This document shows positions 1 through 64,000 of a stretch of 64,000 bases of DNA, one piece after another. Position numbers and translations under genes: made by a program. Within the stretch, counting starts at the first letter, position 1. Each line of letters begins with the position of its first letter. The notes beneath the pieces are model-generated. The model worked only from the letters and a program-made list of their open reading frames with translations. It did no database searches and was not told the DNA's origin. The stretch is from contig JACREZ010000019.1 in NCBI GenBank assembly GCA_016212665.1, forward strand, positions 1 to 64,000, read 5' to 3'. The stretch comes from Ignavibacteriota bacterium. GTDB lineage: Bacteria; Bacteroidota; Ignavibacteria; UBA10030; SZUA-254.

Positions 1-210
1 ACCCGTAGCCGTACCACGGACACCCGTAGCCGTACCACGGACACCCGTAGCCGTACCACGGACACCCGTAGCCGTACCACGGACACCCGTAGCCGTACCA
101 CGGACACCCGTAGCCGTACCACGGACACCCGTACCTGTGCTACGGACTCCCGTAACTGCGTCACGAACTCTAGCAACTGCGCTACGGACATCCTCAAACG
201 CTCAACGGAA
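1..210. repeat. 21-bp tandem repeat array, cut by the left edge
   Basis: Six identical 21-base copies fill 1-126 with no spacers, and four progressively degenerate copies follow to about 210. The unit itself is three related heptads (ACCCGTA, GCCGTAC, CACGGAC). The array runs off the left edge, so the copy number is unknown. One plus frame stays open from base 2 to 406 and would encode a PVAVPRT heptapeptide repeat; all three minus frames are also open across the perfect copies. Open frames are automatic for a 21-base repeat without stops, and the reading continues into sequence with no protein character, so I regard the array as probably non-coding. Confidence 0.9.
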
Positions 211-506
211 TCTTGCAAATATAACCACGGAGAAAGTCCACCTTCAACCATTACGAAAACGCCCTTGTACAACTGGCATCGCCACGAAGACAAATCTATT
301 AGATTATCAGGATTCCGAGAGAACTTCGGTTGCGAGGCTATGCAAGTGTGTCACTAATGAAATACGAAACGGACTGTCGAGAAATTGTACACTGCTTTTT
401 GTTTGATTTGTTTTGAAAGCGTCATGTTGCTCTTCTTGTATGTTGTTTGTGCATGGCATAACGATTGCACATTTTCCTGTGATTATTTGAACTACATTTT
501 TTTTTG

Positions 507-743
507 ATGAATCAGGTTTATGGTTCTTCTCCGCAAGGGAATTCGGACAATGCTCGCTTGGTGAAGTTGATGCACTCACGTTCTGTTCTCCATCATTTAA
601 TCTATTCGATGGAACACGATGCAACGTACAGGGATGAACAGGTAAAAATCGCTTCGCTTAAAGTTGAACTATCTACACTCGACCGGATTCTCCGTCAGCC
701 GACGCTTGGCGCAGAGAAGAGAAACAAAGAAACAGAGCATTAG
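507..743 (+). CDS. Possible small hypothetical protein (78 aa)
   Basis: An ATG at 507 opens a 78-residue frame ending TEH. Residues 25-65 (LHHLIYSMEHDATYRDEQ...LDRIL) have the heptad spacing of a short helical or coiled-coil segment, which is why I keep it. I recognise no family. There is no clear ribosome binding site, only a run of T before the ATG. A minus-strand frame of 105 codons overlaps at 307-624 and looks less protein-like. In 211-506, between the repeat array and this ORF, I see nothing else. This may be a chance frame. Confidence 0.3.
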   Translation: MNQVYGSSPQGNSDNARLVKLMHSRSVLHHLIYSMEHDATYRDEQVKIASLKVELSTLDRILRQPTLGAEKRNKETEH

Positions 744-748
744 GCTAT

Positions 749-764
749 TTCTATTCGAATAGAA
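749..764. promoter_or_regulatory. 16-bp perfect palindrome
   Basis: TTCTATTCGAATAGAA is a perfect 16-base palindrome a few bases after the stop of the small ORF. It could be an operator-like site or simply chance. No second copy was noticed in the window. Confidence 0.3.
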
Positions 765-865
765 TTGCCGACAATTGTTGAGGAACACGTACGCTTGTTC
801 GTGTGAGAGGGGAGAAATATTTTTCCACGATTACGAAAAAGCATAGTCCAACGATGCTCGGTTGT

Positions 866-893
866 CCCCTGTGTTGAAACTTTCAATACGGGG
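866..893 (+). terminator. Hairpin before the usp operon
   Basis: CCCC, a bulged T, then GTGTTGAAA pairs with TTTCAATAC and GGGG, giving a stem of about 13 pairs with one G-U pair and a very short loop. It is followed by GAGAGGGG and not by a T-tract, so it is either a weak terminator for upstream transcription or another structured element. The sequence between it and the sigma-54 site at 1018 looks otherwise featureless. Confidence 0.45.
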
Positions 894-1017
894 AGAGGGG
901 CGATTATTATCCTTCCATCAATTTAATACCAACCTTTCATGGCTGAGAACGACTTCTCAGCATTGATATTTTCAACAATAGAGATATATTATATGGGTTA
1001 TTTCACACAGTCTTGCA

Positions 1018-1032
1018 TGGCATTATTGTTGC
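1018..1032 (+). promoter_or_regulatory. Sigma-54 (-24/-12) promoter
   Basis: TGGCAT, five bases, TTGC: the GG and GC dinucleotides have exactly the spacing of the RpoN consensus TGGCAC-N5-TTGC, with one mismatch. It lies about 50 bases upstream of the usp start, leaving room for a leader with AAGGAA just before the ATG. The same window encodes a sigma-54 activator (19869-21242), which makes a functional site more likely. Activator-binding sites further upstream were not identified. Confidence 0.7.
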
Positions 1033-1081
1033 TGAATCAGTAGTACAAACATAAATCTTCAGAGAATGAAGGAAAAAAACC

Positions 1082-1588
1082 ATGAAATTCATCAATAAAA
1101 TATTAGTACCGACTGATTTTTCAGACTTCTCGCTTGCGGCGATGGAGTATGCCACGTCGTTCTCGAAAATTTATGATGCGAAGATTTATATGATTCACGT
1201 CGTGGAGAACCCATCGGTATTGGCTTTTCATTCTGTTGATTTACATTCAGAAACGCTATTGCGTGATGCTGAAGATGAGGGGGAACAGGAGTTACGGGAA
1301 TTTATTTCAGACAAACTGCCGAACGTGAAGGGAATTATCCCGATCGTGCGGCGGGGAAACGCGGCGAAAGAGATTGTTCATTATGCAACGGATGAAGAGT
1401 TCGATGTCATCATTATGGCGACACACGGTCGGACCGGATTCGCACACATATTGATGGGGAGTATTGCGGAAAGCGTTGTCCGGTATTCAAGCGTTCCCGT
1501 CCTGACAGTGAAGCCGGAGGAAATGCAAAGCGGATACGTTGATGAGTATGATGTGGAAGAACAACTTCATATGAATCATTATCAATAA
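1082..1588 (+). CDS. Universal stress protein (UspA family)
   Basis: A 168-residue cytoplasmic protein of the UspA fold, a nucleotide-binding stress protein that usually forms dimers. The first strand ends in PTDFS, whose aspartate lies in the nucleotide pocket in this family. THGRTGFAHILMGS near residues 119-132 fits the ATP loop G-x2-G-x9-G-S, with the first glycine replaced by alanine as in many members. The core ends at SVPVLTVKP and an acidic 20-residue tail follows. The start is fixed by AAGGAA a few bases upstream. It is the first gene after the sigma-54 promoter and lies just before a tetraheme cytochrome, suggesting that it is induced with this respiratory chain. ATP binding is inferred, not shown. 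Confidence 0.93.
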   Translation: MKFINKILVPTDFSDFSLAAMEYATSFSKIYDAKIYMIHVVENPSVLAFHSVDLHSETLLRDAEDEGEQELREFISDKLPNVKGIIPIVRRGNAAKEIVHYATDEEFDVIIMATHGRTGFAHILMGSIAESVVRYSSVPVLTVKPEEMQSGYVDEYDVEEQLHMNHYQ

Positions 1589-1652
1589 GGAACAAAGAGT
1601 GTTTAAGGTAAAACAAAACATATTATTCATGAATAATACACAAGGAGAAAGA

Positions 1653-2201
1653 ATGAAAAATCTCATTCTGACGGTTGTTGTGCTTGCGTGTGTTGCAATG
1701 TTTGTCACACCGGGTATAGCAGCCGATAACAAATATGTAGGTGTAAAACAATGTTCGATGTGCCACAAAGCGGACAAATCCGGAAATCAGTTCGGTGTAT
1801 GGCAGAAATCGAAACATGCGGAAGCCTACAAAGTGTTGACTTCGGATGCGGCAAACGAGATTGCAAAGAAAAAGGGATTGAAGAAGCCGGCGGCTGAATC
1901 ACCCGAGTGTCTCGAATGTCATACCGTAACAGCAGATGCGAAATTGCTTGATAAAGGATTCGATGCCAAAGAAGGCGTACAGTGCGAAAAATGCCATGGT
2001 GCAGGTTCGGCGTACAAAGCGATGGCAACGATGAAAGACCATGCAAAAGCAGTTGCAGCCGGAATGACAGACTTCAAAGACGACAAAGCGATTGAAGCAT
2101 TTTGCAAAACATGCCACAACGACAAAAGCCCGACGTTCAAAGAATTTAAGTTCGCTGAAATGTGGGCGAAGATTAAACACGACGTACCTAAAGCAAAGTA
2201 A
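1653..2201 (+). CDS. Periplasmic tetraheme cytochrome c (c-554-like)
   Basis: A 182-residue exported electron carrier. I start at ATG 1653, which follows AAGGAG and opens a clear signal peptide (MKNLILTVVVLACVAMFV...GIAA); the frame is open further upstream but without signal character. The mature part holds four CXXCH heme sites (CSMCH, CLECH, CEKCH, CKTCH), and the opening YVGVKQCSMCHK followed by a KSKHAEAY stretch resembles the cytochrome c-554 family. Lysine-rich surroundings suggest a small soluble shuttle between membrane and periplasmic partners. It sits between the stress protein and the large cytochromes, followed by a strong hairpin. Partner and redox potential cannot be read from sequence. 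Confidence 0.88.
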   Translation: MKNLILTVVVLACVAMFVTPGIAADNKYVGVKQCSMCHKADKSGNQFGVWQKSKHAEAYKVLTSDAANEIAKKKGLKKPAAESPECLECHTVTADAKLLDKGFDAKEGVQCEKCHGAGSAYKAMATMKDHAKAVAAGMTDFKDDKAIEAFCKTCHNDKSPTFKEFKFAEMWAKIKHDVPKAK

Positions 2202-2214
2202 ATCAGAATCAATG

Positions 2215-2252
2215 CCTGTCCGCTATCATGAACATGGTGGATAGCGGACAGG
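2215..2252 (+). terminator. 13-bp perfect hairpin after the tetraheme gene
   Basis: CCTGTCCGCTATC pairs perfectly with GATAGCGGACAGG around a 12-base loop and is followed by TTCTTTAT. It lies in the 62-base gap before the next cytochrome gene. It could act as a partial terminator or RNA-stabilising element making the first two genes more abundant than the large cytochromes. An ATG inside the loop (2228) is in frame with the next gene but is an unlikely start. Confidence 0.7.
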
Positions 2253-2263
2253 TTCTTTATGAT

Positions 2264-4480
2264 ATGAAAATCAAAAATCTTGTTACCCTCGGATGGTTCC
2301 TCATCCTCCTTATCAGTACACACCATGTTCTTTTCAGCCAGACACGTGAAGATTGTTTAACCTGCCACAGCGACCAATCTCTTTCCAAAGAGTCGGAGGG
2401 TAAGCAGGTTTCATTATATGTAGATGAAAATGTTCTCAATCATTCACCCCACAAAAAACTTGTCTGCGTTGCGTGTCATACGAAATTCGACCCGAATAAT
2501 GTTCCGCACAAAGAAAAAATTACAGAAATAAATTGCTTAACCTGCCATCAGTCAGCGCCGGTGAAACATCCGTTTCATCCGCAGTTGGCGGAGGCAATCA
2601 AAAATAAACAAACTCCGAATGTCGGGTGTAAAGATTGCCATGGAACGCACAATGTCGTTTCTCCGAACGTCCCCGACTCGAAATTTTCCAAAACGAAGTT
2701 GACCGAATCGTGCGGCGAGTGTCATTCCGATGTTCAAGAACATTTTGCAGAGTCCGCGCACGGGAAAGCGGCGGCGGCAGGAGTGACGGGCGCACCCAAT
2801 TGCATTCGTTGTCATCAAAACAATATCATCGGAGTGAACGGCGAACGGGATTCCATAGAGTTCAAAATAGCACAAGAGAAACTCTGTCTCTCCTGTCATC
2901 TAGATGATGCGAATGTTCGGTCGAACACTTCTCCTTCCGCCGGATTTATTGCGGCGTATGAACAGAGTGTCCACGGCGCCGCTCTGCAACGCGGAAACGC
3001 GAAGGCCGCAACCTGTATTGATTGCCACGGAAGTCATGACATGAAAGTCGGACTTGACCCGTCGGCGACTGTGAACAAGATGCACTTAGCCGAGACGTGT
3101 TCAAAATGTCATGGTGATGTGGCAAAAGCATTTGGAGAAAGCGTTCATGGAATGGCGTTGCTCAAAGGAGTGGAGGATGCGCCGGCATGTACGAACTGTC
3201 ACGGCGAACATAATATTCTAAAACACACAGACCCGAATTCTCCCGTTGCGATAAAAAATCTTTCTCAACAAGTTTGTTCGCCTTGTCATAGTTCATTGAA
3301 ATTATCTGCCAAGTATGGACTTTCGAACGACCGGTTTACAACGTTTTCCGATAGTTATCATGGACTTGCATTACAAGGTGGTTCGGTTGGAGTTGCAAAC
3401 TGTGCAAGTTGTCATGGCTCGCACAACATCAAACCATCAAGCGATTCAACATCTACCATTTACAAAGCCAACCTTGCAACGACGTGTGGTAAGTGTCACC
3501 CGGGAGCGAACGAACGGTTTGCTGTCGGTTCGGTTCATGTAACCGAAGCAAAGGCGGATGAGCCGATATTATACTGGATTGCAACAGGGTACCTTATTCT
3601 GATTTTCACAACCATCGGCGGAATGTTCATCCACAACGGACTCGACTTCGTGAAGAAATCAAAACGGAAACTGATGATTCGACGCGGCTTGATTGAAGAA
3701 GAACATCACGGGCACGCACTCTATCTTCGGATGACGGAGAATGAAAGACTTCAGCACGTAGCGTTAGTGATGAGTTTTTTCCTGCTTGTCATTACAGGGT
3801 TCATGTTGCGGTTCCCGGACGCGTGGTGGGTACAGGCAATCAGAAGTATTAGCGATGATGTATTTGCCGCGCGAAGTTGGATTCATCGTATCGCCGCGGT
3901 GATTATGACCGTGGCGAGTTTGTATCATCTCTATTATATCTCGTTCACGCAACGAGGTCGTCAGTTGGTGAAAGATTTGTTCCCGAAATTGCAGGATGCA
4001 ACGGAAGCAATCGGAATCATGAAATACAATCTCGGACTTTCCCCGACGAAACCGAAACTCGGTCGTTTCAGTTACATCGAAAAAGCGGAATACTGGGCGT
4101 TGATTTGGGGAACGATTGTCATGGCAGTCACGGGTTTCATCATGTGGTTTGATAATACATTCATCGGTATCTTCACAAAACTCGGTTATGATATTTCCCG
4201 AACCATTCATTACTATGAAGCATGGCTTGCAACACTGGCAATTATCGTCTGGCATTTTTACTTTGTGATATTTAATCCCGATACGTATCCCATCAACCTT
4301 GCATTCTGGAAAGGAACGTTGACCGAAACGGAAATGCTCGAAGAGCATCCCCGCGAACTGGAAGAAATCAAACGGAAGCAAATGCTTGATGAACTTGTAG
4401 AGAATGAAGGGAACGGAAAGGGAGAAGCGGGAAACAGTAAGACAATCAAACAAAAAGAAGAAGGAACAGTGCATGGATAA
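2264..4480 (+). CDS. 13-heme cytochrome c fused to membrane cytochrome b
   Basis: A 738-residue membrane redox protein. ATG 2264 opens a signal peptide (MKIKNLVTLGWFLILLIST...). Thirteen CXXCH motifs lie between about residues 31 and 411, many of them as CxxCHGxH pairs typical of the doubled-CXXCH/cytochrome c3 type. Five hydrophobic segments follow at about 436-458, 498-518, 540-563, 611-632 and 650-672. Their histidines (LQHVALV, WIHRIAA, LYHLYY, TIHYYEA, VWHFYF) match a b561/formate-dehydrogenase-gamma type cytochrome b. It likely passes electrons between the quinone pool and periplasmic hemes; direction is unknown. The stop overlaps the next ATG. The next two genes repeat this architecture as separate proteins. 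Confidence 0.9.
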   Translation: MKIKNLVTLGWFLILLISTHHVLFSQTREDCLTCHSDQSLSKESEGKQVSLYVDENVLNHSPHKKLVCVACHTKFDPNNVPHKEKITEINCLTCHQSAPVKHPFHPQLAEAIKNKQTPNVGCKDCHGTHNVVSPNVPDSKFSKTKLTESCGECHSDVQEHFAESAHGKAAAAGVTGAPNCIRCHQNNIIGVNGERDSIEFKIAQEKLCLSCHLDDANVRSNTSPSAGFIAAYEQSVHGAALQRGNAKAATCIDCHGSHDMKVGLDPSATVNKMHLAETCSKCHGDVAKAFGESVHGMALLKGVEDAPACTNCHGEHNILKHTDPNSPVAIKNLSQQVCSPCHSSLKLSAKYGLSNDRFTTFSDSYHGLALQGGSVGVANCASCHGSHNIKPSSDSTSTIYKANLATTCGKCHPGANERFAVGSVHVTEAKADEPILYWIATGYLILIFTTIGGMFIHNGLDFVKKSKRKLMIRRGLIEEEHHGHALYLRMTENERLQHVALVMSFFLLVITGFMLRFPDAWWVQAIRSISDDVFAARSWIHRIAAVIMTVASLYHLYYISFTQRGRQLVKDLFPKLQDATEAIGIMKYNLGLSPTKPKLGRFSYIEKAEYWALIWGTIVMAVTGFIMWFDNTFIGIFTKLGYDISRTIHYYEAWLATLAIIVWHFYFVIFNPDTYPINLAFWKGTLTETEMLEEHPRELEEIKRKQMLDELVENEGNGKGEAGNSKTIKQKEEGTVHG

Positions 4481-6494
4481 ACCTACACAGTTCTTCTTCA
4501 AATCAATCCTGTTTGTTCTTTTCTTTGTTCTGTTCTTTATCGGTAAAACCGTTGCGCAGGAAAATTCAGAATGCCTGACATGCCACGAGGATAAATCCGC
4601 GACAGGCACACGCAAGGGGAAAACAATTTCTGTTTTTGTTGATGAGAGAAAACTTTCTCACTCTGTTCATCAATCGCTTTCGTGTGTTGCCTGCCATAGT
4701 GATGTGGAAGGAAAAGAATTACCGCACGAAGATGATTTGAAAGCGGTGAACTGCGGAAACTGTCACTCCGATGAACAAACTCAACATGCAAAATCATTAC
4801 ACGGCAAAGCGATTCAACGAGGGGACGCTCTTGCACCGAAATGTTCAGACTGCCATGGCAACCATGAAATTCTTTCCGCATCGAACAGCAATTCTCCGAC
4901 ATCGCCCCTGAAGATACCGTTCACGTGCGGCAAGTGCCATCAGGAGGGAACGAAAGTTCAGCAACAGCGGGAGATTCATCAGGACCATATCATCGAAAAT
5001 TTTTCCGAGAGTATCCATGGCGAAGGATTGCTCAGGAAAGGGTTAATCGTCGCGCCGAACTGCGCATCCTGTCATACTTCTCATTCGATTCTCCCCCATA
5101 CGGATAACAACTCCTCTATCTCGCGAAATAAAATTGCCAACACCTGCACGAAGTGCCACGCGCAGATTGAGCAGGTTCACCGGAAAATAATCAAAGGAGA
5201 ATTGTGGGAGAAGCAAGCGCATGTTCTGCCCGCCTGCGTTGATTGTCACCAACCGCACAAAGTACGGAAAGTATTCTACTCGCAAGGGATGGCAGACAGC
5301 GATTGTATGCGGTGCCACGATAAGCAGGATGTGAAGTCCACGAAGGATGGTCGCTCGCTGTATGTAGATTTCACGCATGTGAAGCAATCGAAACACGCGA
5401 AAGTGTCATGCAGTCAATGTCACTCGGAAGTGAATGCTTCGAGCGTGCGTCCGTGCGAAACGATTACACAGAAAGTTGATTGTGCATCGTGTCATGCGGA
5501 AGTCGGGACGCAATATCAAAAAAGTATGCACGGGCAACTGACTGCAAAGAACGATCCGAACGGACCGACATGTAAAGAGTGTCACGGCGAACATACAGTC
5601 AAAGGAAAAACGGACCCGACCTCTCCCATCTTCGCGACCAATATTCCGAATCTTTGCGCTGAGTGTCATCGTGAAGGAGAGAAGGCAACGCGAAAGTACA
5701 AGGGAAGTCAACACGAAATTATCGAGCATTACACGGAAAGCATTCACGGCAAGGGATTAATGAAGAGCGGGTTGACCGTAACGGCGACCTGTACGAATTG
5801 TCACACGGCGCATAACGTGTTGCCGAAGAGCGATTCCGCATCGAGTGTGAACCCGGATAATTTGCCAAAGACGTGCGGCAATTGTCACCATGGAATTCAG
5901 GAACAGTTTGAAAAAAGTGTTCATGCTCAAAAGATTTCGGATAACGGTAAACGGAAACCTGTTTGCAACGATTGCCATACGGCTCACACTATCAAGCGAG
6001 CAGATGAGCAAGGATTCAAATTGGAAATTATGCAACAGTGCGGGCGATGCCATGAAGAGATTACCGAAACGTATTTCGACACGTACCACGGAAAAGTTTC
6101 TCAACTTGGTTATACAAAGACGGCGAAGTGTTATGATTGTCATGGTGCGCACGACATCTTGCCGGTAACTGACCCAAAGTCGCATTTGAGCCATGATAAT
6201 GTTGTCGGGACTTGCCAGAAGTGCCATGAAGGAGCGAACAGAAGATTTGCCGGATACCTGACACACGCAACGCACCACGACCCGGAGAAATATCCGCTCC
6301 TGTTCTGGACGTTCTGGGGAATGACTTCACTGTTGATTGGAACATTCGTGTTTGGCGGCATTCACACATTGCTCTGGTTGCCGCGAGCGTTACAAATGAA
6401 ACGGGAGATGAGACAAAAAGCAATGATGAAAGAGAAAGAACAAACGGAACAATTAGATTCTACTACGAAGAAGGAAGGAGAGAACAATGGCTAA
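4473..6494 (+). CDS. 19-heme membrane-anchored cytochrome c
   Basis: A 673-residue exported cytochrome starting at ATG 4473, which overlaps the previous stop by eight bases, so translation is probably coupled. A signal peptide (FFFKSILFVLFFVLFFIG...) is followed by 19 CXXCH motifs, from CLTCH near residue 36 to CQKCH near residue 581. Two internal blocks resemble each other (NFSESIHGEGLLRKGL...TSHSILP and HYTESIHGKGLMKSGL...TAHNVLP), suggesting growth by internal duplication. A single membrane helix (LLFWTFWGMTSLLIGTFVFG) and a charged tail close the protein. It is the cytochrome c half of a split version of the preceding fused gene, with cytochrome b supplied by the next gene. Confidence 0.9.
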   Translation: MDKPTQFFFKSILFVLFFVLFFIGKTVAQENSECLTCHEDKSATGTRKGKTISVFVDERKLSHSVHQSLSCVACHSDVEGKELPHEDDLKAVNCGNCHSDEQTQHAKSLHGKAIQRGDALAPKCSDCHGNHEILSASNSNSPTSPLKIPFTCGKCHQEGTKVQQQREIHQDHIIENFSESIHGEGLLRKGLIVAPNCASCHTSHSILPHTDNNSSISRNKIANTCTKCHAQIEQVHRKIIKGELWEKQAHVLPACVDCHQPHKVRKVFYSQGMADSDCMRCHDKQDVKSTKDGRSLYVDFTHVKQSKHAKVSCSQCHSEVNASSVRPCETITQKVDCASCHAEVGTQYQKSMHGQLTAKNDPNGPTCKECHGEHTVKGKTDPTSPIFATNIPNLCAECHREGEKATRKYKGSQHEIIEHYTESIHGKGLMKSGLTVTATCTNCHTAHNVLPKSDSASSVNPDNLPKTCGNCHHGIQEQFEKSVHAQKISDNGKRKPVCNDCHTAHTIKRADEQGFKLEIMQQCGRCHEEITETYFDTYHGKVSQLGYTKTAKCYDCHGAHDILPVTDPKSHLSHDNVVGTCQKCHEGANRRFAGYLTHATHHDPEKYPLLFWTFWGMTSLLIGTFVFGGIHTLLWLPRALQMKREMRQKAMMKEKEQTEQLDSTTKKEGENNG

Positions 6495-7326
6495 CGGAAA
6501 TGGAAAACAGTTTCTCCGTTTCATCCGTCTTAATCGTGTTCTCCACATCGTCATGATTGTGAGTTTTATGAGTCTTGCACTGACCGGAATGACGTTGAAG
6601 TTTTCTTATACAACGTGGGCGGTGATTCTCGCTCATTTGTTTGGCGGGTTTGAATCGGCGGGGTACGTGCATCGGTTAGCGGCGGTGTTCATGTTCGGAA
6701 TTTTTGTTGCGCACATTGTTGAATTGTTCAAGATGAAAAAGCGGGAAGATAAAACGTGGCGCAAACTTATATTTGGTCCCGACTCAATGATGTTCAACCG
6801 GAATGATTTAAAGGAGTTCATCGGCTCCATCAAATGGTTTCTTGGAAAAGGTCCTCGACCGAAATTCGGACGATGGACGTATTGGGAAAAGTTCGATTAC
6901 TTTGCTGTGTTCTGGGGAATATTTGTCATCGGTTCAACCGGGCTGACACTCTGGTTCCCTGAAATCTTTACGCTCGTTCTCCCCGGGTATTTTCTGAATA
7001 TTGCAACCATCATTCATAGTGATGAAGCGTTGCTGGCAGTCGGATTTATTTTCACCGTGCATTTCTTCAACACGCATCTCCGTCCCGAAAAATTTCCGAT
7101 GGACTTGGTTGTGTTTACCGGAAGAATGGACCTGGAAGAATTCAAACATGACAAGCCGGCTGAGTACGAAGCATTAGTCAAGAGTGGTGAGTTGGAAAAT
7201 TATTTAGTCGAACCGTATCAGCCAATCGTTATCAAGGCTGTTCGCGTGTTTGGTTATACAGCATTGACGGTCGGATTCAGTATCGTCATCTGGATTATTT
7301 ACGCTATGCTATTTGCATATAGGTGA
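6487..7326 (+). CDS. Membrane cytochrome b subunit
   Basis: A 279-residue polytopic protein overlapping the 19-heme gene by eight bases. It has about five membrane helices. Histidines at [28 protein letters not shown] and TVHFFNTH are in positions expected for two b hemes, as in formate dehydrogenase gamma and thiosulfate reductase cytochrome b. It aligns by eye with the C-terminal half of the 2264-4480 protein ([22 protein letters not shown] compares with TKPKLGRFSYIEKAEYWALIWG). Probable role: exchange electrons between menaquinone and the 19-heme partner. Quinone type and direction are inference. It ends the first operon; a heptad-repeat hairpin follows. Confidence 0.88.
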
Positions 7327-7435
7327 GTGGGTAGTTGTGAGTGGTGAGTAATCAGTAAAAAAATATCAACTCACCACTCACGAATCACTAATGACCAATG
7401 ACCAATGACGAATAACAAATAACAAGTTGCAAAAA
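7327..7435. repeat. Heptad-phased inverted repeat, copy 1
   Basis: The whole gap between cytochrome b and etfB divides into 7-base units, left-arm units like GTGAGTG and GTGAGTA, right-arm units like CACGAAT, GACCAAT and AACAAAT. Thirteen bases, GTGAGTGGTGAGT (7337-7349), pair exactly with ACTCACCACTCAC (7369-7381) around an A-rich loop. It may serve as a terminator for the upstream operon. Confidence 0.75.
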
Positions 7436-7441
7436 CAAAAG

Positions 7442-8329
7442 ATGTACAATTCAATAGTATTAGTAAAGCAAGTTCCTGACACGACGAATATCTCCGGTCA
7501 GGTGATGAAGGAAGATGGCACGGTAAACCGTGCGAAACTTCCGGCTATCTTTAACTTTGAAGATAAAGTTGCTCTGGAATTTGCGCTGCAGATTAAAGAT
7601 AAATTTGGCGGCAAAGTTACGGCGATAACAATGGGACCACCGCGTGCTTCCGATGTTCTGCGCGAATGTTTGTACATGGGCGCGGATGAAGCGTATCTCA
7701 TCACCGATAGAAAATTTGCCGGAGCGGATACCCTTGCAACATCGTACGTATTGAGTGAAGCAATCAAGAAAATCGGGAATTATGATTTTGTCTTTGCCGG
7801 TCGGCAGGCAATTGATGGAGATACCGCTCAGGTCGGACCACAGACGGCGGAGAAGTTAAACATTCCGCAAATTACTTACGCGGAAGAAATACTTGATGTA
7901 AAAAACCGGAAGGCGCGTATTAGACGAAAGATTGAAGGCGGATATGAAATTCTCGAATGTACATTGCCGGTGCTTGTCACGGTCATTAAAGATGCGGCAG
8001 AACCGAGACCGTTCAGTGCAAAGCGCGTGATGGCATACAAGGGGGCGAAGACACTACTCGAGTTGGAAAAATTAGCAGAAGGAAATTCGTTGTTGTACAG
8101 CGACCAACTTGTTCATGAATACAAACTGCGTTCACTGTTCCTCCCGACCCTGACAACGGACGATTTGAATGTGGATGTTGAACGATGCGGTGTCAAAGGT
8201 TCGCCGACAAAAGTGTATAGCATTGAGTCGGTGGTGCTTGCAGGCGGCGACCATGTGCGAATCGAAAATACAAAAATCGGGATGAACATGCTGATTGATA
8301 AATTGATGGAAGACCATATTTTCGGATGA
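7442..8329 (+). CDS. etfB: Electron transfer flavoprotein, beta subunit
   Basis: Cytoplasmic ETF subunit of 295 residues that forms a heterodimer with EtfA and carries electrons from acyl-CoA dehydrogenases. The start VLVKQVPDT and the segment AGRQAIDGDTAQVGPQTAE (about residues 122-140) are family signatures. The IDGDTAQVGP form is the one common in anaerobic and bifurcating ETFs, unlike the mitochondrial DDDCNQTG form, but this alone does not prove bifurcation. I use ATG 7442; a TTG at 7427 is also in frame and no good ribosome site is visible for either. EtfA follows after four bases. Confidence 0.95.
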   Translation: MYNSIVLVKQVPDTTNISGQVMKEDGTVNRAKLPAIFNFEDKVALEFALQIKDKFGGKVTAITMGPPRASDVLRECLYMGADEAYLITDRKFAGADTLATSYVLSEAIKKIGNYDFVFAGRQAIDGDTAQVGPQTAEKLNIPQITYAEEILDVKNRKARIRRKIEGGYEILECTLPVLVTVIKDAAEPRPFSAKRVMAYKGAKTLLELEKLAEGNSLLYSDQLVHEYKLRSLFLPTLTTDDLNVDVERCGVKGSPTKVYSIESVVLAGGDHVRIENTKIGMNMLIDKLMEDHIFG

Positions 8330-8333
8330 TAAG

Positions 8334-9347
8334 ATGAAGAAGAATGAAGTTTGGGTGTTTATAGAACAGCACAACGGAAAGCCCGCTGATGTGAGTCTCG
8401 AGTTGTTGAGCAAGGGACGAAAACTTGCCGACACCATGAAGGGATTACTCAAGTCGGTTGTTATCGGGAATGATGTGAAGAGTATCGCTATTGAGTCGTT
8501 CAAGTTTGGCGTAGATGATGCAATGCTTATTGATCATCCTGAGTTGAAGCATTACCGGACGATGCCATACAATAGAATATTGAACGAACTTGTCGAACAG
8601 CATCAACCGAGAGTTGTGTTGTTCGGCGCGACTATCATCGGTCGGGATTTGGCGCCGAGAGTTGCATCGCACACGCGAAGCGGACTGACTGCCGATTGTA
8701 CAGAGTTGAAGATTTCCGAAGTAGAATATCTTGGAAAGAAATTTAATGACTTGTTGTTGCAGATTCGCCCGGCGTTTGGCGGCAACATCATCGCAACGAT
8801 TATCACGCCGGATGTTCACGTTCAGATGGCGACGGTGCGTGAGGGCGTGATGGAAATGCACGCGGTTGAAAAACCGAAGCCGGTGAAGATTACTGAAATT
8901 CCCTACGTGCCGAATGAGATTGATAATCTCATAACCTTAGTCGAACAGCATCGCGAAGAAAGCAAAGTGAATTTGAAAGCCGCTCCGATTATTGTTGCCG
9001 GAGGATACGGACTCGGGACGAAAGAGAATTTTAAACATGTGGTAAATCTTGCACACACAATCGGAGGCGAAGTTGCCGGAAGCCGGGCCGCCGTGGATGC
9101 AGGATTCATTCCGCACGAACGGCAGGTAGGACAGACCGGTGTCACCGTGCGACCAAAGTTATATTTTGCTATCGGAATTTCCGGTGCGATTCAACACCGT
9201 GCAGGAATGTCGGAGGCAAAAAAAATTGTCGCCATCAACACCGACCCGGACGCGCCGATTTTTGAAGTCAGCCATTACGGAATTGTCGGAGATGCGATGG
9301 ATGTCATCCCGAAATTTATCGAAGCATACAAAAGCAGATTGAAGTAA
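8334..9347 (+). CDS. etfA: Electron transfer flavoprotein, alpha subunit
   Basis: A 337-residue cytoplasmic ETF subunit that holds the electron-transferring FAD. The C-terminal FAD domain is complete: GSRAAVDAGFIPHERQVGQTG, then LYFAIGISGAIQHRAGM, IVAINTDPDAPIF and YGIVGDAMDVIPKF. The N-terminal part (residues 1-190) is the ETF alpha/beta fold. Translation is coupled to etfB and the acyl-CoA dehydrogenase follows four bases later, so the three very likely work together. How electrons leave ETF is not visible: there is no ETF-quinone oxidoreductase here, but membrane cytochrome b genes flank the trio on both sides. Confidence 0.96.
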   Translation: MKKNEVWVFIEQHNGKPADVSLELLSKGRKLADTMKGLLKSVVIGNDVKSIAIESFKFGVDDAMLIDHPELKHYRTMPYNRILNELVEQHQPRVVLFGATIIGRDLAPRVASHTRSGLTADCTELKISEVEYLGKKFNDLLLQIRPAFGGNIIATIITPDVHVQMATVREGVMEMHAVEKPKPVKITEIPYVPNEIDNLITLVEQHREESKVNLKAAPIIVAGGYGLGTKENFKHVVNLAHTIGGEVAGSRAAVDAGFIPHERQVGQTGVTVRPKLYFAIGISGAIQHRAGMSEAKKIVAINTDPDAPIFEVSHYGIVGDAMDVIPKFIEAYKSRLK

Positions 9348-9351
9348 GTCT

Positions 9352-11073
9352 ATGCCGAATTTTTTTACAGAGAATCCTGACATTCAGTTTCACTTCAACA
9401 AGTTTGAATTGAAAGAAATCGTTTCGCTCACGGAAGACAACTACGAGCAATCAAAGCAATTCAATTATGCCCCAATCAATTATGAAGATGCGATGGAAAA
9501 TTATCGCAAGGTGCTTGAAGTGGTGGGGGACATTGCCGGGAATTATATCGCGCCGCGTGCCGCCGATGTTGACAACGATGGTGCGTCCTTCAACGATGGA
9601 AAAGTAGCGTATGCTACCGGCACACAGAAAAATCTTCAGGAACTTTCTCAGGCGGATTTGATGGGAATGATTTTACCGCGCACGTATGGCGGTTTGAATT
9701 TTCCCTTCTCAATTTATATGATGGCGGTGGAAATGGTTTCCCGCGCCGATGCCTCGCTGATGAACATTTTTGGTTTGCAGGATATCGGTGACACAATCCG
9801 GAAGTTCGGAAACGAAGACCAGCGGATGGAATTCCTCCCGCGCATCAGTTCCGGTGAACACACCGGTGCAATGGCATTGACGGAACCCGATGCAGGTTCG
9901 GATTTGCAAGCAGTGAAACTGACTGCCTATCAAAACGAACAGGGAAAATGGTTTCTGCGCGGTGTGAAGCGATTCATCACCAACGGCAATGCGCAAGTGC
10001 TTCTTGTCCTCGCTCGTTCGGAAGCAGGAACGAAAGATGGACGCGGCTTGAGCATGTTTGTTTGCTACGGCGATGAAACTGTGGTTGTGCGACGCATTGA
10101 ACATAAACTCGGTATTCACGGCTCGCCGACATGTGAACTTCAGTTCAACGATACTCCCGCGCAATTAGTTGGTAGTCGGAAGTTCGGATTGATTAAATAT
10201 GTTTTGGATTTAATGTACCGCGCACGTATGGGAGTTTCATCACAAGCATTGGGAATTTCCCAAGCCGCGTATGAGGAAGCAGTGAAGTACGCGAAAGAAC
10301 GGAAACAATTCGGCAAGGCAATTTACAACATTCCGGTCATCTCAAACATGTTGATTGATATGAAGGTGATGCTTGAAAGTAATCGCTCTCTTCTTTATAG
10401 CACAGCAAAGTGTGTAGATGAAAAAGAAAAACTCGAAGACCTGATTGAAAAACTCAAAGCGGAAGGGAAATCATTCGCTGAGGAAAACAATCGCTTGAAA
10501 CAGGTAACGAAGATTGCTAACCTGCTGACGCCAATGACAAAGTTTGTGCTTGCCGAATCATCAAACAAGATTACCTACGACGCATTGCAAATCCACGGCG
10601 GAACGGGATACATGAAAGAATTTCGAGTTGAGCGGCTTGCACGGGATGCCCGTATCACGAACATCTACGAGGGAACCTCTCAGATGCAGATTGTTGCGGC
10701 AAGCGGCGGTGTCATCAACGATGTTATGGGTGAGTATTTCGATGAAAAAGAAAAGCGGGAATACAAAACAGGCTTGACAAAGCTTGCCAATCATTTAAAA
10801 GAAATCCGCCAACTCTTTCTTGATTGCTTGAAATATGTTCTTGATAAAAAAGAGACAAGTTTTCAGGATGTTGCGGCGAAAGATTTGGTTGAATTATACA
10901 GCTATTTATACATCGGCTATTTGTTGCTTGATGAAGCAGAGAAAGAGCCGAGAAAAGTATTTATTGCTAATCGTTATATTGTCACCGCTTTAGCGAATGC
11001 ACGGAAGAATGTTGAAGCAATTAAGAACGAATTGTTCTCGGATTTGCTCCATGCAGAGAAGATACTTGTGTAG
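9352..11073 (+). CDS. Acyl-CoA dehydrogenase (long form, about 570 aa)
   Basis: A 573-residue flavoenzyme introducing a 2,3 double bond into an acyl-CoA and passing electrons to ETF. It shows ALTEPDAGSDL near residue 180 (FAD/substrate loop), KQFGKAI near 320, IHGGTGYMKEF near 415, and IYEGTSQMQIV near 440, whose glutamate is the expected catalytic base. It has an extra N-terminal segment of about 50 residues and an extra C-terminal helical domain of about 120 residues compared with the usual 380-residue enzymes. This places it with the longer AidB/DmdC-like class. Substrate chain length cannot be told. It closes the etfBA operon. Confidence 0.93.
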   Translation: MPNFFTENPDIQFHFNKFELKEIVSLTEDNYEQSKQFNYAPINYEDAMENYRKVLEVVGDIAGNYIAPRAADVDNDGASFNDGKVAYATGTQKNLQELSQADLMGMILPRTYGGLNFPFSIYMMAVEMVSRADASLMNIFGLQDIGDTIRKFGNEDQRMEFLPRISSGEHTGAMALTEPDAGSDLQAVKLTAYQNEQGKWFLRGVKRFITNGNAQVLLVLARSEAGTKDGRGLSMFVCYGDETVVVRRIEHKLGIHGSPTCELQFNDTPAQLVGSRKFGLIKYVLDLMYRARMGVSSQALGISQAAYEEAVKYAKERKQFGKAIYNIPVISNMLIDMKVMLESNRSLLYSTAKCVDEKEKLEDLIEKLKAEGKSFAEENNRLKQVTKIANLLTPMTKFVLAESSNKITYDALQIHGGTGYMKEFRVERLARDARITNIYEGTSQMQIVAASGGVINDVMGEYFDEKEKREYKTGLTKLANHLKEIRQLFLDCLKYVLDKKETSFQDVAAKDLVELYSYLYIGYLLLDEAEKEPRKVFIANRYIVTALANARKNVEAIKNELFSDLLHAEKILV

Positions 11074-11172
11074 ATTTACAATTAATGATTTAGGATTGAA
11101 GATTAAAGATACTTGATTCTTGAAACCGGAAAACTGTAACCACAAACTAAAAACAAGACTGTAAACAAGGAA
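11074..11172. repeat. Heptad-phased repeat, copy 2
   Basis: From the acyl-CoA dehydrogenase stop to the next ATG the sequence reads as fourteen consecutive 7-base units. The first half begins GATT or AATT (GATTTAG, GATTGAA, GATTAAA); the second half is GAAACCG, GTAACCA, CAAACTA, AAAACAA. The unit sequence drifts but the period does not. Confidence 0.7.
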
Positions 11173-11178
11173 ATGAAA

Positions 11179-11376
11179 ATGTTTTACTACAAATTATACG
11201 ACGACGAAGAAAAAATCAATTACATTAAAACGACGTTCGAACAGAAACGAATCCGGCAGCTTTTGCAGGATTTTGAAAAAGTCCATCAGGAGTATCATAA
11301 CTCCGAGTTCATTCATTTTCTCAAAGAGCATGATGCTCAGGCAGAGTTGATTGAAGTAACAACAATTACCTATTGA
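11179..11376 (+). CDS. Small hypothetical protein (65 aa)
   Basis: A short charged protein, MFYYKLYDDEEKINYIKTTF..., predicted mostly helical with no membrane segment. AAGGA at 11167-11171 is well spaced for ATG 11179; an ATG two codons earlier (11173) is too close. It lies alone between two heptad-repeat regions, so it has its own expression unit or is read through from acyl-CoA dehydrogenase. I do not recognise the family. Its composition and ribosome site support a real gene. Confidence 0.6.
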   Translation: MFYYKLYDDEEKINYIKTTFEQKRIRQLLQDFEKVHQEYHNSEFIHFLKEHDAQAELIEVTTITY

Positions 11377-11503
11377 TACGTGAGTTGTGAATGGTTAGTG
11401 GTGAGTTTCGTTAATCACCTTATACTAACTAATGACTATTGACCAATGACGAATGATAAAAAATAACTGACAACAACAAACCGACAACCATCAACTAAAT
11501 AAA
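11377..11503. repeat. Heptad-phased repeat, copy 3
   Basis: The gap before the NapC/NirT-type gene again divides into 7-base units: GTGAGTT, GTGAATG, GTTAGTG, GTGAGTT on the left; CTAATGA, CCAATGA, CGAATGA, TAACTGA on the right. The last units run into the start region of the next gene, where no clear ribosome site is visible. Confidence 0.7.
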
Positions 11504-11505
11504 AA

Positions 11506-13002
11506 ATGAAACGAATCTTCCCAAGTTCTTTTTACAACCTCATGACACTCATCGGCACTATGGTTGCCGGCGTGAGCGTTGGACTTATCATCTTCATGAT
11601 TGTTCTTGAATCCGTAGCGGAAAATCCAAACCCGTATATGGGTATTTTTACGTTTGTTCTCCTGCCGTTCATTCTCATGATTGGTCTTGGAATGATTTTC
11701 TTCGGAATCTTCCGTGAACATCGGAGAGCACGCTTAGGAAAGCCGCATGGATTGCATTTACCGCAGATAGATTTGAACAACCCCCGACATCGAACAGCAT
11801 TTACATGGGTTTCCATCGGAACGATTCTTATGCTTTCCGTGATTGGGTTTACCAGTTTTCAAGCGTACGAGCACACGGAATCAGATGAGTTTTGCGGCGA
11901 AACATGTCATACAGTCATGGAGCCGGAATACACAGCATATCAATTTTCACCACACGCAAAAGTTGGATGCGTTCAATGTCATATCGGTTCCGGCGCGAGT
12001 TATTTTGTGAAGTCGAAATTGTCCGGCAGTTATCAGGTTTATTCGGTCTTGTTCGATAAATATCCGAAACCGATTCCGACACCGATTGAAAACCTTCGCC
12101 CGGCTCAGCAGACCTGCGAGCAGTGCCATTGGCCCAAACATTTCTTCAGCGAGAAACAGCATGAGAATACATATTTCCTTTCCGATGAACAGAATACGAA
12201 GTGGACATTGAATTATTTGATGAAAATTGGCGGCGGCAATGTGGAAGCAGGACCGACCTCCGGTATCCACTGGCACATGAATATCTCTCATGAAGTTACG
12301 TACGCTGCGCTCGACCGTGAACGGCTCATCATTCCATGGATTCGTTCGCGAACACCGGATGGAAAAGAGACGATTTACCGGAGTACGGAAATAACCGTCA
12401 GTGATGATTCGATTGCAAAATCGTTTCAACGAAAAATGGATTGCATCGATTGCCACAATCGTCCGACGCATATTTATCATCCGCCAGCTCGTTCAGTCAA
12501 TCATATAATGGCGCTCGGATGGATTGACCCGAAAATTCCGAATGTGAAAAGTATTGCGGTGAAAGCGTTAGAACTTCCCTACACGACAAAACAAATCGGA
12601 CTTGATAGCATCAAACTATACATCAATGATTATTACAAAGAAAATTATCCCGAAGTTGTCGTTTCGATGAAACCACAGATTGACAGTACGATTGTTCAGG
12701 TGCAGAAAATTTTCAGCAGAAATTACTTCCCGGAAATGAAAGTGAACTGGAAGAACTTTAACAATAATATTGGGCATCTCTACTATCCGGGGTGCTTCCG
12801 TTGTCACGACGGAAAACATGTTACACCGGAAGGAAAAGTGTTATCAAAAGATTGCAACACGTGTCATACAATTCTCGCACAAAAGTTCGAGCAGGACACA
12901 TTGCGTATATCATTAGGCGGAGTGGACTACCAGCATCCTGTTGACATCGGTGATGCGTGGAAGGAAATGAATTGCTCTGACTGTCATAATAGTAATCAAT
13001 AA
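11506..13002 (+). CDS. NapC/NirT-type multiheme cytochrome c (7 heme sites)
   Basis: A 498-residue membrane-bound cytochrome. Three hydrophobic segments (about 12-32, 45-65, 103-122) come before the heme domain. The first heme site, FCGETCHTVMEPEY, has the CX3CH spacing seen in some NapC/NirT relatives and sits just after the third helix, as expected for a quinol-oxidising member. Six CXXCH sites follow: CVQCH, CEQCH, CIDCH, CFRCH, CNTCH, CSDCH. It opens an operon with Rieske, cytochrome b and 11-heme genes, spacing 11 bases to the Rieske ATG. Likely role: a second quinol-to-heme route, or a structural partner of the Rieske/cytochrome-b complex. Confidence 0.88.
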   Translation: MKRIFPSSFYNLMTLIGTMVAGVSVGLIIFMIVLESVAENPNPYMGIFTFVLLPFILMIGLGMIFFGIFREHRRARLGKPHGLHLPQIDLNNPRHRTAFTWVSIGTILMLSVIGFTSFQAYEHTESDEFCGETCHTVMEPEYTAYQFSPHAKVGCVQCHIGSGASYFVKSKLSGSYQVYSVLFDKYPKPIPTPIENLRPAQQTCEQCHWPKHFFSEKQHENTYFLSDEQNTKWTLNYLMKIGGGNVEAGPTSGIHWHMNISHEVTYAALDRERLIIPWIRSRTPDGKETIYRSTEITVSDDSIAKSFQRKMDCIDCHNRPTHIYHPPARSVNHIMALGWIDPKIPNVKSIAVKALELPYTTKQIGLDSIKLYINDYYKENYPEVVVSMKPQIDSTIVQVQKIFSRNYFPEMKVNWKNFNNNIGHLYYPGCFRCHDGKHVTPEGKVLSKDCNTCHTILAQKFEQDTLRISLGGVDYQHPVDIGDAWKEMNCSDCHNSNQ

Positions 13003-13013
13003 GGAATAACAGT

Positions 13014-13466
13014 ATGCAAGAACAACCTCAACCGACTGAACAGCCGCGGCGCAGTTTTCTCAAGTACGTCCTTACGGGCGGACTTGTCGCGTGGGCTGGT
13101 TCGGTTTTATATCCCATCTTAGCGTATCTCAAACCACCGATACAACCGGAAGTGGAAGTATCGAGTGTGAAAGCAGGAAAACTTGCCGACATACCGAAAG
13201 AGAGCGGTACGATTATCAAATTCGGGTCGAAGCCGGTTATTCTCGTTCGCTCGGCGAAAGATGAACTCCGCGCCTTCGATGCGACATGCACGCACCTCGA
13301 TTGTACCGTTCAGTACAACAAAGATAAAGGAATGTTATGGTGCGCGTGTCATAACGGAACGTATGATTTGACAGGAAGGAATGTCGGCGGTCCGCCACCG
13401 CGCCCGCTTGAAGAATACCGCGTCATTACTCAAGGAGAGGAGGTACTCATTTCGAAGAAATCATGA
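13014..13466 (+). CDS. Rieske [2Fe-2S] protein
   Basis: A 150-residue protein with both Rieske cluster motifs, CTHLDC (about residues 93-98) and CACHNGTYD (about 112-120), giving the two Cys and two His ligands. The N terminus [20 protein letters not shown] is a twin-arginine-type anchor, as in most bacterial Rieske subunits folded before export. The next gene, cytochrome b, overlaps the stop by four bases. It moves electrons from quinol at cytochrome b to a c-type heme. No cytochrome c1 is present, so the acceptor must be one of the multiheme neighbours. Confidence 0.96.
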
Positions 13467-14536
13467 AACAGAAACTATCAAAACTTTATTCGTGGATTGA
13501 TGAACGGGTTGAACTTCAAGACCTCGTTCAGTTTATGGGAAAGAAATATGTTCCTATCCACAGCCACTCTGTGTGGTATTACTTTGGCGGTGTGTCCCTC
13601 TTCCTGTTTATTATTCAAGTAATAACAGGAATCATGCTGTTACTTTATTACAAAGGAAGCGAAGAACTTGCGTTCGAGAGCATTCAGTTCATCATCTCGA
13701 AAGTACAGTTCGGCTGGTTGATTCGTTCGATTCATAGTTGGGCGGCGAACCTGTTCGTCCTTGCCGCGATGATTCACATGTTCAGCGTCTATTTTGAAAA
13801 AGCATACAAGAAGCCGAGAGAAATTACATGGCTCACTGGTATGCTGATGTTCTTTATGGCGCTCGGATTTGGTTTCAGCGGGTACTTGCTTCCATGGAAT
13901 GAACTCGCTTTCTTCGCGACGAAAGTCGGAACGGACATTGCCGGAGTTGTTCCTGTCATCGGCGAGCCGATACTCATGTTTCTCCGCGCAGGTGAAGATG
14001 TAACCGGCGCAACGCTTTCGCGGTTCTTCGGATTTCATGTCGCAGTCTTCCCGGGAATCTTCACCGTGTTACTTGGCATTCATCTCGTTCTTGTTCAGCG
14101 ACAGGGAATGAGCGAACCGGAAGGATTCGACCCGAACGTTAAAGAAAAGACGATGCCATTTTTCCCGAATTTTTTACTGAGAGATTTATTACTCTGGTTG
14201 ATTGTCCTGAACATTCTTGCAATTCTTGCAGTCTTCTTTCCGTGGGAATTGGGAAAGAAAGCGGATGCATTTGCACCTGCACCTGCCGGCATCAAACCCG
14301 AATGGTATTTCATGTTCATGTTTCAAACATTAAAATTTATTCCGGCGAAAGTGTTATTCATAGATGGAGAAATCCTCGGCATTCTTGCATTCGGATTTGC
14401 AGGAGCGTTGTGGATGTTCGTTCCGTTCTGGGATAGAAAGAGCGCACAAGGCGAAAAGAACAAACTTGTCAATTACTTGGGAATTTTTGCTGTCATCTAT
14501 ATTATCATCTTAACAACTTTGGGATGGTTCCTATGA
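13463..14536 (+). CDS. Cytochrome b of a Rieske/cytochrome-b complex
   Basis: A 357-residue integral membrane subunit. [19 protein letters not shown] and [23 protein letters not shown] supply the two histidine pairs for the bL and bH hemes, and [11 protein letters not shown] carries the PEWY quinol-oxidation motif. The bH-bL region and the subunit-IV-like C-terminal part are in one chain, with about eight helices. It overlaps the Rieske gene and the 11-heme gene by four bases each, so the three are translationally coupled. This is the quinol-oxidising core of an energy-conserving complex. It is shorter than mitochondrial cytochrome b, with only a short C-terminal part. Confidence 0.95.
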
Positions 14537-16014
14537 AAAAGAAATTATTGATTATCCTTACGAGCGTGGCGGCTATGTTCTTCCTTACCGGAGTGGTATT
14601 TGCAGACGACCAATGCGTCGTGTGTCATCAAGGACTTGGCGATAAACCATCATCGTTGTATAAGAAGGACATTCACTTTGCAAAAGGAATTTCCTGCGCC
14701 GATTGTCATGGCGGAAATAAAAACAAAGATGAAATGGAAGCGGCAATGGATGTGAGCGCCGGATTCAAAGGCGTACCGAAGGGTGATGAAATATCCAAAA
14801 CGTGTGCAACGTGTCACTCCGATGCAGAGAAGATGAAATCGTTCGGTTCGTCGCTCCCGACCAATCAAATGGAACATCTCCAGACAAGTGTTCACGGAAA
14901 ACTTTCTCTTTCCGGGAAAGAACATATTGCTCAGTGCGTGACGTGTCACAGTGTGCATGATATTGTTTCTGTGAAGAATCCTGCTTCGCCGGTGTATCCG
15001 TTGAATGCCACAAAAACATGTTCAAAATGTCACTCGGATGCTTCGTTTATGCGGACATACAATCCGTCGCTTCCGGTTGACCAATTGGAAAAATATCAAA
15101 CAAGTTTACACGGAACATTAAACGCCAAAGGCGACCCGAAAGCCGCCGAGTGTGCGAGTTGTCATGGAAGTCATAACATTCGTTCGGCGAAGGATGCGAA
15201 GTCCTCAGTCTACGCTGCAAACTTACCGGCAACATGCTCGAACTGTCACAGCAATGCTGAGTACATGAAAGAGTATAATATTCCGAGCGACCAATTCGAT
15301 AAGTATGCTCGAAGCGTTCACGGAAAAGCATTGTTAGAAAAGCACGACATCGCCGCGCCTGCTTGTAACGATTGTCATGGTAATCACGGTGCGATGCCTC
15401 CGGGTGTTGAATCCATCTCCAAGGTCTGCGGAACGTGTCATGCACTCAACGCCGATTTATTCTCTGCCAGTCCGCATAAGAAGGCGTTCGACGAGAGGCA
15501 ACTTCCTGAGTGTGAAACATGCCACAGTAATCATGAAATTGTGAATGCTACCAATCAATTGCTTGGAGTGACATCGGAAGCGGTATGCAGTAAATGTCAT
15601 TCGGAACAAGAAAATCAAAAAGGATTTATCGTTGCGAAAGCGATGCGAAGTGCAATTGACAGTTTGGAAATGAATGAAGCACACGCCGCCGCCCTGGTAG
15701 ATGAAGCCGAACAAAAAGGGATGGAAGTCTCGGATGCAAAATTCAAGTTGCGGGAAGCACACCAAGCACGGTTGCAATCGCGCACCGCGATTCACTCGTT
15801 CAGCGAAGAAAAATTCCGTGAAGTTGTTGGAAAAGGATTGAATGTTGCATCTCTGGTTGCAACCGAAGGACAGGATGCAATTGATGAATTCTATTTCCGT
15901 CGGTGGGGATTGGGTGTTGCAACGCTCATTATCACCATTGTTTGTATTGCGTTGTGGCTGACTATCAAACGTATCGAACAACGGCAGAGTATTAATAAAT
16001 CAAAATCGAAATAA
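14533..16014 (+). CDS. 11-heme membrane-anchored cytochrome c
   Basis: A 493-residue exported cytochrome. I place the start at ATG 14533, which forms ATGA with the cytochrome b stop and opens the signal peptide [19 protein letters not shown]. Eleven CXXCH sites follow to about residue 357. The [20 protein letters not shown] and [20 protein letters not shown] blocks show internal duplication. After a helical heme-free segment, one membrane helix ([17 protein letters not shown]) anchors the C terminus on the periplasmic side. Its coupling to Rieske and cytochrome b suggests that it replaces cytochrome c1 as acceptor. That role is inference. Confidence 0.88.
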
Positions 16015-16028
16015 CAGAAACTTAACTT

Positions 16029-18260
16029 ATGAATCCCGGACAAATCATCATTATCATAGCGTTCTTATCGTCACTCGGCGCGGCATTATTCTATTTTGTT
16101 GAAGGCAAAAAGAATGCACGCCAGCAACCAGGAAAGACAATTGCTGAGCGGCTTTTTCTTGTCTCGGCAGGTGCAGGCATAGTCGCATCACTTTTGATGT
16201 TGTACTTACTTATCACAAATCAATTTCAGTACGAGTACGTGTCAAAGTACAGTTCGCTCGACCAACCGTTCATCTATCTTTTCTCAGCCTTATGGGCAGG
16301 ACAGGAAGGGACGTTTTTGTTTTGGGCGATGCTTACCGGCATCATGGGCTTCGTCTTCATGAAATCAAAAACCAACGGGGACAACATCGCACTTGGTGTG
16401 GTGAATGTCTTTACCGCGTTTTTGTATTTACTGATGATTGTGAAAAGTCCGTTTCAAACGGTATCGCAGGTTCCGCCGGACGGACAAGGAATGAATCCGC
16501 TCTTGATGAATCCGTGGATGGCTGTTCATCCTCCGATTCTGTTCGTTGGATATGCGGCAACACTCTTCCCGTTTGCGCTTGTTCTCTCTGCGCTCGTCCG
16601 ACGTTCGTATGATTCATGGAACGAACGCGGGTTTGCCTGGACATTATTCGCAACGGTCATGCTCGGTGCAGGAATTATCATCGGTGGTTTCTGGGCGTAC
16701 GAAGTATTGGGTTGGGGCGGATATTGGGGATGGGACCCGGTAGAAAATTCTTCTCTCGTCCCATGGATAACTTTGCTTGCGCTCATTCACGGACTGTTAC
16801 TGTTCAAGGCAAAAGGAGCAATGCAACGGACGAACATGTTTCTGGCAATCATTACGTTTCTGCTCGTTCTTTATGCAACGTTTCTCACACGAAGCGGAGT
16901 GTTGGCAGATTTCTCCGTCCACTCATTTGTAGATTTGGGAATCAACAATTACCTCGTTGGCATCATGGTTCTTGGTTGCACGGCGGGCTTCGGTTTGCTG
17001 GCGACACGGTTTCGCGAAATCCAATCGCCGAAACTTAATTTTTCGAGTTTGAATCGGGAAGTGACGTTACTGTTGAGTCTGTATGTGTTGCTTGCAATGG
17101 CGGCGTTCACATTTGCGGGCATGTCATCACCGATTTTTACCGGTCTCGTCGGCAAAGCATCGCAGGTTGATATTACATTCTACAACAAAGTGAACTTACC
17201 TGTCGCAATTGCGATGGCGTTACTTCTCGGCATCACCCCGTTTCTCGGATGGTCGGAAGAAAAAAAATCTTCGTTACTGAAACGTTACTCGATGCCACTC
17301 ATTCTCACTGGCTTATCCTGTGTGATTGCGTATGTTGCCGGAGTTACTTCCGCAGTCTTGCTCACATTCGTTGGCGCATCGGCATTTGCACTCATCAGCA
17401 ATTCAATTATAGCATTTCGACAGTATCGTTCCGGTTGGCTTACACTTGGTGGACCGATTACGCACATCGGTACTGCATTGATGTTGATTGGGATAATCGG
17501 CTCAGGAAATTATGATGAGACAAAACAAATCATGCTCAAACAAGGAGAGCCGAAGGAAGTGTTCGGATACTCTGTTCTCTTCAAAGATTTTATTGAAGAC
17601 CCGAATAAGAATGAAAAGCCGATAGTCAGTCTCGAAGTGAAGGACGGGAACAATACGTTTGCGGCATTCCCGAAATTATATTTCAGCAATTACAGTCAAT
17701 CCATTATGCGGGAGCCGGACATCAAAGTATTTCCATTGAAAGATTTGTACCTGTCGCCGTTGGAAATGAAAGCACCGCACGAACGTGACGAACATCCGAC
17801 GTTGGAAATCGGGAAAGGTGAAACGAAAGAGTTTAACGGGTATCAGATTCAATTTGTGAGTTTTCAGACCGGTGAACATGGACAGCCCGGTTCGATGCAG
17901 GTGGGTGCCTTGTTGAAGGTTACTGCTCAAGGAACAGAACACGAAATCGCCCCGGCAATTGTTATTGATGCGCAGGGGCAACAATCATACGCGCCTGCCG
18001 AAATGCCGCCACTTCACAACCCGACCAAAGGAATACAAAATCCCGTCATCACGTTGGTGGACATGAGTGTTGAGCAGAAACGAATTCTCCTTTCATTTCA
18101 TGGACTTCAAGGAGACGACCATGCGGCGCAGGGATATGAATTACTCCTCGAGGCCAGCATCAAGCCGTTGATGATGGTTGTGTGGACCGGTGTTGTGTTA
18201 ATCATCGCCGGAACTATTATCGCCTTTAAGAGAAGACTGTCGAACAAAGAAAGTAGTTAA
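16029..18260 (+). CDS. ccmF: Cytochrome c-type biogenesis protein CcmF
   Basis: A 743-residue polytopic membrane protein of the heme-handling CcmF/CcsA family, which attaches heme to CXXCH sites of exported apocytochromes. The tryptophan-rich WWD signature is clear (WGGYWGWDPVENSSLVPW, about residues 235-252), with conserved histidines in VHPPILFVGYA and LIHGLLLF. A large periplasmic domain lies at about 510-700 before the last helix. It starts 15 bases after the 11-heme gene. Heme attachment for the many CXXCH sites nearby requires such a factor. Other Ccm components are not in the window. Confidence 0.94.
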   Translation: MNPGQIIIIIAFLSSLGAALFYFVEGKKNARQQPGKTIAERLFLVSAGAGIVASLLMLYLLITNQFQYEYVSKYSSLDQPFIYLFSALWAGQEGTFLFWAMLTGIMGFVFMKSKTNGDNIALGVVNVFTAFLYLLMIVKSPFQTVSQVPPDGQGMNPLLMNPWMAVHPPILFVGYAATLFPFALVLSALVRRSYDSWNERGFAWTLFATVMLGAGIIIGGFWAYEVLGWGGYWGWDPVENSSLVPWITLLALIHGLLLFKAKGAMQRTNMFLAIITFLLVLYATFLTRSGVLADFSVHSFVDLGINNYLVGIMVLGCTAGFGLLATRFREIQSPKLNFSSLNREVTLLLSLYVLLAMAAFTFAGMSSPIFTGLVGKASQVDITFYNKVNLPVAIAMALLLGITPFLGWSEEKKSSLLKRYSMPLILTGLSCVIAYVAGVTSAVLLTFVGASAFALISNSIIAFRQYRSGWLTLGGPITHIGTALMLIGIIGSGNYDETKQIMLKQGEPKEVFGYSVLFKDFIEDPNKNEKPIVSLEVKDGNNTFAAFPKLYFSNYSQSIMREPDIKVFPLKDLYLSPLEMKAPHERDEHPTLEIGKGETKEFNGYQIQFVSFQTGEHGQPGSMQVGALLKVTAQGTEHEIAPAIVIDAQGQQSYAPAEMPPLHNPTKGIQNPVITLVDMSVEQKRILLSFHGLQGDDHAAQGYELLLEASIKPLMMVVWTGVVLIIAGTIIAFKRRLSNKESS

Positions 18261-18268
18261 CTAAACAA

Positions 18269-18348
18269 AGATGGAGTCCACCTGTTTTGACAAATGAACT
18301 GAAAATTCCAAGAGCAAATAATTTGATAGGAAAGGTGGACTCCATCTT
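18269..18348. promoter_or_regulatory. 16-bp perfect inverted repeat between ccmF and sensor kinase
   Basis: AAGATGGAGTCCACCT (18269-18284) is repeated in inverse as AGGTGGACTCCATCTT (18333-18348), separated by 48 A+T-rich bases. The right arm ends nine bases before the kinase ATG and so could fold over its ribosome site. It could be a terminator or leader structure, a regulator site pair, or the ends of a tiny mobile element. Confidence 0.65.
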
Positions 18349-18357
18349 ATTAAGTCA

Positions 18358-19866
18358 ATGAGACAGTTCCTCGACAAAATATTTCCGACACTTCACTTAA
18401 AGATTGCCGCTTCTATCGTTCTTGTTCTCAGTGTCGTTGGTGGAGGATTTGTGTATTATGCAATGCAAACGGGACGTTCGTTGTTAGCACAACAAGCGGA
18501 TGCAAAAGCACATAGCATTGCAGAGTTTGGAAAAGTAATGCTTGAACAGGAAATGCTGATTGGGAATAACGACAAAGTGCGTGAAGTGCTTGTCAAACTT
18601 TCACAATCAACACAAGCAAAAGAAATTATCATCGTTCGTGCCGATGGTTCGATAGCATTGAATCAGGATATTGAGGATACGACACGGCGTCTTCCCATAG
18701 AACTCTTCCAGGAAAAACCTGAGTTACCCGGCGAAAAATTCCTCGATGTGGTTGAAGGAGGAAAACAGTACGAGTATATTCTTACCCCGATTTATAAGAA
18801 AGATGCTTGTTTAAAATGCCATTCGAACTCACCGTCATTGATGGGCTACGTTGCTTCAAAAATTAATATTGAAGATATCCAATCGCTCGGCATTCAACAT
18901 CGGACAATGAACATTATCATGAGTGTAGTGATGTTTGCCGGACTTGGCGGCGTTGTGTATCTCGCATTACTGTTTCTTGTCGTTCGTCCTGTAACAAAAA
19001 TGAAATCGCAGATGCAGGACATTTACAAACAAATAGAAAGCGTGGAAAGCGGGAACCGTGTCAAGTTCTCCTCACTACCCGTTCCGGCTTCTCGGGATGA
19101 AATTACCGACCTGATACTTACCTTCAATAAACTTGTGGAGAAACTGAATACAGCGCACGAAAAATTGTATGAACTGCATGAGAAACAACTCGAGCAGGCA
19201 GACCGTCTTGCAACCGTCGGTGAAATGGCGGCAAGCATGGCACATGAAATCAAGAATCCCATTGCCGGTGTGCTTGGCGCAGTTCAGATATTTGACAGCG
19301 AGTTGCCAGCCGATGATGCACGGAAAGAAATCTTTTCCGAAATGAAAGTTCAACTTGAACGTGTCAACCACGCAGTGACGGATTTGCTCAGTTATGCCCG
19401 ACCGACTCCTCCAATCTTCGAGGAGGTTCATGTCAATGAAGTCATCCAACGAACGTACTCAATGCTCTCAAAGCAAATCAGAGAGAATCGGATTGCTGTT
19501 ACGTTGAATCTTTCGGAAGAAACTAATCATATTTCGGCTGATAAGAAACAAATTCAGCAGGTGTTGTGGAACGTTATGCTCAATGCTGTTCAGTCAATCG
19601 AAGGTTCGGGAAGCGTGACCATATCTTCTGTGCGTGAACACAATGCCGTTGTGTGTACGGTTTCTGATTCGGGAAAAGGAATAGCAAAAGAATGTTTGAA
19701 TCAGGTATTCAAGCCGTTCTTCACAACGAAGCATAAGGGAACGGGCTTGGGAATGACGATTACAAAACGCATCATCGAACAACACGGCGGAATGATTGAA
19801 CTATTGAGCGAAGTCGGAAAAGGAACGACGGTGAGGATTGTCTTACCGCAAGGAAAACGAGTGTAG
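18358..19866 (+). CDS. Sensor histidine kinase with periplasmic heme c site
   Basis: A 502-residue membrane sensor. Helices at about 15-35 and 184-207 enclose a periplasmic domain containing KDACLKCHSNSPS (about residue 149), a heme c attachment site, as in DUF3365/Tll0287-like sensors. A HAMP region, the H-box MAHEIKNP (His near 294) and a complete ATPase domain (N-box QVLWNVMLNAVQ, then DSGKGIAKE, then GTGLGMTITKRI) follow. It is followed after two bases by a sigma-54 activator, its obvious partner. Probable role: sense redox state or a heme ligand and set cytochrome expression. Heme attachment and signal are inferred. Confidence 0.93.
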   Translation: MRQFLDKIFPTLHLKIAASIVLVLSVVGGGFVYYAMQTGRSLLAQQADAKAHSIAEFGKVMLEQEMLIGNNDKVREVLVKLSQSTQAKEIIIVRADGSIALNQDIEDTTRRLPIELFQEKPELPGEKFLDVVEGGKQYEYILTPIYKKDACLKCHSNSPSLMGYVASKINIEDIQSLGIQHRTMNIIMSVVMFAGLGGVVYLALLFLVVRPVTKMKSQMQDIYKQIESVESGNRVKFSSLPVPASRDEITDLILTFNKLVEKLNTAHEKLYELHEKQLEQADRLATVGEMAASMAHEIKNPIAGVLGAVQIFDSELPADDARKEIFSEMKVQLERVNHAVTDLLSYARPTPPIFEEVHVNEVIQRTYSMLSKQIRENRIAVTLNLSEETNHISADKKQIQQVLWNVMLNAVQSIEGSGSVTISSVREHNAVVCTVSDSGKGIAKECLNQVFKPFFTTKHKGTGLGMTITKRIIEQHGGMIELLSEVGKGTTVRIVLPQGKRV

Positions 19867-19868
19867 CA

Positions 19869-21242
19869 ATGCGTGGCGAAACTATTTTAATTGTTGATGA
19901 TGAAAAATTGATTCGTTGGTCATTGAAGACAGAACTGACGAAAGAAGGATTCAGCGTTCTTGAGGCGCAGAATGTTGCTGAAGGATTGGAATTGTTCAAA
20001 CAGCATGACCCGGACTTAATTATTCTCGACCAAAAACTTCCCGATGGAACAGGCATTGACCTGCTCCATCAAATCAAAGATGGCGAACAAATTCTTCCGG
20101 TCATCATGCTTACGGCGTATGACAAATCAGACGTTGCCGTCCAGGCGATGAAGTTAGGCGCATTCGATTATGTCACGAAGCCGGTGAACATGGAGGAACT
20201 CAAGATGGTCATCGAAAAAGCGCTTGAGTCCACACGGTTGAAGCGACAGGTTGCGCATTATCTGAAAGAGCAGGAACGAATCAACGGCTTTTGCGGGATG
20301 GCAGGTTCATCTGTTGCGATGAAGAAAGTGTTCTCGCAGATTGCCCGCATTGCACAAAGCAGCGGAACGACAGTTCTGATTACCGGTGAGAGCGGAACGG
20401 GAAAAGAACTCGCCGCGAAAGCAATCCACTTCCTGAGTGAGCGGAAAGAAAAGCCGCTGATGTCGGTGAACTTTTCCGCACTGACGGAATCCATCATCGA
20501 AAGCGAATTGTTCGGATACGAAAAAGGCGCTTTCACAGATGCAAAAACGCAGAAGAAGGGATTGTTCGAACTTGCAGACGGCGGGACAATCTTTCTCGAT
20601 GAGATTGGAGACCTCGCTCCGAAGATTCAGGTGAAATTGCTTCGCGTGATTGAACAGAAAACGTTTCAGCGTGTCGGAGGGACGACGGATATTACGGTTG
20701 ATGTCCGCATCATTGCCGCGACGAATCAGCCGCTCGAAGAATTGATTGAGAAAAATCTGTTCCGCCCGGATTTATATTACCGCCTGAATGTTGCCGCTAT
20801 TCAGATGCCGCCTGTTCGTGAGCGTGAAGAAGATGTTATTCTCTTGTCGGAGTACTTCATTGAAGAATTCAACTCAAAATTTCATAAGCAGTTCAGAGGA
20901 TTATCGGATGAGACGAAAACATTATTTCTTCATCATCCGTGGCGAGGCAATGTTCGGGAAATCAAAAATGTTCTTGAGAGGGCAATCCTGCTCGGCGACG
21001 GCGAATTGATAACGAATGACCACATCGAATTTATGATACCTCAAAAAGCGCCTGCTTCAAACGCAGCGTTACTTGGTGTTGGCGATGACGGTCCGTCGTT
21101 GTTTGAATTGGAACGGCAGGCGCTTGTTCAGGCATTGGAAAAAACACATCACAATCAAACACATGCGGCGCGCCTTCTGAAAATCAGCCGCGACACTCTT
21201 CGTTACAGGATGAAGAAGTTCGGACTTTCATCCCACGAGTGA
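19869..21242 (+). CDS. NtrC-family sigma-54 response regulator
   Basis: A 457-residue activator: receiver domain (about 1-120) with phosphoacceptor Asp in IILDQKLPDGTG and conserved lysine in VTKPVN; AAA+ domain with Walker A GESGTGKE, a GAFTDA loop (a variant of GAFTGA that contacts sigma-54), Walker B IFLDEIGDL and arginine fingers; and a C-terminal Fis-type helix-turn-helix (NQTHAARLLKISRDTLRYRM). It is paired with the heme-site kinase. A good sigma-54 promoter at 1018 and a weaker one at 21355 bracket the cytochrome locus and are the likely targets. The start ATG lies two bases after the kinase stop. Confidence 0.96.
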   Translation: MRGETILIVDDEKLIRWSLKTELTKEGFSVLEAQNVAEGLELFKQHDPDLIILDQKLPDGTGIDLLHQIKDGEQILPVIMLTAYDKSDVAVQAMKLGAFDYVTKPVNMEELKMVIEKALESTRLKRQVAHYLKEQERINGFCGMAGSSVAMKKVFSQIARIAQSSGTTVLITGESGTGKELAAKAIHFLSERKEKPLMSVNFSALTESIIESELFGYEKGAFTDAKTQKKGLFELADGGTIFLDEIGDLAPKIQVKLLRVIEQKTFQRVGGTTDITVDVRIIAATNQPLEELIEKNLFRPDLYYRLNVAAIQMPPVREREEDVILLSEYFIEEFNSKFHKQFRGLSDETKTLFLHHPWRGNVREIKNVLERAILLGDGELITNDHIEFMIPQKAPASNAALLGVGDDGPSLFELERQALVQALEKTHHNQTHAARLLKISRDTLRYRMKKFGLSSHE

Positions 21243-21255
21243 GTGAAAACTCACT
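21238..21255 (+). other. Small GAAA-loop hairpin at the activator stop
   Basis: AGTGAGT, GAAA, ACTCACT: a seven-pair stem closed by a GNRA-type tetraloop, overlapping the stop codon of the sigma-54 activator gene. A five-pair hairpin (GGTGA/TCACC) follows at once. Together they may help end or protect the transcript. Confidence 0.5.
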
Positions 21256-21282
21256 GTTGGGTGAAATGACTCACCAATCATA

Positions 21283-21312
21283 AGAAAATTGAAATACAGA
21301 ATTCAATTTTCT
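21283..21312 (+). terminator. 11-bp hairpin terminator after the activator
   Basis: AGAAAATTGAA pairs perfectly with TTCAATTTTCT around eight bases. It is A+T-rich and followed by ATTAATTT, so it is a plausible but weak terminator separating the two-component genes from the next operon. Confidence 0.55.
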
Positions 21313-21354
21313 ATTAATTTCAAGTAGAAACTCTGTTTTTTGTTTTTTCATTGA

Positions 21355-21369
21355 TGGCACATATCTTGT
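21355..21369 (+). promoter_or_regulatory. Sigma-54-like promoter with GT at -12
   Basis: TGGCAC (exact -24 element), five bases, TTGT. Spacing is right for RpoN but the -12 GC reads GT. T-tracts lie upstream (CTGTTTTTTGTTTTTTC), as often seen. It precedes the receiver gene and thereby the conduit operon. If used, transcription would start near 21380. Confidence 0.45.
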
Positions 21370-21413
21370 GCTTTGTCAGAATGAATGAACACACGACAGA
21401 CAGCAACCCGATA

Positions 21414-21812
21414 ATGACTACAATGACGAATCATAAAAACGGTCAGAATATCCTCATTGTGGAAGATGAACAACTTGTTCGTTGGTCGCTTACTCATGCG
21501 CTTTCAAAAGCCGGTTTTAATATTACAACCGTTGCTTCCGGTGATGCTGTGATGGAACAACTTCATTCTGCTCACTACGATTTGGTTATTACTGATGTTG
21601 ACCTTCCCAAACTCAACGGATTTCAAGTCGCTTCTCAGGTCAAACATTATTGTTCAGAGATTCCTGTCATACTGACAAGCGCTGTGGGTGTAGGAGACGC
21701 AAGAATGAAAATGCAACAGGAAGGTATTGATGCTTTTATTGAAAAACCGTTCGATTTGAATGAAGTGACGGAGATTGTTACACGGCTTTTATCCTGCAAA
21801 AATGAAGCATAG
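21414..21812 (+). CDS. Single-domain response regulator (receiver)
   Basis: A receiver-only protein of about 133 residues: ILIVEDEQLVRWSL, phosphoacceptor Asp in LVITDVDLPKLNGFQVA, and lysine in FIEKPFDLNEV. No output domain follows. It resembles the receiver of the sigma-54 activator just upstream (both have LVRWSL or LIRWSL), suggesting a duplication. I choose ATG 21414 because earlier in-frame starts overlap or crowd the sigma-54-like promoter; ATG 21381 or 21423 are alternatives. It may act as a phosphate sink or adaptor for the neighbouring kinase. The next gene begins within its last codons. Confidence 0.88.
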   Translation: MTTMTNHKNGQNILIVEDEQLVRWSLTHALSKAGFNITTVASGDAVMEQLHSAHYDLVITDVDLPKLNGFQVASQVKHYCSEIPVILTSAVGVGDARMKMQQEGIDAFIEKPFDLNEVTEIVTRLLSCKNEA

Positions 21813-23187
21813 CGGTACTATCAAAATCGAAAAAAAATCAGTGGGTGATATGCCCCAGAAATTCAAATCTGATAATTCTGCCATTAATAATACAGATTTT
21901 CAGGTGGAAAAGGGAAAAAAGAGACGGTTTAGTGTGGCATTGTATATGCCATTACAGACAGTACTTATGCAATCAGTCATACGTTCTCATTTTCAACCTG
22001 TTCTTTTTATCCTGCTTTGCTGGGTTCTCTTTCTTGGCGACAGCCCGACAGCAGATATTATTGTGCTCTTTCCCCCTTCTTCTGAAACAACTTCCTATGA
22101 CCAAGCCAAATTACTATTGGTTTCTGCATCGAAAGAGACAGGAAGTGAAATGAAGGTCTCAACACTATGGCAAAGGGAAGAACGGTTTTTGATTGGAACA
22201 AAAGCCGAGAAGGAAAATTTCCCGAAAGAATTTTACAAATTGTTTGATTCAAAAATGACGCTTCAGTCGTTGTCATTCACTTATAAATATTATGAAGGAT
22301 ACTCAAAGCCGGAAACGTTGAAGTATGAACATGCGGATACGATGACAGTCAAATCATTATGGAAACGAAAAGAGTTCGGTGATTGGGTGAAAGCGCTTCA
22401 AACAAAACAAGCGTTGGAAGTGATTTTGAATTTACGCGGATGGAGAGATAGCGTGTACACCGCGGTGTATGATGACCCGGTTGCTGATAACCGGATGTTA
22501 TATAAACTGCATGTCCAACTCGTTCCGGGAGAAAACAGAATTTATTTTTCATCAACCGGGGAGAAGAAAAGCACTGCTGAGTTTTTTACAACATATCTGA
22601 ACGAGTCAAAACCGACGACAGACCGTTCTGTGTTATTTCACAACTCAACACTCGAAGAAAGTTGCACAAGTTGTCACGAGGGATTACCCAGCGCCGATAG
22701 CGGTGCGACGATGAATGCCGATTGCAATGTTTGTCATAAAGAAGTTGTCGGCGCATCGTATGTACATTCTCCGGTTGAGATGAAAGAATGTGCATCGTGT
22801 CATTCGTGGTCGGCGGAGAAGAAAGCGGTGGTGCTTGAATCAGGAATTCCGGAAACATGTTTCGCTTGCCACGATGAACAGAAAAATCTGGTTGAGAATG
22901 CAAAAGTTCAACATCCTGTTGCAAGTGAATGTGGAACGTGCCACTCGCCGCACGGAACCGAACAACGACATCAGATAAAAGAGAAAGTGTACACTCTCTG
23001 TCTTGGGTGTCACGAGAATAAGAAGCAAAACCATCCGGTCGGTCGCCACCCGATGCAGTATATCAGGAATGAAGAAACTGGTGAAGAATTTTCATGTGTA
23101 ACCTGTCATAACCCGCATGGTTCGGACAATCAGAAGATGATGAAATTCCCGGGTGAAACTTTAGACGTTTGCGCTCAATGTCATTAA
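21802..23187 (+). CDS. Octaheme exported cytochrome c (doubled CXXCH type)
   Basis: A protein of up to 462 residues with a membrane helix (SHFQPVLFILLCWVLFLGD), a heme-free domain of about 200 residues unlike anything I recognise, and eight CXXCH sites in the C-terminal 170 residues (CTSCH, CNVCH, CASCH, CFACH, CGTCH, CLGCH, CVTCH, CAQCH). The last motif is the very end of the protein. The start is unsure: ATG 21802 overlaps the receiver gene; 21850, 21946 and 21967 are alternatives, the last giving the most ordinary signal peptide. It begins the conduit operon and overlaps the next gene by ten bases. Probably periplasmic or inner-membrane anchored. Confidence 0.8.
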   Translation: MKHSGTIKIEKKSVGDMPQKFKSDNSAINNTDFQVEKGKKRRFSVALYMPLQTVLMQSVIRSHFQPVLFILLCWVLFLGDSPTADIIVLFPPSSETTSYDQAKLLLVSASKETGSEMKVSTLWQREERFLIGTKAEKENFPKEFYKLFDSKMTLQSLSFTYKYYEGYSKPETLKYEHADTMTVKSLWKRKEFGDWVKALQTKQALEVILNLRGWRDSVYTAVYDDPVADNRMLYKLHVQLVPGENRIYFSSTGEKKSTAEFFTTYLNESKPTTDRSVLFHNSTLEESCTSCHEGLPSADSGATMNADCNVCHKEVVGASYVHSPVEMKECASCHSWSAEKKAVVLESGIPETCFACHDEQKNLVENAKVQHPVASECGTCHSPHGTEQRHQIKEKVYTLCLGCHENKKQNHPVGRHPMQYIRNEETGEEFSCVTCHNPHGSDNQKMMKFPGETLDVCAQCH

Positions 23188-24017
23188 GAAATCAATCATA
23201 TTGCCTCGTTGTCTTGACGATTCTTATCGTGTCAGGAAGTTACGCACAGTTGTTTACCGACCAGGGTGTCTTCAGCGGTTCGGGGTTGACGGTACTTCCG
23301 ACAGCGACAGTTGTTCCGATGTCTGAATTTCGTGTGCAATACACTCGCTCCAATAATTTCAACAGCGCCGGGTTCGGAGCGAACATTATCGGATTTAGTT
23401 GTGGTTTATCAACAAGTCTTGAAGGTTATGCACGGGTGAGTGATGAGCAGGTTGGAAAAGTCGCATCGCAGGTTGCATTCGGATTTGGCGGGAAGTTTCG
23501 TTTTCCAATGATGATACCAACCATAAGAAGATTAGCAATTTGGGGAGAAGCAACCAGTTCGGAAATGGATCCGGCAACGACGATTTATCCTTCTGATGTA
23601 GTACGAGGCGGGATTCTTGCAACATTCGATTCAAACGGAATCCACCCGACATTGTTGCTTGGCATCTCAAGGATGGAAGGAAAAACACTCCCGCTCATCG
23701 GCGCAGGCGTAACGTATGCTGTGAGCAATGAAACACAACTTGGACTGGAATTGATGCACGGTTATTTGAAGAAAAATAGTTTCCAGGCAGTTCTGAGCGC
23801 CTCGACAAGATTGTTTCCGAATATCAGTATTCAAATTGCACCGGGATTTGTTTCAACATCAACAATTTCTACATGGATGATTTCTGCCGGGATTTCCTGT
23901 TCAACGGCAGACATTGACTTTCATCCGGTTACCGAACAAGTTGTCATTGAAGAGTATCAGTTACCATCAATTGAAGATTTAGAAAAACAATCATCACAGG
24001 AAAATCAACGTGACTAA
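23178..24017 (+). CDS. Exported protein, possible small outer-membrane barrel
   Basis: A 279-residue protein starting at ATG 23178 inside the end of the octaheme gene. A signal peptide (SYCLVVLTILIVSGSYA) is followed by alternating hydrophobic/polar stretches rich in Gly, Ser and aromatic residues (LSTSLEGYARVS, QVAFGFGGKFRF, TQLGLELMHGYL, TRLFPNISIQIAPG), the look of antiparallel beta strands. The acidic tail after residue 250 (VVIEEYQLPSIEDLEKQ) is periplasmic in style. There are no cysteine heme motifs. I do not recognise a family. A small barrel or beta-rich accessory of the conduit is the best guess. The next gene overlaps its stop. Confidence 0.65.
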   Translation: MSLRNQSYCLVVLTILIVSGSYAQLFTDQGVFSGSGLTVLPTATVVPMSEFRVQYTRSNNFNSAGFGANIIGFSCGLSTSLEGYARVSDEQVGKVASQVAFGFGGKFRFPMMIPTIRRLAIWGEATSSEMDPATTIYPSDVVRGGILATFDSNGIHPTLLLGISRMEGKTLPLIGAGVTYAVSNETQLGLELMHGYLKKNSFQAVLSASTRLFPNISIQIAPGFVSTSTISTWMISAGISCSTADIDFHPVTEQVVIEEYQLPSIEDLEKQSSQENQRD

Positions 24018-25029
24018 GTATCAATACCTACAGTTCTTTTTATTGAGTGTGCTTGTGGTTGCTTCGCTTACCGGATGCAGTTCATCGAGCGATATTGCAA
24101 ATCAACGGCGCTACATTTGGCCCGAACCCCCTGACTCTCCCCGCGTCGAGTATGTGCAGACATTTCGCGGGCAAGATGACTTTGGTAGCAGTGTCGGGAG
24201 TTTCTTCAACTCAATTACAGGCGGGGAAGGAAGTGCAAACTTTTCACGTCCGTTTGATATAGCAATCGGTGAGAACGGAAAATTTTATGTTACCGATGCT
24301 AACTACGGCATGTTATTGTATGATACGAAGCAGAAAAAGTTTGAACAGTTCGGCGCGAACAGTACCATCGAACTGAAAGACCCGCGTGGTGTCGCCTATG
24401 CACGCGGAAAAATTTATGTCGGTCTTGCAGGTTCGAAAAAAATCGCTGTGTTGGATGAAAATGGAAATACCATTCGGGCAATAGGTCGTGAGGGAACATT
24501 CGAAAACCCTGTTGATATTGTCGCCGACACTCTCCGGAACAGAATTTTAATCGTTGATATCAAATCACATCAGGTGCATGTCTATTCAGAAAACGGGGAT
24601 TCATTGTTCACGATTGGTAAACGAGGCGAAGACGACGGTGAATTCAACTATCCGCAAAGCGTTGCAGTGGATAACGATGGGAATATTTATGTTGTTGATG
24701 GGTTTAATTTCCGGGTGGAAATTTTTGACTCAACGGGAACATATCTCAGGAAATTCGGACAACAAGGTGAATACTTCGGCGAGTTTTCCCGACCGAAAGG
24801 AATCGCCCTTGATTCATACAAAAATATTTATGTGCTTGATGGCGTTCATCAGAACTTTCAGATTTTTAATAATGAAGGACAGTTGTTACTGTTCGTCGGA
24901 AAATTTTCTCCGCTCAATGATGGTTTTCAGAATCCTGTCTCCATCGCCATTGACAGGAATAATATGATTTATGTAACCGATAATCTGAACCGACGCGTTC
25001 AGGTGTTCCGGTTACTTAAAGGTGATTAG
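24010..25029 (+). CDS. NHL-repeat beta-propeller lipoprotein
   Basis: A 339-residue protein starting at GTG 24010 with coupled translation. The signal ends in LTGC, a lipobox. About six NHL-type blades follow, each with the pattern of xPxGIAxDxxGNIYVxDxxNxRVQxF (for example NYPQSVAVDNDGNIYVVDGF and QNPVSIAIDRNNMIYVTDNL). Such propellers bind proteins or polysaccharides. Its location between cytochrome genes suggests a scaffold for the outer-membrane conduit. The 27930-28922 protein is a clear paralog (both start WPxPPDxxRxxxV after the signal). No heme motif. Confidence 0.88.
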   Translation: MTKYQYLQFFLLSVLVVASLTGCSSSSDIANQRRYIWPEPPDSPRVEYVQTFRGQDDFGSSVGSFFNSITGGEGSANFSRPFDIAIGENGKFYVTDANYGMLLYDTKQKKFEQFGANSTIELKDPRGVAYARGKIYVGLAGSKKIAVLDENGNTIRAIGREGTFENPVDIVADTLRNRILIVDIKSHQVHVYSENGDSLFTIGKRGEDDGEFNYPQSVAVDNDGNIYVVDGFNFRVEIFDSTGTYLRKFGQQGEYFGEFSRPKGIALDSYKNIYVLDGVHQNFQIFNNEGQLLLFVGKFSPLNDGFQNPVSIAIDRNNMIYVTDNLNRRVQVFRLLKGD

Positions 25030-25047
25030 GTAAAAATAACAATCCCG

Positions 25048-25070
25048 TTTCTCATGCGCCTCGTGAGAAA
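25048..25070 (+). promoter_or_regulatory. TTTCTCA/TGAGAAA inverted repeat upstream of tetraheme gene
   Basis: TTTCTCA, nine bases, TGAGAAA lies just after the propeller stop and 55 bases before the cytochrome ATG. A similar TTTCTCA-N12-TGAGAAA occurs at 60170-60195 before another gene. Hairpin or operator; not strong evidence for either. Confidence 0.35.
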
Positions 25071-25125
25071 GGTGGATTTTCTAAACAACTATGAGGCAAC
25101 AACAATATCCACAAGGATCATATAT

Positions 25126-26016
25126 ATGAAACACTTAACGTTAGCAATGATCATGTTATTAGTTCTTACCCTGGTCGCATTATCACAGCCAGGTGGTAAA
25201 CAACCCCTACCGAACTTTGTAGGCAATCCTGAAACAACAGCCACCAATATCTTTGGAAAGGGCTGGGGACTTGGTAAATTCACAGGCGGCGTACAAGGCG
25301 TTCGCTCTGCGATGTTACATGGACCGCACGATTTCACACCGGACTCCGGGAAAGTATTTGAACGAGACAGTCTTGGATTAGACACACTTGGAAATACAAT
25401 TTGGGATACAGTGTATGGCGGTGGTACGCGTAATAAACGTCTCTGCAGTTTTTGCCACACAATCCACGTTTCGAAAGATGCAAATCCTCTCGTGTTGTGG
25501 AACCGTACTTCACAAGCAGGAAAAACATTCGGAAAATATGAAAACCCGAGTTCTATGGATGCGGAAGTGTATGACCCCGGAACAACAGCCGCAGGGTTCA
25601 AAGATAACTTCTCCTCATACTGTTTAAGTTGCCACGATGGTAGCGTTGGTATTTTCTCACCGACAGCATATCAAGGCGGCGGGACAACGGGCGATGTTTC
25701 TCACGTTCCTCATGGCGCAACTATCGGCGCGAGCGGTACATGGACAGATATGGCTCACACGCATCCGGTCAATTTCGACTACAATGCAGTGCAAGCAGTC
25801 GTTCCGGAAGAATTATATCCGGCAGTTGACCCTGTGTCAGCAGTATGGAAAGGGTACAGCGGCACGAATGGTAGTGGCGGAAATTATACAACCGTTCGCT
25901 TGTTCAACGGAACAATGCAATGTTCAAGTTGCCATAACCCACACATGAGCAGCGGCATCGGAACCGTCATCACCAGTGATTACGGCAGACGTTGCGTGGC
26001 TTGCCACAAGAAGTAA
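25126..26016 (+). CDS. Tetraheme exported cytochrome c
   Basis: A 296-residue protein from ATG 25126, preceded by AAGGA. Signal peptide HLTLAMIMLLVLTLVALS. Four widely spaced CXXCH sites: CSFCHTIHV (about residue 106), CLSCHDGS (about 166), CSSCHNPH (about 267) and CVACHKK at the C terminus. Sparse hemes in a Gly/Thr-rich chain suggest a surface or extracellular cytochrome more than a compact periplasmic one. The first two heme regions (FCHTxHV...LWNR...YCLSCHDGS) match those of the 28919-30820 protein, so the two arose by duplication and diverged. A strong hairpin follows the gene. Confidence 0.86.
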   Translation: MKHLTLAMIMLLVLTLVALSQPGGKQPLPNFVGNPETTATNIFGKGWGLGKFTGGVQGVRSAMLHGPHDFTPDSGKVFERDSLGLDTLGNTIWDTVYGGGTRNKRLCSFCHTIHVSKDANPLVLWNRTSQAGKTFGKYENPSSMDAEVYDPGTTAAGFKDNFSSYCLSCHDGSVGIFSPTAYQGGGTTGDVSHVPHGATIGASGTWTDMAHTHPVNFDYNAVQAVVPEELYPAVDPVSAVWKGYSGTNGSGGNYTTVRLFNGTMQCSSCHNPHMSSGIGTVITSDYGRRCVACHKK

Positions 26017-26060
26017 CCTGAACGATTACTTCACACTCTATTTGAAAAAGTAGAAGTATT

Positions 26061-26090
26061 GGTGTGTGGCGCTGAAAAGCGCCACACACC
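26061..26090 (+). terminator. 13-bp perfect hairpin with GAAA loop
   Basis: GGTGTGTGGCGCT, GAAA, AGCGCCACACACC: a very stable stem with a GNRA tetraloop. No T-tract follows (GCTATTC), so it may be an mRNA stabiliser or partial terminator inside the conduit operon, between the tetraheme gene and the barrel gene. Confidence 0.7.
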
Positions 26091-26105
26091 GCTATTCAAT
26101 CATCT

Positions 26106-27782
26106 TTGAACGAGCCTAGGGAATTGAAAAAAGTTCTTTCTATCGTCTTCTTGATAGCCGCGTTCTACCTGTGTAGCGACGCGCAAATCAGTTCGTTCAG
26201 AGGTGAGTTACGCTACGAGCAAAACTATCATGACTACCGCTCCGGCGGTACACTGACAAAGTTCGTCAGCAGAAGTCCGAGAGTGAACCTGCAATTCCGG
26301 GGAAATTTGCTTTCACCAAAGATTCTTACCTATTCATTATTCACATCGCTGTACGGAAATTTTTCAACCAGTAGTAACGAGTTCTTCAATTACTACGGTG
26401 AACAATTTTCATGGAACAGATATAATCTCACCATGAATGTTATTCCGACATCTCCCGTGAAATTAAATCTTGCCTTTCGAGATAACGACTATGTGATAAA
26501 AACCGAATCTGACCGGTTGATTGACAGGTTAGGAAGCAGGTCGCAGGAACAGCGTGCGGAATTATCCGTTCAGCAAGTTCCATGGCTTCCTTCGATGTCG
26601 CTCAGTTACGTGCGAAGTCGTTCGTTCGCTACGGTGGGAAATGAATATGAAATTGTGAACCAGACGCTTTCGTTTACCGCTTCAAGCGCTTCCGATACGA
26701 CAGGGTTATACAATCTTTCTGTGGTAACGAATACCTTGCGTGAGGATTTTAGTAACGCCGCAGACCGGTTCATCGCTGTTTCATTTTCCGCATCACGAGC
26801 GTTAGCACAGCAACATCATGTCAGTCTCACGACGGAATACAACAAATATGCAGGCTTCAGCCTGATGCAGAGTGCACTTTCGTACGGAGGCGTTTTGACC
26901 GATAAAATCCGGATTGCAACAAATTTGGTAGGGAATAACTCGATGAGTTCGTTCTCGCAAGGTCTTTCAGTGGGACTTTCTCAAACTATTGGTTACAATA
27001 TCAATGCAAACTTTCAGAGTTCTGTCGGCGCGAGCGGGTTTCTCGGACATTCGAAAAGTATTGTTCCAGGGTTTGAACGAAGTGATGCGTATAGAAGCGC
27101 GGGACTTTTTGGAAATCTCCAACATCGCCGGGTCGTTGGAGGTTTTACGATCGCGAATGGGTTATCTGCCGGGAAAAATATCCAATTTCAGGTTGCACAG
27201 TTTTCGAGTTGGAACACACAATTTTCAAATAGCATTTCCCGGAACATCGGTTCATTTTCCGCGAGTGGATATTACAATTTCACATTTACCCGAGTCATCA
27301 ACATTTCGGAATACACCATCGTTGGGAACACGGCAGGAATTATTCTGCGTGGGACTTTGCCGAATAATATTCAATCACAATCGGATGTTCGATACCGTGA
27401 AGACCGTTATCCCGGGAATGAATCTTCATTCCGTAGCCACCGAAACATTATCGTTACCCAGCGGATGAACGGTGCATTCAATATTCTGATACCATTTACC
27501 CTGAGTGTGTCAGGAAATGCTAATTGGTTTTTTACGGGCAATCTTGGTCGCACCTACGGCTGGACGTTTAATTTTTCCAGTTCTTCATTTTTCATCAGAG
27601 GTTTGATGGTTTCTTATGTCTATTCAAGAAACTTCGACCAATATTATCTTCGGGAAATTGCAGACCATACCGGTTCACTCTCGTTTAATTGGAGAGCGTT
27701 GTCATTCAGTTCCCGATTGCGTTATGCGACATTTCCGGTTCACCTGAGACAGGTTCAGTTTATTGTAAGCAGACCATTCTGA
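26106..27782 (+). CDS. Outer-membrane beta-barrel, probable conduit porin
   Basis: A protein of about 558 residues with a signal peptide (LKKVLSIVFLIAAFYLCSDA) and then almost only amphipathic beta strands ending in aromatic residues (PRVNLQFRGNLL, ILTYSLFTSLYGNF, ISEYTIVGNTAGIILRG, and so on). It ends in phenylalanine after VQFIVSRP, the classic terminal strand of an outer-membrane barrel. The start is TTG 26106 or TTG 26124; no ATG is suitable. It lacks the N-terminal CXXC of MtrB, so it would be a porin of another type. Multiheme cytochromes on both sides make it the likely sheath of a trans-outer-membrane electron conduit. Function is inferred from context. Confidence 0.8.
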   Translation: MNEPRELKKVLSIVFLIAAFYLCSDAQISSFRGELRYEQNYHDYRSGGTLTKFVSRSPRVNLQFRGNLLSPKILTYSLFTSLYGNFSTSSNEFFNYYGEQFSWNRYNLTMNVIPTSPVKLNLAFRDNDYVIKTESDRLIDRLGSRSQEQRAELSVQQVPWLPSMSLSYVRSRSFATVGNEYEIVNQTLSFTASSASDTTGLYNLSVVTNTLREDFSNAADRFIAVSFSASRALAQQHHVSLTTEYNKYAGFSLMQSALSYGGVLTDKIRIATNLVGNNSMSSFSQGLSVGLSQTIGYNINANFQSSVGASGFLGHSKSIVPGFERSDAYRSAGLFGNLQHRRVVGGFTIANGLSAGKNIQFQVAQFSSWNTQFSNSISRNIGSFSASGYYNFTFTRVINISEYTIVGNTAGIILRGTLPNNIQSQSDVRYREDRYPGNESSFRSHRNIIVTQRMNGAFNILIPFTLSVSGNANWFFTGNLGRTYGWTFNFSSSSFFIRGLMVSYVYSRNFDQYYLREIADHTGSLSFNWRALSFSSRLRYATFPVHLRQVQFIVSRPF

Positions 27783-27905
27783 GTAGTGTTTTGAGTTTTG
27801 TGATTTGAGAATGAGCGGTGAAGGGTCAATAGTAAATGAGTGTGTTCTCATAAAAAAAACACTTACCACTCACAGGTCACTACTCCGAGTAACTCTTGTA
27901 AACAT
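27783..27905. repeat. Heptad-phased repeat, copy 4
   Basis: The gap after the barrel gene divides into 7-base units: TTTGAGT, TTTGTGA, TTTGAGA, GTGAAGG, GTCAATA on the left, then an A-run, then CACTTAC, CACTCAC, AGGTCAC. The left units are near-complements of the right units, so the region can fold back around the A-run. Confidence 0.65.
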
Positions 27906-27929
27906 AGAGATTATTCATTATAGTCAAGC

Positions 27930-28922
27930 ATGATGAAAACAATATTGACATATGGCTGTTTGATTTTATTCCTATCGGGTGGATTGGATGCGCAGTTGGA
28001 TAGCGCAGGGAAAGTGTGGCCCTCACCGCCTGATAGAGCAAGAATCAAACACGTGCTGACAATTTCCTCGCTCGAAAGTTTTGAATCGAAAAGAGATTTT
28101 TTTTCCGGAGTTTTCACATTTCTCTTCGGGGGTGAGCAAACATCGAACTGGTTAGTTCAGCCGGTAGGAATTGCGGTTTCTTCTTCCGGGAAAATTTATG
28201 TAGCAGACCCGGGCGCAAGCGGAATTCATATCATTGACCAAAAAGAAAAAGAGTATGACTTCGTTTATGAAACAGATGAAGGAAGTTTTCATTCTCCGGT
28301 CGGGTGTGCTGTTAGTGATGATGGCATCCTCTTCATTTCCGATTCTGAACGCGGGGATATTCTTGCTCTGGATGATGACTATGATGTTGAGTTTCAAATC
28401 AAAGAGCATCTTGTGCGACCGACAGGTATTCAGATTCATGGTAACCGATTGTATGTAACGGATACAGGTCAACACAAAATTATTGTGTTCACTCTCGATG
28501 GAGAATATGTTGCGGAATTCGGTCAGCGCGGTGATGCGCTCGGTGATTTTAATTTTCCTGTTCAGTTAGCAACGCGCGACAGTTTATTTATTCTTGATGC
28601 TGTGAATTACCGGGTTCAGAAATTTAGTTTTTCGGGAAAGTTTAGTTCGATGTTTGGTCGGCAGGGGAATGTTGCCGGTCGGTTTGCAAGCCCGAAAGCA
28701 ATTGCATTGGACTCGGACGGAAACATGTATATCACCGATGCGTTGATGGATAATTTCCAGATATTCAACAGCAAGAATGAATTACTGCTCGTTGTCGGAA
28801 AAAAAGGAACGGGCGACGGAGAGTTTATGACGCCGAACGGAATTGCGATTGACAGGGAGGATAAGATTTACGTGATTGATTCACTCAACAGACGAATACA
28901 AATTTTTCAGTATCTCAAATGA
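27930..28922 (+). CDS. NHL-repeat beta-propeller, exported
   Basis: A 330-residue paralog of the 24010 lipoprotein. The signal (TILTYGCLILFLSGGLDA) lacks a convincing lipobox cysteine at the cleavage site, so this copy may be soluble or differently attached. After KVWPSPPDRARIKHV come about six NHL blades (QPVGIAVSSSGKIYVAD, ASPKAIALDSDGNMYITD, TPNGIAIDREDKIYVID). Its stop overlaps the ATG of the 12-heme cytochrome (ATGA), as the other propeller is followed by the tetraheme gene. The propeller-cytochrome pair is thus present twice around the barrel. Likely a scaffold; partner unknown. Confidence 0.87.
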   Translation: MMKTILTYGCLILFLSGGLDAQLDSAGKVWPSPPDRARIKHVLTISSLESFESKRDFFSGVFTFLFGGEQTSNWLVQPVGIAVSSSGKIYVADPGASGIHIIDQKEKEYDFVYETDEGSFHSPVGCAVSDDGILFISDSERGDILALDDDYDVEFQIKEHLVRPTGIQIHGNRLYVTDTGQHKIIVFTLDGEYVAEFGQRGDALGDFNFPVQLATRDSLFILDAVNYRVQKFSFSGKFSSMFGRQGNVAGRFASPKAIALDSDGNMYITDALMDNFQIFNSKNELLLVVGKKGTGDGEFMTPNGIAIDREDKIYVIDSLNRRIQIFQYLK

Positions 28923-30820
28923 AACACTTTCTTGTAACAATTTGTGGAGCGTTGTTGTTGTATGCCTGCGGTATTCAGCAACTTTATGCTCAGACTCAGG
29001 CACAATCAAAAATGCTCGGAACGATGCACGATCTGACACCAACGGGTCCCGGAACAGTAAAGGCGGCGACGGAAAAAGATTTGTGCGTGTTCTGTCATAC
29101 GCCGCATGTGCCGAAGCAATATGCCGCCGCACAACTTTGGAATCATAAACTCAGCGAAGCGGAATACACACTCTACACAAGTGACTACTTGAAAAGTCTC
29201 AGTTACGCGACACCGAATCAACCGAATCCGCGCTCGAAACTTTGTCTCTCCTGTCATGATGGAACGATTGCCATTGGCGCTGTGTATAGCAACGAAGGTG
29301 TTACAAATATTCTCCTTCAGGATGAAGTTACGGTCATGCCCGCGCATGTTCCGGGAAATCTCGGAACCTCGCTCGCCAACGACCACCCGGTCGGTTATGT
29401 GTATGACAATACAAAAGACCACGAACTTGTTGCGCGAACATTTCCGTGGGAAACTCCTGTCAAACTTGACCCCGATGCATCGAACGGAACCGTTGAGTGC
29501 ATCACCTGCCACGAGCCGCATGATAATACGTTCACAAAATTTCTTCGCATGGATAATACCGATGCCGCATTGTGTACATTCTGTCACGACAAAGTTGGCT
29601 GGAACGAATCGGCTCATAAATTATCACAACAAAAATATAATCCGCCTGACAGGGAAGGAACGACGGTTGGGGAATGGTCTTGTCGCTCGTGCCATAAGTC
29701 GCACGGTGGAACGGGAACTCCGTATCTGCTTTCGTTAGTGGAAGAGCAGACATGTTTTACTTCAAGTTGCCACGGAAGTACATTGAAGGGGGATGAAACG
29801 AAGAATATTCAAAGTGAGTATGAAAAACAATATTCACATCCAACAACCGCAGTAACAAAAAAACATTTGAACCCGGACAATGATAAAAGTTTGGGATTAT
29901 CCGGCAGACACGCAGAGTGTCAGGATTGCCACAATTCACATAGAGCGAAAAAGGGATTGCATGTGTTGAGAAGCAATCAGGTTTCAGAAGTCTTGACCGG
30001 TGTTCGCGGCGTCATGCCTCAGATTGCTGAAGAATGGACTCAGCCGACAACCTTCACCGAAATGAACCCTGCTACGACAGAGAATCAAATTTGCTTTAAG
30101 TGTCATTCGTATAACGCATTCGGAATCGCGGTGAACGGAGTAACGGAAATTATCGGACCATCGGGAGAGAACATCACCGACCAGGCGATGGAGTTTAACC
30201 CGAGAAACCGTTCCGCACATCCCGTTCAGGTTCCGTTGCAGGAACAGATTGGTTCGCTCGCTCCGAGAGCGTTGACATTTTCCCAACTGACAAACGATTG
30301 GAATATGGCGGGAACACAAACGATGTATTGTTCCGATTGTCACGGCAACGACCAACCGACTTCGTCGAGCGTACCGCAAGGTCCGCACGGTTCGAACAGC
30401 AGGTTTATGTTGACAGGGAATGCAAAGTATTGGCCCCAAAACATGTCCGGTCAGTTGTGGTCGTTGTATGATGTGAAAAAAGATATGAACAATTGGCAGA
30501 ATGATTTGTACTGTGTGAATTGTCATCCCATGGTAAGTGGTGGTACTTTTTTGAATAATGTTCATGAAGCGAATGCACACATTACCGCGGATGTAAAATG
30601 TGTAACGTGCCATGTTACAGTACCACATGGCTCGAAGCGTTCACGGCTCATCGGGTACGAAACCGATGTGAAGCCGTACAATTATCAGGGAACGGGGACG
30701 TTTGATAAACTTGTCATTGCTGGATTTAAGAAGGCGGCGGGGTCAAATCTCTACAATGTTAATAATTGCTCAATGAACGGCGTGTGTCACGGAGAGCAAA
30801 TCAATGATTATGAGAAGTAG
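28919..30820 (+). CDS. Large exported multiheme cytochrome c (up to 12 hemes)
   Basis: A 633-residue protein coupled to the propeller gene. Signal MKHFLVTICGALLLYACG; LLYAC could be a lipobox, otherwise cleavage after LYA. Ten CXXCH sites plus two with longer spacing, CFTSSCHG (CX4CH) and CSMNGVCHG (CX5CH), each with the following His in place. The spacing of hemes is wide and the chain is rich in surface-type loops, as in terminal extracellular reductases. First heme regions match the 25126-26016 cytochrome. It is the last gene of the operon and may be the outward-facing partner of the barrel. Whether the two long-spaced sites carry heme needs direct evidence. Confidence 0.87.
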   Translation: MKHFLVTICGALLLYACGIQQLYAQTQAQSKMLGTMHDLTPTGPGTVKAATEKDLCVFCHTPHVPKQYAAAQLWNHKLSEAEYTLYTSDYLKSLSYATPNQPNPRSKLCLSCHDGTIAIGAVYSNEGVTNILLQDEVTVMPAHVPGNLGTSLANDHPVGYVYDNTKDHELVARTFPWETPVKLDPDASNGTVECITCHEPHDNTFTKFLRMDNTDAALCTFCHDKVGWNESAHKLSQQKYNPPDREGTTVGEWSCRSCHKSHGGTGTPYLLSLVEEQTCFTSSCHGSTLKGDETKNIQSEYEKQYSHPTTAVTKKHLNPDNDKSLGLSGRHAECQDCHNSHRAKKGLHVLRSNQVSEVLTGVRGVMPQIAEEWTQPTTFTEMNPATTENQICFKCHSYNAFGIAVNGVTEIIGPSGENITDQAMEFNPRNRSAHPVQVPLQEQIGSLAPRALTFSQLTNDWNMAGTQTMYCSDCHGNDQPTSSSVPQGPHGSNSRFMLTGNAKYWPQNMSGQLWSLYDVKKDMNNWQNDLYCVNCHPMVSGGTFLNNVHEANAHITADVKCVTCHVTVPHGSKRSRLIGYETDVKPYNYQGTGTFDKLVIAGFKKAAGSNLYNVNNCSMNGVCHGEQINDYEK

Positions 30821-30825
30821 TCTTC

Positions 30826-30972
30826 TTTAGTACAAAGTAGTTGAGTAGTTGAGATAGGGAGTCAACGTGTGGTGATTGGTGGAGGTTGATTCAGGATTTA
30901 TGATTTCTGATTGTTGATGTATCCAATCCCGAAATTATTAATCCGCAATCCAAAATCCGCAATCCGAAATTT
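30826..30972. repeat. Heptad-phased repeat, copy 5
   Basis: This convergent gap shows the period most clearly: units such as TTTATGA, TTTCTGA, TTGTTGA on the left and TAATCCG, CAATCCA, AAATCCG, CAATCCG on the right. The arms are near-complementary, so both converging transcripts would form a long imperfect hairpin here. It ends at the stop of the minus-strand lipoprotein gene. Confidence 0.8.
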
Positions 30973-31650
30973 TCAATCAATCTTCTCACGAACGCCATTA
31001 AGTTGTGCCTGTACAGCATCAAAGATTCCGTAGTTCAGGTATTTGTTTTCAAACTTGCTTGAATTGGTGACACTTCCGTTCTCAATCACCTGTCGAACGG
31101 CAGAGAGTTGAAGTTGAGAGGTAGAATCGGTCAACGCTGTTGTGTTTACGGTGACAATATATTTGTAGGATGTTATTTTTTCATGAGATGAAGAAACAAC
31201 TGTTGTTGTCGTTGTAGAAGTTGTTGTGTTGGAGTTCGATTGTGTCTCGTTGTTTGAATCACTTGTCAGCATGGCAATCAAACCAACAATAAGGAGAATA
31301 CCGAGAATGCCGATAAGAATTTCTCCCGCTCCAACGTCGTTCGCTGAGTCCTTTGAAATTTGCTTATGCTCTTCCGGGAGAATTGAACTTCCGCTTTTTT
31401 CTCCGTTGATGAGTCCGGTTTGTGCATCGCTTAACGTAATGACGTAACCGCTCTGTTGTAATGCAAGTACGGTTGCTTTGTACGCATCATCTTTGTTCGC
31501 GTAGAAAGTTGCCTCATCGGAATATGGTTTTTCATTGTATTTATCGAGTGGATGAACCACAGCCGTTGAACTTCCACAGCCGGTAATCGAGTAAAAGAAA
31601 AAACAGGTTACAACGGAAAGTACGAGGTACTTCTTTGCAAATCGTGTCAT
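30973..31650 (-). CDS. Hypothetical lipoprotein (226 aa)
   Basis: Starting at the ATG complementary to 31648-31650, which follows a strong AAGGAG site on the minus strand. The signal peptide KKYLVLSVVTCFFFYSITGC ends in a lipobox. The first domain (about 45-95) has the DDAYKATVLALQQSGYVI...GLINGEK pattern of small periplasmic lipoprotein domains that recur in outer-membrane proteins. A hydrophobic helix (ILIGILGILLIVGLIAML) then a Ser/Thr-rich linker and a C-terminal beta domain follow. The internal membrane helix in a lipoprotein is odd. No function can be named. It is the only minus-strand gene in the first 46 kb. Confidence 0.82.
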   Translation of the reverse strand: MTRFAKKYLVLSVVTCFFFYSITGCGSSTAVVHPLDKYNEKPYSDEATFYANKDDAYKATVLALQQSGYVITLSDAQTGLINGEKSGSSILPEEHKQISKDSANDVGAGEILIGILGILLIVGLIAMLTSDSNNETQSNSNTTTSTTTTTVVSSSHEKITSYKYIVTVNTTALTDSTSQLQLSAVRQVIENGSVTNSSKFENKYLNYGIFDAVQAQLNGVREKID

Positions 31651-31879
31651 ACCTTCTCCTTTACGGACGATATTTTTACAGTGAACATTCTTCATTACCA
31701 ATATCCTTATTTGAAAAAAATCAGTTTCGGAATTTTCTGTTTTTCCTAATTTCCTTATCTTGCTTTCAGAAATAGAATTACCGTACGCATATAAACCATC
31801 TATTTCCTGAGGTAGTTCCCATCAAGCCTCCCGTTCTTCCTAAATAAAAAGCATCTCAATTATTTTTAGGAACAATCCT

Positions 31880-34603
31880 ATGAAACAACTTTTACCAATC
31901 ATTGTTACACTTTTATTTCATTCTATTTTCTGTGTGAATATACACGCTGCTGACATCATTGCCAAAATAAAAATTGTTGGTGTCTCTGTCGGAATGAAGA
32001 ACGCACACCCCAATCTCTATCAATCAACAACAACGGGGTTGCCGAACTTCGGGCGTGGAAGTCATGTCTATCTCGAAGCGAAAGCGCAGCATGGAACGAG
32101 TATTATAAAAAATATCCCCGTGGCAAGCGCAACGTGGGCAATTCTCTCAGCGCCCGATGGTTCTTCCGCAACAATTATTCCGACCGATTCTGCTACAGGC
32201 TTGTATGGTCTTTCGGCGTTATTCATCAGCGATGTTATTGGCTCATACGAAGTGCGTCTTGATGTAATCACAGATAGCGGTAATGCCTCAACAACGATGT
32301 GGCTTAATGCCGCGAATTATGTCGGCGCAGGAAAAATTATTGATGACACTCCGAACTTTCCGGAATGTTCTATGTGTCATTCCGGTCAGTTGACAAATCA
32401 TTATGACTCATGGAAAACTACCGGTCATGCCTCAATCTTCAGAAAAGGAATTGATGGGCGCGAGGGAGCCCACTACGACAGCAACTGCGTTCGTTGTCAT
32501 ACAACAGGCTATGATAATTCGGGTACAGCAATGAATGACGGATTCGATGACCGTGCTACTTCGTTAGGTTGGATTTTTCCGACGATACTACAAGAAGGAA
32601 ATTGGGATACGCTCAAAGCAAATTATCCAGAACTTGCCAAGGTTGCCAATATTCAATGCGAAAGTTGTCACGGACCGGGGAGCGGACACGGCGGGGATAT
32701 CAGCAGGAATAAAATTGTAAAATCATTTTCTGCCGATGTGTGTGGGATGTGTCATGATGCGCCGGGCGATTATAAGAAAACGCTGGAATGGAAAACCTCG
32801 GCACATGCGAAAGCAGTTGGTGAGCCTGATGATATTGAAGGAATGAATAAACCCGCCTGTGCTATTTGCCACACGACGCAAGGTTTTGTGCTGGAACGAA
32901 TCGGTGGAAAACCAACAGCCGCTCCGTATGTGGATGCTCACGGTATTAACTGCATTGCTTGTCATGACCCGCACAGCAAACAATTCCCGCATCAAGTTCG
33001 GAAACCGCTTGCGGAATTATGCACAGAGTGTCACATGACGAATCTCAGTGCCGGCGAACTGCATCATTCAACACAGGGTCCGATGATTGCCGGTGTGCTT
33101 GGCGTTCCATATACGGGAATGCCGGATTCCGGCAGCGGAAAGTGGGGCGGTTGGCAACTTAGCGGGTATCGGTATGCAAATTCTTCACACTCCGGTTTGG
33201 AGGAAAATTGCATCACGTGTCACATGGCAGATTCCCATGCAGATTCGCTCGTTGGAAAACTTGGAGGGCATACGTACAGAGTTTCATTTGAAGATGAGAA
33301 CGAAACGGAAATTATTAATCCGAAAGGTTGCGAGGATTGTCATGGTGTCGTTTCGGTGGAATTTGTTGAGCGAAGCCAGAACAAGGTAAAATCACTTCTG
33401 GAACAATTACGCCTTCTTTTACCGCATAAGGCAACGGGCGATACAACGCAACCATTACCGCCGGGTGATATTTCTTTGAGTCAACTTCAAAAAGCGGCAT
33501 CATACAATTATTACTTTGTGTTGAATGACGGAAGTTACGGTGTTCATAACCATACCTACGCGACCGGATTACTTGTATCCTCAATTGAACAACTACAGAT
33601 AGGCGCTGGCGCCGCTCCGATTGTTGCAATCCACGATGTGCCGAACGACCAAGGGAAGATGGTGAACATTCATTGGAACAAATTCCCCGCAGAAGAATTC
33701 AGCATTGATAAGGTCATCAGTTACGGAGTCTGGAGAAAAGACGAGATGGCAAAAACAGGCTTGACTACGTTCAGTTCGTATAAAGAAATGTTCCAAAAAG
33801 GAAAAATCGGTTCCAGTTATTTCATGAACGGAGACGTCTGGACATTTGTCGGTAGTGTTCCTGCGGCAAAGCAACCGGTGTACAGTTTCGACGTTCCGAC
33901 ATTATTCGATTCAACAATATCTCATGGAATGAAATGGACCACATTCTACGTGACCGGTCATTCAACGAATCTCTATGTTGTTTATGCCTCTGCGCCGGAC
34001 AGCGGTTACTCTCTTGATAACCTTGTTCCGACTGTTCCTGTAGGTGTCGGCGCCCGGATGGTAAGCGGCGGAGTGGAATTGCGATGGGAAATTTCTGAAG
34101 AACTGGACTTCAACTATTATGCAGTCTATCGCGGAACGACCCCGAACTTTATCCCCGGCGAGCCAATCGGTGAAGTGACTGATGCAATGTATCAGGACAA
34201 TAATGTTGTTGATGGTCAACGGTATTATTACAAACTTGCTTCGTTCGATTTCTCCGGGAATCAAAGTGCGTACTCAGCCGAGTTGGAAGTGAATGTTCTT
34301 GATGTTTTGGAAAACGGAATACCGGAAACGTTCGCTCTCGGGCAGAACTATCCGAACCCGTTCAATCCGTCAACATCTGTGAAGTATCAGGTTCCTCAAA
34401 CGTCGCACGTTCGACTCATCGTGTATAACACGCTGGGTGTTGAAGTAGCACGTTTGGTGGATGAAACACTTGAGGCAGGATACTACACAATCAGTTGGGA
34501 TGGAAAAGATAATCTTGGTAAGTCGGTCAGCACCGGAATTTATCTCTGCAAGATGGCAGCCGGGACGTTTACCGATGTGAAGAAGATGATATATGTGAAG
34601 TGA
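31880..34603 (+). CDS. Nine-heme cytochrome c with type IX secretion signal
   Basis: A 907-residue exported protein. Signal peptide (PIIVTLLFHSIFCVNIHA), a beta-rich domain to about 155, then nine CXXCH sites between about residues 163 and 490 (CSMCH, CVRCH, CESCH, CGMCH, CAICH, CIACH, CTECH, CITCH, CEDCH). The middle heme region resembles the cytochrome c-554 type (CESCHGPGSGHGG). A heme-free beta domain and an FnIII-like domain (about 715-805) precede the type IX sorting domain: NYPNPFNPST, then LIVYNTLGVEVARLVDE, then GIYLCKMAAGTFTDVKKMIYVK. It should be exported through the outer membrane and fixed to the cell surface with its hemes exposed. A terminator hairpin follows. Confidence 0.93.
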   Translation: MKQLLPIIVTLLFHSIFCVNIHAADIIAKIKIVGVSVGMKNAHPNLYQSTTTGLPNFGRGSHVYLEAKAQHGTSIIKNIPVASATWAILSAPDGSSATIIPTDSATGLYGLSALFISDVIGSYEVRLDVITDSGNASTTMWLNAANYVGAGKIIDDTPNFPECSMCHSGQLTNHYDSWKTTGHASIFRKGIDGREGAHYDSNCVRCHTTGYDNSGTAMNDGFDDRATSLGWIFPTILQEGNWDTLKANYPELAKVANIQCESCHGPGSGHGGDISRNKIVKSFSADVCGMCHDAPGDYKKTLEWKTSAHAKAVGEPDDIEGMNKPACAICHTTQGFVLERIGGKPTAAPYVDAHGINCIACHDPHSKQFPHQVRKPLAELCTECHMTNLSAGELHHSTQGPMIAGVLGVPYTGMPDSGSGKWGGWQLSGYRYANSSHSGLEENCITCHMADSHADSLVGKLGGHTYRVSFEDENETEIINPKGCEDCHGVVSVEFVERSQNKVKSLLEQLRLLLPHKATGDTTQPLPPGDISLSQLQKAASYNYYFVLNDGSYGVHNHTYATGLLVSSIEQLQIGAGAAPIVAIHDVPNDQGKMVNIHWNKFPAEEFSIDKVISYGVWRKDEMAKTGLTTFSSYKEMFQKGKIGSSYFMNGDVWTFVGSVPAAKQPVYSFDVPTLFDSTISHGMKWTTFYVTGHSTNLYVVYASAPDSGYSLDNLVPTVPVGVGARMVSGGVELRWEISEELDFNYYAVYRGTTPNFIPGEPIGEVTDAMYQDNNVVDGQRYYYKLASFDFSGNQSAYSAELEVNVLDVLENGIPETFALGQNYPNPFNPSTSVKYQVPQTSHVRLIVYNTLGVEVARLVDETLEAGYYTISWDGKDNLGKSVSTGIYLCKMAAGTFTDVKKMIYVK

Positions 34604-34666
34604 TATGATTGATTGACTGTTCACAAATGAGGCGACATTCTAAAACAGTATCCGAAGTGGAAGAAT

Positions 34667-34702
34667 AAAGCGCTGTTAGAAACCCTAACTGCGCTTTTTT
34701 TA
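34667..34702 (+). terminator. Rho-independent terminator of the nine-heme gene
   Basis: AAAGCGC, T, GTTAG, a five-base loop, CTAAC, T, GCGCTTTTTTT. A 12-pair stem interrupted by one T-T mismatch and followed by a T-tract; the best textbook terminator in the window. Confidence 0.88.
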
Positions 34703-34969
34703 TGTATTTTTTAGCATTTATAACTGACACATATCACCTTCAACTTGCCATTGTTGAAATTTTTTACTATCATCGCGTGAGCATATCAAACTGATTTCTT
34801 TCCTTTTCGTTCTTTTCTCATAATGTGAATTCCTAAGACTTGTTCTTTGAGGACGTGTTGTCTTTTTCATCATTACATAGCGTTCTCATTCCTTGGGAAG
34901 TTGTTTGTGTCTCTTTCCTTCAAAGGCGGGTAATTTATACAACCCCAAGTTCATAATTATAGTTAACAA
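34703..34969. other. A+T-rich intergenic stretch, nothing recognised
   Basis: No open frame with protein character, no stable hairpin and no RNA gene is evident in this stretch. It ends with TTAACAA, the left target-site copy of the MITE-like element. Confidence 0.5.
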
Positions 34970-35172
34970 CTGATGTTACGCAAGCATGTAATCTCAAGAA
35001 AAAATCCTAAATCATAATATCGGAACTCTAAACAAATTCTAATCTCGAATGTTCAAATGTTCAAATTCACCTGAGAACAGTGGTTTAGTTTTTTGAATTT
35101 TGGATTTGTTTAGTTTTTCGGATTTGGATATTGAAATTTTTGACGTCACACAACGGTGTCGCGTAACTTCAG
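34970..35172. mobile_element. MITE-like element, 203 bp, with TIRs and target duplication
   Basis: CTGATGTTACGC at the left end and GCGTAACTTCAG at the right are 12-base terminal inverted repeats matching at 11 positions. The 7-base direct repeat TTAACAA stands immediately outside both ends (34963-34969 and 35173-35179), as expected of a target duplication. The inside encodes nothing and consists largely of 7-base units in inverted arms (CTAAACAAAT on the left, its complement on the right). It could be a non-autonomous transposon or a remnant of an insertion sequence. It lies just upstream of a sensor kinase gene and may contribute to its promoter. Confidence 0.65.
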
Positions 35173-35216
35173 TTAACAATTGTTGATGTAGAACAATCTA
35201 ATAAACATAACAAAGC

Positions 35217-38200
35217 ATGAAGTTCGATTGTATCGGTAAATACTGTTACTCAATCATTTGCACGATTTGTATTACATGTGCCAGTCTTTCTACAGTATTG
35301 ATCGCCATGACGGTAGAGAAGCAACGGAACCTGTTCGTATCCTTGTCAGTTCCAAAGCAAACGTATACGGTACGGAACGGACTTTTTTCTAACGCGATAA
35401 CAAAACTTTATCAAGACTCGCGGGGTTTTCTTTGGATTGGAACTCTTGAAGGTGTTTCCGTCTTCGATGGAAAATTATTCCGACACTACACCACGCTTGA
35501 TGGTCTTGCATCGCCGAGTGTGAATGATATTCATGAAAGCCGCACTCATCCGGGAACGATGTGGATTGCGACGAACGGAGGAGGAGTCAGTAAATTTGAA
35601 GGTGATTCATTTACAACGTTGAAGATAGGAACGGGAAAATGGTCGAATCGTGTCAACAACTTGAGAGAAGACCATCAGGGAAGAATTTGGTGCTTGGCGG
35701 ATAGCGGTGTGTTTTATATCGAACATGATAGTGTGAAATCATTCGATGCACTTCCATTTGTATTTGATAATTTTTATTCTTTGGAACATGGCGACACCGA
35801 ACTTTGGTTGGCAAATAGGGAAGGTGTGTTCATCTACAACGAGAAGACAGGAAAGGTGACTACGACGGGAATTTCCGTTGATGTAGGAACATGGGCTTTC
35901 CATCAAGCAAGGAACGGAGATTTCTGGGTAGTAACACGCGATAGTGGTTTCCTTCAATACCGGGATGGGGTGCTTTTCAAACGTCATCCTCTCATACTTT
36001 CCGGATATGTCATCATGGTGGAAGACCGGCACGGATATTTTTGGGCAGGGACAACTTCCGGTCTCTATAAACTTTCAAACGAACATGATTCTCTTCGTAT
36101 TGTTGCTCAGTACACCATAAACAACGGTTTGCCGGAAAACATCCTACAAACTGGATTGATTGATAGGGAAAACTGTCTCTGGTTCGGGACGCTTCACGAG
36201 GGATTTTTCCGATGGATGGATGGCATTACAGAAATACCTTTCCCCTTGCTCGACATCAAGACAAATATGAAAGCAGTCAAGGATAAGAATGACCATCTCT
36301 GGATGGGGACAGCAGATGGACTTCTCGAAGTTTGGAGAGATGACAATCAACAACCACACTCTCATCTGCATCGGCTCAACCATAGAAACAAGGTTCAATC
36401 AACGCTACTCGTGCTTGATTCAACAGGGCATCTTTGGGTGATGGTTGATACTCAGGAAATTCATGAGTACTCTATCATTCCGGATGATGGTCATCCTTCG
36501 CAGTTAAAGAAATTAAAAATTTTAGTAAAAGGAAAAGAACTTCCGGCGGGAACAATCTATCCGTTCATGGTTGATAGAAAGAGTCATCTCTGGTACAATA
36601 CGGACAAAGGCATCGAGGCGTTCAATCCACATCGTAGTGTACCTCGCATCAGATCCATCACACAATCGGATGGCTTACCTGACCATAGTATTTGGTCTCT
36701 GCTTGAAGATAGCAAAGGCGGCTATTGGTTCGGTGGCTATATCGGTGGTTTGTCAAAATTTACGTTTGAGCCCGGAGAGGAACATCAAATCAAATCTATT
36801 CATCGGTATTCCGAATTTCCGGATAAGAGTGTTCGTGTACTCTTCGAAGATAGCAGAGGAAGAATTTGGATTGGTACGCGGTACGGAGGAGTAGCTATCC
36901 ACGATGGGGAACAACTGATAACACTTACGCGTCAAAACGGATTACCGAGCGAATGGGTGTATTCTTTTGCAGAAGATTTCCATGGCGATATCTGGATTGG
37001 TACAAACTCAGGCTTGGTAAGTATCGAGAATCCCTCTGAGGGAATCATAAAAACACATCATGATTTTTCAGGATTTCCAATACAATCATTAGGAGTGTTG
37101 AATGACGAAACAATTTGGTTGGTCTCGAACGATAAACTTATTTTTTATGATGTCTATCATCGAGCGGAAACGCCAATGCCTCCGTCAATCAGTTTCACGG
37201 CGTTGGAAGTCAACCATCATTCCATGACGATAGAAGAGACGATGGAATTTCCGTATGAACAAAATAATTTCATGATTGAGTACGTCGGATTGAGTTTCGC
37301 CGGAACCCCAAACCTCCTCTACCAACACAAACTTGAACCGGTGGATCGGGATTGGTCTTCCCTTTCCGATAGGAGTTCTGTCCATTTGTTATCTCTTCAG
37401 CCGGGAACATACCGTTTTCTTGTCCGGGCTGTCAACAATGCAGATATGAAGAGTGAGAATCCTGCTGTGTTCAATTTTACTATTCTTTCTCCGTACTGGT
37501 CGACATGGTGGTTTTATTCTCTGGTCACAGGTGGGTTGATTATCCTGATATTTGGCACAATCTTTCTGTTAATCCGTTTCCACCACAAAAAAATTAAACG
37601 AGAACAACAAGTACAACAGGCGTTTACCCGCATGTTGATGCAATCTCAGGAAGCAGACCGGAAGCGTATTGCGGCGGAGATGCACGACGGGCTTGGGCAA
37701 GACCTCATGGTCATCAGCAGCAAAACACAGATTGCATTGAAATCAGCCGAACCGGAAAAATTACTGAAACGAATAAAGGAAATTTCTGAGACTGCTTCAC
37801 AGGCAATTAACAACATGAGAGAAATCGCATTCAATCTCAGTCCCTATCAGATTGAAAAACTCGGAATCACCTTATCGCTTCAATCTATGGTGAACAAAAT
37901 CTCATCTTCTTCCTCCATTGCATTTAACTCCGATCTTGAAAATATTGATACTGTTCTTTGCAAGGAGAATGAAATCCACCTGTACAGAATCGTTCAGGAA
38001 TGTCTGAATAATATTGTCAAACATTCTGCGGCAACAACGGCAACCGTGCGGCTGAAGAGTTTCCCAGAACGCATAGAGTTGTGTATCCATGATGATGGAA
38101 AGGGCTTCGATTACTCCAATGTCGTAGAAAACGGGAAGGGGGATACAGGATTGGGATTAAGAAATCTATCCGAGCGTGTGAAACTGTTAAACGCAGAAAT

Positions 38201-38267
38201 GTCAATATCCTCGAACAACGGACTTGGAACACAAATACGAATCATTATACCAATACATACTTCATAA
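35217..38267 (+). CDS. Propeller-type sensor histidine kinase (HisKA_3 class)
   Basis: A 1016-residue membrane kinase of the type with a two-component-regulator propeller. A signal/anchor helix (CYSIICTICITCASLSTVLI) is followed by about fourteen beta-propeller repeats of the form DxxGxLWIGTxxGxxxF, forming two extracellular propellers, and then a Y_Y_Y domain (about 680-750). One membrane helix (YSLVTGGLIILIFGTIFLL) leads to the NarX/DesK-type kinase core: H-box EADRKRIAAEMHDGLGQD (His near 824) and ATPase box DDGKGFDY...GLGLRNLSER. The LuxR-type regulator follows across 238 bases. Such sensors commonly watch extracellular polymers or surface states; the ligand is unknown. Confidence 0.93.
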   Translation: MKFDCIGKYCYSIICTICITCASLSTVLIAMTVEKQRNLFVSLSVPKQTYTVRNGLFSNAITKLYQDSRGFLWIGTLEGVSVFDGKLFRHYTTLDGLASPSVNDIHESRTHPGTMWIATNGGGVSKFEGDSFTTLKIGTGKWSNRVNNLREDHQGRIWCLADSGVFYIEHDSVKSFDALPFVFDNFYSLEHGDTELWLANREGVFIYNEKTGKVTTTGISVDVGTWAFHQARNGDFWVVTRDSGFLQYRDGVLFKRHPLILSGYVIMVEDRHGYFWAGTTSGLYKLSNEHDSLRIVAQYTINNGLPENILQTGLIDRENCLWFGTLHEGFFRWMDGITEIPFPLLDIKTNMKAVKDKNDHLWMGTADGLLEVWRDDNQQPHSHLHRLNHRNKVQSTLLVLDSTGHLWVMVDTQEIHEYSIIPDDGHPSQLKKLKILVKGKELPAGTIYPFMVDRKSHLWYNTDKGIEAFNPHRSVPRIRSITQSDGLPDHSIWSLLEDSKGGYWFGGYIGGLSKFTFEPGEEHQIKSIHRYSEFPDKSVRVLFEDSRGRIWIGTRYGGVAIHDGEQLITLTRQNGLPSEWVYSFAEDFHGDIWIGTNSGLVSIENPSEGIIKTHHDFSGFPIQSLGVLNDETIWLVSNDKLIFYDVYHRAETPMPPSISFTALEVNHHSMTIEETMEFPYEQNNFMIEYVGLSFAGTPNLLYQHKLEPVDRDWSSLSDRSSVHLLSLQPGTYRFLVRAVNNADMKSENPAVFNFTILSPYWSTWWFYSLVTGGLIILIFGTIFLLIRFHHKKIKREQQVQQAFTRMLMQSQEADRKRIAAEMHDGLGQDLMVISSKTQIALKSAEPEKLLKRIKEISETASQAINNMREIAFNLSPYQIEKLGITLSLQSMVNKISSSSSIAFNSDLENIDTVLCKENEIHLYRIVQECLNNIVKHSAATTATVRLKSFPERIELCIHDDGKGFDYSNVVENGKGDTGLGLRNLSERVKLLNAEMSISSNNGLGTQIRIIIPIHTS

Positions 38268-38304
38268 CTGATGCTAAACAAAGGAACTCAGATGAATGAA
38301 AAAT

Positions 38305-38450
38305 CTCGTAGGGATGTCATAATTGTAGAAAAATTACAAAGCAAAATAATAAACCCCGACAGGGGTGAAATAGGAATTACAATATCACCCCCTTGGGATT
38401 TAGCTCGAGTGCTATTCATTTCTATAACTATTTCACCCTCTACGAGTCGT
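38305..38450. repeat. Three-copy GGGTGAAATAG-type intergenic repeat
   Basis: Copies GTAGGGATGTCATAATTGTA (from 38308), then GACAGGGGTGAAATAGGAAT (from 38358), then the inverse of TCTATAACTATTTCACCCTC (from 38421) share a common GGG(T/A)TGxxATA core. The last copy is inverted, so the region can fold back. It resembles dispersed CCCC...GGGGTGA repeats I have seen between Bacteroidota genes. A 73-codon frame across it (38271-38492) is an artefact of the repeat. It lies between kinase and regulator genes. Confidence 0.6.
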
Positions 38451-38505
38451 AGACCGATGGGGTTAAAAAGTATGCATACATCAGATACATAATTGGAGAA
38501 CCTTT

Positions 38506-39165
38506 ATGAACACAACCTCTCATATTACTATCCTTCTCGCCGATGACCACCCCGTCTATCGGAAAGGTCTTCGTGATATTATTAATGAAGAACCGGCGAT
38601 GAACGTCGTCGGTGAAACGGGCGAGGGAGACCGAGTCATTCCGCTTGTTCGCGAGCGACATCCCGATATTCTTTTTCTTGACCTCAGTTTACCCGGGATG
38701 GATGGAATGGAAATCGCCGAACAAATCTCCCTCAACAAATTGCCCGTGAAAGTTATCATTCTCACCATGCACAACGAAGAAGGAACGTTCAACAAGGCAT
38801 TAGACTTTGGCGTATATGGGTATATGTTAAAAGATTGTGCGCCAAATTATATTATTGATGCCATCAAAAAAGTTCATCGGGGCGAACAATTTATCTGCCC
38901 GCATATTTCTGAATACCTCCTTCGCCGTCATGCAACAGCAAAGAAGATTCTCAAACAAACTCCATCGCTCACCGACCTTACAGAAACGGAACGAAAAATT
39001 CTCAAACTTATTTCGCTCGAAAAAACCAGCCAGCAAATTGCCGATATGTTGTTCATCAGCATCCGAACTGTTGATACCCATCGCAGTCACATCTGCGAGA
39101 AACTGAATATCCACGGGTGTAATGCGTTGCTGAAGTTTGCTATCGAGAACAGGTCATCGTTGTGA
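38506..39165 (+). CDS. LuxR/NarL-family response regulator
   Basis: A 219-residue DNA-binding regulator: receiver domain with DDHPVYRKGL, phosphoacceptor Asp in ILFLDLSLPGMDGME and lysine in YMLKDC; and a LuxR-type helix-turn-helix at about 150-215 (LTETERKILKLISLEKTSQQIADMLFISIRTVDTHRSHI). The pairing with the upstream HisKA_3 kinase is standard for this class. GGAGAACC shortly before the ATG serves as ribosome site. Targets cannot be identified; the nine-heme cytochrome and surface genes are within reach. Confidence 0.95.
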   Translation: MNTTSHITILLADDHPVYRKGLRDIINEEPAMNVVGETGEGDRVIPLVRERHPDILFLDLSLPGMDGMEIAEQISLNKLPVKVIILTMHNEEGTFNKALDFGVYGYMLKDCAPNYIIDAIKKVHRGEQFICPHISEYLLRRHATAKKILKQTPSLTDLTETERKILKLISLEKTSQQIADMLFISIRTVDTHRSHICEKLNIHGCNALLKFAIENRSSL

Positions 39166-39167
39166 TT

Positions 39168-39350
39168 CGTTCATTGGTGAGTAGTGATTCGTGAGTCGTG
39201 ATTGGTGAGTAATGATTCAGAAAAAGTGGTTTTACCTTTTTCGATTTACGACTCACTAATCACTAATTAACGACTCACCAATCCGCTCTACGAGCCGTAG
39301 GCAATTGGCAATTCGAAATCCGAAATAAAAAATACGTATTCCTACGTATC
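39168..39350. repeat. Heptad-phased inverted repeat, copy 6
   Basis: Left arm in 7-base units TTGGTGA, GTAGTGA, TTCGTGA, GTCGTGA, TTGGTGA, GTAATGA; right arm ATTTACG, ACTCACT, AATCACT, AATTAAC, GACTCAC, CAAT. The inverse of the right arm reads almost as the left arm over about 40 bases, so the transcript would fold into a long imperfect hairpin with a central G/T-rich loop. Further degenerate units continue to about 39350. Confidence 0.8.
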
Positions 39351-39385
39351 TCAAAATACGTAGTCCCCTGTATTCCCCTGCCTGC

Positions 39386-39399
39386 CTTTCTTCCTTATC
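39386..39399 (+). promoter_or_regulatory. Possible Bacteroidota-type -7 promoter element
   Basis: TTCCTTATCTTTAC resembles the TAnnTTTG -7 element used by the Bacteroidota housekeeping sigma factor; a near-identical TTCCTTATCTTGC stands at about 31753 upstream of the nine-heme cytochrome gene. No clear -33 TTG was found at the right distance, and the site is only about 15 bases from the receiver ATG, implying a very short leader. Confidence 0.3.
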
Positions 39400-39411
39400 T
39401 TTACAAAAAAA

Positions 39412-39768
39412 ATGACCGTGATGATCGTTGACGACAATGACAGCGTCAGAAAAGCTATACGACACACACTGAACGATTATGCTGATAAAATTATCGAGTG
39501 TAGCGATGGAACTGAAGCCGTTCAATTGTACCCGATGGTTCATCCCGATTGGGTGCTGATGGATATTGTCATGAAAACAATGGATGGTTTTGCCGCCACA
39601 AGTGAAATTAAAAAAAAAGACGCAAATGCAAGAGTCATAATCGTGACTCAGTATAACGACATCGGATACAAAGAAAAAGCGAAATCTGTTGGCGCTGTTG
39701 GTTTTGTGAATAAAGAATTACTCGAAGAGATGCACACTATTATGCAGAGTGAGAAAGAGCCGAGATGA
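39412..39768 (+). CDS. Orphan receiver-domain protein
   Basis: A 118-residue single receiver domain: MIVDDNDSVRKAI, phosphoacceptor Asp in WVLMDIVMKTMDG, Thr in IIVTQYND, Lys in FVNKELLEE. No kinase is adjacent and no output domain follows. It heads the cassette to 44347; its stop overlaps the ATG of the next small gene, so at least these two are coupled. It is unlike the LuxR-type regulator upstream. It could control a phosphorylation-dependent step of the cassette or be unrelated. Confidence 0.87.
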   Translation: MTVMIVDDNDSVRKAIRHTLNDYADKIIECSDGTEAVQLYPMVHPDWVLMDIVMKTMDGFAATSEIKKKDANARVIIVTQYNDIGYKEKAKSVGAVGFVNKELLEEMHTIMQSEKEPR

Positions 39769-40010
39769 ACGTGCCGCATCGTGGACTGATACGCATAGTA
39801 AAGAATCTCGACTGCGTCGTGATTTACTCGATGCGAGGTGTCGAAACAACCTACACGATGTTAGACCGCGACACCCGCTCCCCCTTCGACGACAGCCGCC
39901 CGAATCTCGTCCCCGGCGTACCGGAACAACGCAAATACAAGTACGTCTATTTCCTCAACGATGAAGAAGTGGGCTTACCGCTGGAACTGAGCGTGGTGGT
40001 GATGATGTGA
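39765..40010 (+). CDS. Small conserved-looking hypothetical protein (81 aa)
   Basis: Overlaps the receiver gene by four bases (ATGA). The sequence MNVPHRGLIRIVKNLDCVVIYSMRGVETT... has alternating hydrophobic residues ending in PLELSVVVMM, suggesting a small beta domain. DNA here is richer in C and G (GCGACACCCGCTCCCCC) than in the genes that follow. I recognise no family. Its tight coupling to the receiver gene argues for a real gene and possibly a direct partner. Confidence 0.65.
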   Translation: MNVPHRGLIRIVKNLDCVVIYSMRGVETTYTMLDRDTRSPFDDSRPNLVPGVPEQRKYKYVYFLNDEEVGLPLELSVVVMM

Positions 40011-40096
40011 GAAAAGTATACACACGGATATATAAAATCAAAATGCTCGAATAACAGTTTTTTCATTTTTAAACCACAACACAAAGGAAAAATATT

Positions 40097-40939
40097 ATGT
40101 CAAAAATGGATTATGATCTTAATGATTCAGAACTCGAAACTGATTTTGAACTCGAAAACGACGGGGAACTTGAGGAACATTTAGAACTTGAACTCGAAGG
40201 GATAGATGAGAGAGAGTTCGAAGATCAGGAAGATAGTGAGTTGGAAGAAGAAAACGACTTTGAATTAGAGGCCGAGTCAGAAGAGAATGAGAGTGACCTC
40301 ATTAATCGCTATGCAGAACGATTGTACGAACTCTCCACTCGCTCTTATGAAAATGAGTATGAAGTTGATCAGGAAGTCGATAGGATACTTAACGAAATGG
40401 AACGTGATTTCTTTTTTAAGGGGCTCGGAAGAAGGTTAAAAAGAGCAGGTAAAGGATTGTTGAAAAAAGGATGGAGAATGATGAAATCGAAGGGACTGTC
40501 GTTCATCAAAGGAAATCCACTATTTCAAGCCGCAAAAGGAGTAACTTCGCTTGCTCGAGGAAATCTGAAAGGTTTTTTAGGAACCTTAGCAAAAACGGGA
40601 CTCAAAGGTGTGCTGAGTGCGATTCCAGGCGGTTCAGTAGCATTACCGGTGCTGAAAGGATTAGGGTTTGAGCATGCCGGAGACGCACAAAACCAGAAAG
40701 AAGCTTGGAGAAACTATGTTCATTTGACCAGAGAAGCATATAATAATCTGGCTCAGGAATTAAATGAAGAAGCAGATAATTATGAAGTGGCACCCAAGAT
40801 TGCTCTGGCTGCATTTAATAAAGCCGTGAAGAACATGGCGTCTCCGGTGCGGGGAATAGAGACCGGGATCAAGGGAGAGAAAAAAATGAGAAGAATATCC
40901 TTGAGAAAAGGTCAAAAGATAGTAATACGGAGTATCTAA
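40097..40939 (+). CDS. Acidic-leader, cationic-core protein of unknown function
   Basis: A 280-residue protein with no export signal. Residues 1-70 are extremely acidic, built of ELE/FELE repeats (DFELENDGELEEHLELELEG). A helical stretch follows to about 105. Residues 106-175 switch to strongly cationic, Gly-rich amphipathic sequence (GLGRRLKRAGKGLLKKGWRMM, then KGNPLFQAAKGVTSLARG, then a hydrophobic IPGGSVALPVLKGLG). This would be membrane-active if freed from the acidic part. The C-terminal 100 residues are helical with a basic end. AAAGGAAAA precedes the ATG. The next gene, nine bases on, encodes a zinc protease. A latent pore former or antimicrobial protein is a hypothesis only. Confidence 0.75.
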   Translation: MSKMDYDLNDSELETDFELENDGELEEHLELELEGIDEREFEDQEDSELEEENDFELEAESEENESDLINRYAERLYELSTRSYENEYEVDQEVDRILNEMERDFFFKGLGRRLKRAGKGLLKKGWRMMKSKGLSFIKGNPLFQAAKGVTSLARGNLKGFLGTLAKTGLKGVLSAIPGGSVALPVLKGLGFEHAGDAQNQKEAWRNYVHLTREAYNNLAQELNEEADNYEVAPKIALAAFNKAVKNMASPVRGIETGIKGEKKMRRISLRKGQKIVIRSI

Positions 40940-40948
40940 CACAACAAT

Positions 40949-42205
40949 ATGTTAGCGACCGAACGTCAGTTCCAGAGAAGAATTGCTTCACTCTTTATGA
41001 GGATCCGTACCCTGACGAGATTAAGAACAATTGTGAATATTCCGAAAGAATTCGACATAAGTGAAAGAAGTTGGTGGATGTTGCAATCTCAATTGACTGC
41101 CTCTGCTGAAAAATTATTGTCTTCAGTAAAATCAGCAACAAGACAATATCTTCCACATGTATCAAGAAGAATAGCAAAACAGCGGCTGAATGCTCGCTTA
41201 GGTGAAGTAGAAATGGAGATGACGAAAGCATATACTTTTTTTGATACGTATATGGATGTGTTAACACAGCGAAATTCAAAAAGTCTTGGTGGATTATTAT
41301 CAGGATGCGATGTTCTCGCGGCTGATGCTCTGAAGAAAAACCATGTTGCGCTTCAGGAAATTGAATCCCCAATTGTCTATTGTGATAGAGGATTTGGGGC
41401 ATCTATCCTACGGGAAGGGGTGTTACTTCCCGATATGAGTAAAAACCCATTACCCCTGATTCAAATACCCTACTCACGGTTGAAAGAAAAATACAACTTA
41501 ACTTCACTGTTACATGAAGCGGGTCATGAAGCGCTGGTGCGGCTTGGGATAAAGCAACTTCTCCCCAAAATGTTTGACGATGCGCTCACAAAAGCCGGGG
41601 CGACACAAGAAATTTCTGAGATGTTTCAGGTATGGGCTTCAGAAATAGGACCGGATTTTTGGGCATTCTGTGCTTCTGGTATTGCTCAGCCTGCTAGCAT
41701 AAGGGAGATTATGGCATTACCGATAAGACAAGTATTGCGTGTCTCAATTACTGACCCGCATCCACCACCCTACTTGCGTGTACTTCTCTCTTTTGAATGG
41801 TCGAGACAAGTTTGGGGAGAGGGAATGTGGAATACCTGGGAAAAAGAATGGAAAGAATTATATCCTCTTGAAGCAGCGGGGGAAAGTACACGTCGAATTC
41901 TTCAAGAAGGAAATGTTTATCTCCCGGTTCTGAGTAGAGTGCTGCTTCGAACGAAATTTAAGATACTGAATAACAAGACCCTGCCGGATTTATTTGAATT
42001 ATCGAAATTGCATCCCGTCCGGCTGCGGGAAGCAATGAAACAATGTCTGCAACACAAAAAACCATTGAGAGAATTATCACCTTCAGCGCAACTTGCGGTG
42101 TTCAGACTCTTGCGTGAAGAAAATAATATCAAGGAAGAAGAACTTAATTCCATGATGAGTAAATGGTTGATAAATCTTAGTATGAACAAACAAACAATAA
42201 ATTAA
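40949..42205 (+). CDS. HExxH zinc metalloprotease-like protein
   Basis: A 418-residue soluble protein with LLHEAGHEALVRLG at about residues 189-202, the HExxH zinc site. EISEMFQVWASEIGPDFWAF about 30 residues later could supply the third ligand, as in gluzincins. The N-terminal 100 residues are basic and helical. No signal peptide. The family is not one I can name. It sits between the acidic/cationic protein and the 439-residue unknown, with nine and 18 bases of spacing, so the three are one operon. Processing of the upstream protein is the obvious guess, without proof. Confidence 0.78.
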   Translation: MLATERQFQRRIASLFMRIRTLTRLRTIVNIPKEFDISERSWWMLQSQLTASAEKLLSSVKSATRQYLPHVSRRIAKQRLNARLGEVEMEMTKAYTFFDTYMDVLTQRNSKSLGGLLSGCDVLAADALKKNHVALQEIESPIVYCDRGFGASILREGVLLPDMSKNPLPLIQIPYSRLKEKYNLTSLLHEAGHEALVRLGIKQLLPKMFDDALTKAGATQEISEMFQVWASEIGPDFWAFCASGIAQPASIREIMALPIRQVLRVSITDPHPPPYLRVLLSFEWSRQVWGEGMWNTWEKEWKELYPLEAAGESTRRILQEGNVYLPVLSRVLLRTKFKILNNKTLPDLFELSKLHPVRLREAMKQCLQHKKPLRELSPSAQLAVFRLLREENNIKEEELNSMMSKWLINLSMNKQTIN

Positions 42206-42223
42206 ATGAAAAAGGAGAAAAAA

Positions 42224-43540
42224 ATGCCACCACAAGTTGACCAATCTATATCCAGCAAGAGCGGAGATTCTCCGGGAAATGCGCCTCAAGCAACTAACAC
42301 TGGACAATCTCAGAATATCACACCATTAGTACAAATAATTGATGAGCAAATAATTAAGTTTCTATCTGGTATGACTCCAGTTCCAGTCGCTTTTCCTTTT
42401 TGTACGGATGTTTTATTAGCACTAAATAACCCTACCACCACCCCACCCACTCCACTATCAGAAGTAATGTCCATTTTTTATGATTATTTTGAGTATGGTG
42501 ATTATAATGTTTATCAGGCTATTTATCCACGTCCGCCATTAGATGAGAAGTTAATTGGATCAGCAGGAGCTCTCCGTCCATGGCCACCCTCTGAATGTTT
42601 GCCTAATTATCATGTTTGTTTAAAGGGTCGCAGACGGATGCGACCGATAACAACTTCGCCGGCGATTTTGGATCCAAGAATTAAAAGACTATTTCTCGCC
42701 GATTTAGTATGGCTCTTTTATTATGATAGGATGGGCATCTTCGAAATGTTGAACATCATATTACACGACGTCGCGATGAAAGGAAAATTACCCATTCAAA
42801 ATAATGACTATCTTGCGATCATACTCGAAGGAATGATCCGAGCGACAAAGATGGGTCTTCATTCTTCAGCGAGAGATAGAAACAGTTCCTATAGAAGATG
42901 TTTATCATGGAGTACCACCAACGGTATCAAATTAAACCTCGAGACAGAGAAGAACAATGCGTTCAATTCAATGTTTCATAAGTTCATCCAAAATGCCCTT
43001 GAGTATTATAAAGAAAAACGACTTCGTGAAGCCATCAATGCAACCGGTAGCGCTCCCTCCATGGAGACCTTGTCGGCGATTGGAGAAAATATCAAACTGC
43101 TCTATCTTGCATTCGACCCATTCAATTATGGGAGGAATTACGCTCTTACGCTGAGCGGCATTGTTTGGAATATTGCAGGCATTGCAATGATTCGCGAATT
43201 AAAATCTTTCATCGGCATTCCGACCAGTTTCACTAAGCCGGAACAATATATACCCGCAGCATATGATTTACTCGTCCTGAATCGCTCGATCACGCCAAGT
43301 GAAGTGAATCGTTGGAAAGCACATAAGAATTGTGCTGAGTATTCGAGAAACATCTTACTCGATATCGAATTCTTGGGTCAGAAGGATTCCCTAGATATTA
43401 ATACCGAAATAAAACCATGGTTGGATCTTGTTGAACGCGAGATCGAAGGTTATCGCTCTGCATATCAAATCTTGATTGGAGCAAATCTTGGATTAAAGGT
43501 AACCGAAATTAGTGAATTGAAAATTGAACAAAGAGTATAA
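42224..43540 (+). CDS. Conserved hypothetical protein of the cassette (439 aa)
   Basis: I start at ATG 42224 because AAGGAG stands seven bases upstream; an ATG at 42206 precedes that site and is unlikely. The first 40 residues are polar and disordered-looking (SSKSGDSPGNAPQATNTGQS). The remainder is mainly helical, with LFLADLVWLFYYDRMGIFEMLNIILHD at about 155-180 and NYALTLSGIVWNIAGIAMI at about 310-330. No catalytic motif, signal peptide or certain membrane helix is seen. I do not know its function. Base composition is more A+T-rich than the cytochrome genes. It is followed after 30 bases by the M15-type peptidase gene. Confidence 0.78.
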   Translation: MPPQVDQSISSKSGDSPGNAPQATNTGQSQNITPLVQIIDEQIIKFLSGMTPVPVAFPFCTDVLLALNNPTTTPPTPLSEVMSIFYDYFEYGDYNVYQAIYPRPPLDEKLIGSAGALRPWPPSECLPNYHVCLKGRRRMRPITTSPAILDPRIKRLFLADLVWLFYYDRMGIFEMLNIILHDVAMKGKLPIQNNDYLAIILEGMIRATKMGLHSSARDRNSSYRRCLSWSTTNGIKLNLETEKNNAFNSMFHKFIQNALEYYKEKRLREAINATGSAPSMETLSAIGENIKLLYLAFDPFNYGRNYALTLSGIVWNIAGIAMIRELKSFIGIPTSFTKPEQYIPAAYDLLVLNRSITPSEVNRWKAHKNCAEYSRNILLDIEFLGQKDSLDINTEIKPWLDLVEREIEGYRSAYQILIGANLGLKVTEISELKIEQRV

Positions 43541-43570
43541 TATTGGTGTATCAATTGGGACAAAATTACT

Positions 43571-44347
43571 ATGCGTCATGAATCATGGTTTGAACGGGAA
43601 ATAGCCGATTTACAAATTAATATTCCTCAAGTGAGTCAACAAGATGAACAGGAGTTGAAATCTCAAGTTTCTCAAATACCCTTAGTTAAAGTTCCAGCTG
43701 ATAGTTTTAAGGGAGGATACCAACGGTTCCGTATTCGTAAAGATTTCCAGGAATCATATTACAGGGTTTATAGAACAGTGAAAGCATTGGGTGGAATACT
43801 TACTTCAAGCGGCAGTTTACGAGACCTGACAGCGACTGCTTCTCAGGGACGCAGTTCAACGAGTCTGCATTATCTCGGCAGAGCCATAGATTTATATCTC
43901 TACTCCGGAATGCAAAGCATCAACGATCCCTATGTCATTCATAATGACGGGGGTAATGACAAACATCCTCTGTGGAAAGTCTATTGTCGAAGCATGAACC
44001 CTATTCCGACAGATAATTTATATAATTCAGCGCTCATAAAAGAGATAGAACTCGAAGTTTGTCTCTGGAAAAAAGATATAGGTTATGAACGAAAAAAAGT
44101 CTATGGTCGCTTCTTCGACCTCTCCGATATTTTTCTTTCTCAAGGTTGGAAACGTATCCCAGCGCGTCAGGCATGGAAATCAAATTATGCGAGTGTTGAA
44201 TGGTGGCACTTCCAGAATGAATCGTGGCTAATCGAAGACCAGACAACCTTTGGCGATGAATTAAAGAAAATCTGGAAGTTGGCAGATGTTCAAAAGAGTA
44301 GTCTTCCTTTGAATGCCATCTGGCGAAAAGGAGCGTTTAGAAAATAA
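43571..44347 (+). CDS. M15-type (VanY/D-Ala-D-Ala) peptidase-like protein
   Basis: A 258-residue protein. SSTSLHYLGRAIDLYL (about residues 97-112) and YASVEWWHFQNE (about 207-218) fit the two zinc-binding motifs of peptidase family M15, SxHxxGxAxD and ExxWH, so it probably cleaves D-Ala-containing peptides in peptidoglycan or a similar bond. There is no signal peptide, unusual for a wall enzyme, so it would need another export route or release by lysis, as for toxins or phage-like endolysins. Insert YLYSGMQSINDPYVIHNDGGNDKHPL between the motifs is long. Last gene of the cassette. Confidence 0.8.
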   Translation: MRHESWFEREIADLQINIPQVSQQDEQELKSQVSQIPLVKVPADSFKGGYQRFRIRKDFQESYYRVYRTVKALGGILTSSGSLRDLTATASQGRSSTSLHYLGRAIDLYLYSGMQSINDPYVIHNDGGNDKHPLWKVYCRSMNPIPTDNLYNSALIKEIELEVCLWKKDIGYERKKVYGRFFDLSDIFLSQGWKRIPARQAWKSNYASVEWWHFQNESWLIEDQTTFGDELKKIWKLADVQKSSLPLNAIWRKGAFRK

Positions 44348-44453
44348 AATTAAGTAGAATATTATCAGATTCAAAGGGATGGAACAATCTACGCGCGAAA
44401 ACAAATTATAAACACCCAAATACCAACACACAAAAATTACGGAGAAAACCTCA

Positions 44454-45701
44454 ATGAAAACCTTCTTTACTCTTATTACATTTATCCTTTTCTTCGGCAT
44501 CCTGAATGCTCAGGTTCCGAAGAAAATTACCTATCAAGGAACGCTTGCGTATCTCAATACACAGGGCAAAATGAAGCCGGTCAAGGCGACAACTGCCACG
44601 ACAAGCTATAACGTGCGGTTTAACTTCTATGATGCTTCTACTTCCGGGACATTGATGTATCAATACCCTTCTCCGAGTACAGGGAAGTCTGTAAAGACGG
44701 ATAAGAACGGCTTGTACACGATAATACTTGGAGAAAACGGAACAGCGCTTGGTGATTTCGATTTGTCTCAATTTACTATTCCACTCTGGGTTCAGGTGAC
44801 AATACTTTCAGGACCGGAAACAAAAATTAGTTATCCATACACCGTACCGGGTAGAGTGCAACTGACAACAGTTCCGTACGCCGCCGTAGCATCCGACCTC
44901 AGTTCCACAGCGAATGTAAGTATTACCTCTTTATATGCTACACAGGGGATAAAGGCGTCCAACGAAGATCCCAATGGTGATGGTTTGCTGGGAGAATCTC
45001 AGTCCGCTGCTGGTGTTGTAGGACATGGACTCAGCGTAAACGCGACCGGGGTGTTCGGCTATGCTGATAACGAAGGTGTCGGAGTGGTTGGATATAGTTG
45101 GGATAACATTGGGGTTAATGGTTTTAGTCATGATTCTTATGCTGGCTATTTTTTTGGAGATGTCTTCATCACCGGAACATTAAACGGGCATACCCCTCTC
45201 TTGATAGACCATCCCTTGGATCCTGCCAACCAAACACTCACACATTCATTTGTCGAAAGTTCTGAAATGATGAATGTGTACAATGGGAATGTTTTGTTAG
45301 ACGCTTCCGGAAGCGCGATCGTCACGATGCCAGATTGGTTCGAGTTACTCAACACAGATTTCCGTTATCAGCTTACTTCTCTCGGCGCTCCGGGTCCGAA
45401 TCTCTATATAGCAGAAGAAATTACTAAAAATACGTTTAAGATTGCAGGAGGAACTCCCGGTGGTAAAGTCTCATGGCAGGTAACCGGTGTACGAAATGAC
45501 CCGTATGCCCGGGCGCATCCAGCACAGGTAGAACAGATAAAGAACGATCGTGAACGCGGGAAATATTACTCCCCGGAACTGTATAACCAACCGGAAGAAA
45601 AGAAGATTGAAGCGATCCCCCATTCAATCAAAACCATGATCGAACAAGAAGAAAGATTCCGGATATCGCAGTCGACTTACAAGCAATCAGACAAACATTA
45701 A
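44454..45701 (+). CDS. Secreted tail-fibre-like surface protein
   Basis: A 415-residue exported protein with signal peptide FFTLITFILFFGILNAQ and GGAGAA before the ATG. The first domain (PKKITYQGTLAYL...VRFNFYDAS...NGLYTIILGE) is a beta domain often found at the start of Bacteroidota surface proteins. Short repeats follow at about 185-235 (GVVGHGLSVNATGVFGYADNEGVGVVGY), of fibre type. The C-terminal module MPDWFELLNTDFRYQLTSLGAPG...VSWQVTGVRNDPYARAHP is one I associate with secreted proteins of many phyla. No type IX signal, but the next gene carries one. Function unknown; adhesion or structural role likely. Confidence 0.8.
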   Translation: MKTFFTLITFILFFGILNAQVPKKITYQGTLAYLNTQGKMKPVKATTATTSYNVRFNFYDASTSGTLMYQYPSPSTGKSVKTDKNGLYTIILGENGTALGDFDLSQFTIPLWVQVTILSGPETKISYPYTVPGRVQLTTVPYAAVASDLSSTANVSITSLYATQGIKASNEDPNGDGLLGESQSAAGVVGHGLSVNATGVFGYADNEGVGVVGYSWDNIGVNGFSHDSYAGYFFGDVFITGTLNGHTPLLIDHPLDPANQTLTHSFVESSEMMNVYNGNVLLDASGSAIVTMPDWFELLNTDFRYQLTSLGAPGPNLYIAEEITKNTFKIAGGTPGGKVSWQVTGVRNDPYARAHPAQVEQIKNDRERGKYYSPELYNQPEEKKIEAIPHSIKTMIEQEERFRISQSTYKQSDKH

Positions 45702-45725
45702 TTGAACGAGAAAGGAAAGAACGCT

Positions 45726-46262
45726 ATGAAGTTCTATCAGATTTTTGCTTTTACGATGATAATGCTTATCAACGTTGCATTCAGTCAAGAACAACCACAA
45801 TCGCTACCGGATGTTGTGTCGGAAGAAGAAGCGGAATTTTCAGAAACGGGTATGTACGATGATGAAGAGACCACGATTCCTTTCTTCACCGGAACAACAG
45901 AACCATTCGGGCGCGTGCTGATTGCCGCGACTTCCCCTACTTTGGTATCAGTTGTTGAAGATGAAGGAACAGAAGAGTCAACCGAATCGGTGAAGCCAGT
46001 TGTGTTTGCCTTGTATGAGAATTATCCCAATCCGTTCAATCCCTCAACCGTTATTCGTTATCAGTTACCTGTTACAAGTTTGGTAACACTGAAAGTGTAC
46101 AACGCGCTTGGTCAAGAAGTGGTAACACTCATCGAAGAACTACAGGAGGCAGGCTTCCATTCTGTTGATTTCGATGCAACGAATCTTGGTAGTGGAATAT
46201 ATGTGTATCGTTTGCAAGCCGGAACGTTCGCTGACCAAAAGAAGATGATTCTGGTCAAATAG
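45726..46262 (+). CDS. Small type IX secretion cargo protein
   Basis: A 178-residue protein beginning at ATG 45726 after AAAGGAAAG. Signal peptide FYQIFAFTMIMLINVAFS, then only about 75 acidic low-complexity residues, and the sorting domain ENYPNPFNPST...VTLKVYNALGQEVVTLIEE...GSGIYVYRLQAGTF...KKMILVK. So most of the protein is the secretion signal and little is left as cargo. It may work as a small surface anchor for its neighbour, the 44454-45701 protein, 24 bases upstream. An inactivated, shortened cargo gene is the alternative. Confidence 0.85.
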   Translation: MKFYQIFAFTMIMLINVAFSQEQPQSLPDVVSEEEAEFSETGMYDDEETTIPFFTGTTEPFGRVLIAATSPTLVSVVEDEGTEESTESVKPVVFALYENYPNPFNPSTVIRYQLPVTSLVTLKVYNALGQEVVTLIEELQEAGFHSVDFDATNLGSGIYVYRLQAGTFADQKKMILVK

Positions 46263-46263
46263 T

Positions 46264-46377
46264 GAAAATATGAACCATGGAGTTGTGGAGTAATTGAGCG
46301 TCATGCACCGCTTCATTACTCCAACAATCCAAAACTCCATCATTCTAATATTCCACCCCTCCATTATTCCAACGAGG
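46264..46377. repeat. Heptad-phased repeat, copy 7 (convergent gap)
   Basis: Units CTCCAAC, AATCCAA, AACTCCA, TCATTCT, AATATTC, CATTATT on the right and the inverse theme TGGAGTT, GTGGAGT on the left. Lies exactly between two converging genes and could act as a two-way terminator. Confidence 0.75.
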
Positions 46378-49300
46378 TTATTCCATCTTCCACTCCGGCA
46401 ATCTTCCCGGAGTGTACGGCGCACCGATTGTTTCAAGCGCTTTTTCCAGATTTGCTACATCGACCTTGATGAGTGTTTGAAGTTTCTGAAGTTCTTCGGC
46501 GAATTCATTTCCTGCAATTGTATAAGCATCTCTATGTGTCTGTGTCGGCGGGGAAGTGGACATCCGCTCATCATCAACAATGCGATTGATTCGCTCGCTG
46601 ATGGATGGTGGAGAATTTTCATTTCGTGAACGAAGTGTTCCATCTCCCTGCAAGTTCCGCAGAATTGCTGTAAGTTGTGTTTCAATTGATAGCGCAGTCG
46701 GCATAAGGTTGTCTGTCGAAGCAGGAGTTTCCTGTATTGCTTTTTTGATGGAACCAAGCCGGGATTTCAATTCATTCGCAACCTGATTTGTTCCATACAA
46801 TGCACGTTGTAATCGGTTCACCTTTTGTTGGAACGCAACCAATAATGTTCGGTCATCGGCTTTCATGTTCTGCTGTTCATGAACATAGACGGAAAAAGTT
46901 TGTGGCTCACCGAGTTGTGTCATTACGCCTGCAACACGTTTATACAACGTTGCAGTAAATTGCCCCGGCATCACAAGCGGACCGCCCTCCGGTTCGTCGT
47001 CGCTACCGGGTGGCGGAGGAGATGAGAGCATCGGCAAGGGATAGCGCAAATCCCATGTAACGCGATTAATGCCTTTAGAATTTGCGGCAGGTAATCTGCG
47101 TACAATGTTTCCCTCTTTATCAGTAATGACCAAAATCATTGAAGGGGCTTCTTCCGTATCTTCCGCGCGAAGTTCTTCCCACGTCGGATATTTCACCGGC
47201 TGTTTACTTTTCTCCGCTTCTTTTTCTGCTTCCTGTCTGATTTCCTTTTTCGTCTTCAACGCGTCTTTCAAAAAGTATGTGAACGTCGCACCGAACGCGG
47301 GATTCGAAGCAGTGTAATACGATTCGCCCTGCGTTGCCTTTTTCGAGCCGCCAAGCGGATAGGCGAGGATGTACATCATCGCATCTTTCACAGCGAATGT
47401 TTTTGCTTCCTGATTCAAATCTTCCGTCTTGAGTGTTCTCAACGGCGTGTAATTATCAAGCACATAAAATCCGCGCCCGAACGTTGCAAGCACCAAATCA
47501 TTTTCCCGCTTCTGAATTGCGATGTCGCGCACGGCAATGGTCGGCAAACCGCTTTTCATTTGAATCCATTTCTTCCCGCCGTCAATCGTGAAGAACACAC
47601 CGTACTCCGTTCCGACAAACAACAGGTTTGCGTTCACATGGTCTTCCGCAATTGCAAGCACGGGTCCGGTTGTCGGGAGATTCGCTTTGATGGATTGCCA
47701 CGATTTTCCCGCATCGGTACTCTTCAAAATGTACGGAGCGAAGTCAGCATTTTTATGATTATCAAACGTAGCGTAGATTGTTTGAACATTATGCTGAGAG
47801 GTAAGAATACGCGTAACAAATGTTCTCTCCGGAACTTCAGGAAATTTTTCGTACTTCGTCCACGTTGCGCCATCGTTTTCCGTTACGTGAATTAATCCGT
47901 CATCCGTCCCGACCACTAACATTCCTTCTTTCAACGGAGACTCGGAAAGCGCGGTACAATTTCCGTACAACGATGTTGAAGCATTCTTCGCCACAGCATC
48001 AACGCCCCACACTTTTCCCATTACTTCGAGCGTGTTGCGGTCAATCTGTCGTGTCAAATCTCCGCTGACAGGTTTCCATGTGTCGCCTCTGTCATCGCTT
48101 TTGAAAAGTATGTTTGCGGCGAAATATAATCTTGTATGTTTGTGCGGGCTGATAATGAGCGGCGAATCCCAGTTCCATCGCAAGCCCGGTTCACCTTTTG
48201 CCGGTTGTGGTTGAATGCCGATTTCTTCTCCTGTGCGACGATCGTAACGGACGAGTCTGCCGTATTGACTTTCACTATAGACGATGTTCGGATCTTCCGG
48301 GTCAACACGTGATTGGAAACCATCGCCGCCGGTGGTGATGAACCAATCGGCGTTGGTAATTCCCGATGCGTTGCGCGTTCGTGATGGTCCGCCGAGTGTT
48401 GAGTTATCCTGTGTGCCTCCATAGATATAATAGAACGGTGATGAGTTATCAACGCAGACATCATAAAATTGTGTGATAGGCAGATTCGCTTTGTAGTTCC
48501 AGTTTTGCCCGCGGTCAAAACTTTCGTACAAGCCGCCGTCGCTCCCGACGATGTAGTGGTTTGTGTTCGTCGGGTTAATCCACATTGCATGATTATCCAC
48601 ATGCTTCGATTTTTCTCCGAGTCGTGTAAATGTTTTTCCTCCATCATCCGAAACTTGCAACAACACATCCATCGAATAGACGCGGTCAACATCTTTCGGG
48701 TCGCAGTAGATTGTTTGATAATATTGCGGACTGCCGGAAACATAGTCACTCCGTTTTTCCCAGTTGGCTCCGTGGTCGGTCGAACGGAACACGCCCCCTT
48801 TACGTTGCGCGGCTTCGATGATTGCGTAGAGAACGCGGTTATCAACCGGAGAAATCGCCAGACCGATTCTCCCCATATCAACGGAAGGCAAACCGTTTTT
48901 CAGTTTTGTCCATGTCGTTCCGCCGTCGGTGGATTTATGAATTGCAGAACCGGGTCCGCCGTTAATTAATGTCCATACATGCCGCCGCCGTTGATACGAA
49001 GAGGCATACATCACGTCGGAATTTTTCGGGTCGAACACGAGGTCGCTGACGCCTGTGTTTTCATCAACCGTAAGAATTGCTTTCCACGTTGTGCCGGCAT
49101 CCGTGCTTTTATACAGACCGCGGTCGCCGCCCGGTCCCCAGAGCGGACCTTGCGCCGCCGCGAAAATGATGTTGCTGTTTCGCGGGTCAACAAGAATGCG
49201 GGCGATGTGTTCCGATTTTTTCAATCCCAGATTTTTCCAAGATTTCCCTCCGTCTTCCGAGCGATAAATTCCATCGCCCCACGAGACGCTTCGTTGACTG

Positions 49301-49662
49301 TTGTTCTCTCCCGTTCCGACCCAGACAACGAGCGGGTTGTTTGGGTCGAGCGTAACGCAACCGATAGAGAACGAACCTTCGCCATCGAAGATGGGAGAGA
49401 AGGTTGTGCCTGCGTTTGTGGTTTTCCATACTCCACCCGATGCAACTCCGAGATAATAGTTCGAGTAATCATTCGGGTTGACTGCGATGGAAGAAATTCT
49501 TCCCGACATAAGCGCGGGTCCAATAGAACGGAACTTCAAGCCGCCGAATGTTTCCGAAGCGAGCGGGTCTTTTGGTTTCTCTTTTTCGTCCGGCGGTGAT
49601 GAGAGAGCAAAGAACGAAACGAGTGATAAGCAAATGAGAAGGAGGGAGAAGTGTTTTTTCAT
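46378..49662 (-). CDS. Exported Asp-box beta-propeller protein (VPS10/sortilin-like)
   Basis: A 1094-residue protein; AAGGAA is well placed before the ATG. Signal peptide HFSLLLICLSLVSFFALS. Residues 40-720 hold many Asp-box repeats (SxDxGxTW: STDGGTTW, SFDRGQNW, STDAGKSW, TIDGGKKW), forming two large propellers as in VPS10/sortilin and BNR sialidase-like proteins. Residues about 790-1094 are a non-propeller region with a beta domain and a helical tail. There is no type IX signal. Residues for sialidase catalysis are not evident. Homologous over its propellers to the 56969-60070 protein. Probably a periplasmic or surface binding protein. Confidence 0.9.
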   Translation of the reverse strand: MKKHFSLLLICLSLVSFFALSSPPDEKEKPKDPLASETFGGLKFRSIGPALMSGRISSIAVNPNDYSNYYLGVASGGVWKTTNAGTTFSPIFDGEGSFSIGCVTLDPNNPLVVWVGTGENNSQRSVSWGDGIYRSEDGGKSWKNLGLKKSEHIARILVDPRNSNIIFAAAQGPLWGPGGDRGLYKSTDAGTTWKAILTVDENTGVSDLVFDPKNSDVMYASSYQRRRHVWTLINGGPGSAIHKSTDGGTTWTKLKNGLPSVDMGRIGLAISPVDNRVLYAIIEAAQRKGGVFRSTDHGANWEKRSDYVSGSPQYYQTIYCDPKDVDRVYSMDVLLQVSDDGGKTFTRLGEKSKHVDNHAMWINPTNTNHYIVGSDGGLYESFDRGQNWNYKANLPITQFYDVCVDNSSPFYYIYGGTQDNSTLGGPSRTRNASGITNADWFITTGGDGFQSRVDPEDPNIVYSESQYGRLVRYDRRTGEEIGIQPQPAKGEPGLRWNWDSPLIISPHKHTRLYFAANILFKSDDRGDTWKPVSGDLTRQIDRNTLEVMGKVWGVDAVAKNASTSLYGNCTALSESPLKEGMLVVGTDDGLIHVTENDGATWTKYEKFPEVPERTFVTRILTSQHNVQTIYATFDNHKNADFAPYILKSTDAGKSWQSIKANLPTTGPVLAIAEDHVNANLLFVGTEYGVFFTIDGGKKWIQMKSGLPTIAVRDIAIQKRENDLVLATFGRGFYVLDNYTPLRTLKTEDLNQEAKTFAVKDAMMYILAYPLGGSKKATQGESYYTASNPAFGATFTYFLKDALKTKKEIRQEAEKEAEKSKQPVKYPTWEELRAEDTEEAPSMILVITDKEGNIVRRLPAANSKGINRVTWDLRYPLPMLSSPPPPGSDDEPEGGPLVMPGQFTATLYKRVAGVMTQLGEPQTFSVYVHEQQNMKADDRTLLVAFQQKVNRLQRALYGTNQVANELKSRLGSIKKAIQETPASTDNLMPTALSIETQLTAILRNLQGDGTLRSRNENSPPSISERINRIVDDERMSTSPPTQTHRDAYTIAGNEFAEELQKLQTLIKVDVANLEKALETIGAPYTPGRLPEWKME

Positions 49663-49751
49663 GACTGCAATTTCCTTGCGGATTATTATTGAGTGAGTTG
49701 AGTTAGATTCTTAGAGAAAAAGAACGGAGGGAATGTAACAATTCAAGGATT

Positions 49752-49805
49752 CTCCGCCAAAGGCGCCTGCCCGTCCGACAGGCGGGGATGAGCCTTCGGC
49801 TCAAA
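49752..49805. repeat. Cluster of short G+C-rich palindromes
   Basis: CGCCAAAGGCG, then GCCTG...CAGGC around CCCGTCCGA, then GAGCCTTCGGCTC followed by AAAAATT. The last is terminator-like on the plus strand. A related CCCGCCTTTGGCGGG lies inside the gene at 57344-57358, so these look like mobile palindromic units. The remaining bases of this 221-base gap are A+T-rich and featureless. Confidence 0.55.
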
Positions 49806-49883
49806 AATTAAAAATGAAAAAAGTGCATCAAACTTACTCCAATGCTCTTTTTACTCCTTGTACAATCGGGTTTTCGCTCCTGA

Positions 49884-51569
49884 CTATTTCATCAATGCCT
49901 TTGACCTGAGTGCAGAAGTAATGACCAATTGTCCCTCCTGACTCGACTTCACCCAATATCCTTTTCCGGGTTCAAGAACTGTGCTCGAAGCGTAGCCGAC
50001 GTTGTATCCGAAAAATCCTGATGAAAGAATTTCCGGAGGAATTGTTTCAAGAGAACTTGTTGTAACGGATGTTCCGATAGTTCCGATGAGATTCCATCCG
50101 GCTACAACATTAATGGTGTCGGCAGTAAGAATACTGTCGCCGAGAGAAAGTACCTGTGAACTATCGAATTTCACCCAGTAACCTTTGCCGTTTACCAGTG
50201 TGTCGTTTTGTTCGTATCCGTTATTGAAGGAGAATGCTGCAGACGTGGCAGTCGGAAAGAGGAGAGACGTTGAATAATCATTGACGAACGACGGAACGGA
50301 AATAATATTCCATTCACTGTTGACGTGAAATTGTCCGGGGAGAAGTGAATCATCTACTGCATTGATGGTGAGAGTGATGGCTCCCGTATCCCAAACAGTC
50401 GCGGCATTCACTGTAAATTGGAAATTGTCAGTACCGGAATAATTTGCCTCCGGGTGATACGTTACTGAAGGAAGTGTGCCAGTCAATGTTCCATGATTTG
50501 GAGAGTCAATGACTGCGAATGTCATCGTGAGACCGCCGCTCGCCTGCCCGGAAAGAGAAAACGAAACGGAGGCATCTTCATCCAGCATGAATGAGGAATC
50601 GTATGCCACAACTCCGCGAAACGTTTGCACCGCTTCTGAAATTGTAACATGCCCGCCGCCGGGTCCGGTATTTCCTGCAATGACAACTCCGTAGAATGAA
50701 GAACCGAGAAAGTACGGGTATTCCGTGTTTCCTGCCGAGTCGAGTGTTGCATAATACGCGTACGTTCCTTCGGGATACTCCGGCGTGACGGCAAAGCGTC
50801 CGTTGTATTCGTCTAAGTGTCCCAAGCCAGAGACGTATTCAAAATCCTCCACGTAATAACCGAGCGGATATGTCGCCGAGACATTCGGTCCCGGTTGAGA
50901 TGCCGTTGAACCATCCGGCAGAGTCGTTCTCGTGGTGATGTTTCGTTTGCGGTAACTTGTTCGTACGCGGGTGATTCCGCCAGAGCCATCGGTGTTTGCA
51001 AATGCGTATGCGCCGTAAATCGGGAAGCCATCGAACGCGTAGCCGATGACAGGCGAATGTTCACTGCCCGATGCTGTGTATAAACATGGCGGGTTTTGGT
51101 GGTGATGATATTCTCCCTGCTGTTGCGGATGGCCGAGACAATTATCCATCGAAGGTCCTTCCACAACAACTGCATTCTGATGCCAGACATTTTGATTGTT
51201 GTATGACATCGCATCTTTTGGATTGAACAATGCAACGCCGTTCACCAGCACGGCAATATGTCCGAGCGGTGTTGCGGTTTTTGTTCCTGAATTGACTTGC
51301 GGTGAGCGTGCAATCTTAAACACGAAATTTTGATTAGATGCCTGATTCGGATTGCCGGGCCAAGGACCGATGGTGTACGCCGGAATTCCCGAACAGGAAA
51401 CATACACATAGTCGTTGGAATATTTCACGGATTGAACATTCGCCGGCAAACTATTGTAACCGGTCGCGCCCGTTAGATTCAAATACCACGAAGTGACATC
51501 AGGCGTAATGCTTTGTGAAAAGCAGCGTGAAGAAAAAAGAAGAAGAACACAAAGAACAAATTTTTTCAT
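49884..51569 (-). CDS. YHYH-domain secreted protein with C-terminal repeat module
   Basis: A 561-residue exported protein; ATG at 51569 (complement) gives signal peptide KKFVLCVLLLFSSRCFS. The GEYHHHQNPPCLY segment near residue 155 is the YHYH motif and the surrounding SPVIGYAFDGFPIYG is typical of that family, function unknown. A cadherin-like/tandem beta domain follows (about 330-405). The last 150 residues repeat a WNLIGT...GKGYWVK module twice, also present in the 56969-60070 protein. The protein ends ALRSKALMK without a type IX motif. Histidine-rich surface suggests metal binding. Confidence 0.85.
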   Translation of the reverse strand: MKKFVLCVLLLFSSRCFSQSITPDVTSWYLNLTGATGYNSLPANVQSVKYSNDYVYVSCSGIPAYTIGPWPGNPNQASNQNFVFKIARSPQVNSGTKTATPLGHIAVLVNGVALFNPKDAMSYNNQNVWHQNAVVVEGPSMDNCLGHPQQQGEYHHHQNPPCLYTASGSEHSPVIGYAFDGFPIYGAYAFANTDGSGGITRVRTSYRKRNITTRTTLPDGSTASQPGPNVSATYPLGYYVEDFEYVSGLGHLDEYNGRFAVTPEYPEGTYAYYATLDSAGNTEYPYFLGSSFYGVVIAGNTGPGGGHVTISEAVQTFRGVVAYDSSFMLDEDASVSFSLSGQASGGLTMTFAVIDSPNHGTLTGTLPSVTYHPEANYSGTDNFQFTVNAATVWDTGAITLTINAVDDSLLPGQFHVNSEWNIISVPSFVNDYSTSLLFPTATSAAFSFNNGYEQNDTLVNGKGYWVKFDSSQVLSLGDSILTADTINVVAGWNLIGTIGTSVTTSSLETIPPEILSSGFFGYNVGYASSTVLEPGKGYWVKSSQEGQLVITSALRSKALMK

Positions 51570-51809
51570 AATGAAGAACAATGATTGATGATGGAAACGG
51601 ATGAATATAGAAAAAAAGTTGAGAATTCCCTTTAAACATACCTTTTATTGTAATGTTACAGCGTGATGATATTAAATCTTTCGCTTTGCATCAACTCTCT
51701 CCATAAGTCGGAAATAAATATTTTTATGAATAACTAATGTTTCTCATTTTTCAAGTACAATTTGATTATTAATATTTTTATCGCTACTCTGTAAAAAAAA
51801 CAATTTGCT

Positions 51810-52838
51810 TTGGAAACAATCTATAATCTAATTAAACTCAACAAACTGATTCGAAGCCACAGAATAAAGTTCAGTTCTGTTTTACTGGCCCACCATCTTA
51901 AGCTCCGCCATTTGTTTCTTCGTTTTGATCCGGTGATGGCATGCAACCTTCGATGCACGATGTGCTATTTTAGTAACGATGAATACCGTACGCAAATCAA
52001 AGGTGTTTTTACTGAATCTGAAATAGAACGGATTGCATCATTGTTTTTTTCTAAAACTGTTCAGCTTGTTATTGGGTGTGGCACTGAACCTACGTTATAT
52101 AAACACTATCCTAACCTTGTTGCTATTGGTAGAGAGTATCACGTACCATTTATTGGCTTTACTACAAACGGTCAACTACTTAATGCTAATGCTATTGAAC
52201 AATTCATCAAACATAAACTTGATGAACTTACAATTTCTATCCACGGAGTGAAGAAAGATACATACGAACAGTTTATGGTTCATTCCTCTTTCGAGACACT
52301 TCAAAATGTTCTTGCACTCATTGATGAAATTAAAAGAAAACACGATTCAATGTTACCACATCTGCGCATTAACTACACTGTCAACTCAGATAACATTTTC
52401 GAACTTTCCGATTTTTTTTCTGTTTTCGGTCAATACAATATCAAAACCCTTCAAATACGACCAATCATAGATTTTGTCGGTTTGTACCGTACTCTTTTAC
52501 AACCCAAGCATATTCAGAAATACAACGCGATAATAAATAAATTAGCTGGTGAGTGTAAGCGGAAGACAATAACGTTTCTGGCAAATACTGTTGACCCAGC
52601 ATACAGTAATACAAACTACTCCAGTGTAATTTTACAAGCAGTACGACGACATATTACACCGCAAATAGTCTGGCAGTCAGACTTTGATTGGAAAAATGAG
52701 ACATATGAAGAATATTGCAAACGGACTCATTACAGCAAACACCTCCTGAACCTCATTTTTTCCAATATTGATGAAGTGCGTAAATACAATGCGGGCCATT
52801 GGGGAGAACATTCAGTCAAATATGATGTTATCAGATAA
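51810..52838 (+). CDS. Radical SAM protein
   Basis: A 342-residue protein with ACNLRCTMCYF (about residues 45-55), the CxxxCxxC cluster motif of radical SAM enzymes, followed by GCGTEPTLYKHY and GFTTNGQLL, where the partial barrel binds SAM. It lacks a second Cys-rich SPASM cluster. The start is TTG 51810; no early ATG is present before the cluster motif and no ribosome site is clear. DNA is clearly more A+T-rich than the cytochrome genes, suggesting later acquisition. Substrate unknown: it is adjacent to surface-sugar-type membrane genes on the other strand. Confidence 0.85.
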   Translation: METIYNLIKLNKLIRSHRIKFSSVLLAHHLKLRHLFLRFDPVMACNLRCTMCYFSNDEYRTQIKGVFTESEIERIASLFFSKTVQLVIGCGTEPTLYKHYPNLVAIGREYHVPFIGFTTNGQLLNANAIEQFIKHKLDELTISIHGVKKDTYEQFMVHSSFETLQNVLALIDEIKRKHDSMLPHLRINYTVNSDNIFELSDFFSVFGQYNIKTLQIRPIIDFVGLYRTLLQPKHIQKYNAIINKLAGECKRKTITFLANTVDPAYSNTNYSSVILQAVRRHITPQIVWQSDFDWKNETYEEYCKRTHYSKHLLNLIFSNIDEVRKYNAGHWGEHSVKYDVIR

Positions 52839-52926
52839 CGTGATTTATTACTGAAAGTTTTTCTTCTACACGTCACTGCCATATGGCGTTCATAATGACA
52901 CCTTGTTCTATTACAATCAAACTATG

Positions 52927-54078
52927 CTAACTGATGGGTGTTTCTTGCTCAAAGAGGTGTGTCTGTCTGCTTTGTATAAAATGATATAACGTAATACTAA
53001 ATGCTATAGCCCCCAGTCCGTATTGTGTAACAAAATATCTGTTCAGTAAGTCAGGAAAGAGAACGAAATGAATGACGATACTTAATGCCATAATAATGGT
53101 AATATGACCGTAGATGAATATTTTACTATCGCGATTTATCAAACGAAAGAGATAACCTGTTGAGAATCCTGTCACAAGAAAAAATGAAAGTAGCGGGTTT
53201 GTTACAAACTGAATGAGCCACCTTTTGATAAGAATAACAATATAATCAAGGAAAGAGAGTGGTGATTGAAAATTTTCCGGAGTTATTATTTTATTCACTG
53301 TAATATGGTAAATGAGTGTTGACCATCCATAATTTGTTATTCCATAGTTGATAATGATGTAAGAAGTCGCACATAAAGCAATTGATACGAAATAGATTAT
53401 GGTGGCTATGCGATAATCCTTAAATGAAAAAAAATGCAAGTACGTAAAGATGAGTAGGAAGAAAAGCAGATTGTCAACTCTCACCCAAATGGAGGCAACA
53501 GCTAAAACAATAACAACCCAAATATTTTTCTTTTTCAAAAGCAAGAAAATTGCAAGTAAACTGATACAGGCGGATAACGCATCCGGTGTAAACAATCTTG
53601 CAACATCAAGAAGACCGGAAATGTTAATAATCAGCACAGAAAATACATAAGGATAGATTCCTGAGGTTTCATGGAGTAAGAACAGGAGTATCATAAGCGA
53701 AGCGATGAAACTCGTTGTGACAGAAAGTATGCTCATAGCCGTTATGCTGTTGAAACCAAGTTGAGTTAGAGCATGGATGAGCCAGACATACAGCAATTTA
53801 GGTTTGTAAAATGGCAATTGTTGATAGAATGCCTCAACATCATTCAACATTGTCTGACGGTAATCTCCCTGCGTCAACTCAGTATATACATGAGATGGGA
53901 CGGATTTTTTTACTTCCTCATAAACTTTATCGTGAAGTTGTTTTTTATCATGTTGCTCAAACGAATGTGCGGCGGCAATATATGGTATCATATCCCAATT
54001 GTAAAAAGGCTTATAATAGGCATAAATTGAAATGCCACATAAATAAACAAAGAATAAAATGGGCAATAGTTTTTTCAT
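52927..54078 (-). CDS. Polytopic membrane protein, probable glycosyltransferase-like
   Basis: A 383-residue membrane protein from the ATG at 54078, overlapping the upstream gene by four bases. About nine hydrophobic helices. The loop after helix 1 (YKPFYNWDMIPYIAAAHSF) carries the acidic residue found in the first outer loop of GT-C-fold glycosyltransferases. It is the last of three coupled genes of similar design, suggesting transfer of sugars from polyprenyl carriers at the membrane. A specific family cannot be named. Confidence 0.72.
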   Translation of the reverse strand: MKKLLPILFFVYLCGISIYAYYKPFYNWDMIPYIAAAHSFEQHDKKQLHDKVYEEVKKSVPSHVYTELTQGDYRQTMLNDVEAFYQQLPFYKPKLLYVWLIHALTQLGFNSITAMSILSVTTSFIASLMILLFLLHETSGIYPYVFSVLIINISGLLDVARLFTPDALSACISLLAIFLLLKKKNIWVVIVLAVASIWVRVDNLLFFLLIFTYLHFFSFKDYRIATIIYFVSIALCATSYIIINYGITNYGWSTLIYHITVNKIITPENFQSPLSFLDYIVILIKRWLIQFVTNPLLSFFLVTGFSTGYLFRLINRDSKIFIYGHITIIMALSIVIHFVLFPDLLNRYFVTQYGLGAIAFSITLYHFIQSRQTHLFEQETPIS

Positions 54079-55313
54079 TGAAAATTCTGCATAAATCTTA
54101 CTTTGCGTGTGATAAACGAATAACAAATCAAAATCAACAATCCCGCATACAGTTTTGGATATGCAAAGAAAATCAATGGCGCTTGTGCAAATTGCAATTT
54201 CTCATATTGAATCGGTACGGCAAGAAGAGCAATTGAAAGAAGAAAAGTGAACGTGAAAAAATTCAATGTTACCCTTCCCTTGTTTTCGTTCATAATCTGA
54301 GTCAGTAAACCGATTATCAATGGAAGAAAAAGTATGTAAGCATGTTCTTCTGATATTGGAGCAGTGATAACGCCTAATGCAATCACTGCCGAGTACGATA
54401 AGTAACTCTGATTCTTTCCAAAAATTGCAGTGTATGTAAACACAAGTATCATCAATAGCAGATTGACAATAAGACTCATGGCGAATACAATTGTATTTGG
54501 CAAATGTATGAGCGGGGTGGGAAGCCAATGTTCATCGAACGTAAACATGTGAAGCAGAAATCCATTTACCGTTTGATAGGCGACATGACCATCTAACGGA
54601 GTGCGCCCAAGGTTCGAGACAATTTCAGTACTGTAAGCATTCCATGTTGAGAGTGAAAAGAGGGGTAAGGAAATTATAACAAGAACGATGAGAAGAAGGA
54701 TGATTGAACAGGTAATTTTCCAGTTTCGTTTGAACGCAAACCAGAGCAATGGGACAATGCCATTTCCTTTCAGCAGGAGTGTACTAACTATCGGTAGAGA
54801 TGATAAAGCAACTTGCTTTTTTGTCAGCGCGTAAATACTAAGAGTAAACAGGAACAAAAGAGCGATGTAAAACTGTCCCATCACGATATTCTCATACAGT
54901 GGTCGCCAGAGCAATGCGAATGCGAAGATACCTATTCCAAGATTATCTTTTAACTGTAATTTGTTCATCTTGAGAAGTAGTGTAACAGAAAAAAGATAGA
55001 GAATGAGAGAAAGAATCGTCCATGCAATTTTTGCATTGCGCGGAGATAGCCATGCAATTGGCAACATGCCGAATGCATTCGTCGGGAGATTGTGCGGTTT
55101 TACCTTCATTTCCGGAAAACCGAGCGTACCGATGTATTGATTGAAGGTGTTGTAATCGTAATACTCCTCCAATTGTTTTCCTTCAAGCACTAAGCGAGAG
55201 TAACCATAATATGCCATAAAATCACTCGTTGGCGTTGCCCCCCATTTTATTGAATAGCCAATCACCATGATCAGGGCGATAATGCAAAATGTAAGTAGAA
55301 TAAATCTGTACAT
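54075..55313 (-). CDS. Membrane glycosyltransferase-like protein (GT87/DUF2029 type)
   Basis: A 412-residue polytopic protein. After the first helix, GATPTSDFMAYYGYSRLVLEG resembles the DF-containing outer loop of GT87 (DUF2029) mannosyltransferase-like enzymes, and LLWRPLYENIVMGQFYIALLFL matches their NxxxGQ-type region. About ten helices. One base overlap with the gene upstream and four bases with the gene downstream. The operon probably builds or modifies a surface glycan or lipid-linked sugar. Confidence in the family is moderate. Confidence 0.78.
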   Translation of the reverse strand: MYRFILLTFCIIALIMVIGYSIKWGATPTSDFMAYYGYSRLVLEGKQLEEYYDYNTFNQYIGTLGFPEMKVKPHNLPTNAFGMLPIAWLSPRNAKIAWTILSLILYLFSVTLLLKMNKLQLKDNLGIGIFAFALLWRPLYENIVMGQFYIALLFLFTLSIYALTKKQVALSSLPIVSTLLLKGNGIVPLLWFAFKRNWKITCSIILLLIVLVIISLPLFSLSTWNAYSTEIVSNLGRTPLDGHVAYQTVNGFLLHMFTFDEHWLPTPLIHLPNTIVFAMSLIVNLLLMILVFTYTAIFGKNQSYLSYSAVIALGVITAPISEEHAYILFLPLIIGLLTQIMNENKGRVTLNFFTFTFLLSIALLAVPIQYEKLQFAQAPLIFFAYPKLYAGLLILICYSFITRKVRFMQNFQ

Positions 55314-56788
55314 TAATTGTCCTTGCTATCAAGGACGACGGTAGGTGGATTTCCTTGTAGAGTTAGCAACACCGGGCTATCAGGAGGAATCCATGTATTG
55401 AGGTCGCGCTCATTCACCACATACGTCTTGAAATCTTTGCGTAGTGAAATGTAGTTGAAAATATTTTCACCATGTCTGAAAACATTCAACCCATGCATGA
55501 TAAAAACAGAATACTCGGGTTCTCGGGATTGTGGGGTAACCAAGACAAGCGTTCCGTTTTCAGGGACTTTGAAAACGAAAGGTACAACTTGTTTCAGTAA
55601 ATACGTTGCTCGGTTTCCATTTTCCTTCATTAAACTTGCTTTGGTTTGAATTGCAGTAACATGGAGAACAAGGAATGTAACTCCCACTATCAACAATCCT
55701 GTTCTCAACAATCGCTTTCCATTTTGATATGATGAAGCTAAACCAGCACCGATAACACATGATAATAATGGCATGGCGCTATATACATAAAGTTCACTAA
55801 CATGCGAAATCAGAATTGCAGGAAGGAGAATGGTGAAGGCAAGAATAAGCAATCCAAGATATTCTTTTTTTCTCCCACTTTTCCAGACACCATATGCAAC
55901 AGTTGCAACAAGAGTTATCGAAGTAAACGATGTCAGAACGAGTACCGTTAATTCTTTATTCTGAAATGCCTGAAAAACCGAGACACTTGAAATCGCGGTC
56001 GTCGCGGCAATCATCAACATGACCGAGTTTTGAATGATATTGATGCCAAACTCGATAGAATATCGCGCAGCGGGTTCTTTTGTAATTACATAAGCACGAA
56101 CAAAGAGATACACGATGGCAATAAGAGCAAATGGAAAGAATAATTTTGCTTGATGAAAGATGTGAAGCCATGATTTTTGTTCCATCGCTTTGAATATGAA
56201 TAGACAACCAACCGCCACAAGAAATCCAAGGCTCGTCTCTTTCATCCAGAGTGACCAGATAAACGTTAATAAACTGAACATGTATAGAAAAATCCCTCTC
56301 GGAGATTTTCTTGTCTTATGGAATCTCCACAGAAACCAAAGAGCCAAACAGCCAAATAGTGTTCCTCCTACTTGTGAAAGTGTATCAATACTTAAAACTG
56401 CAAGTGCATTTGCTTGAGAAACAAGCATGAATACGGAAGCGATGGTAGCACTTAATGTTGAGAACCCTGAGGTTTCCATAAAAACCATTACGCATAATGC
56501 TACAACAATGTGAAAAAATAACACTATGAGATGAATGGGAATAGGATTTAACCCAAAGAGTGATTGGATTGCAGATAACACCATTGCCTCCATCGGACGA
56601 TACCACGCAGCGTTACCGTTTTCATTCGTGAAATAATGAAATAATTTTGTTGACGGAGATTCGAATATAAATTTATAATCGTCAGCATAATATGGGTTCA
56701 TCAAGCCGGAGGAATAAACAACAATGCCTGCAATTGCGAGAATAAGAAATTGCATCCAATGAGTTTTCAACACGTATTCATTGTTCAT
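55313..56788 (-). CDS. Large membrane protein, GT-C-like
   Basis: A 491-residue protein with about eleven helices, first gene of the trio. The first outer loop, NPYYADDYKFIFESPSTKLF, has the adjacent Asp residues typical of the catalytic loop in GT-C fold glycosyltransferases (GT39 and similar). The last 90 residues form an outer domain with a beta character (PENGTLVLVTPQSREPEYSVFIM). Its TAATG overlap couples it to the next gene. It is separated from the Asp-box gene upstream on the same strand by a terminator hairpin. Confidence 0.72.
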   Translation of the reverse strand: MNNEYVLKTHWMQFLILAIAGIVVYSSGLMNPYYADDYKFIFESPSTKLFHYFTNENGNAAWYRPMEAMVLSAIQSLFGLNPIPIHLIVLFFHIVVALCVMVFMETSGFSTLSATIASVFMLVSQANALAVLSIDTLSQVGGTLFGCLALWFLWRFHKTRKSPRGIFLYMFSLLTFIWSLWMKETSLGFLVAVGCLFIFKAMEQKSWLHIFHQAKLFFPFALIAIVYLFVRAYVITKEPAARYSIEFGINIIQNSVMLMIAATTAISSVSVFQAFQNKELTVLVLTSFTSITLVATVAYGVWKSGRKKEYLGLLILAFTILLPAILISHVSELYVYSAMPLLSCVIGAGLASSYQNGKRLLRTGLLIVGVTFLVLHVTAIQTKASLMKENGNRATYLLKQVVPFVFKVPENGTLVLVTPQSREPEYSVFIMHGLNVFRHGENIFNYISLRKDFKTYVVNERDLNTWIPPDSPVLLTLQGNPPTVVLDSKDN

Positions 56789-56885
56789 GCGGATTATTCA
56801 AGATATTTCCTTGTCCTGAGAAACTGATACCAGTGCATTGATGTTATTCCTTCCGTCATCGTTACAGAATTCTTGTAAATAAAAG

Positions 56886-56922
56886 TTATACAAATTGAAT
56901 CTGTCACTTTCAATTTGTATAA
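56886..56922 (-). terminator. 14-bp perfect terminator hairpin
   Basis: TTATACAAATTGAA and TTCAATTTGTATAA enclose nine bases. On the minus strand the stem is followed by CTTTTATTT, so it should terminate the Asp-box/type IX gene at 56969-60070 and separate it from the glycosyltransferase-like trio. Confidence 0.8.
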
Positions 56923-56968
56923 GTTCCTCATCGTCTTGTTTTCTCATGATTGCTTCCAGTCTTTCTTC

Positions 56969-59900
56969 TCAGCGAAGTAAGAGCATTCTCTTTGTTTCCA
57001 AAAACGTTCCTGTATTCAATGAATAAAAATATACACCGCTCGGAGTTTCACGTGAATCCCATTGAACTGTGTACACGCCTGTCTCTTTTACTTCATTGAC
57101 CAACGTCGCGACTTCTCTTCCGCGAACATCATACACTTTCAAACTGACATACTGTTTACCGGGGACTGAAAACTGAATCACCGTTACCGGATTAAACGGG
57201 TTGGGATAGTTCTGCTCCAAGTTGAAGGTTACTGGTTTCAGGTTTGAGGTTACAAGTGTATTGCCGTCGCCTTCAGGCGGCGGCGGAGGTAATTCATTGG
57301 TCGTGACAATCTTAATTTTCCCTAATGACGAATGACTATCTTGCCCGCCTTTGGCGGGTGAAACCAATGACGAAAGAGTTAACGTTCCCGCCTGATTCAC
57401 TTTCACCCAATACGCTTTCCCCGGTTCAATGGTGTCCGATTCGCTGTACGCGCCGTTGTATCCGAAGAATTGCGTGGTGACAATTCCGGGAGGATTGGAA
57501 GTAATGTTTGCTATCGGTATAGATGAACTAATCGAACCGATAAGATTCCATCCAATTCGCACTGAGACCGATTGCGAATTCATTAATACGCCGGAAATAT
57601 TTTGTACCGCGGAAGCGGGAAACTTCATCCAGTATCCACTCCCTGAATTGAGTGAAGTTTGTTGCTGGTAGCCGCTCGTTTCGAAACTGTATGCAACTCC
57701 ATTCTGCGCGGTCGGGTAAGCATCAACAATGGAAACACCGGAACCGGAAACGGGAAGTGAAACCAAATTCCAGTTTGAAGAAACAGGAACATTGACGGAT
57801 GAAGGATTCAGTTGCGTTAAGTCGAAACTGAGAGCAGAACGCCCGTGCGTGAATGCAACAAGTTTTCGTGTGCTGTCGTGCATAGCAAGGTCGTGGACGG
57901 AAACATCAGGGAAATCCGAACCAAGAATTTGCCAACTCGTTCCGAGATTGGTTGTGTACATGACATTCAAGTCCGTTGCAATGTAGAGCCATGACGGATA
58001 TTCCGGGTCAACGACAACATCATTCACCGGTAAATCGGGGAGCGAAGTTCCGATGTCAGTCCATGTTGCGCCGTAGTCGTTTGTTCTGTACACATGTCCG
58101 CCCCAATCATATACAATAAAACCGGAGAGCGTAACATAACAAACGTTCGCAGAGTCCGGGTCAACGGTAACTCTTGTCACCCATCGGTCGGGGAGCGTTC
58201 CTCCGATTTCATTCCATGAACTTCCTCCGTCAGTAGTTACCCAAACTCTTCCATCATCTGTTCCCACATAAATCACCTGACTGTTTGTCCGGGAAACATC
58301 AATGGTCGAAATCGTTCCGACTCGTCCGCCGTTGCCATACGTCAGGTCACTGCTAATTGCAGTCCACGATTGCATGTTGTTGGTTGTTCTATACATACGA
58401 TGAGTTCCTGTGTATAATGTCTTGGGATTTTGCAAGTCCATCGCAATCGGTGTTTCCCAGTTTTTTCTGTCCGAAGGTGAGATGCCTGTGGTCCCGGAGT
58501 TGAACGAACCCCCGCCATTGGTGGAATAACCCAAACCGCCGTTCTGATATTCAGCATAAACATAGTTGGAATCGGTCGGGTCAATGAGACAATAAAATCC
58601 ATCGCCGCCATAAATCGTTTGCCATGTGTTGACAACACCATTTTTTGTTTGGAGTGAACCGTTATCCTGTGTGCCGCCAAGAATTCGGTTCGGATTTAGA
58701 GCGGAAACTGTTCCGGCATAAAACTGTGTGATGGGGAGATTGAGCGATTTCTTCCAAATGTTTCCGTTGTCTGTTGAAGTGAAAATTCCTCCATCGTTTC
58801 CAAGAACGATTATATTGGGGTCAGAAGGAGCGAACTGCATTGCATGATGGTCAACATGCCCGTTGTATGTAGGCGCGTAGGTAAACGAAGCTCCGGCATC
58901 AGTAGAATGATAGAGGGATGTCATACCTGTCCAGATAATACTTGGATTAACAGGGTCAACCGAGATGATGTTGTTATACCAAACTTGTCCTTCTCCGAAA
59001 GTACTTCCGTTAAATGTTTGAATCCAACTAGAACCGGTATCGATGCTGATATAGACGCCGTCCCAACCTGCGCCTGCGGCTGTAAGCGCATACAGGACCG
59101 ATGGGTTAGATGGAGCCACTGCGAGCGCGATTCTCCCAAGGTTTGCATCGTTATTTGGAAAGCCATTCGTTACCGGATTCCATGAAGTCCCCGCATCTGT
59201 TGAAAGAAACAATCCCGAAGCGGTGCCGGAAATAATACTTACCTGCGGCGTGCGGTACCGTGTCCACATAGCGGCAAGAACGCGGTTTGTATCAGTCGCG
59301 TCGAGAAGGAGGTCGGTCGCGCCGGTCGTGTCATTAGAGAAGAGGATTCTGTTCCAAGAAGTTCCTGCGTTCGTTGATTTATAGACTCCGCGTTCCTGAG
59401 TTTTGCCGCGGTACATTCCCAGCGCCGCAACGTAGAGAACATTGTTGTTAAGAGGATTCACAACAATTTTTCCGATGTGCCCGGTTTGTTCCAAGCCGAT
59501 GTTCGACCATGTCGTTCCTGCGTTCGTTGTTTTCCAGATTCCGTTCCCGGGATAGGTAGCAACGCCTGCGGGATTTGCCTCGCCTGTTCCGACATAAATA
59601 ATGTTCGGGTCAAGCGGGTCGAACGCAAGTGCGCCGATGGAGAAATGTTCGTTGAAGATATTTTCCCAGGTCACACAAAAATCAGTCGAGCGCCAAACTC
59701 CACCCGATGCTGAACCCGCATAGACAATATTCGGGTCGGTAGGATGAATGAGAACAGCGGTAATGCGTCCGCCGATGTTCGACGGACCTTCAACTTTCCA
59801 TGTACCGGAAGGATTTTTTATTCCTGCACGAAACGCACTCATTTGTAGTTTTGCTTTCGTGAGAGCGTTTCTGGGAATCTCATTCTTAGGGTAACTCCGT

Positions 59901-60070
59901 TGCGACATGAACCAATCGTTATCCAACCCGGCAGATTGGTGAGAGATGTGAACATCCTTCAAACGCGATAACGAATGAACACCCTCATCGTTTGTTTTGA
60001 ATGAGAGAACGATAACCAGAATGATGAAAAAGGATAGTGACGCGAAAATACATTGGAGCAAACGATTCAT
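56969..60070 (-). CDS. Asp-box propeller protein with type IX secretion signal
   Basis: A 1033-residue exported protein from the ATG at 60070 (signal CIFASLSFFIILVIVLSF); an ATG 17 codons earlier gives a poorer signal. Residues about 85-730 carry Asp-box propeller repeats (STDAGTSW, TTDGGSSW, TNAGTTW) like those of the 46378-49662 protein. Then comes the SNWNLVSLP...GSGYWMK / GWNLIGS...GKAYWVK double module shared with the YHYH protein, a linker, and the sorting domain NYPNPFNPVT...VSLKVYDVRGREVATLVNE...SGVYFYSLNTGTF...KRMLLLR. It should be displayed on the cell surface. The linker contains heptad-repeat DNA, see the separate entry. Confidence 0.92.
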   Translation of the reverse strand: MNRLLQCIFASLSFFIILVIVLSFKTNDEGVHSLSRLKDVHISHQSAGLDNDWFMSQRSYPKNEIPRNALTKAKLQMSAFRAGIKNPSGTWKVEGPSNIGGRITAVLIHPTDPNIVYAGSASGGVWRSTDFCVTWENIFNEHFSIGALAFDPLDPNIIYVGTGEANPAGVATYPGNGIWKTTNAGTTWSNIGLEQTGHIGKIVVNPLNNNVLYVAALGMYRGKTQERGVYKSTNAGTSWNRILFSNDTTGATDLLLDATDTNRVLAAMWTRYRTPQVSIISGTASGLFLSTDAGTSWNPVTNGFPNNDANLGRIALAVAPSNPSVLYALTAAGAGWDGVYISIDTGSSWIQTFNGSTFGEGQVWYNNIISVDPVNPSIIWTGMTSLYHSTDAGASFTYAPTYNGHVDHHAMQFAPSDPNIIVLGNDGGIFTSTDNGNIWKKSLNLPITQFYAGTVSALNPNRILGGTQDNGSLQTKNGVVNTWQTIYGGDGFYCLIDPTDSNYVYAEYQNGGLGYSTNGGGSFNSGTTGISPSDRKNWETPIAMDLQNPKTLYTGTHRMYRTTNNMQSWTAISSDLTYGNGGRVGTISTIDVSRTNSQVIYVGTDDGRVWVTTDGGSSWNEIGGTLPDRWVTRVTVDPDSANVCYVTLSGFIVYDWGGHVYRTNDYGATWTDIGTSLPDLPVNDVVVDPEYPSWLYIATDLNVMYTTNLGTSWQILGSDFPDVSVHDLAMHDSTRKLVAFTHGRSALSFDLTQLNPSSVNVPVSSNWNLVSLPVSGSGVSIVDAYPTAQNGVAYSFETSGYQQQTSLNSGSGYWMKFPASAVQNISGVLMNSQSVSVRIGWNLIGSISSSIPIANITSNPPGIVTTQFFGYNGAYSESDTIEPGKAYWVKVNQAGTLTLSSLVSPAKGGQDSHSSLGKIKIVTTNELPPPPPEGDGNTLVTSNLKPVTFNLEQNYPNPFNPVTVIQFSVPGKQYVSLKVYDVRGREVATLVNEVKETGVYTVQWDSRETPSGVYFYSLNTGTFLETKRMLLLR
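57190..57375 (-). repeat. Heptad-phased repeat inside a coding region
   Basis: On the plus strand the bases from 57204 read AAGTTGA, AGGTTAC, TGGTTTC, AGGTTTG, AGGTTAC, AAGTGTA, and at 57330-57375 AATGACG, AATGACT, then the palindrome CCCGCCTTTGGCGGG, then AACCAATGACG. These encode the linker SPAKGGQDSHSSLG and LVTSNLKPVTFNLEQN before the sorting domain of the type IX protein, without breaking the frame. Confidence 0.65.
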
Positions 60071-60169
60071 AAGACAATCTTTAAGAGTAGAGAAAATAGT
60101 TGAACAATTGTACAAATTCATCTTCTCAAAACCAACTCTGTTCTGTTCAGAGTCATAATAATTTTGTAC

Positions 60170-60195
60170 TTTCTCACGGTTTGAAAACTGAGAAA
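60170..60195 (+). promoter_or_regulatory. TTTCTCA/TGAGAAA inverted repeat before the flavoprotein gene
   Basis: TTTCTCA, twelve bases, TGAGAAA, ending six bases before ATG 60202, so it would mask the start region if folded. It resembles the site at 25048-25070. This gap is the divergent promoter region for the Asp-box gene and the flavoprotein gene. Confidence 0.35.
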
Positions 60196-60201
60196 TGACG
60201 G

Positions 60202-61380
60202 ATGAAAAAGCAGAGTGACGTTGATGTAGTTATTATCGGGGCGGGCGCCGCCGGATTGATGTGCGCAATCGAAGCGGGAAAGCGAGGGAGAAGGGTTCTC
60301 GTTCTCGAACGGAACAAAACGATTGGGGAGAAGATTCGCATTTCGGGGGGCGGACGGTGCAACTTTACCAACATCTATGCAAGTCATGCAAATTACATTT
60401 CGGAAAATCCTCACTTTTGCAAATCTGCCTTCGCACGTTTCACTCCTGATGATTTCTTATCCTTGCTTGAGAAACACGGCGTGAGTTATCATGAGAAAAA
60501 ATTGGGGCAATTGTTCTGTGATAGTTCTTCCCGGCAAATTCTTGATATGCTACAGAATGAGGTGAATGAAGCAAACGTTCAAATTATTTCAGGGTGTTCA
60601 GTCAAAACAATCACCAAAGAAGAGAAGTTTATTGTTTCAACAAATACAGGTGAGTTTACTTCTGAATCGTTGGTTGTAGCAACGGGGGGACTTTCTATCC
60701 CGAAACTGGGAGCGACAGATTTCGGCTATCAAGTTGCGAAACAATTTGGTTTGAAAGTCAACCAAACTAAACCGGGGCTTGTACCGTTAACATTCACCAA
60801 AAAAGATATTGCTTTCTTTTCTGAACTCAGCGGCGTTTCTGTTGATGCGATAGTTTCGTGCAACGGAATTTCGTTCAGAGAAAATATACTCTTCACGCAT
60901 CGCGGGTTAAGCGGTCCGGCGATTCTCCAAATTTCTTCTTACCGGAATCAGGACGATATAATCTCCATCAACCTTTCTCCCGATATTGACCTTCATGAAT
61001 ATTTCAAAGAGCGACAACAATTAACAACAGAATTAGTAACCGTACTTGCAGAACTATTTCCAAAACGGTTTGCTCAATTATGGTGCGAACGATTTGTTCC
61101 TTCGATGCCGATGAATCGTTTCACATTGAAAAAACTTTCCGTGATTGCATCGCAACTTCATTTGTGGGAACTCAAATCGACCGGAACAGAAGGCTACGCA
61201 AAAGCAGAAGTGACCTGTGGCGGAATTGATACGAACGAACTTTCTTCAAAAACGATGGAGGCAAAGAACGTTCAGGGATTATTTTTCATCGGAGAAGTTG
61301 TGGATGTAACAGGACAATTAGGCGGATTCAATTTTCAATGGGCGTGGGCATCGGGGTTTGTTGCGGGGCAGTATGTGTAA
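60202..61380 (+). CDS. BaiN/HI0933-family FAD-dependent oxidoreductase
   Basis: A 392-residue cytoplasmic flavoprotein. VVIIGAGAAGLMCAIEAGKRG (residues 9-29) is the dinucleotide-binding fold, RISGGGRCNFTN (about 47-58) the family signature, and FFIGEVVDVTGQLGGFNFQWAWASG (about 360-384) the C-terminal FAD motif. The family is annotated as aminoacetone oxidase-like or BaiN, and the physiological substrate is generally unknown. An insert domain lies between about 190 and 345. It stands alone, 114 bases before the GAF/phosphatase frame opens. No link to the cytochromes is evident. Confidence 0.94.
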   Translation: MKKQSDVDVVIIGAGAAGLMCAIEAGKRGRRVLVLERNKTIGEKIRISGGGRCNFTNIYASHANYISENPHFCKSAFARFTPDDFLSLLEKHGVSYHEKKLGQLFCDSSSRQILDMLQNEVNEANVQIISGCSVKTITKEEKFIVSTNTGEFTSESLVVATGGLSIPKLGATDFGYQVAKQFGLKVNQTKPGLVPLTFTKKDIAFFSELSGVSVDAIVSCNGISFRENILFTHRGLSGPAILQISSYRNQDDIISINLSPDIDLHEYFKERQQLTTELVTVLAELFPKRFAQLWCERFVPSMPMNRFTLKKLSVIASQLHLWELKSTGTEGYAKAEVTCGGIDTNELSSKTMEAKNVQGLFFIGEVVDVTGQLGGFNFQWAWASGFVAGQYV

Positions 61381-61577
61381 TTGGTGAACTTCCCGCAAGA
61401 CGAGTAGGTGAACTACCACAAAAGTAGGATGCTTATTTTTTTTTGCGTTGAAATATTCAACAAACTTTCGGTACAAACATTTCTAATGTAGGTTGACATG
61501 ATAAATGTTTTGTCAGGAGAAACGACTTTTCTATATTGGTCAAGTTTTTTATCAATATTTTTGTTCTTACTGTATCA

Positions 61578-62882
61578 ATGGAATCAACTACCACACCGTT
61601 ACCCCAAGAAACCCTCATGGTTCAAGAAGAAAATCAACGTCTTCGGAGAGCTGTTGAGGAGTTATCAATTCTTAACGACCTTGCCCGCGCCATCGGCGCC
61701 TCAGTTAATACTCAACAAATTATTGAAACCATCACGCGTAAATCTCTTCGCGCTCTCAAGGCAGAGCAAAGCGTTGTCACACTCATTGATGTTGAAACTG
61801 CTGATGCCGGGAAAACATTAGTCCGGCAAAACTTTTCTACATCTGCACAAGAGAAGTTCCATCTTCATCAAAATGTTCAGGGATGGATCATGGTGAACAA
61901 CAGACCGTTGTTAGTCAATGAACCGGAAACCGACCCGAGATTTAAGGGGACGAAGTGGGATAGTTCAATCAGGAATTTGTTGTGTGTTCCGTTGATGGTG
62001 AAATCAACATTGATTGGTGTTATCACCGCGTATAATAAAAAGGATGGATTATCTTTTACTCAAGACGACCAGAGATTGTTGGTGATTATTGCATCGCAAT
62101 CTGCTCAGGTGATTGAGAACGCGAGATTATATGAGCAGGAAAAATCGCTGATGGCAATGCAGGAACAAGTTCGCCTTGCGGCAGAGATTCAAAGGAATCT
62201 TCTTCCGAAAAAAAATCCTGAACTTCCTGGATATGAAATTTATGGAATGACAATTTCCGCGCATCAGGTTGGAGGCGACCTCTATGATTTTATTCCGATT
62301 GATGAACACCACCTTGCAATTTGTTTGGGTGATGTGACGGGGAAAGGATTGCCTGCATCGTTGTTGATGTCGAATGTGCAGGCGACACTCCGCAGTCAAA
62401 CGCTTCTCAATCGAACTCCTGCTGAATGTCTCACGAATTCCAACCGATTGCTTTTCCAAAGTACAAGCAGTGAAAAATTCTGCACGTTGTTTTATGGAAT
62501 GCTCGACATTCAAAAACACGAATTACACTACAGCAATGCTGGGCATGACCACCCGTTTTTGTTTTCTGAAGATGGTTCATTCCGTCGTCTTTCCACAGGA
62601 GGTTTGATGCTCGGTATTTTTGATAAGATTGAGTTAGAAGAGGAGGTCGTTTCTCTTCATCCGGGTGATTTTGTTTTTGCGTATTCCGACGGAATACCGG
62701 AAGCAATGAATGCAAATCGTGAACAATTCAAAGAAGAGAAAATGATAGAAGTTTTGCAACAACATAGAAGCACACCTCTGCCGGAACTTGCTAACCAGAT
62801 GAGAGCGGCGATAAAAAGCCATGTTCGGGATTCTCCGCCGTCGGACGATGTGACGATGGTAATCGTAAAGAGAATGAAATAG
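61578..62882 (+). CDS. GAF domain/SpoIIE-type serine phosphatase
   Basis: A 434-residue cytoplasmic signalling protein. I choose ATG 61578; a TTG at 61536 would add a hydrophobic stretch not typical of the family. A short coiled coil (QEENQRLRRAVEELSILNDL) is followed by a GAF domain (about 45-195) and a SpoIIE/PP2C phosphatase domain (about 210-434) with metal-binding aspartates in VGGDLYDF, LGDVTGKGLPASL and YSDGIPEAMN, closing with PPSDDVTMVIVK. Such enzymes dephosphorylate anti-sigma-factor antagonists. No antagonist or anti-sigma kinase lies here, but a Ser/Thr kinase starts 114 bases downstream. Confidence 0.94.
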   Translation: MESTTTPLPQETLMVQEENQRLRRAVEELSILNDLARAIGASVNTQQIIETITRKSLRALKAEQSVVTLIDVETADAGKTLVRQNFSTSAQEKFHLHQNVQGWIMVNNRPLLVNEPETDPRFKGTKWDSSIRNLLCVPLMVKSTLIGVITAYNKKDGLSFTQDDQRLLVIIASQSAQVIENARLYEQEKSLMAMQEQVRLAAEIQRNLLPKKNPELPGYEIYGMTISAHQVGGDLYDFIPIDEHHLAICLGDVTGKGLPASLLMSNVQATLRSQTLLNRTPAECLTNSNRLLFQSTSSEKFCTLFYGMLDIQKHELHYSNAGHDHPFLFSEDGSFRRLSTGGLMLGIFDKIELEEEVVSLHPGDFVFAYSDGIPEAMNANREQFKEEKMIEVLQQHRSTPLPELANQMRAAIKSHVRDSPPSDDVTMVIVKRMK

Positions 62883-62996
62883 TTCGTTTTACAGTTTATT
62901 CCGGGTCTCAAAAAAAATCCCCTAAGGGTTGGTATGAAATCAAATTCCATCCTCAAAGGTGAGAATTATGTTACTCATGAAAGAATACAATACTAA

Positions 62997-64000
62997 ATGA
63001 TAGGACTAGCAATATCTCACTATAAAATTCTGGAAAAACTCGGTGAGGGCGGAATGGGCGTCGTCTTTAAAGCCGAAGATACAAAACTTAAACGTATTGT
63101 TGCGTTAAAGTTTTTGCCGGAAAGTGTTTCTTCATCAGGCGAGGAACTTGCACGTTTTCAACAAGAAGCAGAAGCTATCTCCGCGCTTAACCATTCCAAC
63201 ATTGCAACGATCTACGATGTTGATGAAGTTGAGGGGAAGAAATTTCTCGCACTTGAGTTTATTCCCGGAGGTACGTTGAAGTCAAGAATCAAGAAATTGA
63301 AAAACGAAGGAAGGGAGATTTCCATCGAGGAAGCAACCGACTACATTATCCAGATCGCAGAAGGATTAGGACACGCTCACCGTCAGCAAATTATCCATCG
63401 CGATATCAAGAGCGATAACTTAATGCTGACGGACGAAGGGAAAATCAAAATTACCGACTTTGGTTTGGCAAAACTTCGCGGGACCAGCACGTTGACAAAA
63501 TCGGGAAGTACCGTCGGCACACTCGCGTACATGGCGCCGGAACAAATGCAGGGGAATGACGTGGATGTCCGGGCTGATATGTTCTCGCTGGGAGTCGTTT
63601 TTTTTGAATTGCTCACAGGAAAAATGCCGTTCAGAGGCGAACATGAAGCGGCGATTATGTATTCAGTTCTCAATGAAGAACCTCAATTAATTACTAACGT
63701 ACGGCCCAATGTTCCAACAAATCTCCAACAGATCATCGGGAAATTATTACAAAAGGAACCTCAGTGCCGCTATCAAAGCATGAGAGAACTCCTCAGTGAT
63801 TTACGTAATTCTCGTCAGGGGAATCCAAAGAATTCAGCTGAACAAAAATCAATTGTTGTTCTTCCGTTTGAGAATATGAGTCCGGACAAAGAGAACGAAT
63901 ATTTCAGTGATGGACTTACAGAAGAAATTATATCCGACCTTTCCAAGATTCAATCGCTCCGTGTAATTTCGCGGACGTCCGCGATGAGGTTGAAGGGTTC
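62997..64000 (+). CDS. Ser/Thr protein kinase, cut by the right edge
   Basis: From ATG 62997 the frame is open to the window end (334 codons). It begins ISHYKILEKLGEGGMGVVFKAED (glycine loop), then VALKFLP (ATP lysine), IIHRDIKSDNLML (catalytic loop), KITDFGLAKL (DFG) and GTLAYMAPEQ (activation end), so it is a complete, active-type PknB-like kinase of about 270 residues. After a linker, SIVVLPFENMSPDKENEYFSDGLTEEI begins a TolB/FlgO-like domain often found in such kinases and adenylate cyclases; a C-terminal repeat domain may lie beyond the edge. A natural partner of the preceding phosphatase. Confidence 0.93.
   Translation, partial: MIGLAISHYKILEKLGEGGMGVVFKAEDTKLKRIVALKFLPESVSSSGEELARFQQEAEAISALNHSNIATIYDVDEVEGKKFLALEFIPGGTLKSRIKKLKNEGREISIEEATDYIIQIAEGLGHAHRQQIIHRDIKSDNLMLTDEGKIKITDFGLAKLRGTSTLTKSGSTVGTLAYMAPEQMQGNDVDVRADMFSLGVVFFELLTGKMPFRGEHEAAIMYSVLNEEPQLITNVRPNVPTNLQQIIGKLLQKEPQCRYQSMRELLSDLRNSRQGNPKNSAEQKSIVVLPFENMSPDKENEYFSDGLTEEIISDLSKIQSLRVISRTSAMRLKG

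Follow-up and report, generated by a model that had tools for sequence, protein, structure and literature searches.

A conserved nine-heme cytochrome with a type IX secretion sorting domain in Ignavibacteria and related phyla, a candidate surface terminal cytochrome

A protein of 907 aa that combines nine CXXCH heme-binding motifs with a C-terminal type A sorting domain of the type IX secretion system (T9SS) is encoded in a contig of an Ignavibacteriota bacterium (JACREZ010000019.1), of which a stretch of 64,000 nucleotides, hereafter the window, was analyzed. Conservation of the tailed form of this nonaheme protein extends to at least 38 bacteria. In the reading that we favor, with a probability of roughly 0.64, it would be an OcwA-class cytochrome at the end of an extracellular electron transfer (EET) chain, delivered to the cell surface by the T9SS and fed through a neighboring block of multiheme and putative outer-membrane genes. 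The features of the window that bear on this reading are listed in Table 1.

Table 1. Features of the window related to the nonaheme protein and its gene neighborhood (positions within the window).
Feature	Position	Strand	Basis
13-heme protein fused to cytochrome b561 (putatively CbcL-like), 19-heme cytochrome, cytochrome b	2228..7326	+	Domain models
NapC/NirT-type six-heme cytochrome (putatively ImcH/CymA-like)	11506..13002	+	Domain models
Rieske protein, cytochrome b and eleven-heme cytochrome; bc-like quinol-oxidizing module	13014..16014	+	Domain models
CcmF/NrfE-type heme lyase	16029..18260	+	Domain models
Eight-heme cytochrome of the block	21802..23187	+	Domain models, block conservation
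Four-heme cytochrome of the block, likely start 25126	25054..26016	+	Pfam, motif count
Putative outer-membrane beta-barrel, 558 aa, ending in ...RPF	26106..27782	+	Block conservation, hydropathy
NHL beta-propeller protein of the block	27930..28922	+	Pfam, block conservation
Ten-heme cytochrome, candidate outer-membrane conduit partner	28919..30820	+	Motif count, Pfam, block conservation
Nine-heme c-type cytochrome with T9SS type A C-terminal sorting domain, 907 aa	31880..34603	+	ATG start, open ORF
Sec-type signal sequence, residues 1-24	31880..31951	+	Inspection; N-terminal helix in model
N-terminal Ig-like beta domain, residues 26-145	31955..32314	+	AlphaFold2 model; conserved among relatives
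Nonaheme module, residues 160-575	32357..33604	+	PF13435 and PF22113; one-to-one heme alignment with OcwA (6i5b); invariant CXXCH
Nine CXXCH motifs, spanning residues 163-488	32366..33343	+	Motif scan
Tandem beta/FnIII-like spacer, heme-free, residues 581-805	33620..34294	+	Model, Foldseek; shared with heme-free T9SS proteins
Low-confidence linker before the sorting domain, residues 806-828	34295..34363	+	Model
T9SS type A sorting domain, residues 829-907	34364..34600	+	TIGR04183 above cut-off; present in 38/38 relatives

The CXXCH motifs begin at residues 163, 203, 260, 288, 327, 358, 381, 444 and 484, and the C terminus matched the sorting-domain model TIGR04183 at 27.7 bits (cut-off 23), which bears out the joint presence of nine heme sites and a C-terminal sorting domain in one chain that the earlier note had read from the letters. 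The Pfam tail model PF18962 reached 20.1 bits, below its cut-off of 27, and FlgD_ig matched with a score of 36.6. A chance origin of the nine sites was rejected on the basis of their conservation in relatives and of residue-shuffled copies of the protein, which held 0.015 motifs on average and one at most (2000 copies).

The N-terminal signal sequence MKQLLPIIVTLLFHSIFCVNIHA was judged by eye to be of the Sec type. The AlphaFold2 model (mean pLDDT 80.6) placed a helix at residues 5-18, followed in order by the Ig-like domain, the heme module, the tandem beta domains, a linker and a beta-sandwich tail; the beta-sandwich spans residues 832-905, with a low-confidence linker ahead of it at 809-828, and the modeled linker as a whole (806-828) is a candidate for the PorU cleavage region. 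Whole-protein Foldseek results were dominated by FnIII domains, thus covering the spacer and being uninformative on the heme core; the tandem beta part matched FnIII arrays and also a PorU structure. The same spacer region is common to three heme-free T9SS proteins of the source genome. An FnIII-like spacer, as the earlier note had proposed, was therefore found for residues 581-805 of this protein but is not a general trait of the family: the last conserved His and the tail are just 33-37 residues apart in 22 of the 38 tailed relatives and 126-279 in the remaining ones.

By sequence comparison, the nonaheme module is composed of a cytochrome c554-like tetraheme part, an NrfA/OcwA-like pentaheme part and a helical bundle; it extends beyond heme 9 to about residue 575 and includes an NrfA/OcwA-type helix with a conserved GxHN. 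In an alignment of 23 relatives, eight CXXCH motifs were invariant and the ninth nearly so; further His residues able to act as distal ligands were likewise invariant, and most of the candidate distal His of the module were conserved. The closest solved relative of the family profile was OcwA (PDB 6i5b, E 7.2e-29), whose nine hemes aligned one-to-one and in order, followed by weaker matches to OmhA, NrfA and MccA; an octaheme nitrite reductase also aligned. OcwA of Thermincola is a nonaheme terminal reductase of the cell surface in which a pentaheme is joined to a c554-like tetraheme; hemes 2 and 5 each have an open site beneath a His-His motif (PMC6703420). Both proteins share heme order, the c554-like and NrfA-like halves, the GxHN helical bundle and the His-His pocket of heme 5 (HH395/396 here, one His being invariant in the family). 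At heme 2, in contrast, the His-His of OcwA is replaced by Asp-Tyr (His-His is found in some relatives), and the protein is therefore called OcwA-like in build rather than an OcwA. It also differs from its Thermincola potens counterpart, which belongs to a Gram-positive host and has no sorting domain, by the added N-terminal Ig domain, FnIII-like spacer and T9SS tail.

PDB 6qvm, which we take to be OmhA, aligned over about 360 positions of the heme region (E 3.5e-23), but this cytochrome type has more hemes, a Gram-positive host and different ends. With the outer-membrane decaheme cytochromes MtrC/OmcA the nonaheme protein shares the proposed cell-surface role and a match to PF22113 (45.5 bits); unlike them, it has nine hemes instead of ten, no lipobox for a lipoprotein anchor, and a T9SS tail. 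The MtrC/OmcA model TIGR03507 had no match on this protein, while 8 of the 38 family members matched it.

The same alignments would also suit a T9SS-secreted enzyme of the NrfA superfamily that reduces, for instance, nitrite, hydroxylamine, a sulfur compound or an organic one, instead of a reductase for metals or electrodes in general. The alignment of the module with OcwA, NrfA, the octaheme nitrite reductase and MccA, the kept heme 5 pocket and the slow nitrite reduction by OcwA itself (PMC6703420) speak for it. However, a CXXCK catalytic heme is absent, the pocket at heme 2 has been lost, and the genes around the nonaheme gene resemble a chain from quinol to the outside and not nitrogen or sulfur genes; such an enzyme is thus considered unlikely, although it is the best placed of the alternatives.

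Upstream of the nonaheme gene, the window contains a block with the order 8-heme / NHL / 4-heme / putative barrel / NHL / 10-heme, its 4-heme / putative barrel / NHL / 10-heme genes lying 1-6 kb away. The first 31 kb also hold a two-component pair and the inner-membrane cytochromes of Table 1; the labels CbcL-like and ImcH-like used there are inferred from domain composition. Nine relatives have the barrel gene and the ten-heme gene together. In two related genomes (G006 and G009) the nonaheme gene comes after the block as in the source genome; in another (G014) a different, seven-heme tailed protein stands in its place, and the complete genome G004 has the block and no nonaheme gene. Conversely, many members of the order and relatives have the nonaheme gene without the 4-heme / barrel / 10-heme block. 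Next to the nonaheme gene of other lineages (L037, L108, L109) stands a CbcL-like gene, mostly together with a 19-heme gene. The profile of the putative barrel found no relative in PDB or Pfam, and its AlphaFold2 prediction, made from a two-row alignment only, had a pLDDT of 29.5; the hydropathy alternation was clear in most members of the barrel family and weak in the copy of the window. Non-strict co-occurrence of block and nonaheme gene, the unconfirmed barrel fold and the Asp-Tyr at heme 2 all count against the favored reading. Porin-cytochrome clusters have been reported in Ignavibacteria, as has the occurrence of these bacteria on anodes (PMC7399161). Those complexes resemble the multiheme / putative barrel / multiheme block adjoining the nonaheme gene; here, however, the nonaheme protein has its own export signal and the barrel matches no known porin model.

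The earlier note had gone further, proposing that T9SS export would itself constitute a second route for EET, without a porin conduit. Five loci from members of the order (L122, L124, L125, L129 and L132), in which no other conduit-like gene was recognized near the nonaheme gene, agree with this idea. Yet the T9SS moves a polypeptide once and carries no lasting current, so that electrons need another way across the outer membrane: a protein exported once carries at most about nine of them, and a steady current requires a membrane-crossing path or a diffusible shuttle. Considering also that a conserved multiheme / putative barrel block lies immediately upstream in the source genome, we regard this part of the proposal as very improbable and do not retain it.

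Regarding the distribution of the family, the heme part was present in 33 of 60 related genomes. A single-protein query of named genomes gave no match; an alignment query recovered relatives in 318 stretches, and the 80 best were retained. TIGR04183 was matched by all 38 complete relatives from phyla with a T9SS, this protein included (Ignavibacteria/Bacteroidota, KSB1, Calditrichota, Kryptonia and Marinimicrobia), and by none of the 34 complete relatives from elsewhere, whose heme module is the same (Verrucomicrobia, Acidobacteria, Chloroflexi, Anaeromyxobacter and others, including five whose records bear just the title "bacterium"), a grouping that was made after the tails had been seen. 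Across the 38 full-length relatives, the tail residues QN.PNPFNP...G.Y...K...K and the nine heme sites were invariant or nearly so. At residue 890 (window 34547-34549) the present protein has a Cys within the sorting domain, where most of the relatives viewed have Tyr or another aromatic residue.

Independently of the tail-based grouping, genomes were searched with the SprA_N model: SprA was detected in 24 of 25 genomes with a tailed relative, the exception being a Melioribacter MAG, and in none of 25 with an untailed one. The T9SS is therefore very probably the surface route for the nonaheme protein in these bacteria. As the tail is kept invariant in diverged relatives and tracks SprA, selection on it is indicated. 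The family tree requires two changes of tail state at most and permits a single one; repeated independent gains of the tail are thus not shown, and its distribution, as read from the sequences, is one of lineage inheritance under selection and not proof of repeated gain.

The source genome encodes SprA, PorU (938 bits) and PorV, the latter adjoining PorU, and contains about 150 sorting-domain matches. The GldM_1st model (PF12081), the single motor model run, had no match there, leaving the T9SS motor of this genome unproven; it may be divergent or of a different kind. Motor apart, and as far as tested, its gene content indicates that the genome is equipped for T9SS export of the nonaheme protein. 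Together with the co-conservation of heme sites and tail and the association of the tail with SprA, this supports the earlier view of a heme-bearing T9SS substrate. The PF18962 score and the missing GldM_1st match count against T9SS delivery to the surface and, along with tailless forms of the module in other phyla, would suit a periplasmic multiheme electron store whose tail is inherited baggage, but invariant tail residues in 38 diverged relatives and the contrast of 24/25 with 0/25 imply selection on the tail and make this the least probable of the readings.

Two observations on the C termini of other relatives were made. In Verrucomicrobia (e.g. L049, L055 and L057) the nonaheme module is followed by a different shared region ending in ...GGWQN.G...FYRV, which may be a further sorting or surface element. 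In one genome (G005, locus L126) the heme part and the tail of the nonaheme gene lie in two separate ORFs (93-965 and 1059-2882), probably through a frameshift or an assembly error.

Under the favored reading of a T9SS-delivered surface cytochrome, the nonaheme protein would be made as a Sec precursor, receive its nine hemes in the periplasm from a Ccm system (a CcmF-type lyase is encoded nearby) and then fold. The folded, heme-loaded protein would cross the outer membrane through the T9SS by means of its type A tail, exiting CTD-first through SprA with PorV, as modeled from F. johnsoniae (PMC10994853). PorU would then cut off the tail, and the protein would be anchored or released. Electrons would pass from menaquinol, via the cytochromes of the inner membrane (CbcL-like, NapC/ImcH-like and bc-like), to the 4-heme / barrel / 10-heme block, and from there to the nonaheme protein, which would hand them to a metal oxide, a humic quinone, another cell or a similar acceptor outside. 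Of this scheme, the heme sites, the tail, their joint conservation, the link with SprA and the gene neighborhood are read from the sequences; export, anchoring, electron path and acceptor belong to the proposal.

Type A cargo of the T9SS known so far consists mostly of proteases, adhesins and hydrolases; gingipain RgpB, RemZ and others share with the nonaheme protein a C-terminal type A domain preceded by a flexible linker and have a Sec signal, which in the nonaheme protein is probable. Among Gram-negative bacteria, the placement of cytochromes on the surface is known mainly from Shewanella and Geobacter, by the lipoprotein and type II routes. Sorting domains have been described in hydrolases of Melioribacter (PMC3534657) and throughout Kryptonia (PMC4737851). 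No paper pairing the T9SS with multiheme cytochromes, or describing such cargo, was found in the open-access papers searched, a scope that does not establish priority. If the reading holds, the conserved tailed family would represent another way of exporting heme-loaded cytochromes to the surface, and Gram-positive cells and cells with a T9SS would both display the same OcwA-class module. Extracellular respiration in the phyla concerned, which are widespread in sediment and groundwater, would become testable with T9SS mutants, and the combination of multiple heme motifs with TIGR04183 offers a genomic marker.

A second T9SS-tailed multiheme gene directly adjoins the nonaheme gene in 9 of the 38 tailed loci (L035, L036, L047, L048, L064, L081, L088, L092 and L108). 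These neighbors include seven-heme proteins in Ignavibacteria, KSB1 and Calditrichota; other neighbors encode eight to nine hemes, some of these being second copies of the nonaheme gene itself. Directly downstream of the nonaheme gene of a KSB1 bacterium (L048:13560-16643), a protein of 1027 aa combines seven CXXCH motifs and a T9SS tail with an EB_dh domain, a heme-b domain of the ethylbenzene-dehydrogenase type; a related protein of 1000 aa in Calditrichota (L047:7556-10558) also carries seven CXXCH motifs and the tail. No tailed seven-heme partner like that of L036 was found in the source genome. Tentatively, and with somewhat less than even odds, the T9SS could be the standard exporter of surface cytochromes in FCB lineages (Ignavibacteria, KSB1/Calditrichota, Kryptonia and Marinimicrobia), delivering several distinct multiheme modules, often in tandem (the nonaheme protein plus a 7-9-heme protein, one with the added EB_dh heme-b domain), as an electron network on the surface that replaces lipoproteins of the MtrC/OmcA type.

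With respect to the remainder of the contig, nearly all paired-CXXCH matches of the 3.9 Mb source genome were located on it, forming a large multiheme respiratory cluster. Within the portion of this cluster covered by the window (1-31000), an acyl-CoA dehydrogenase gene with ETF-like neighbors lies mid-cluster, and downstream of the cluster (40097-44347) a run of soluble proteins is encoded, including a glutamate-rich one of 280 aa and one of 418 aa with a HEAGH motif.
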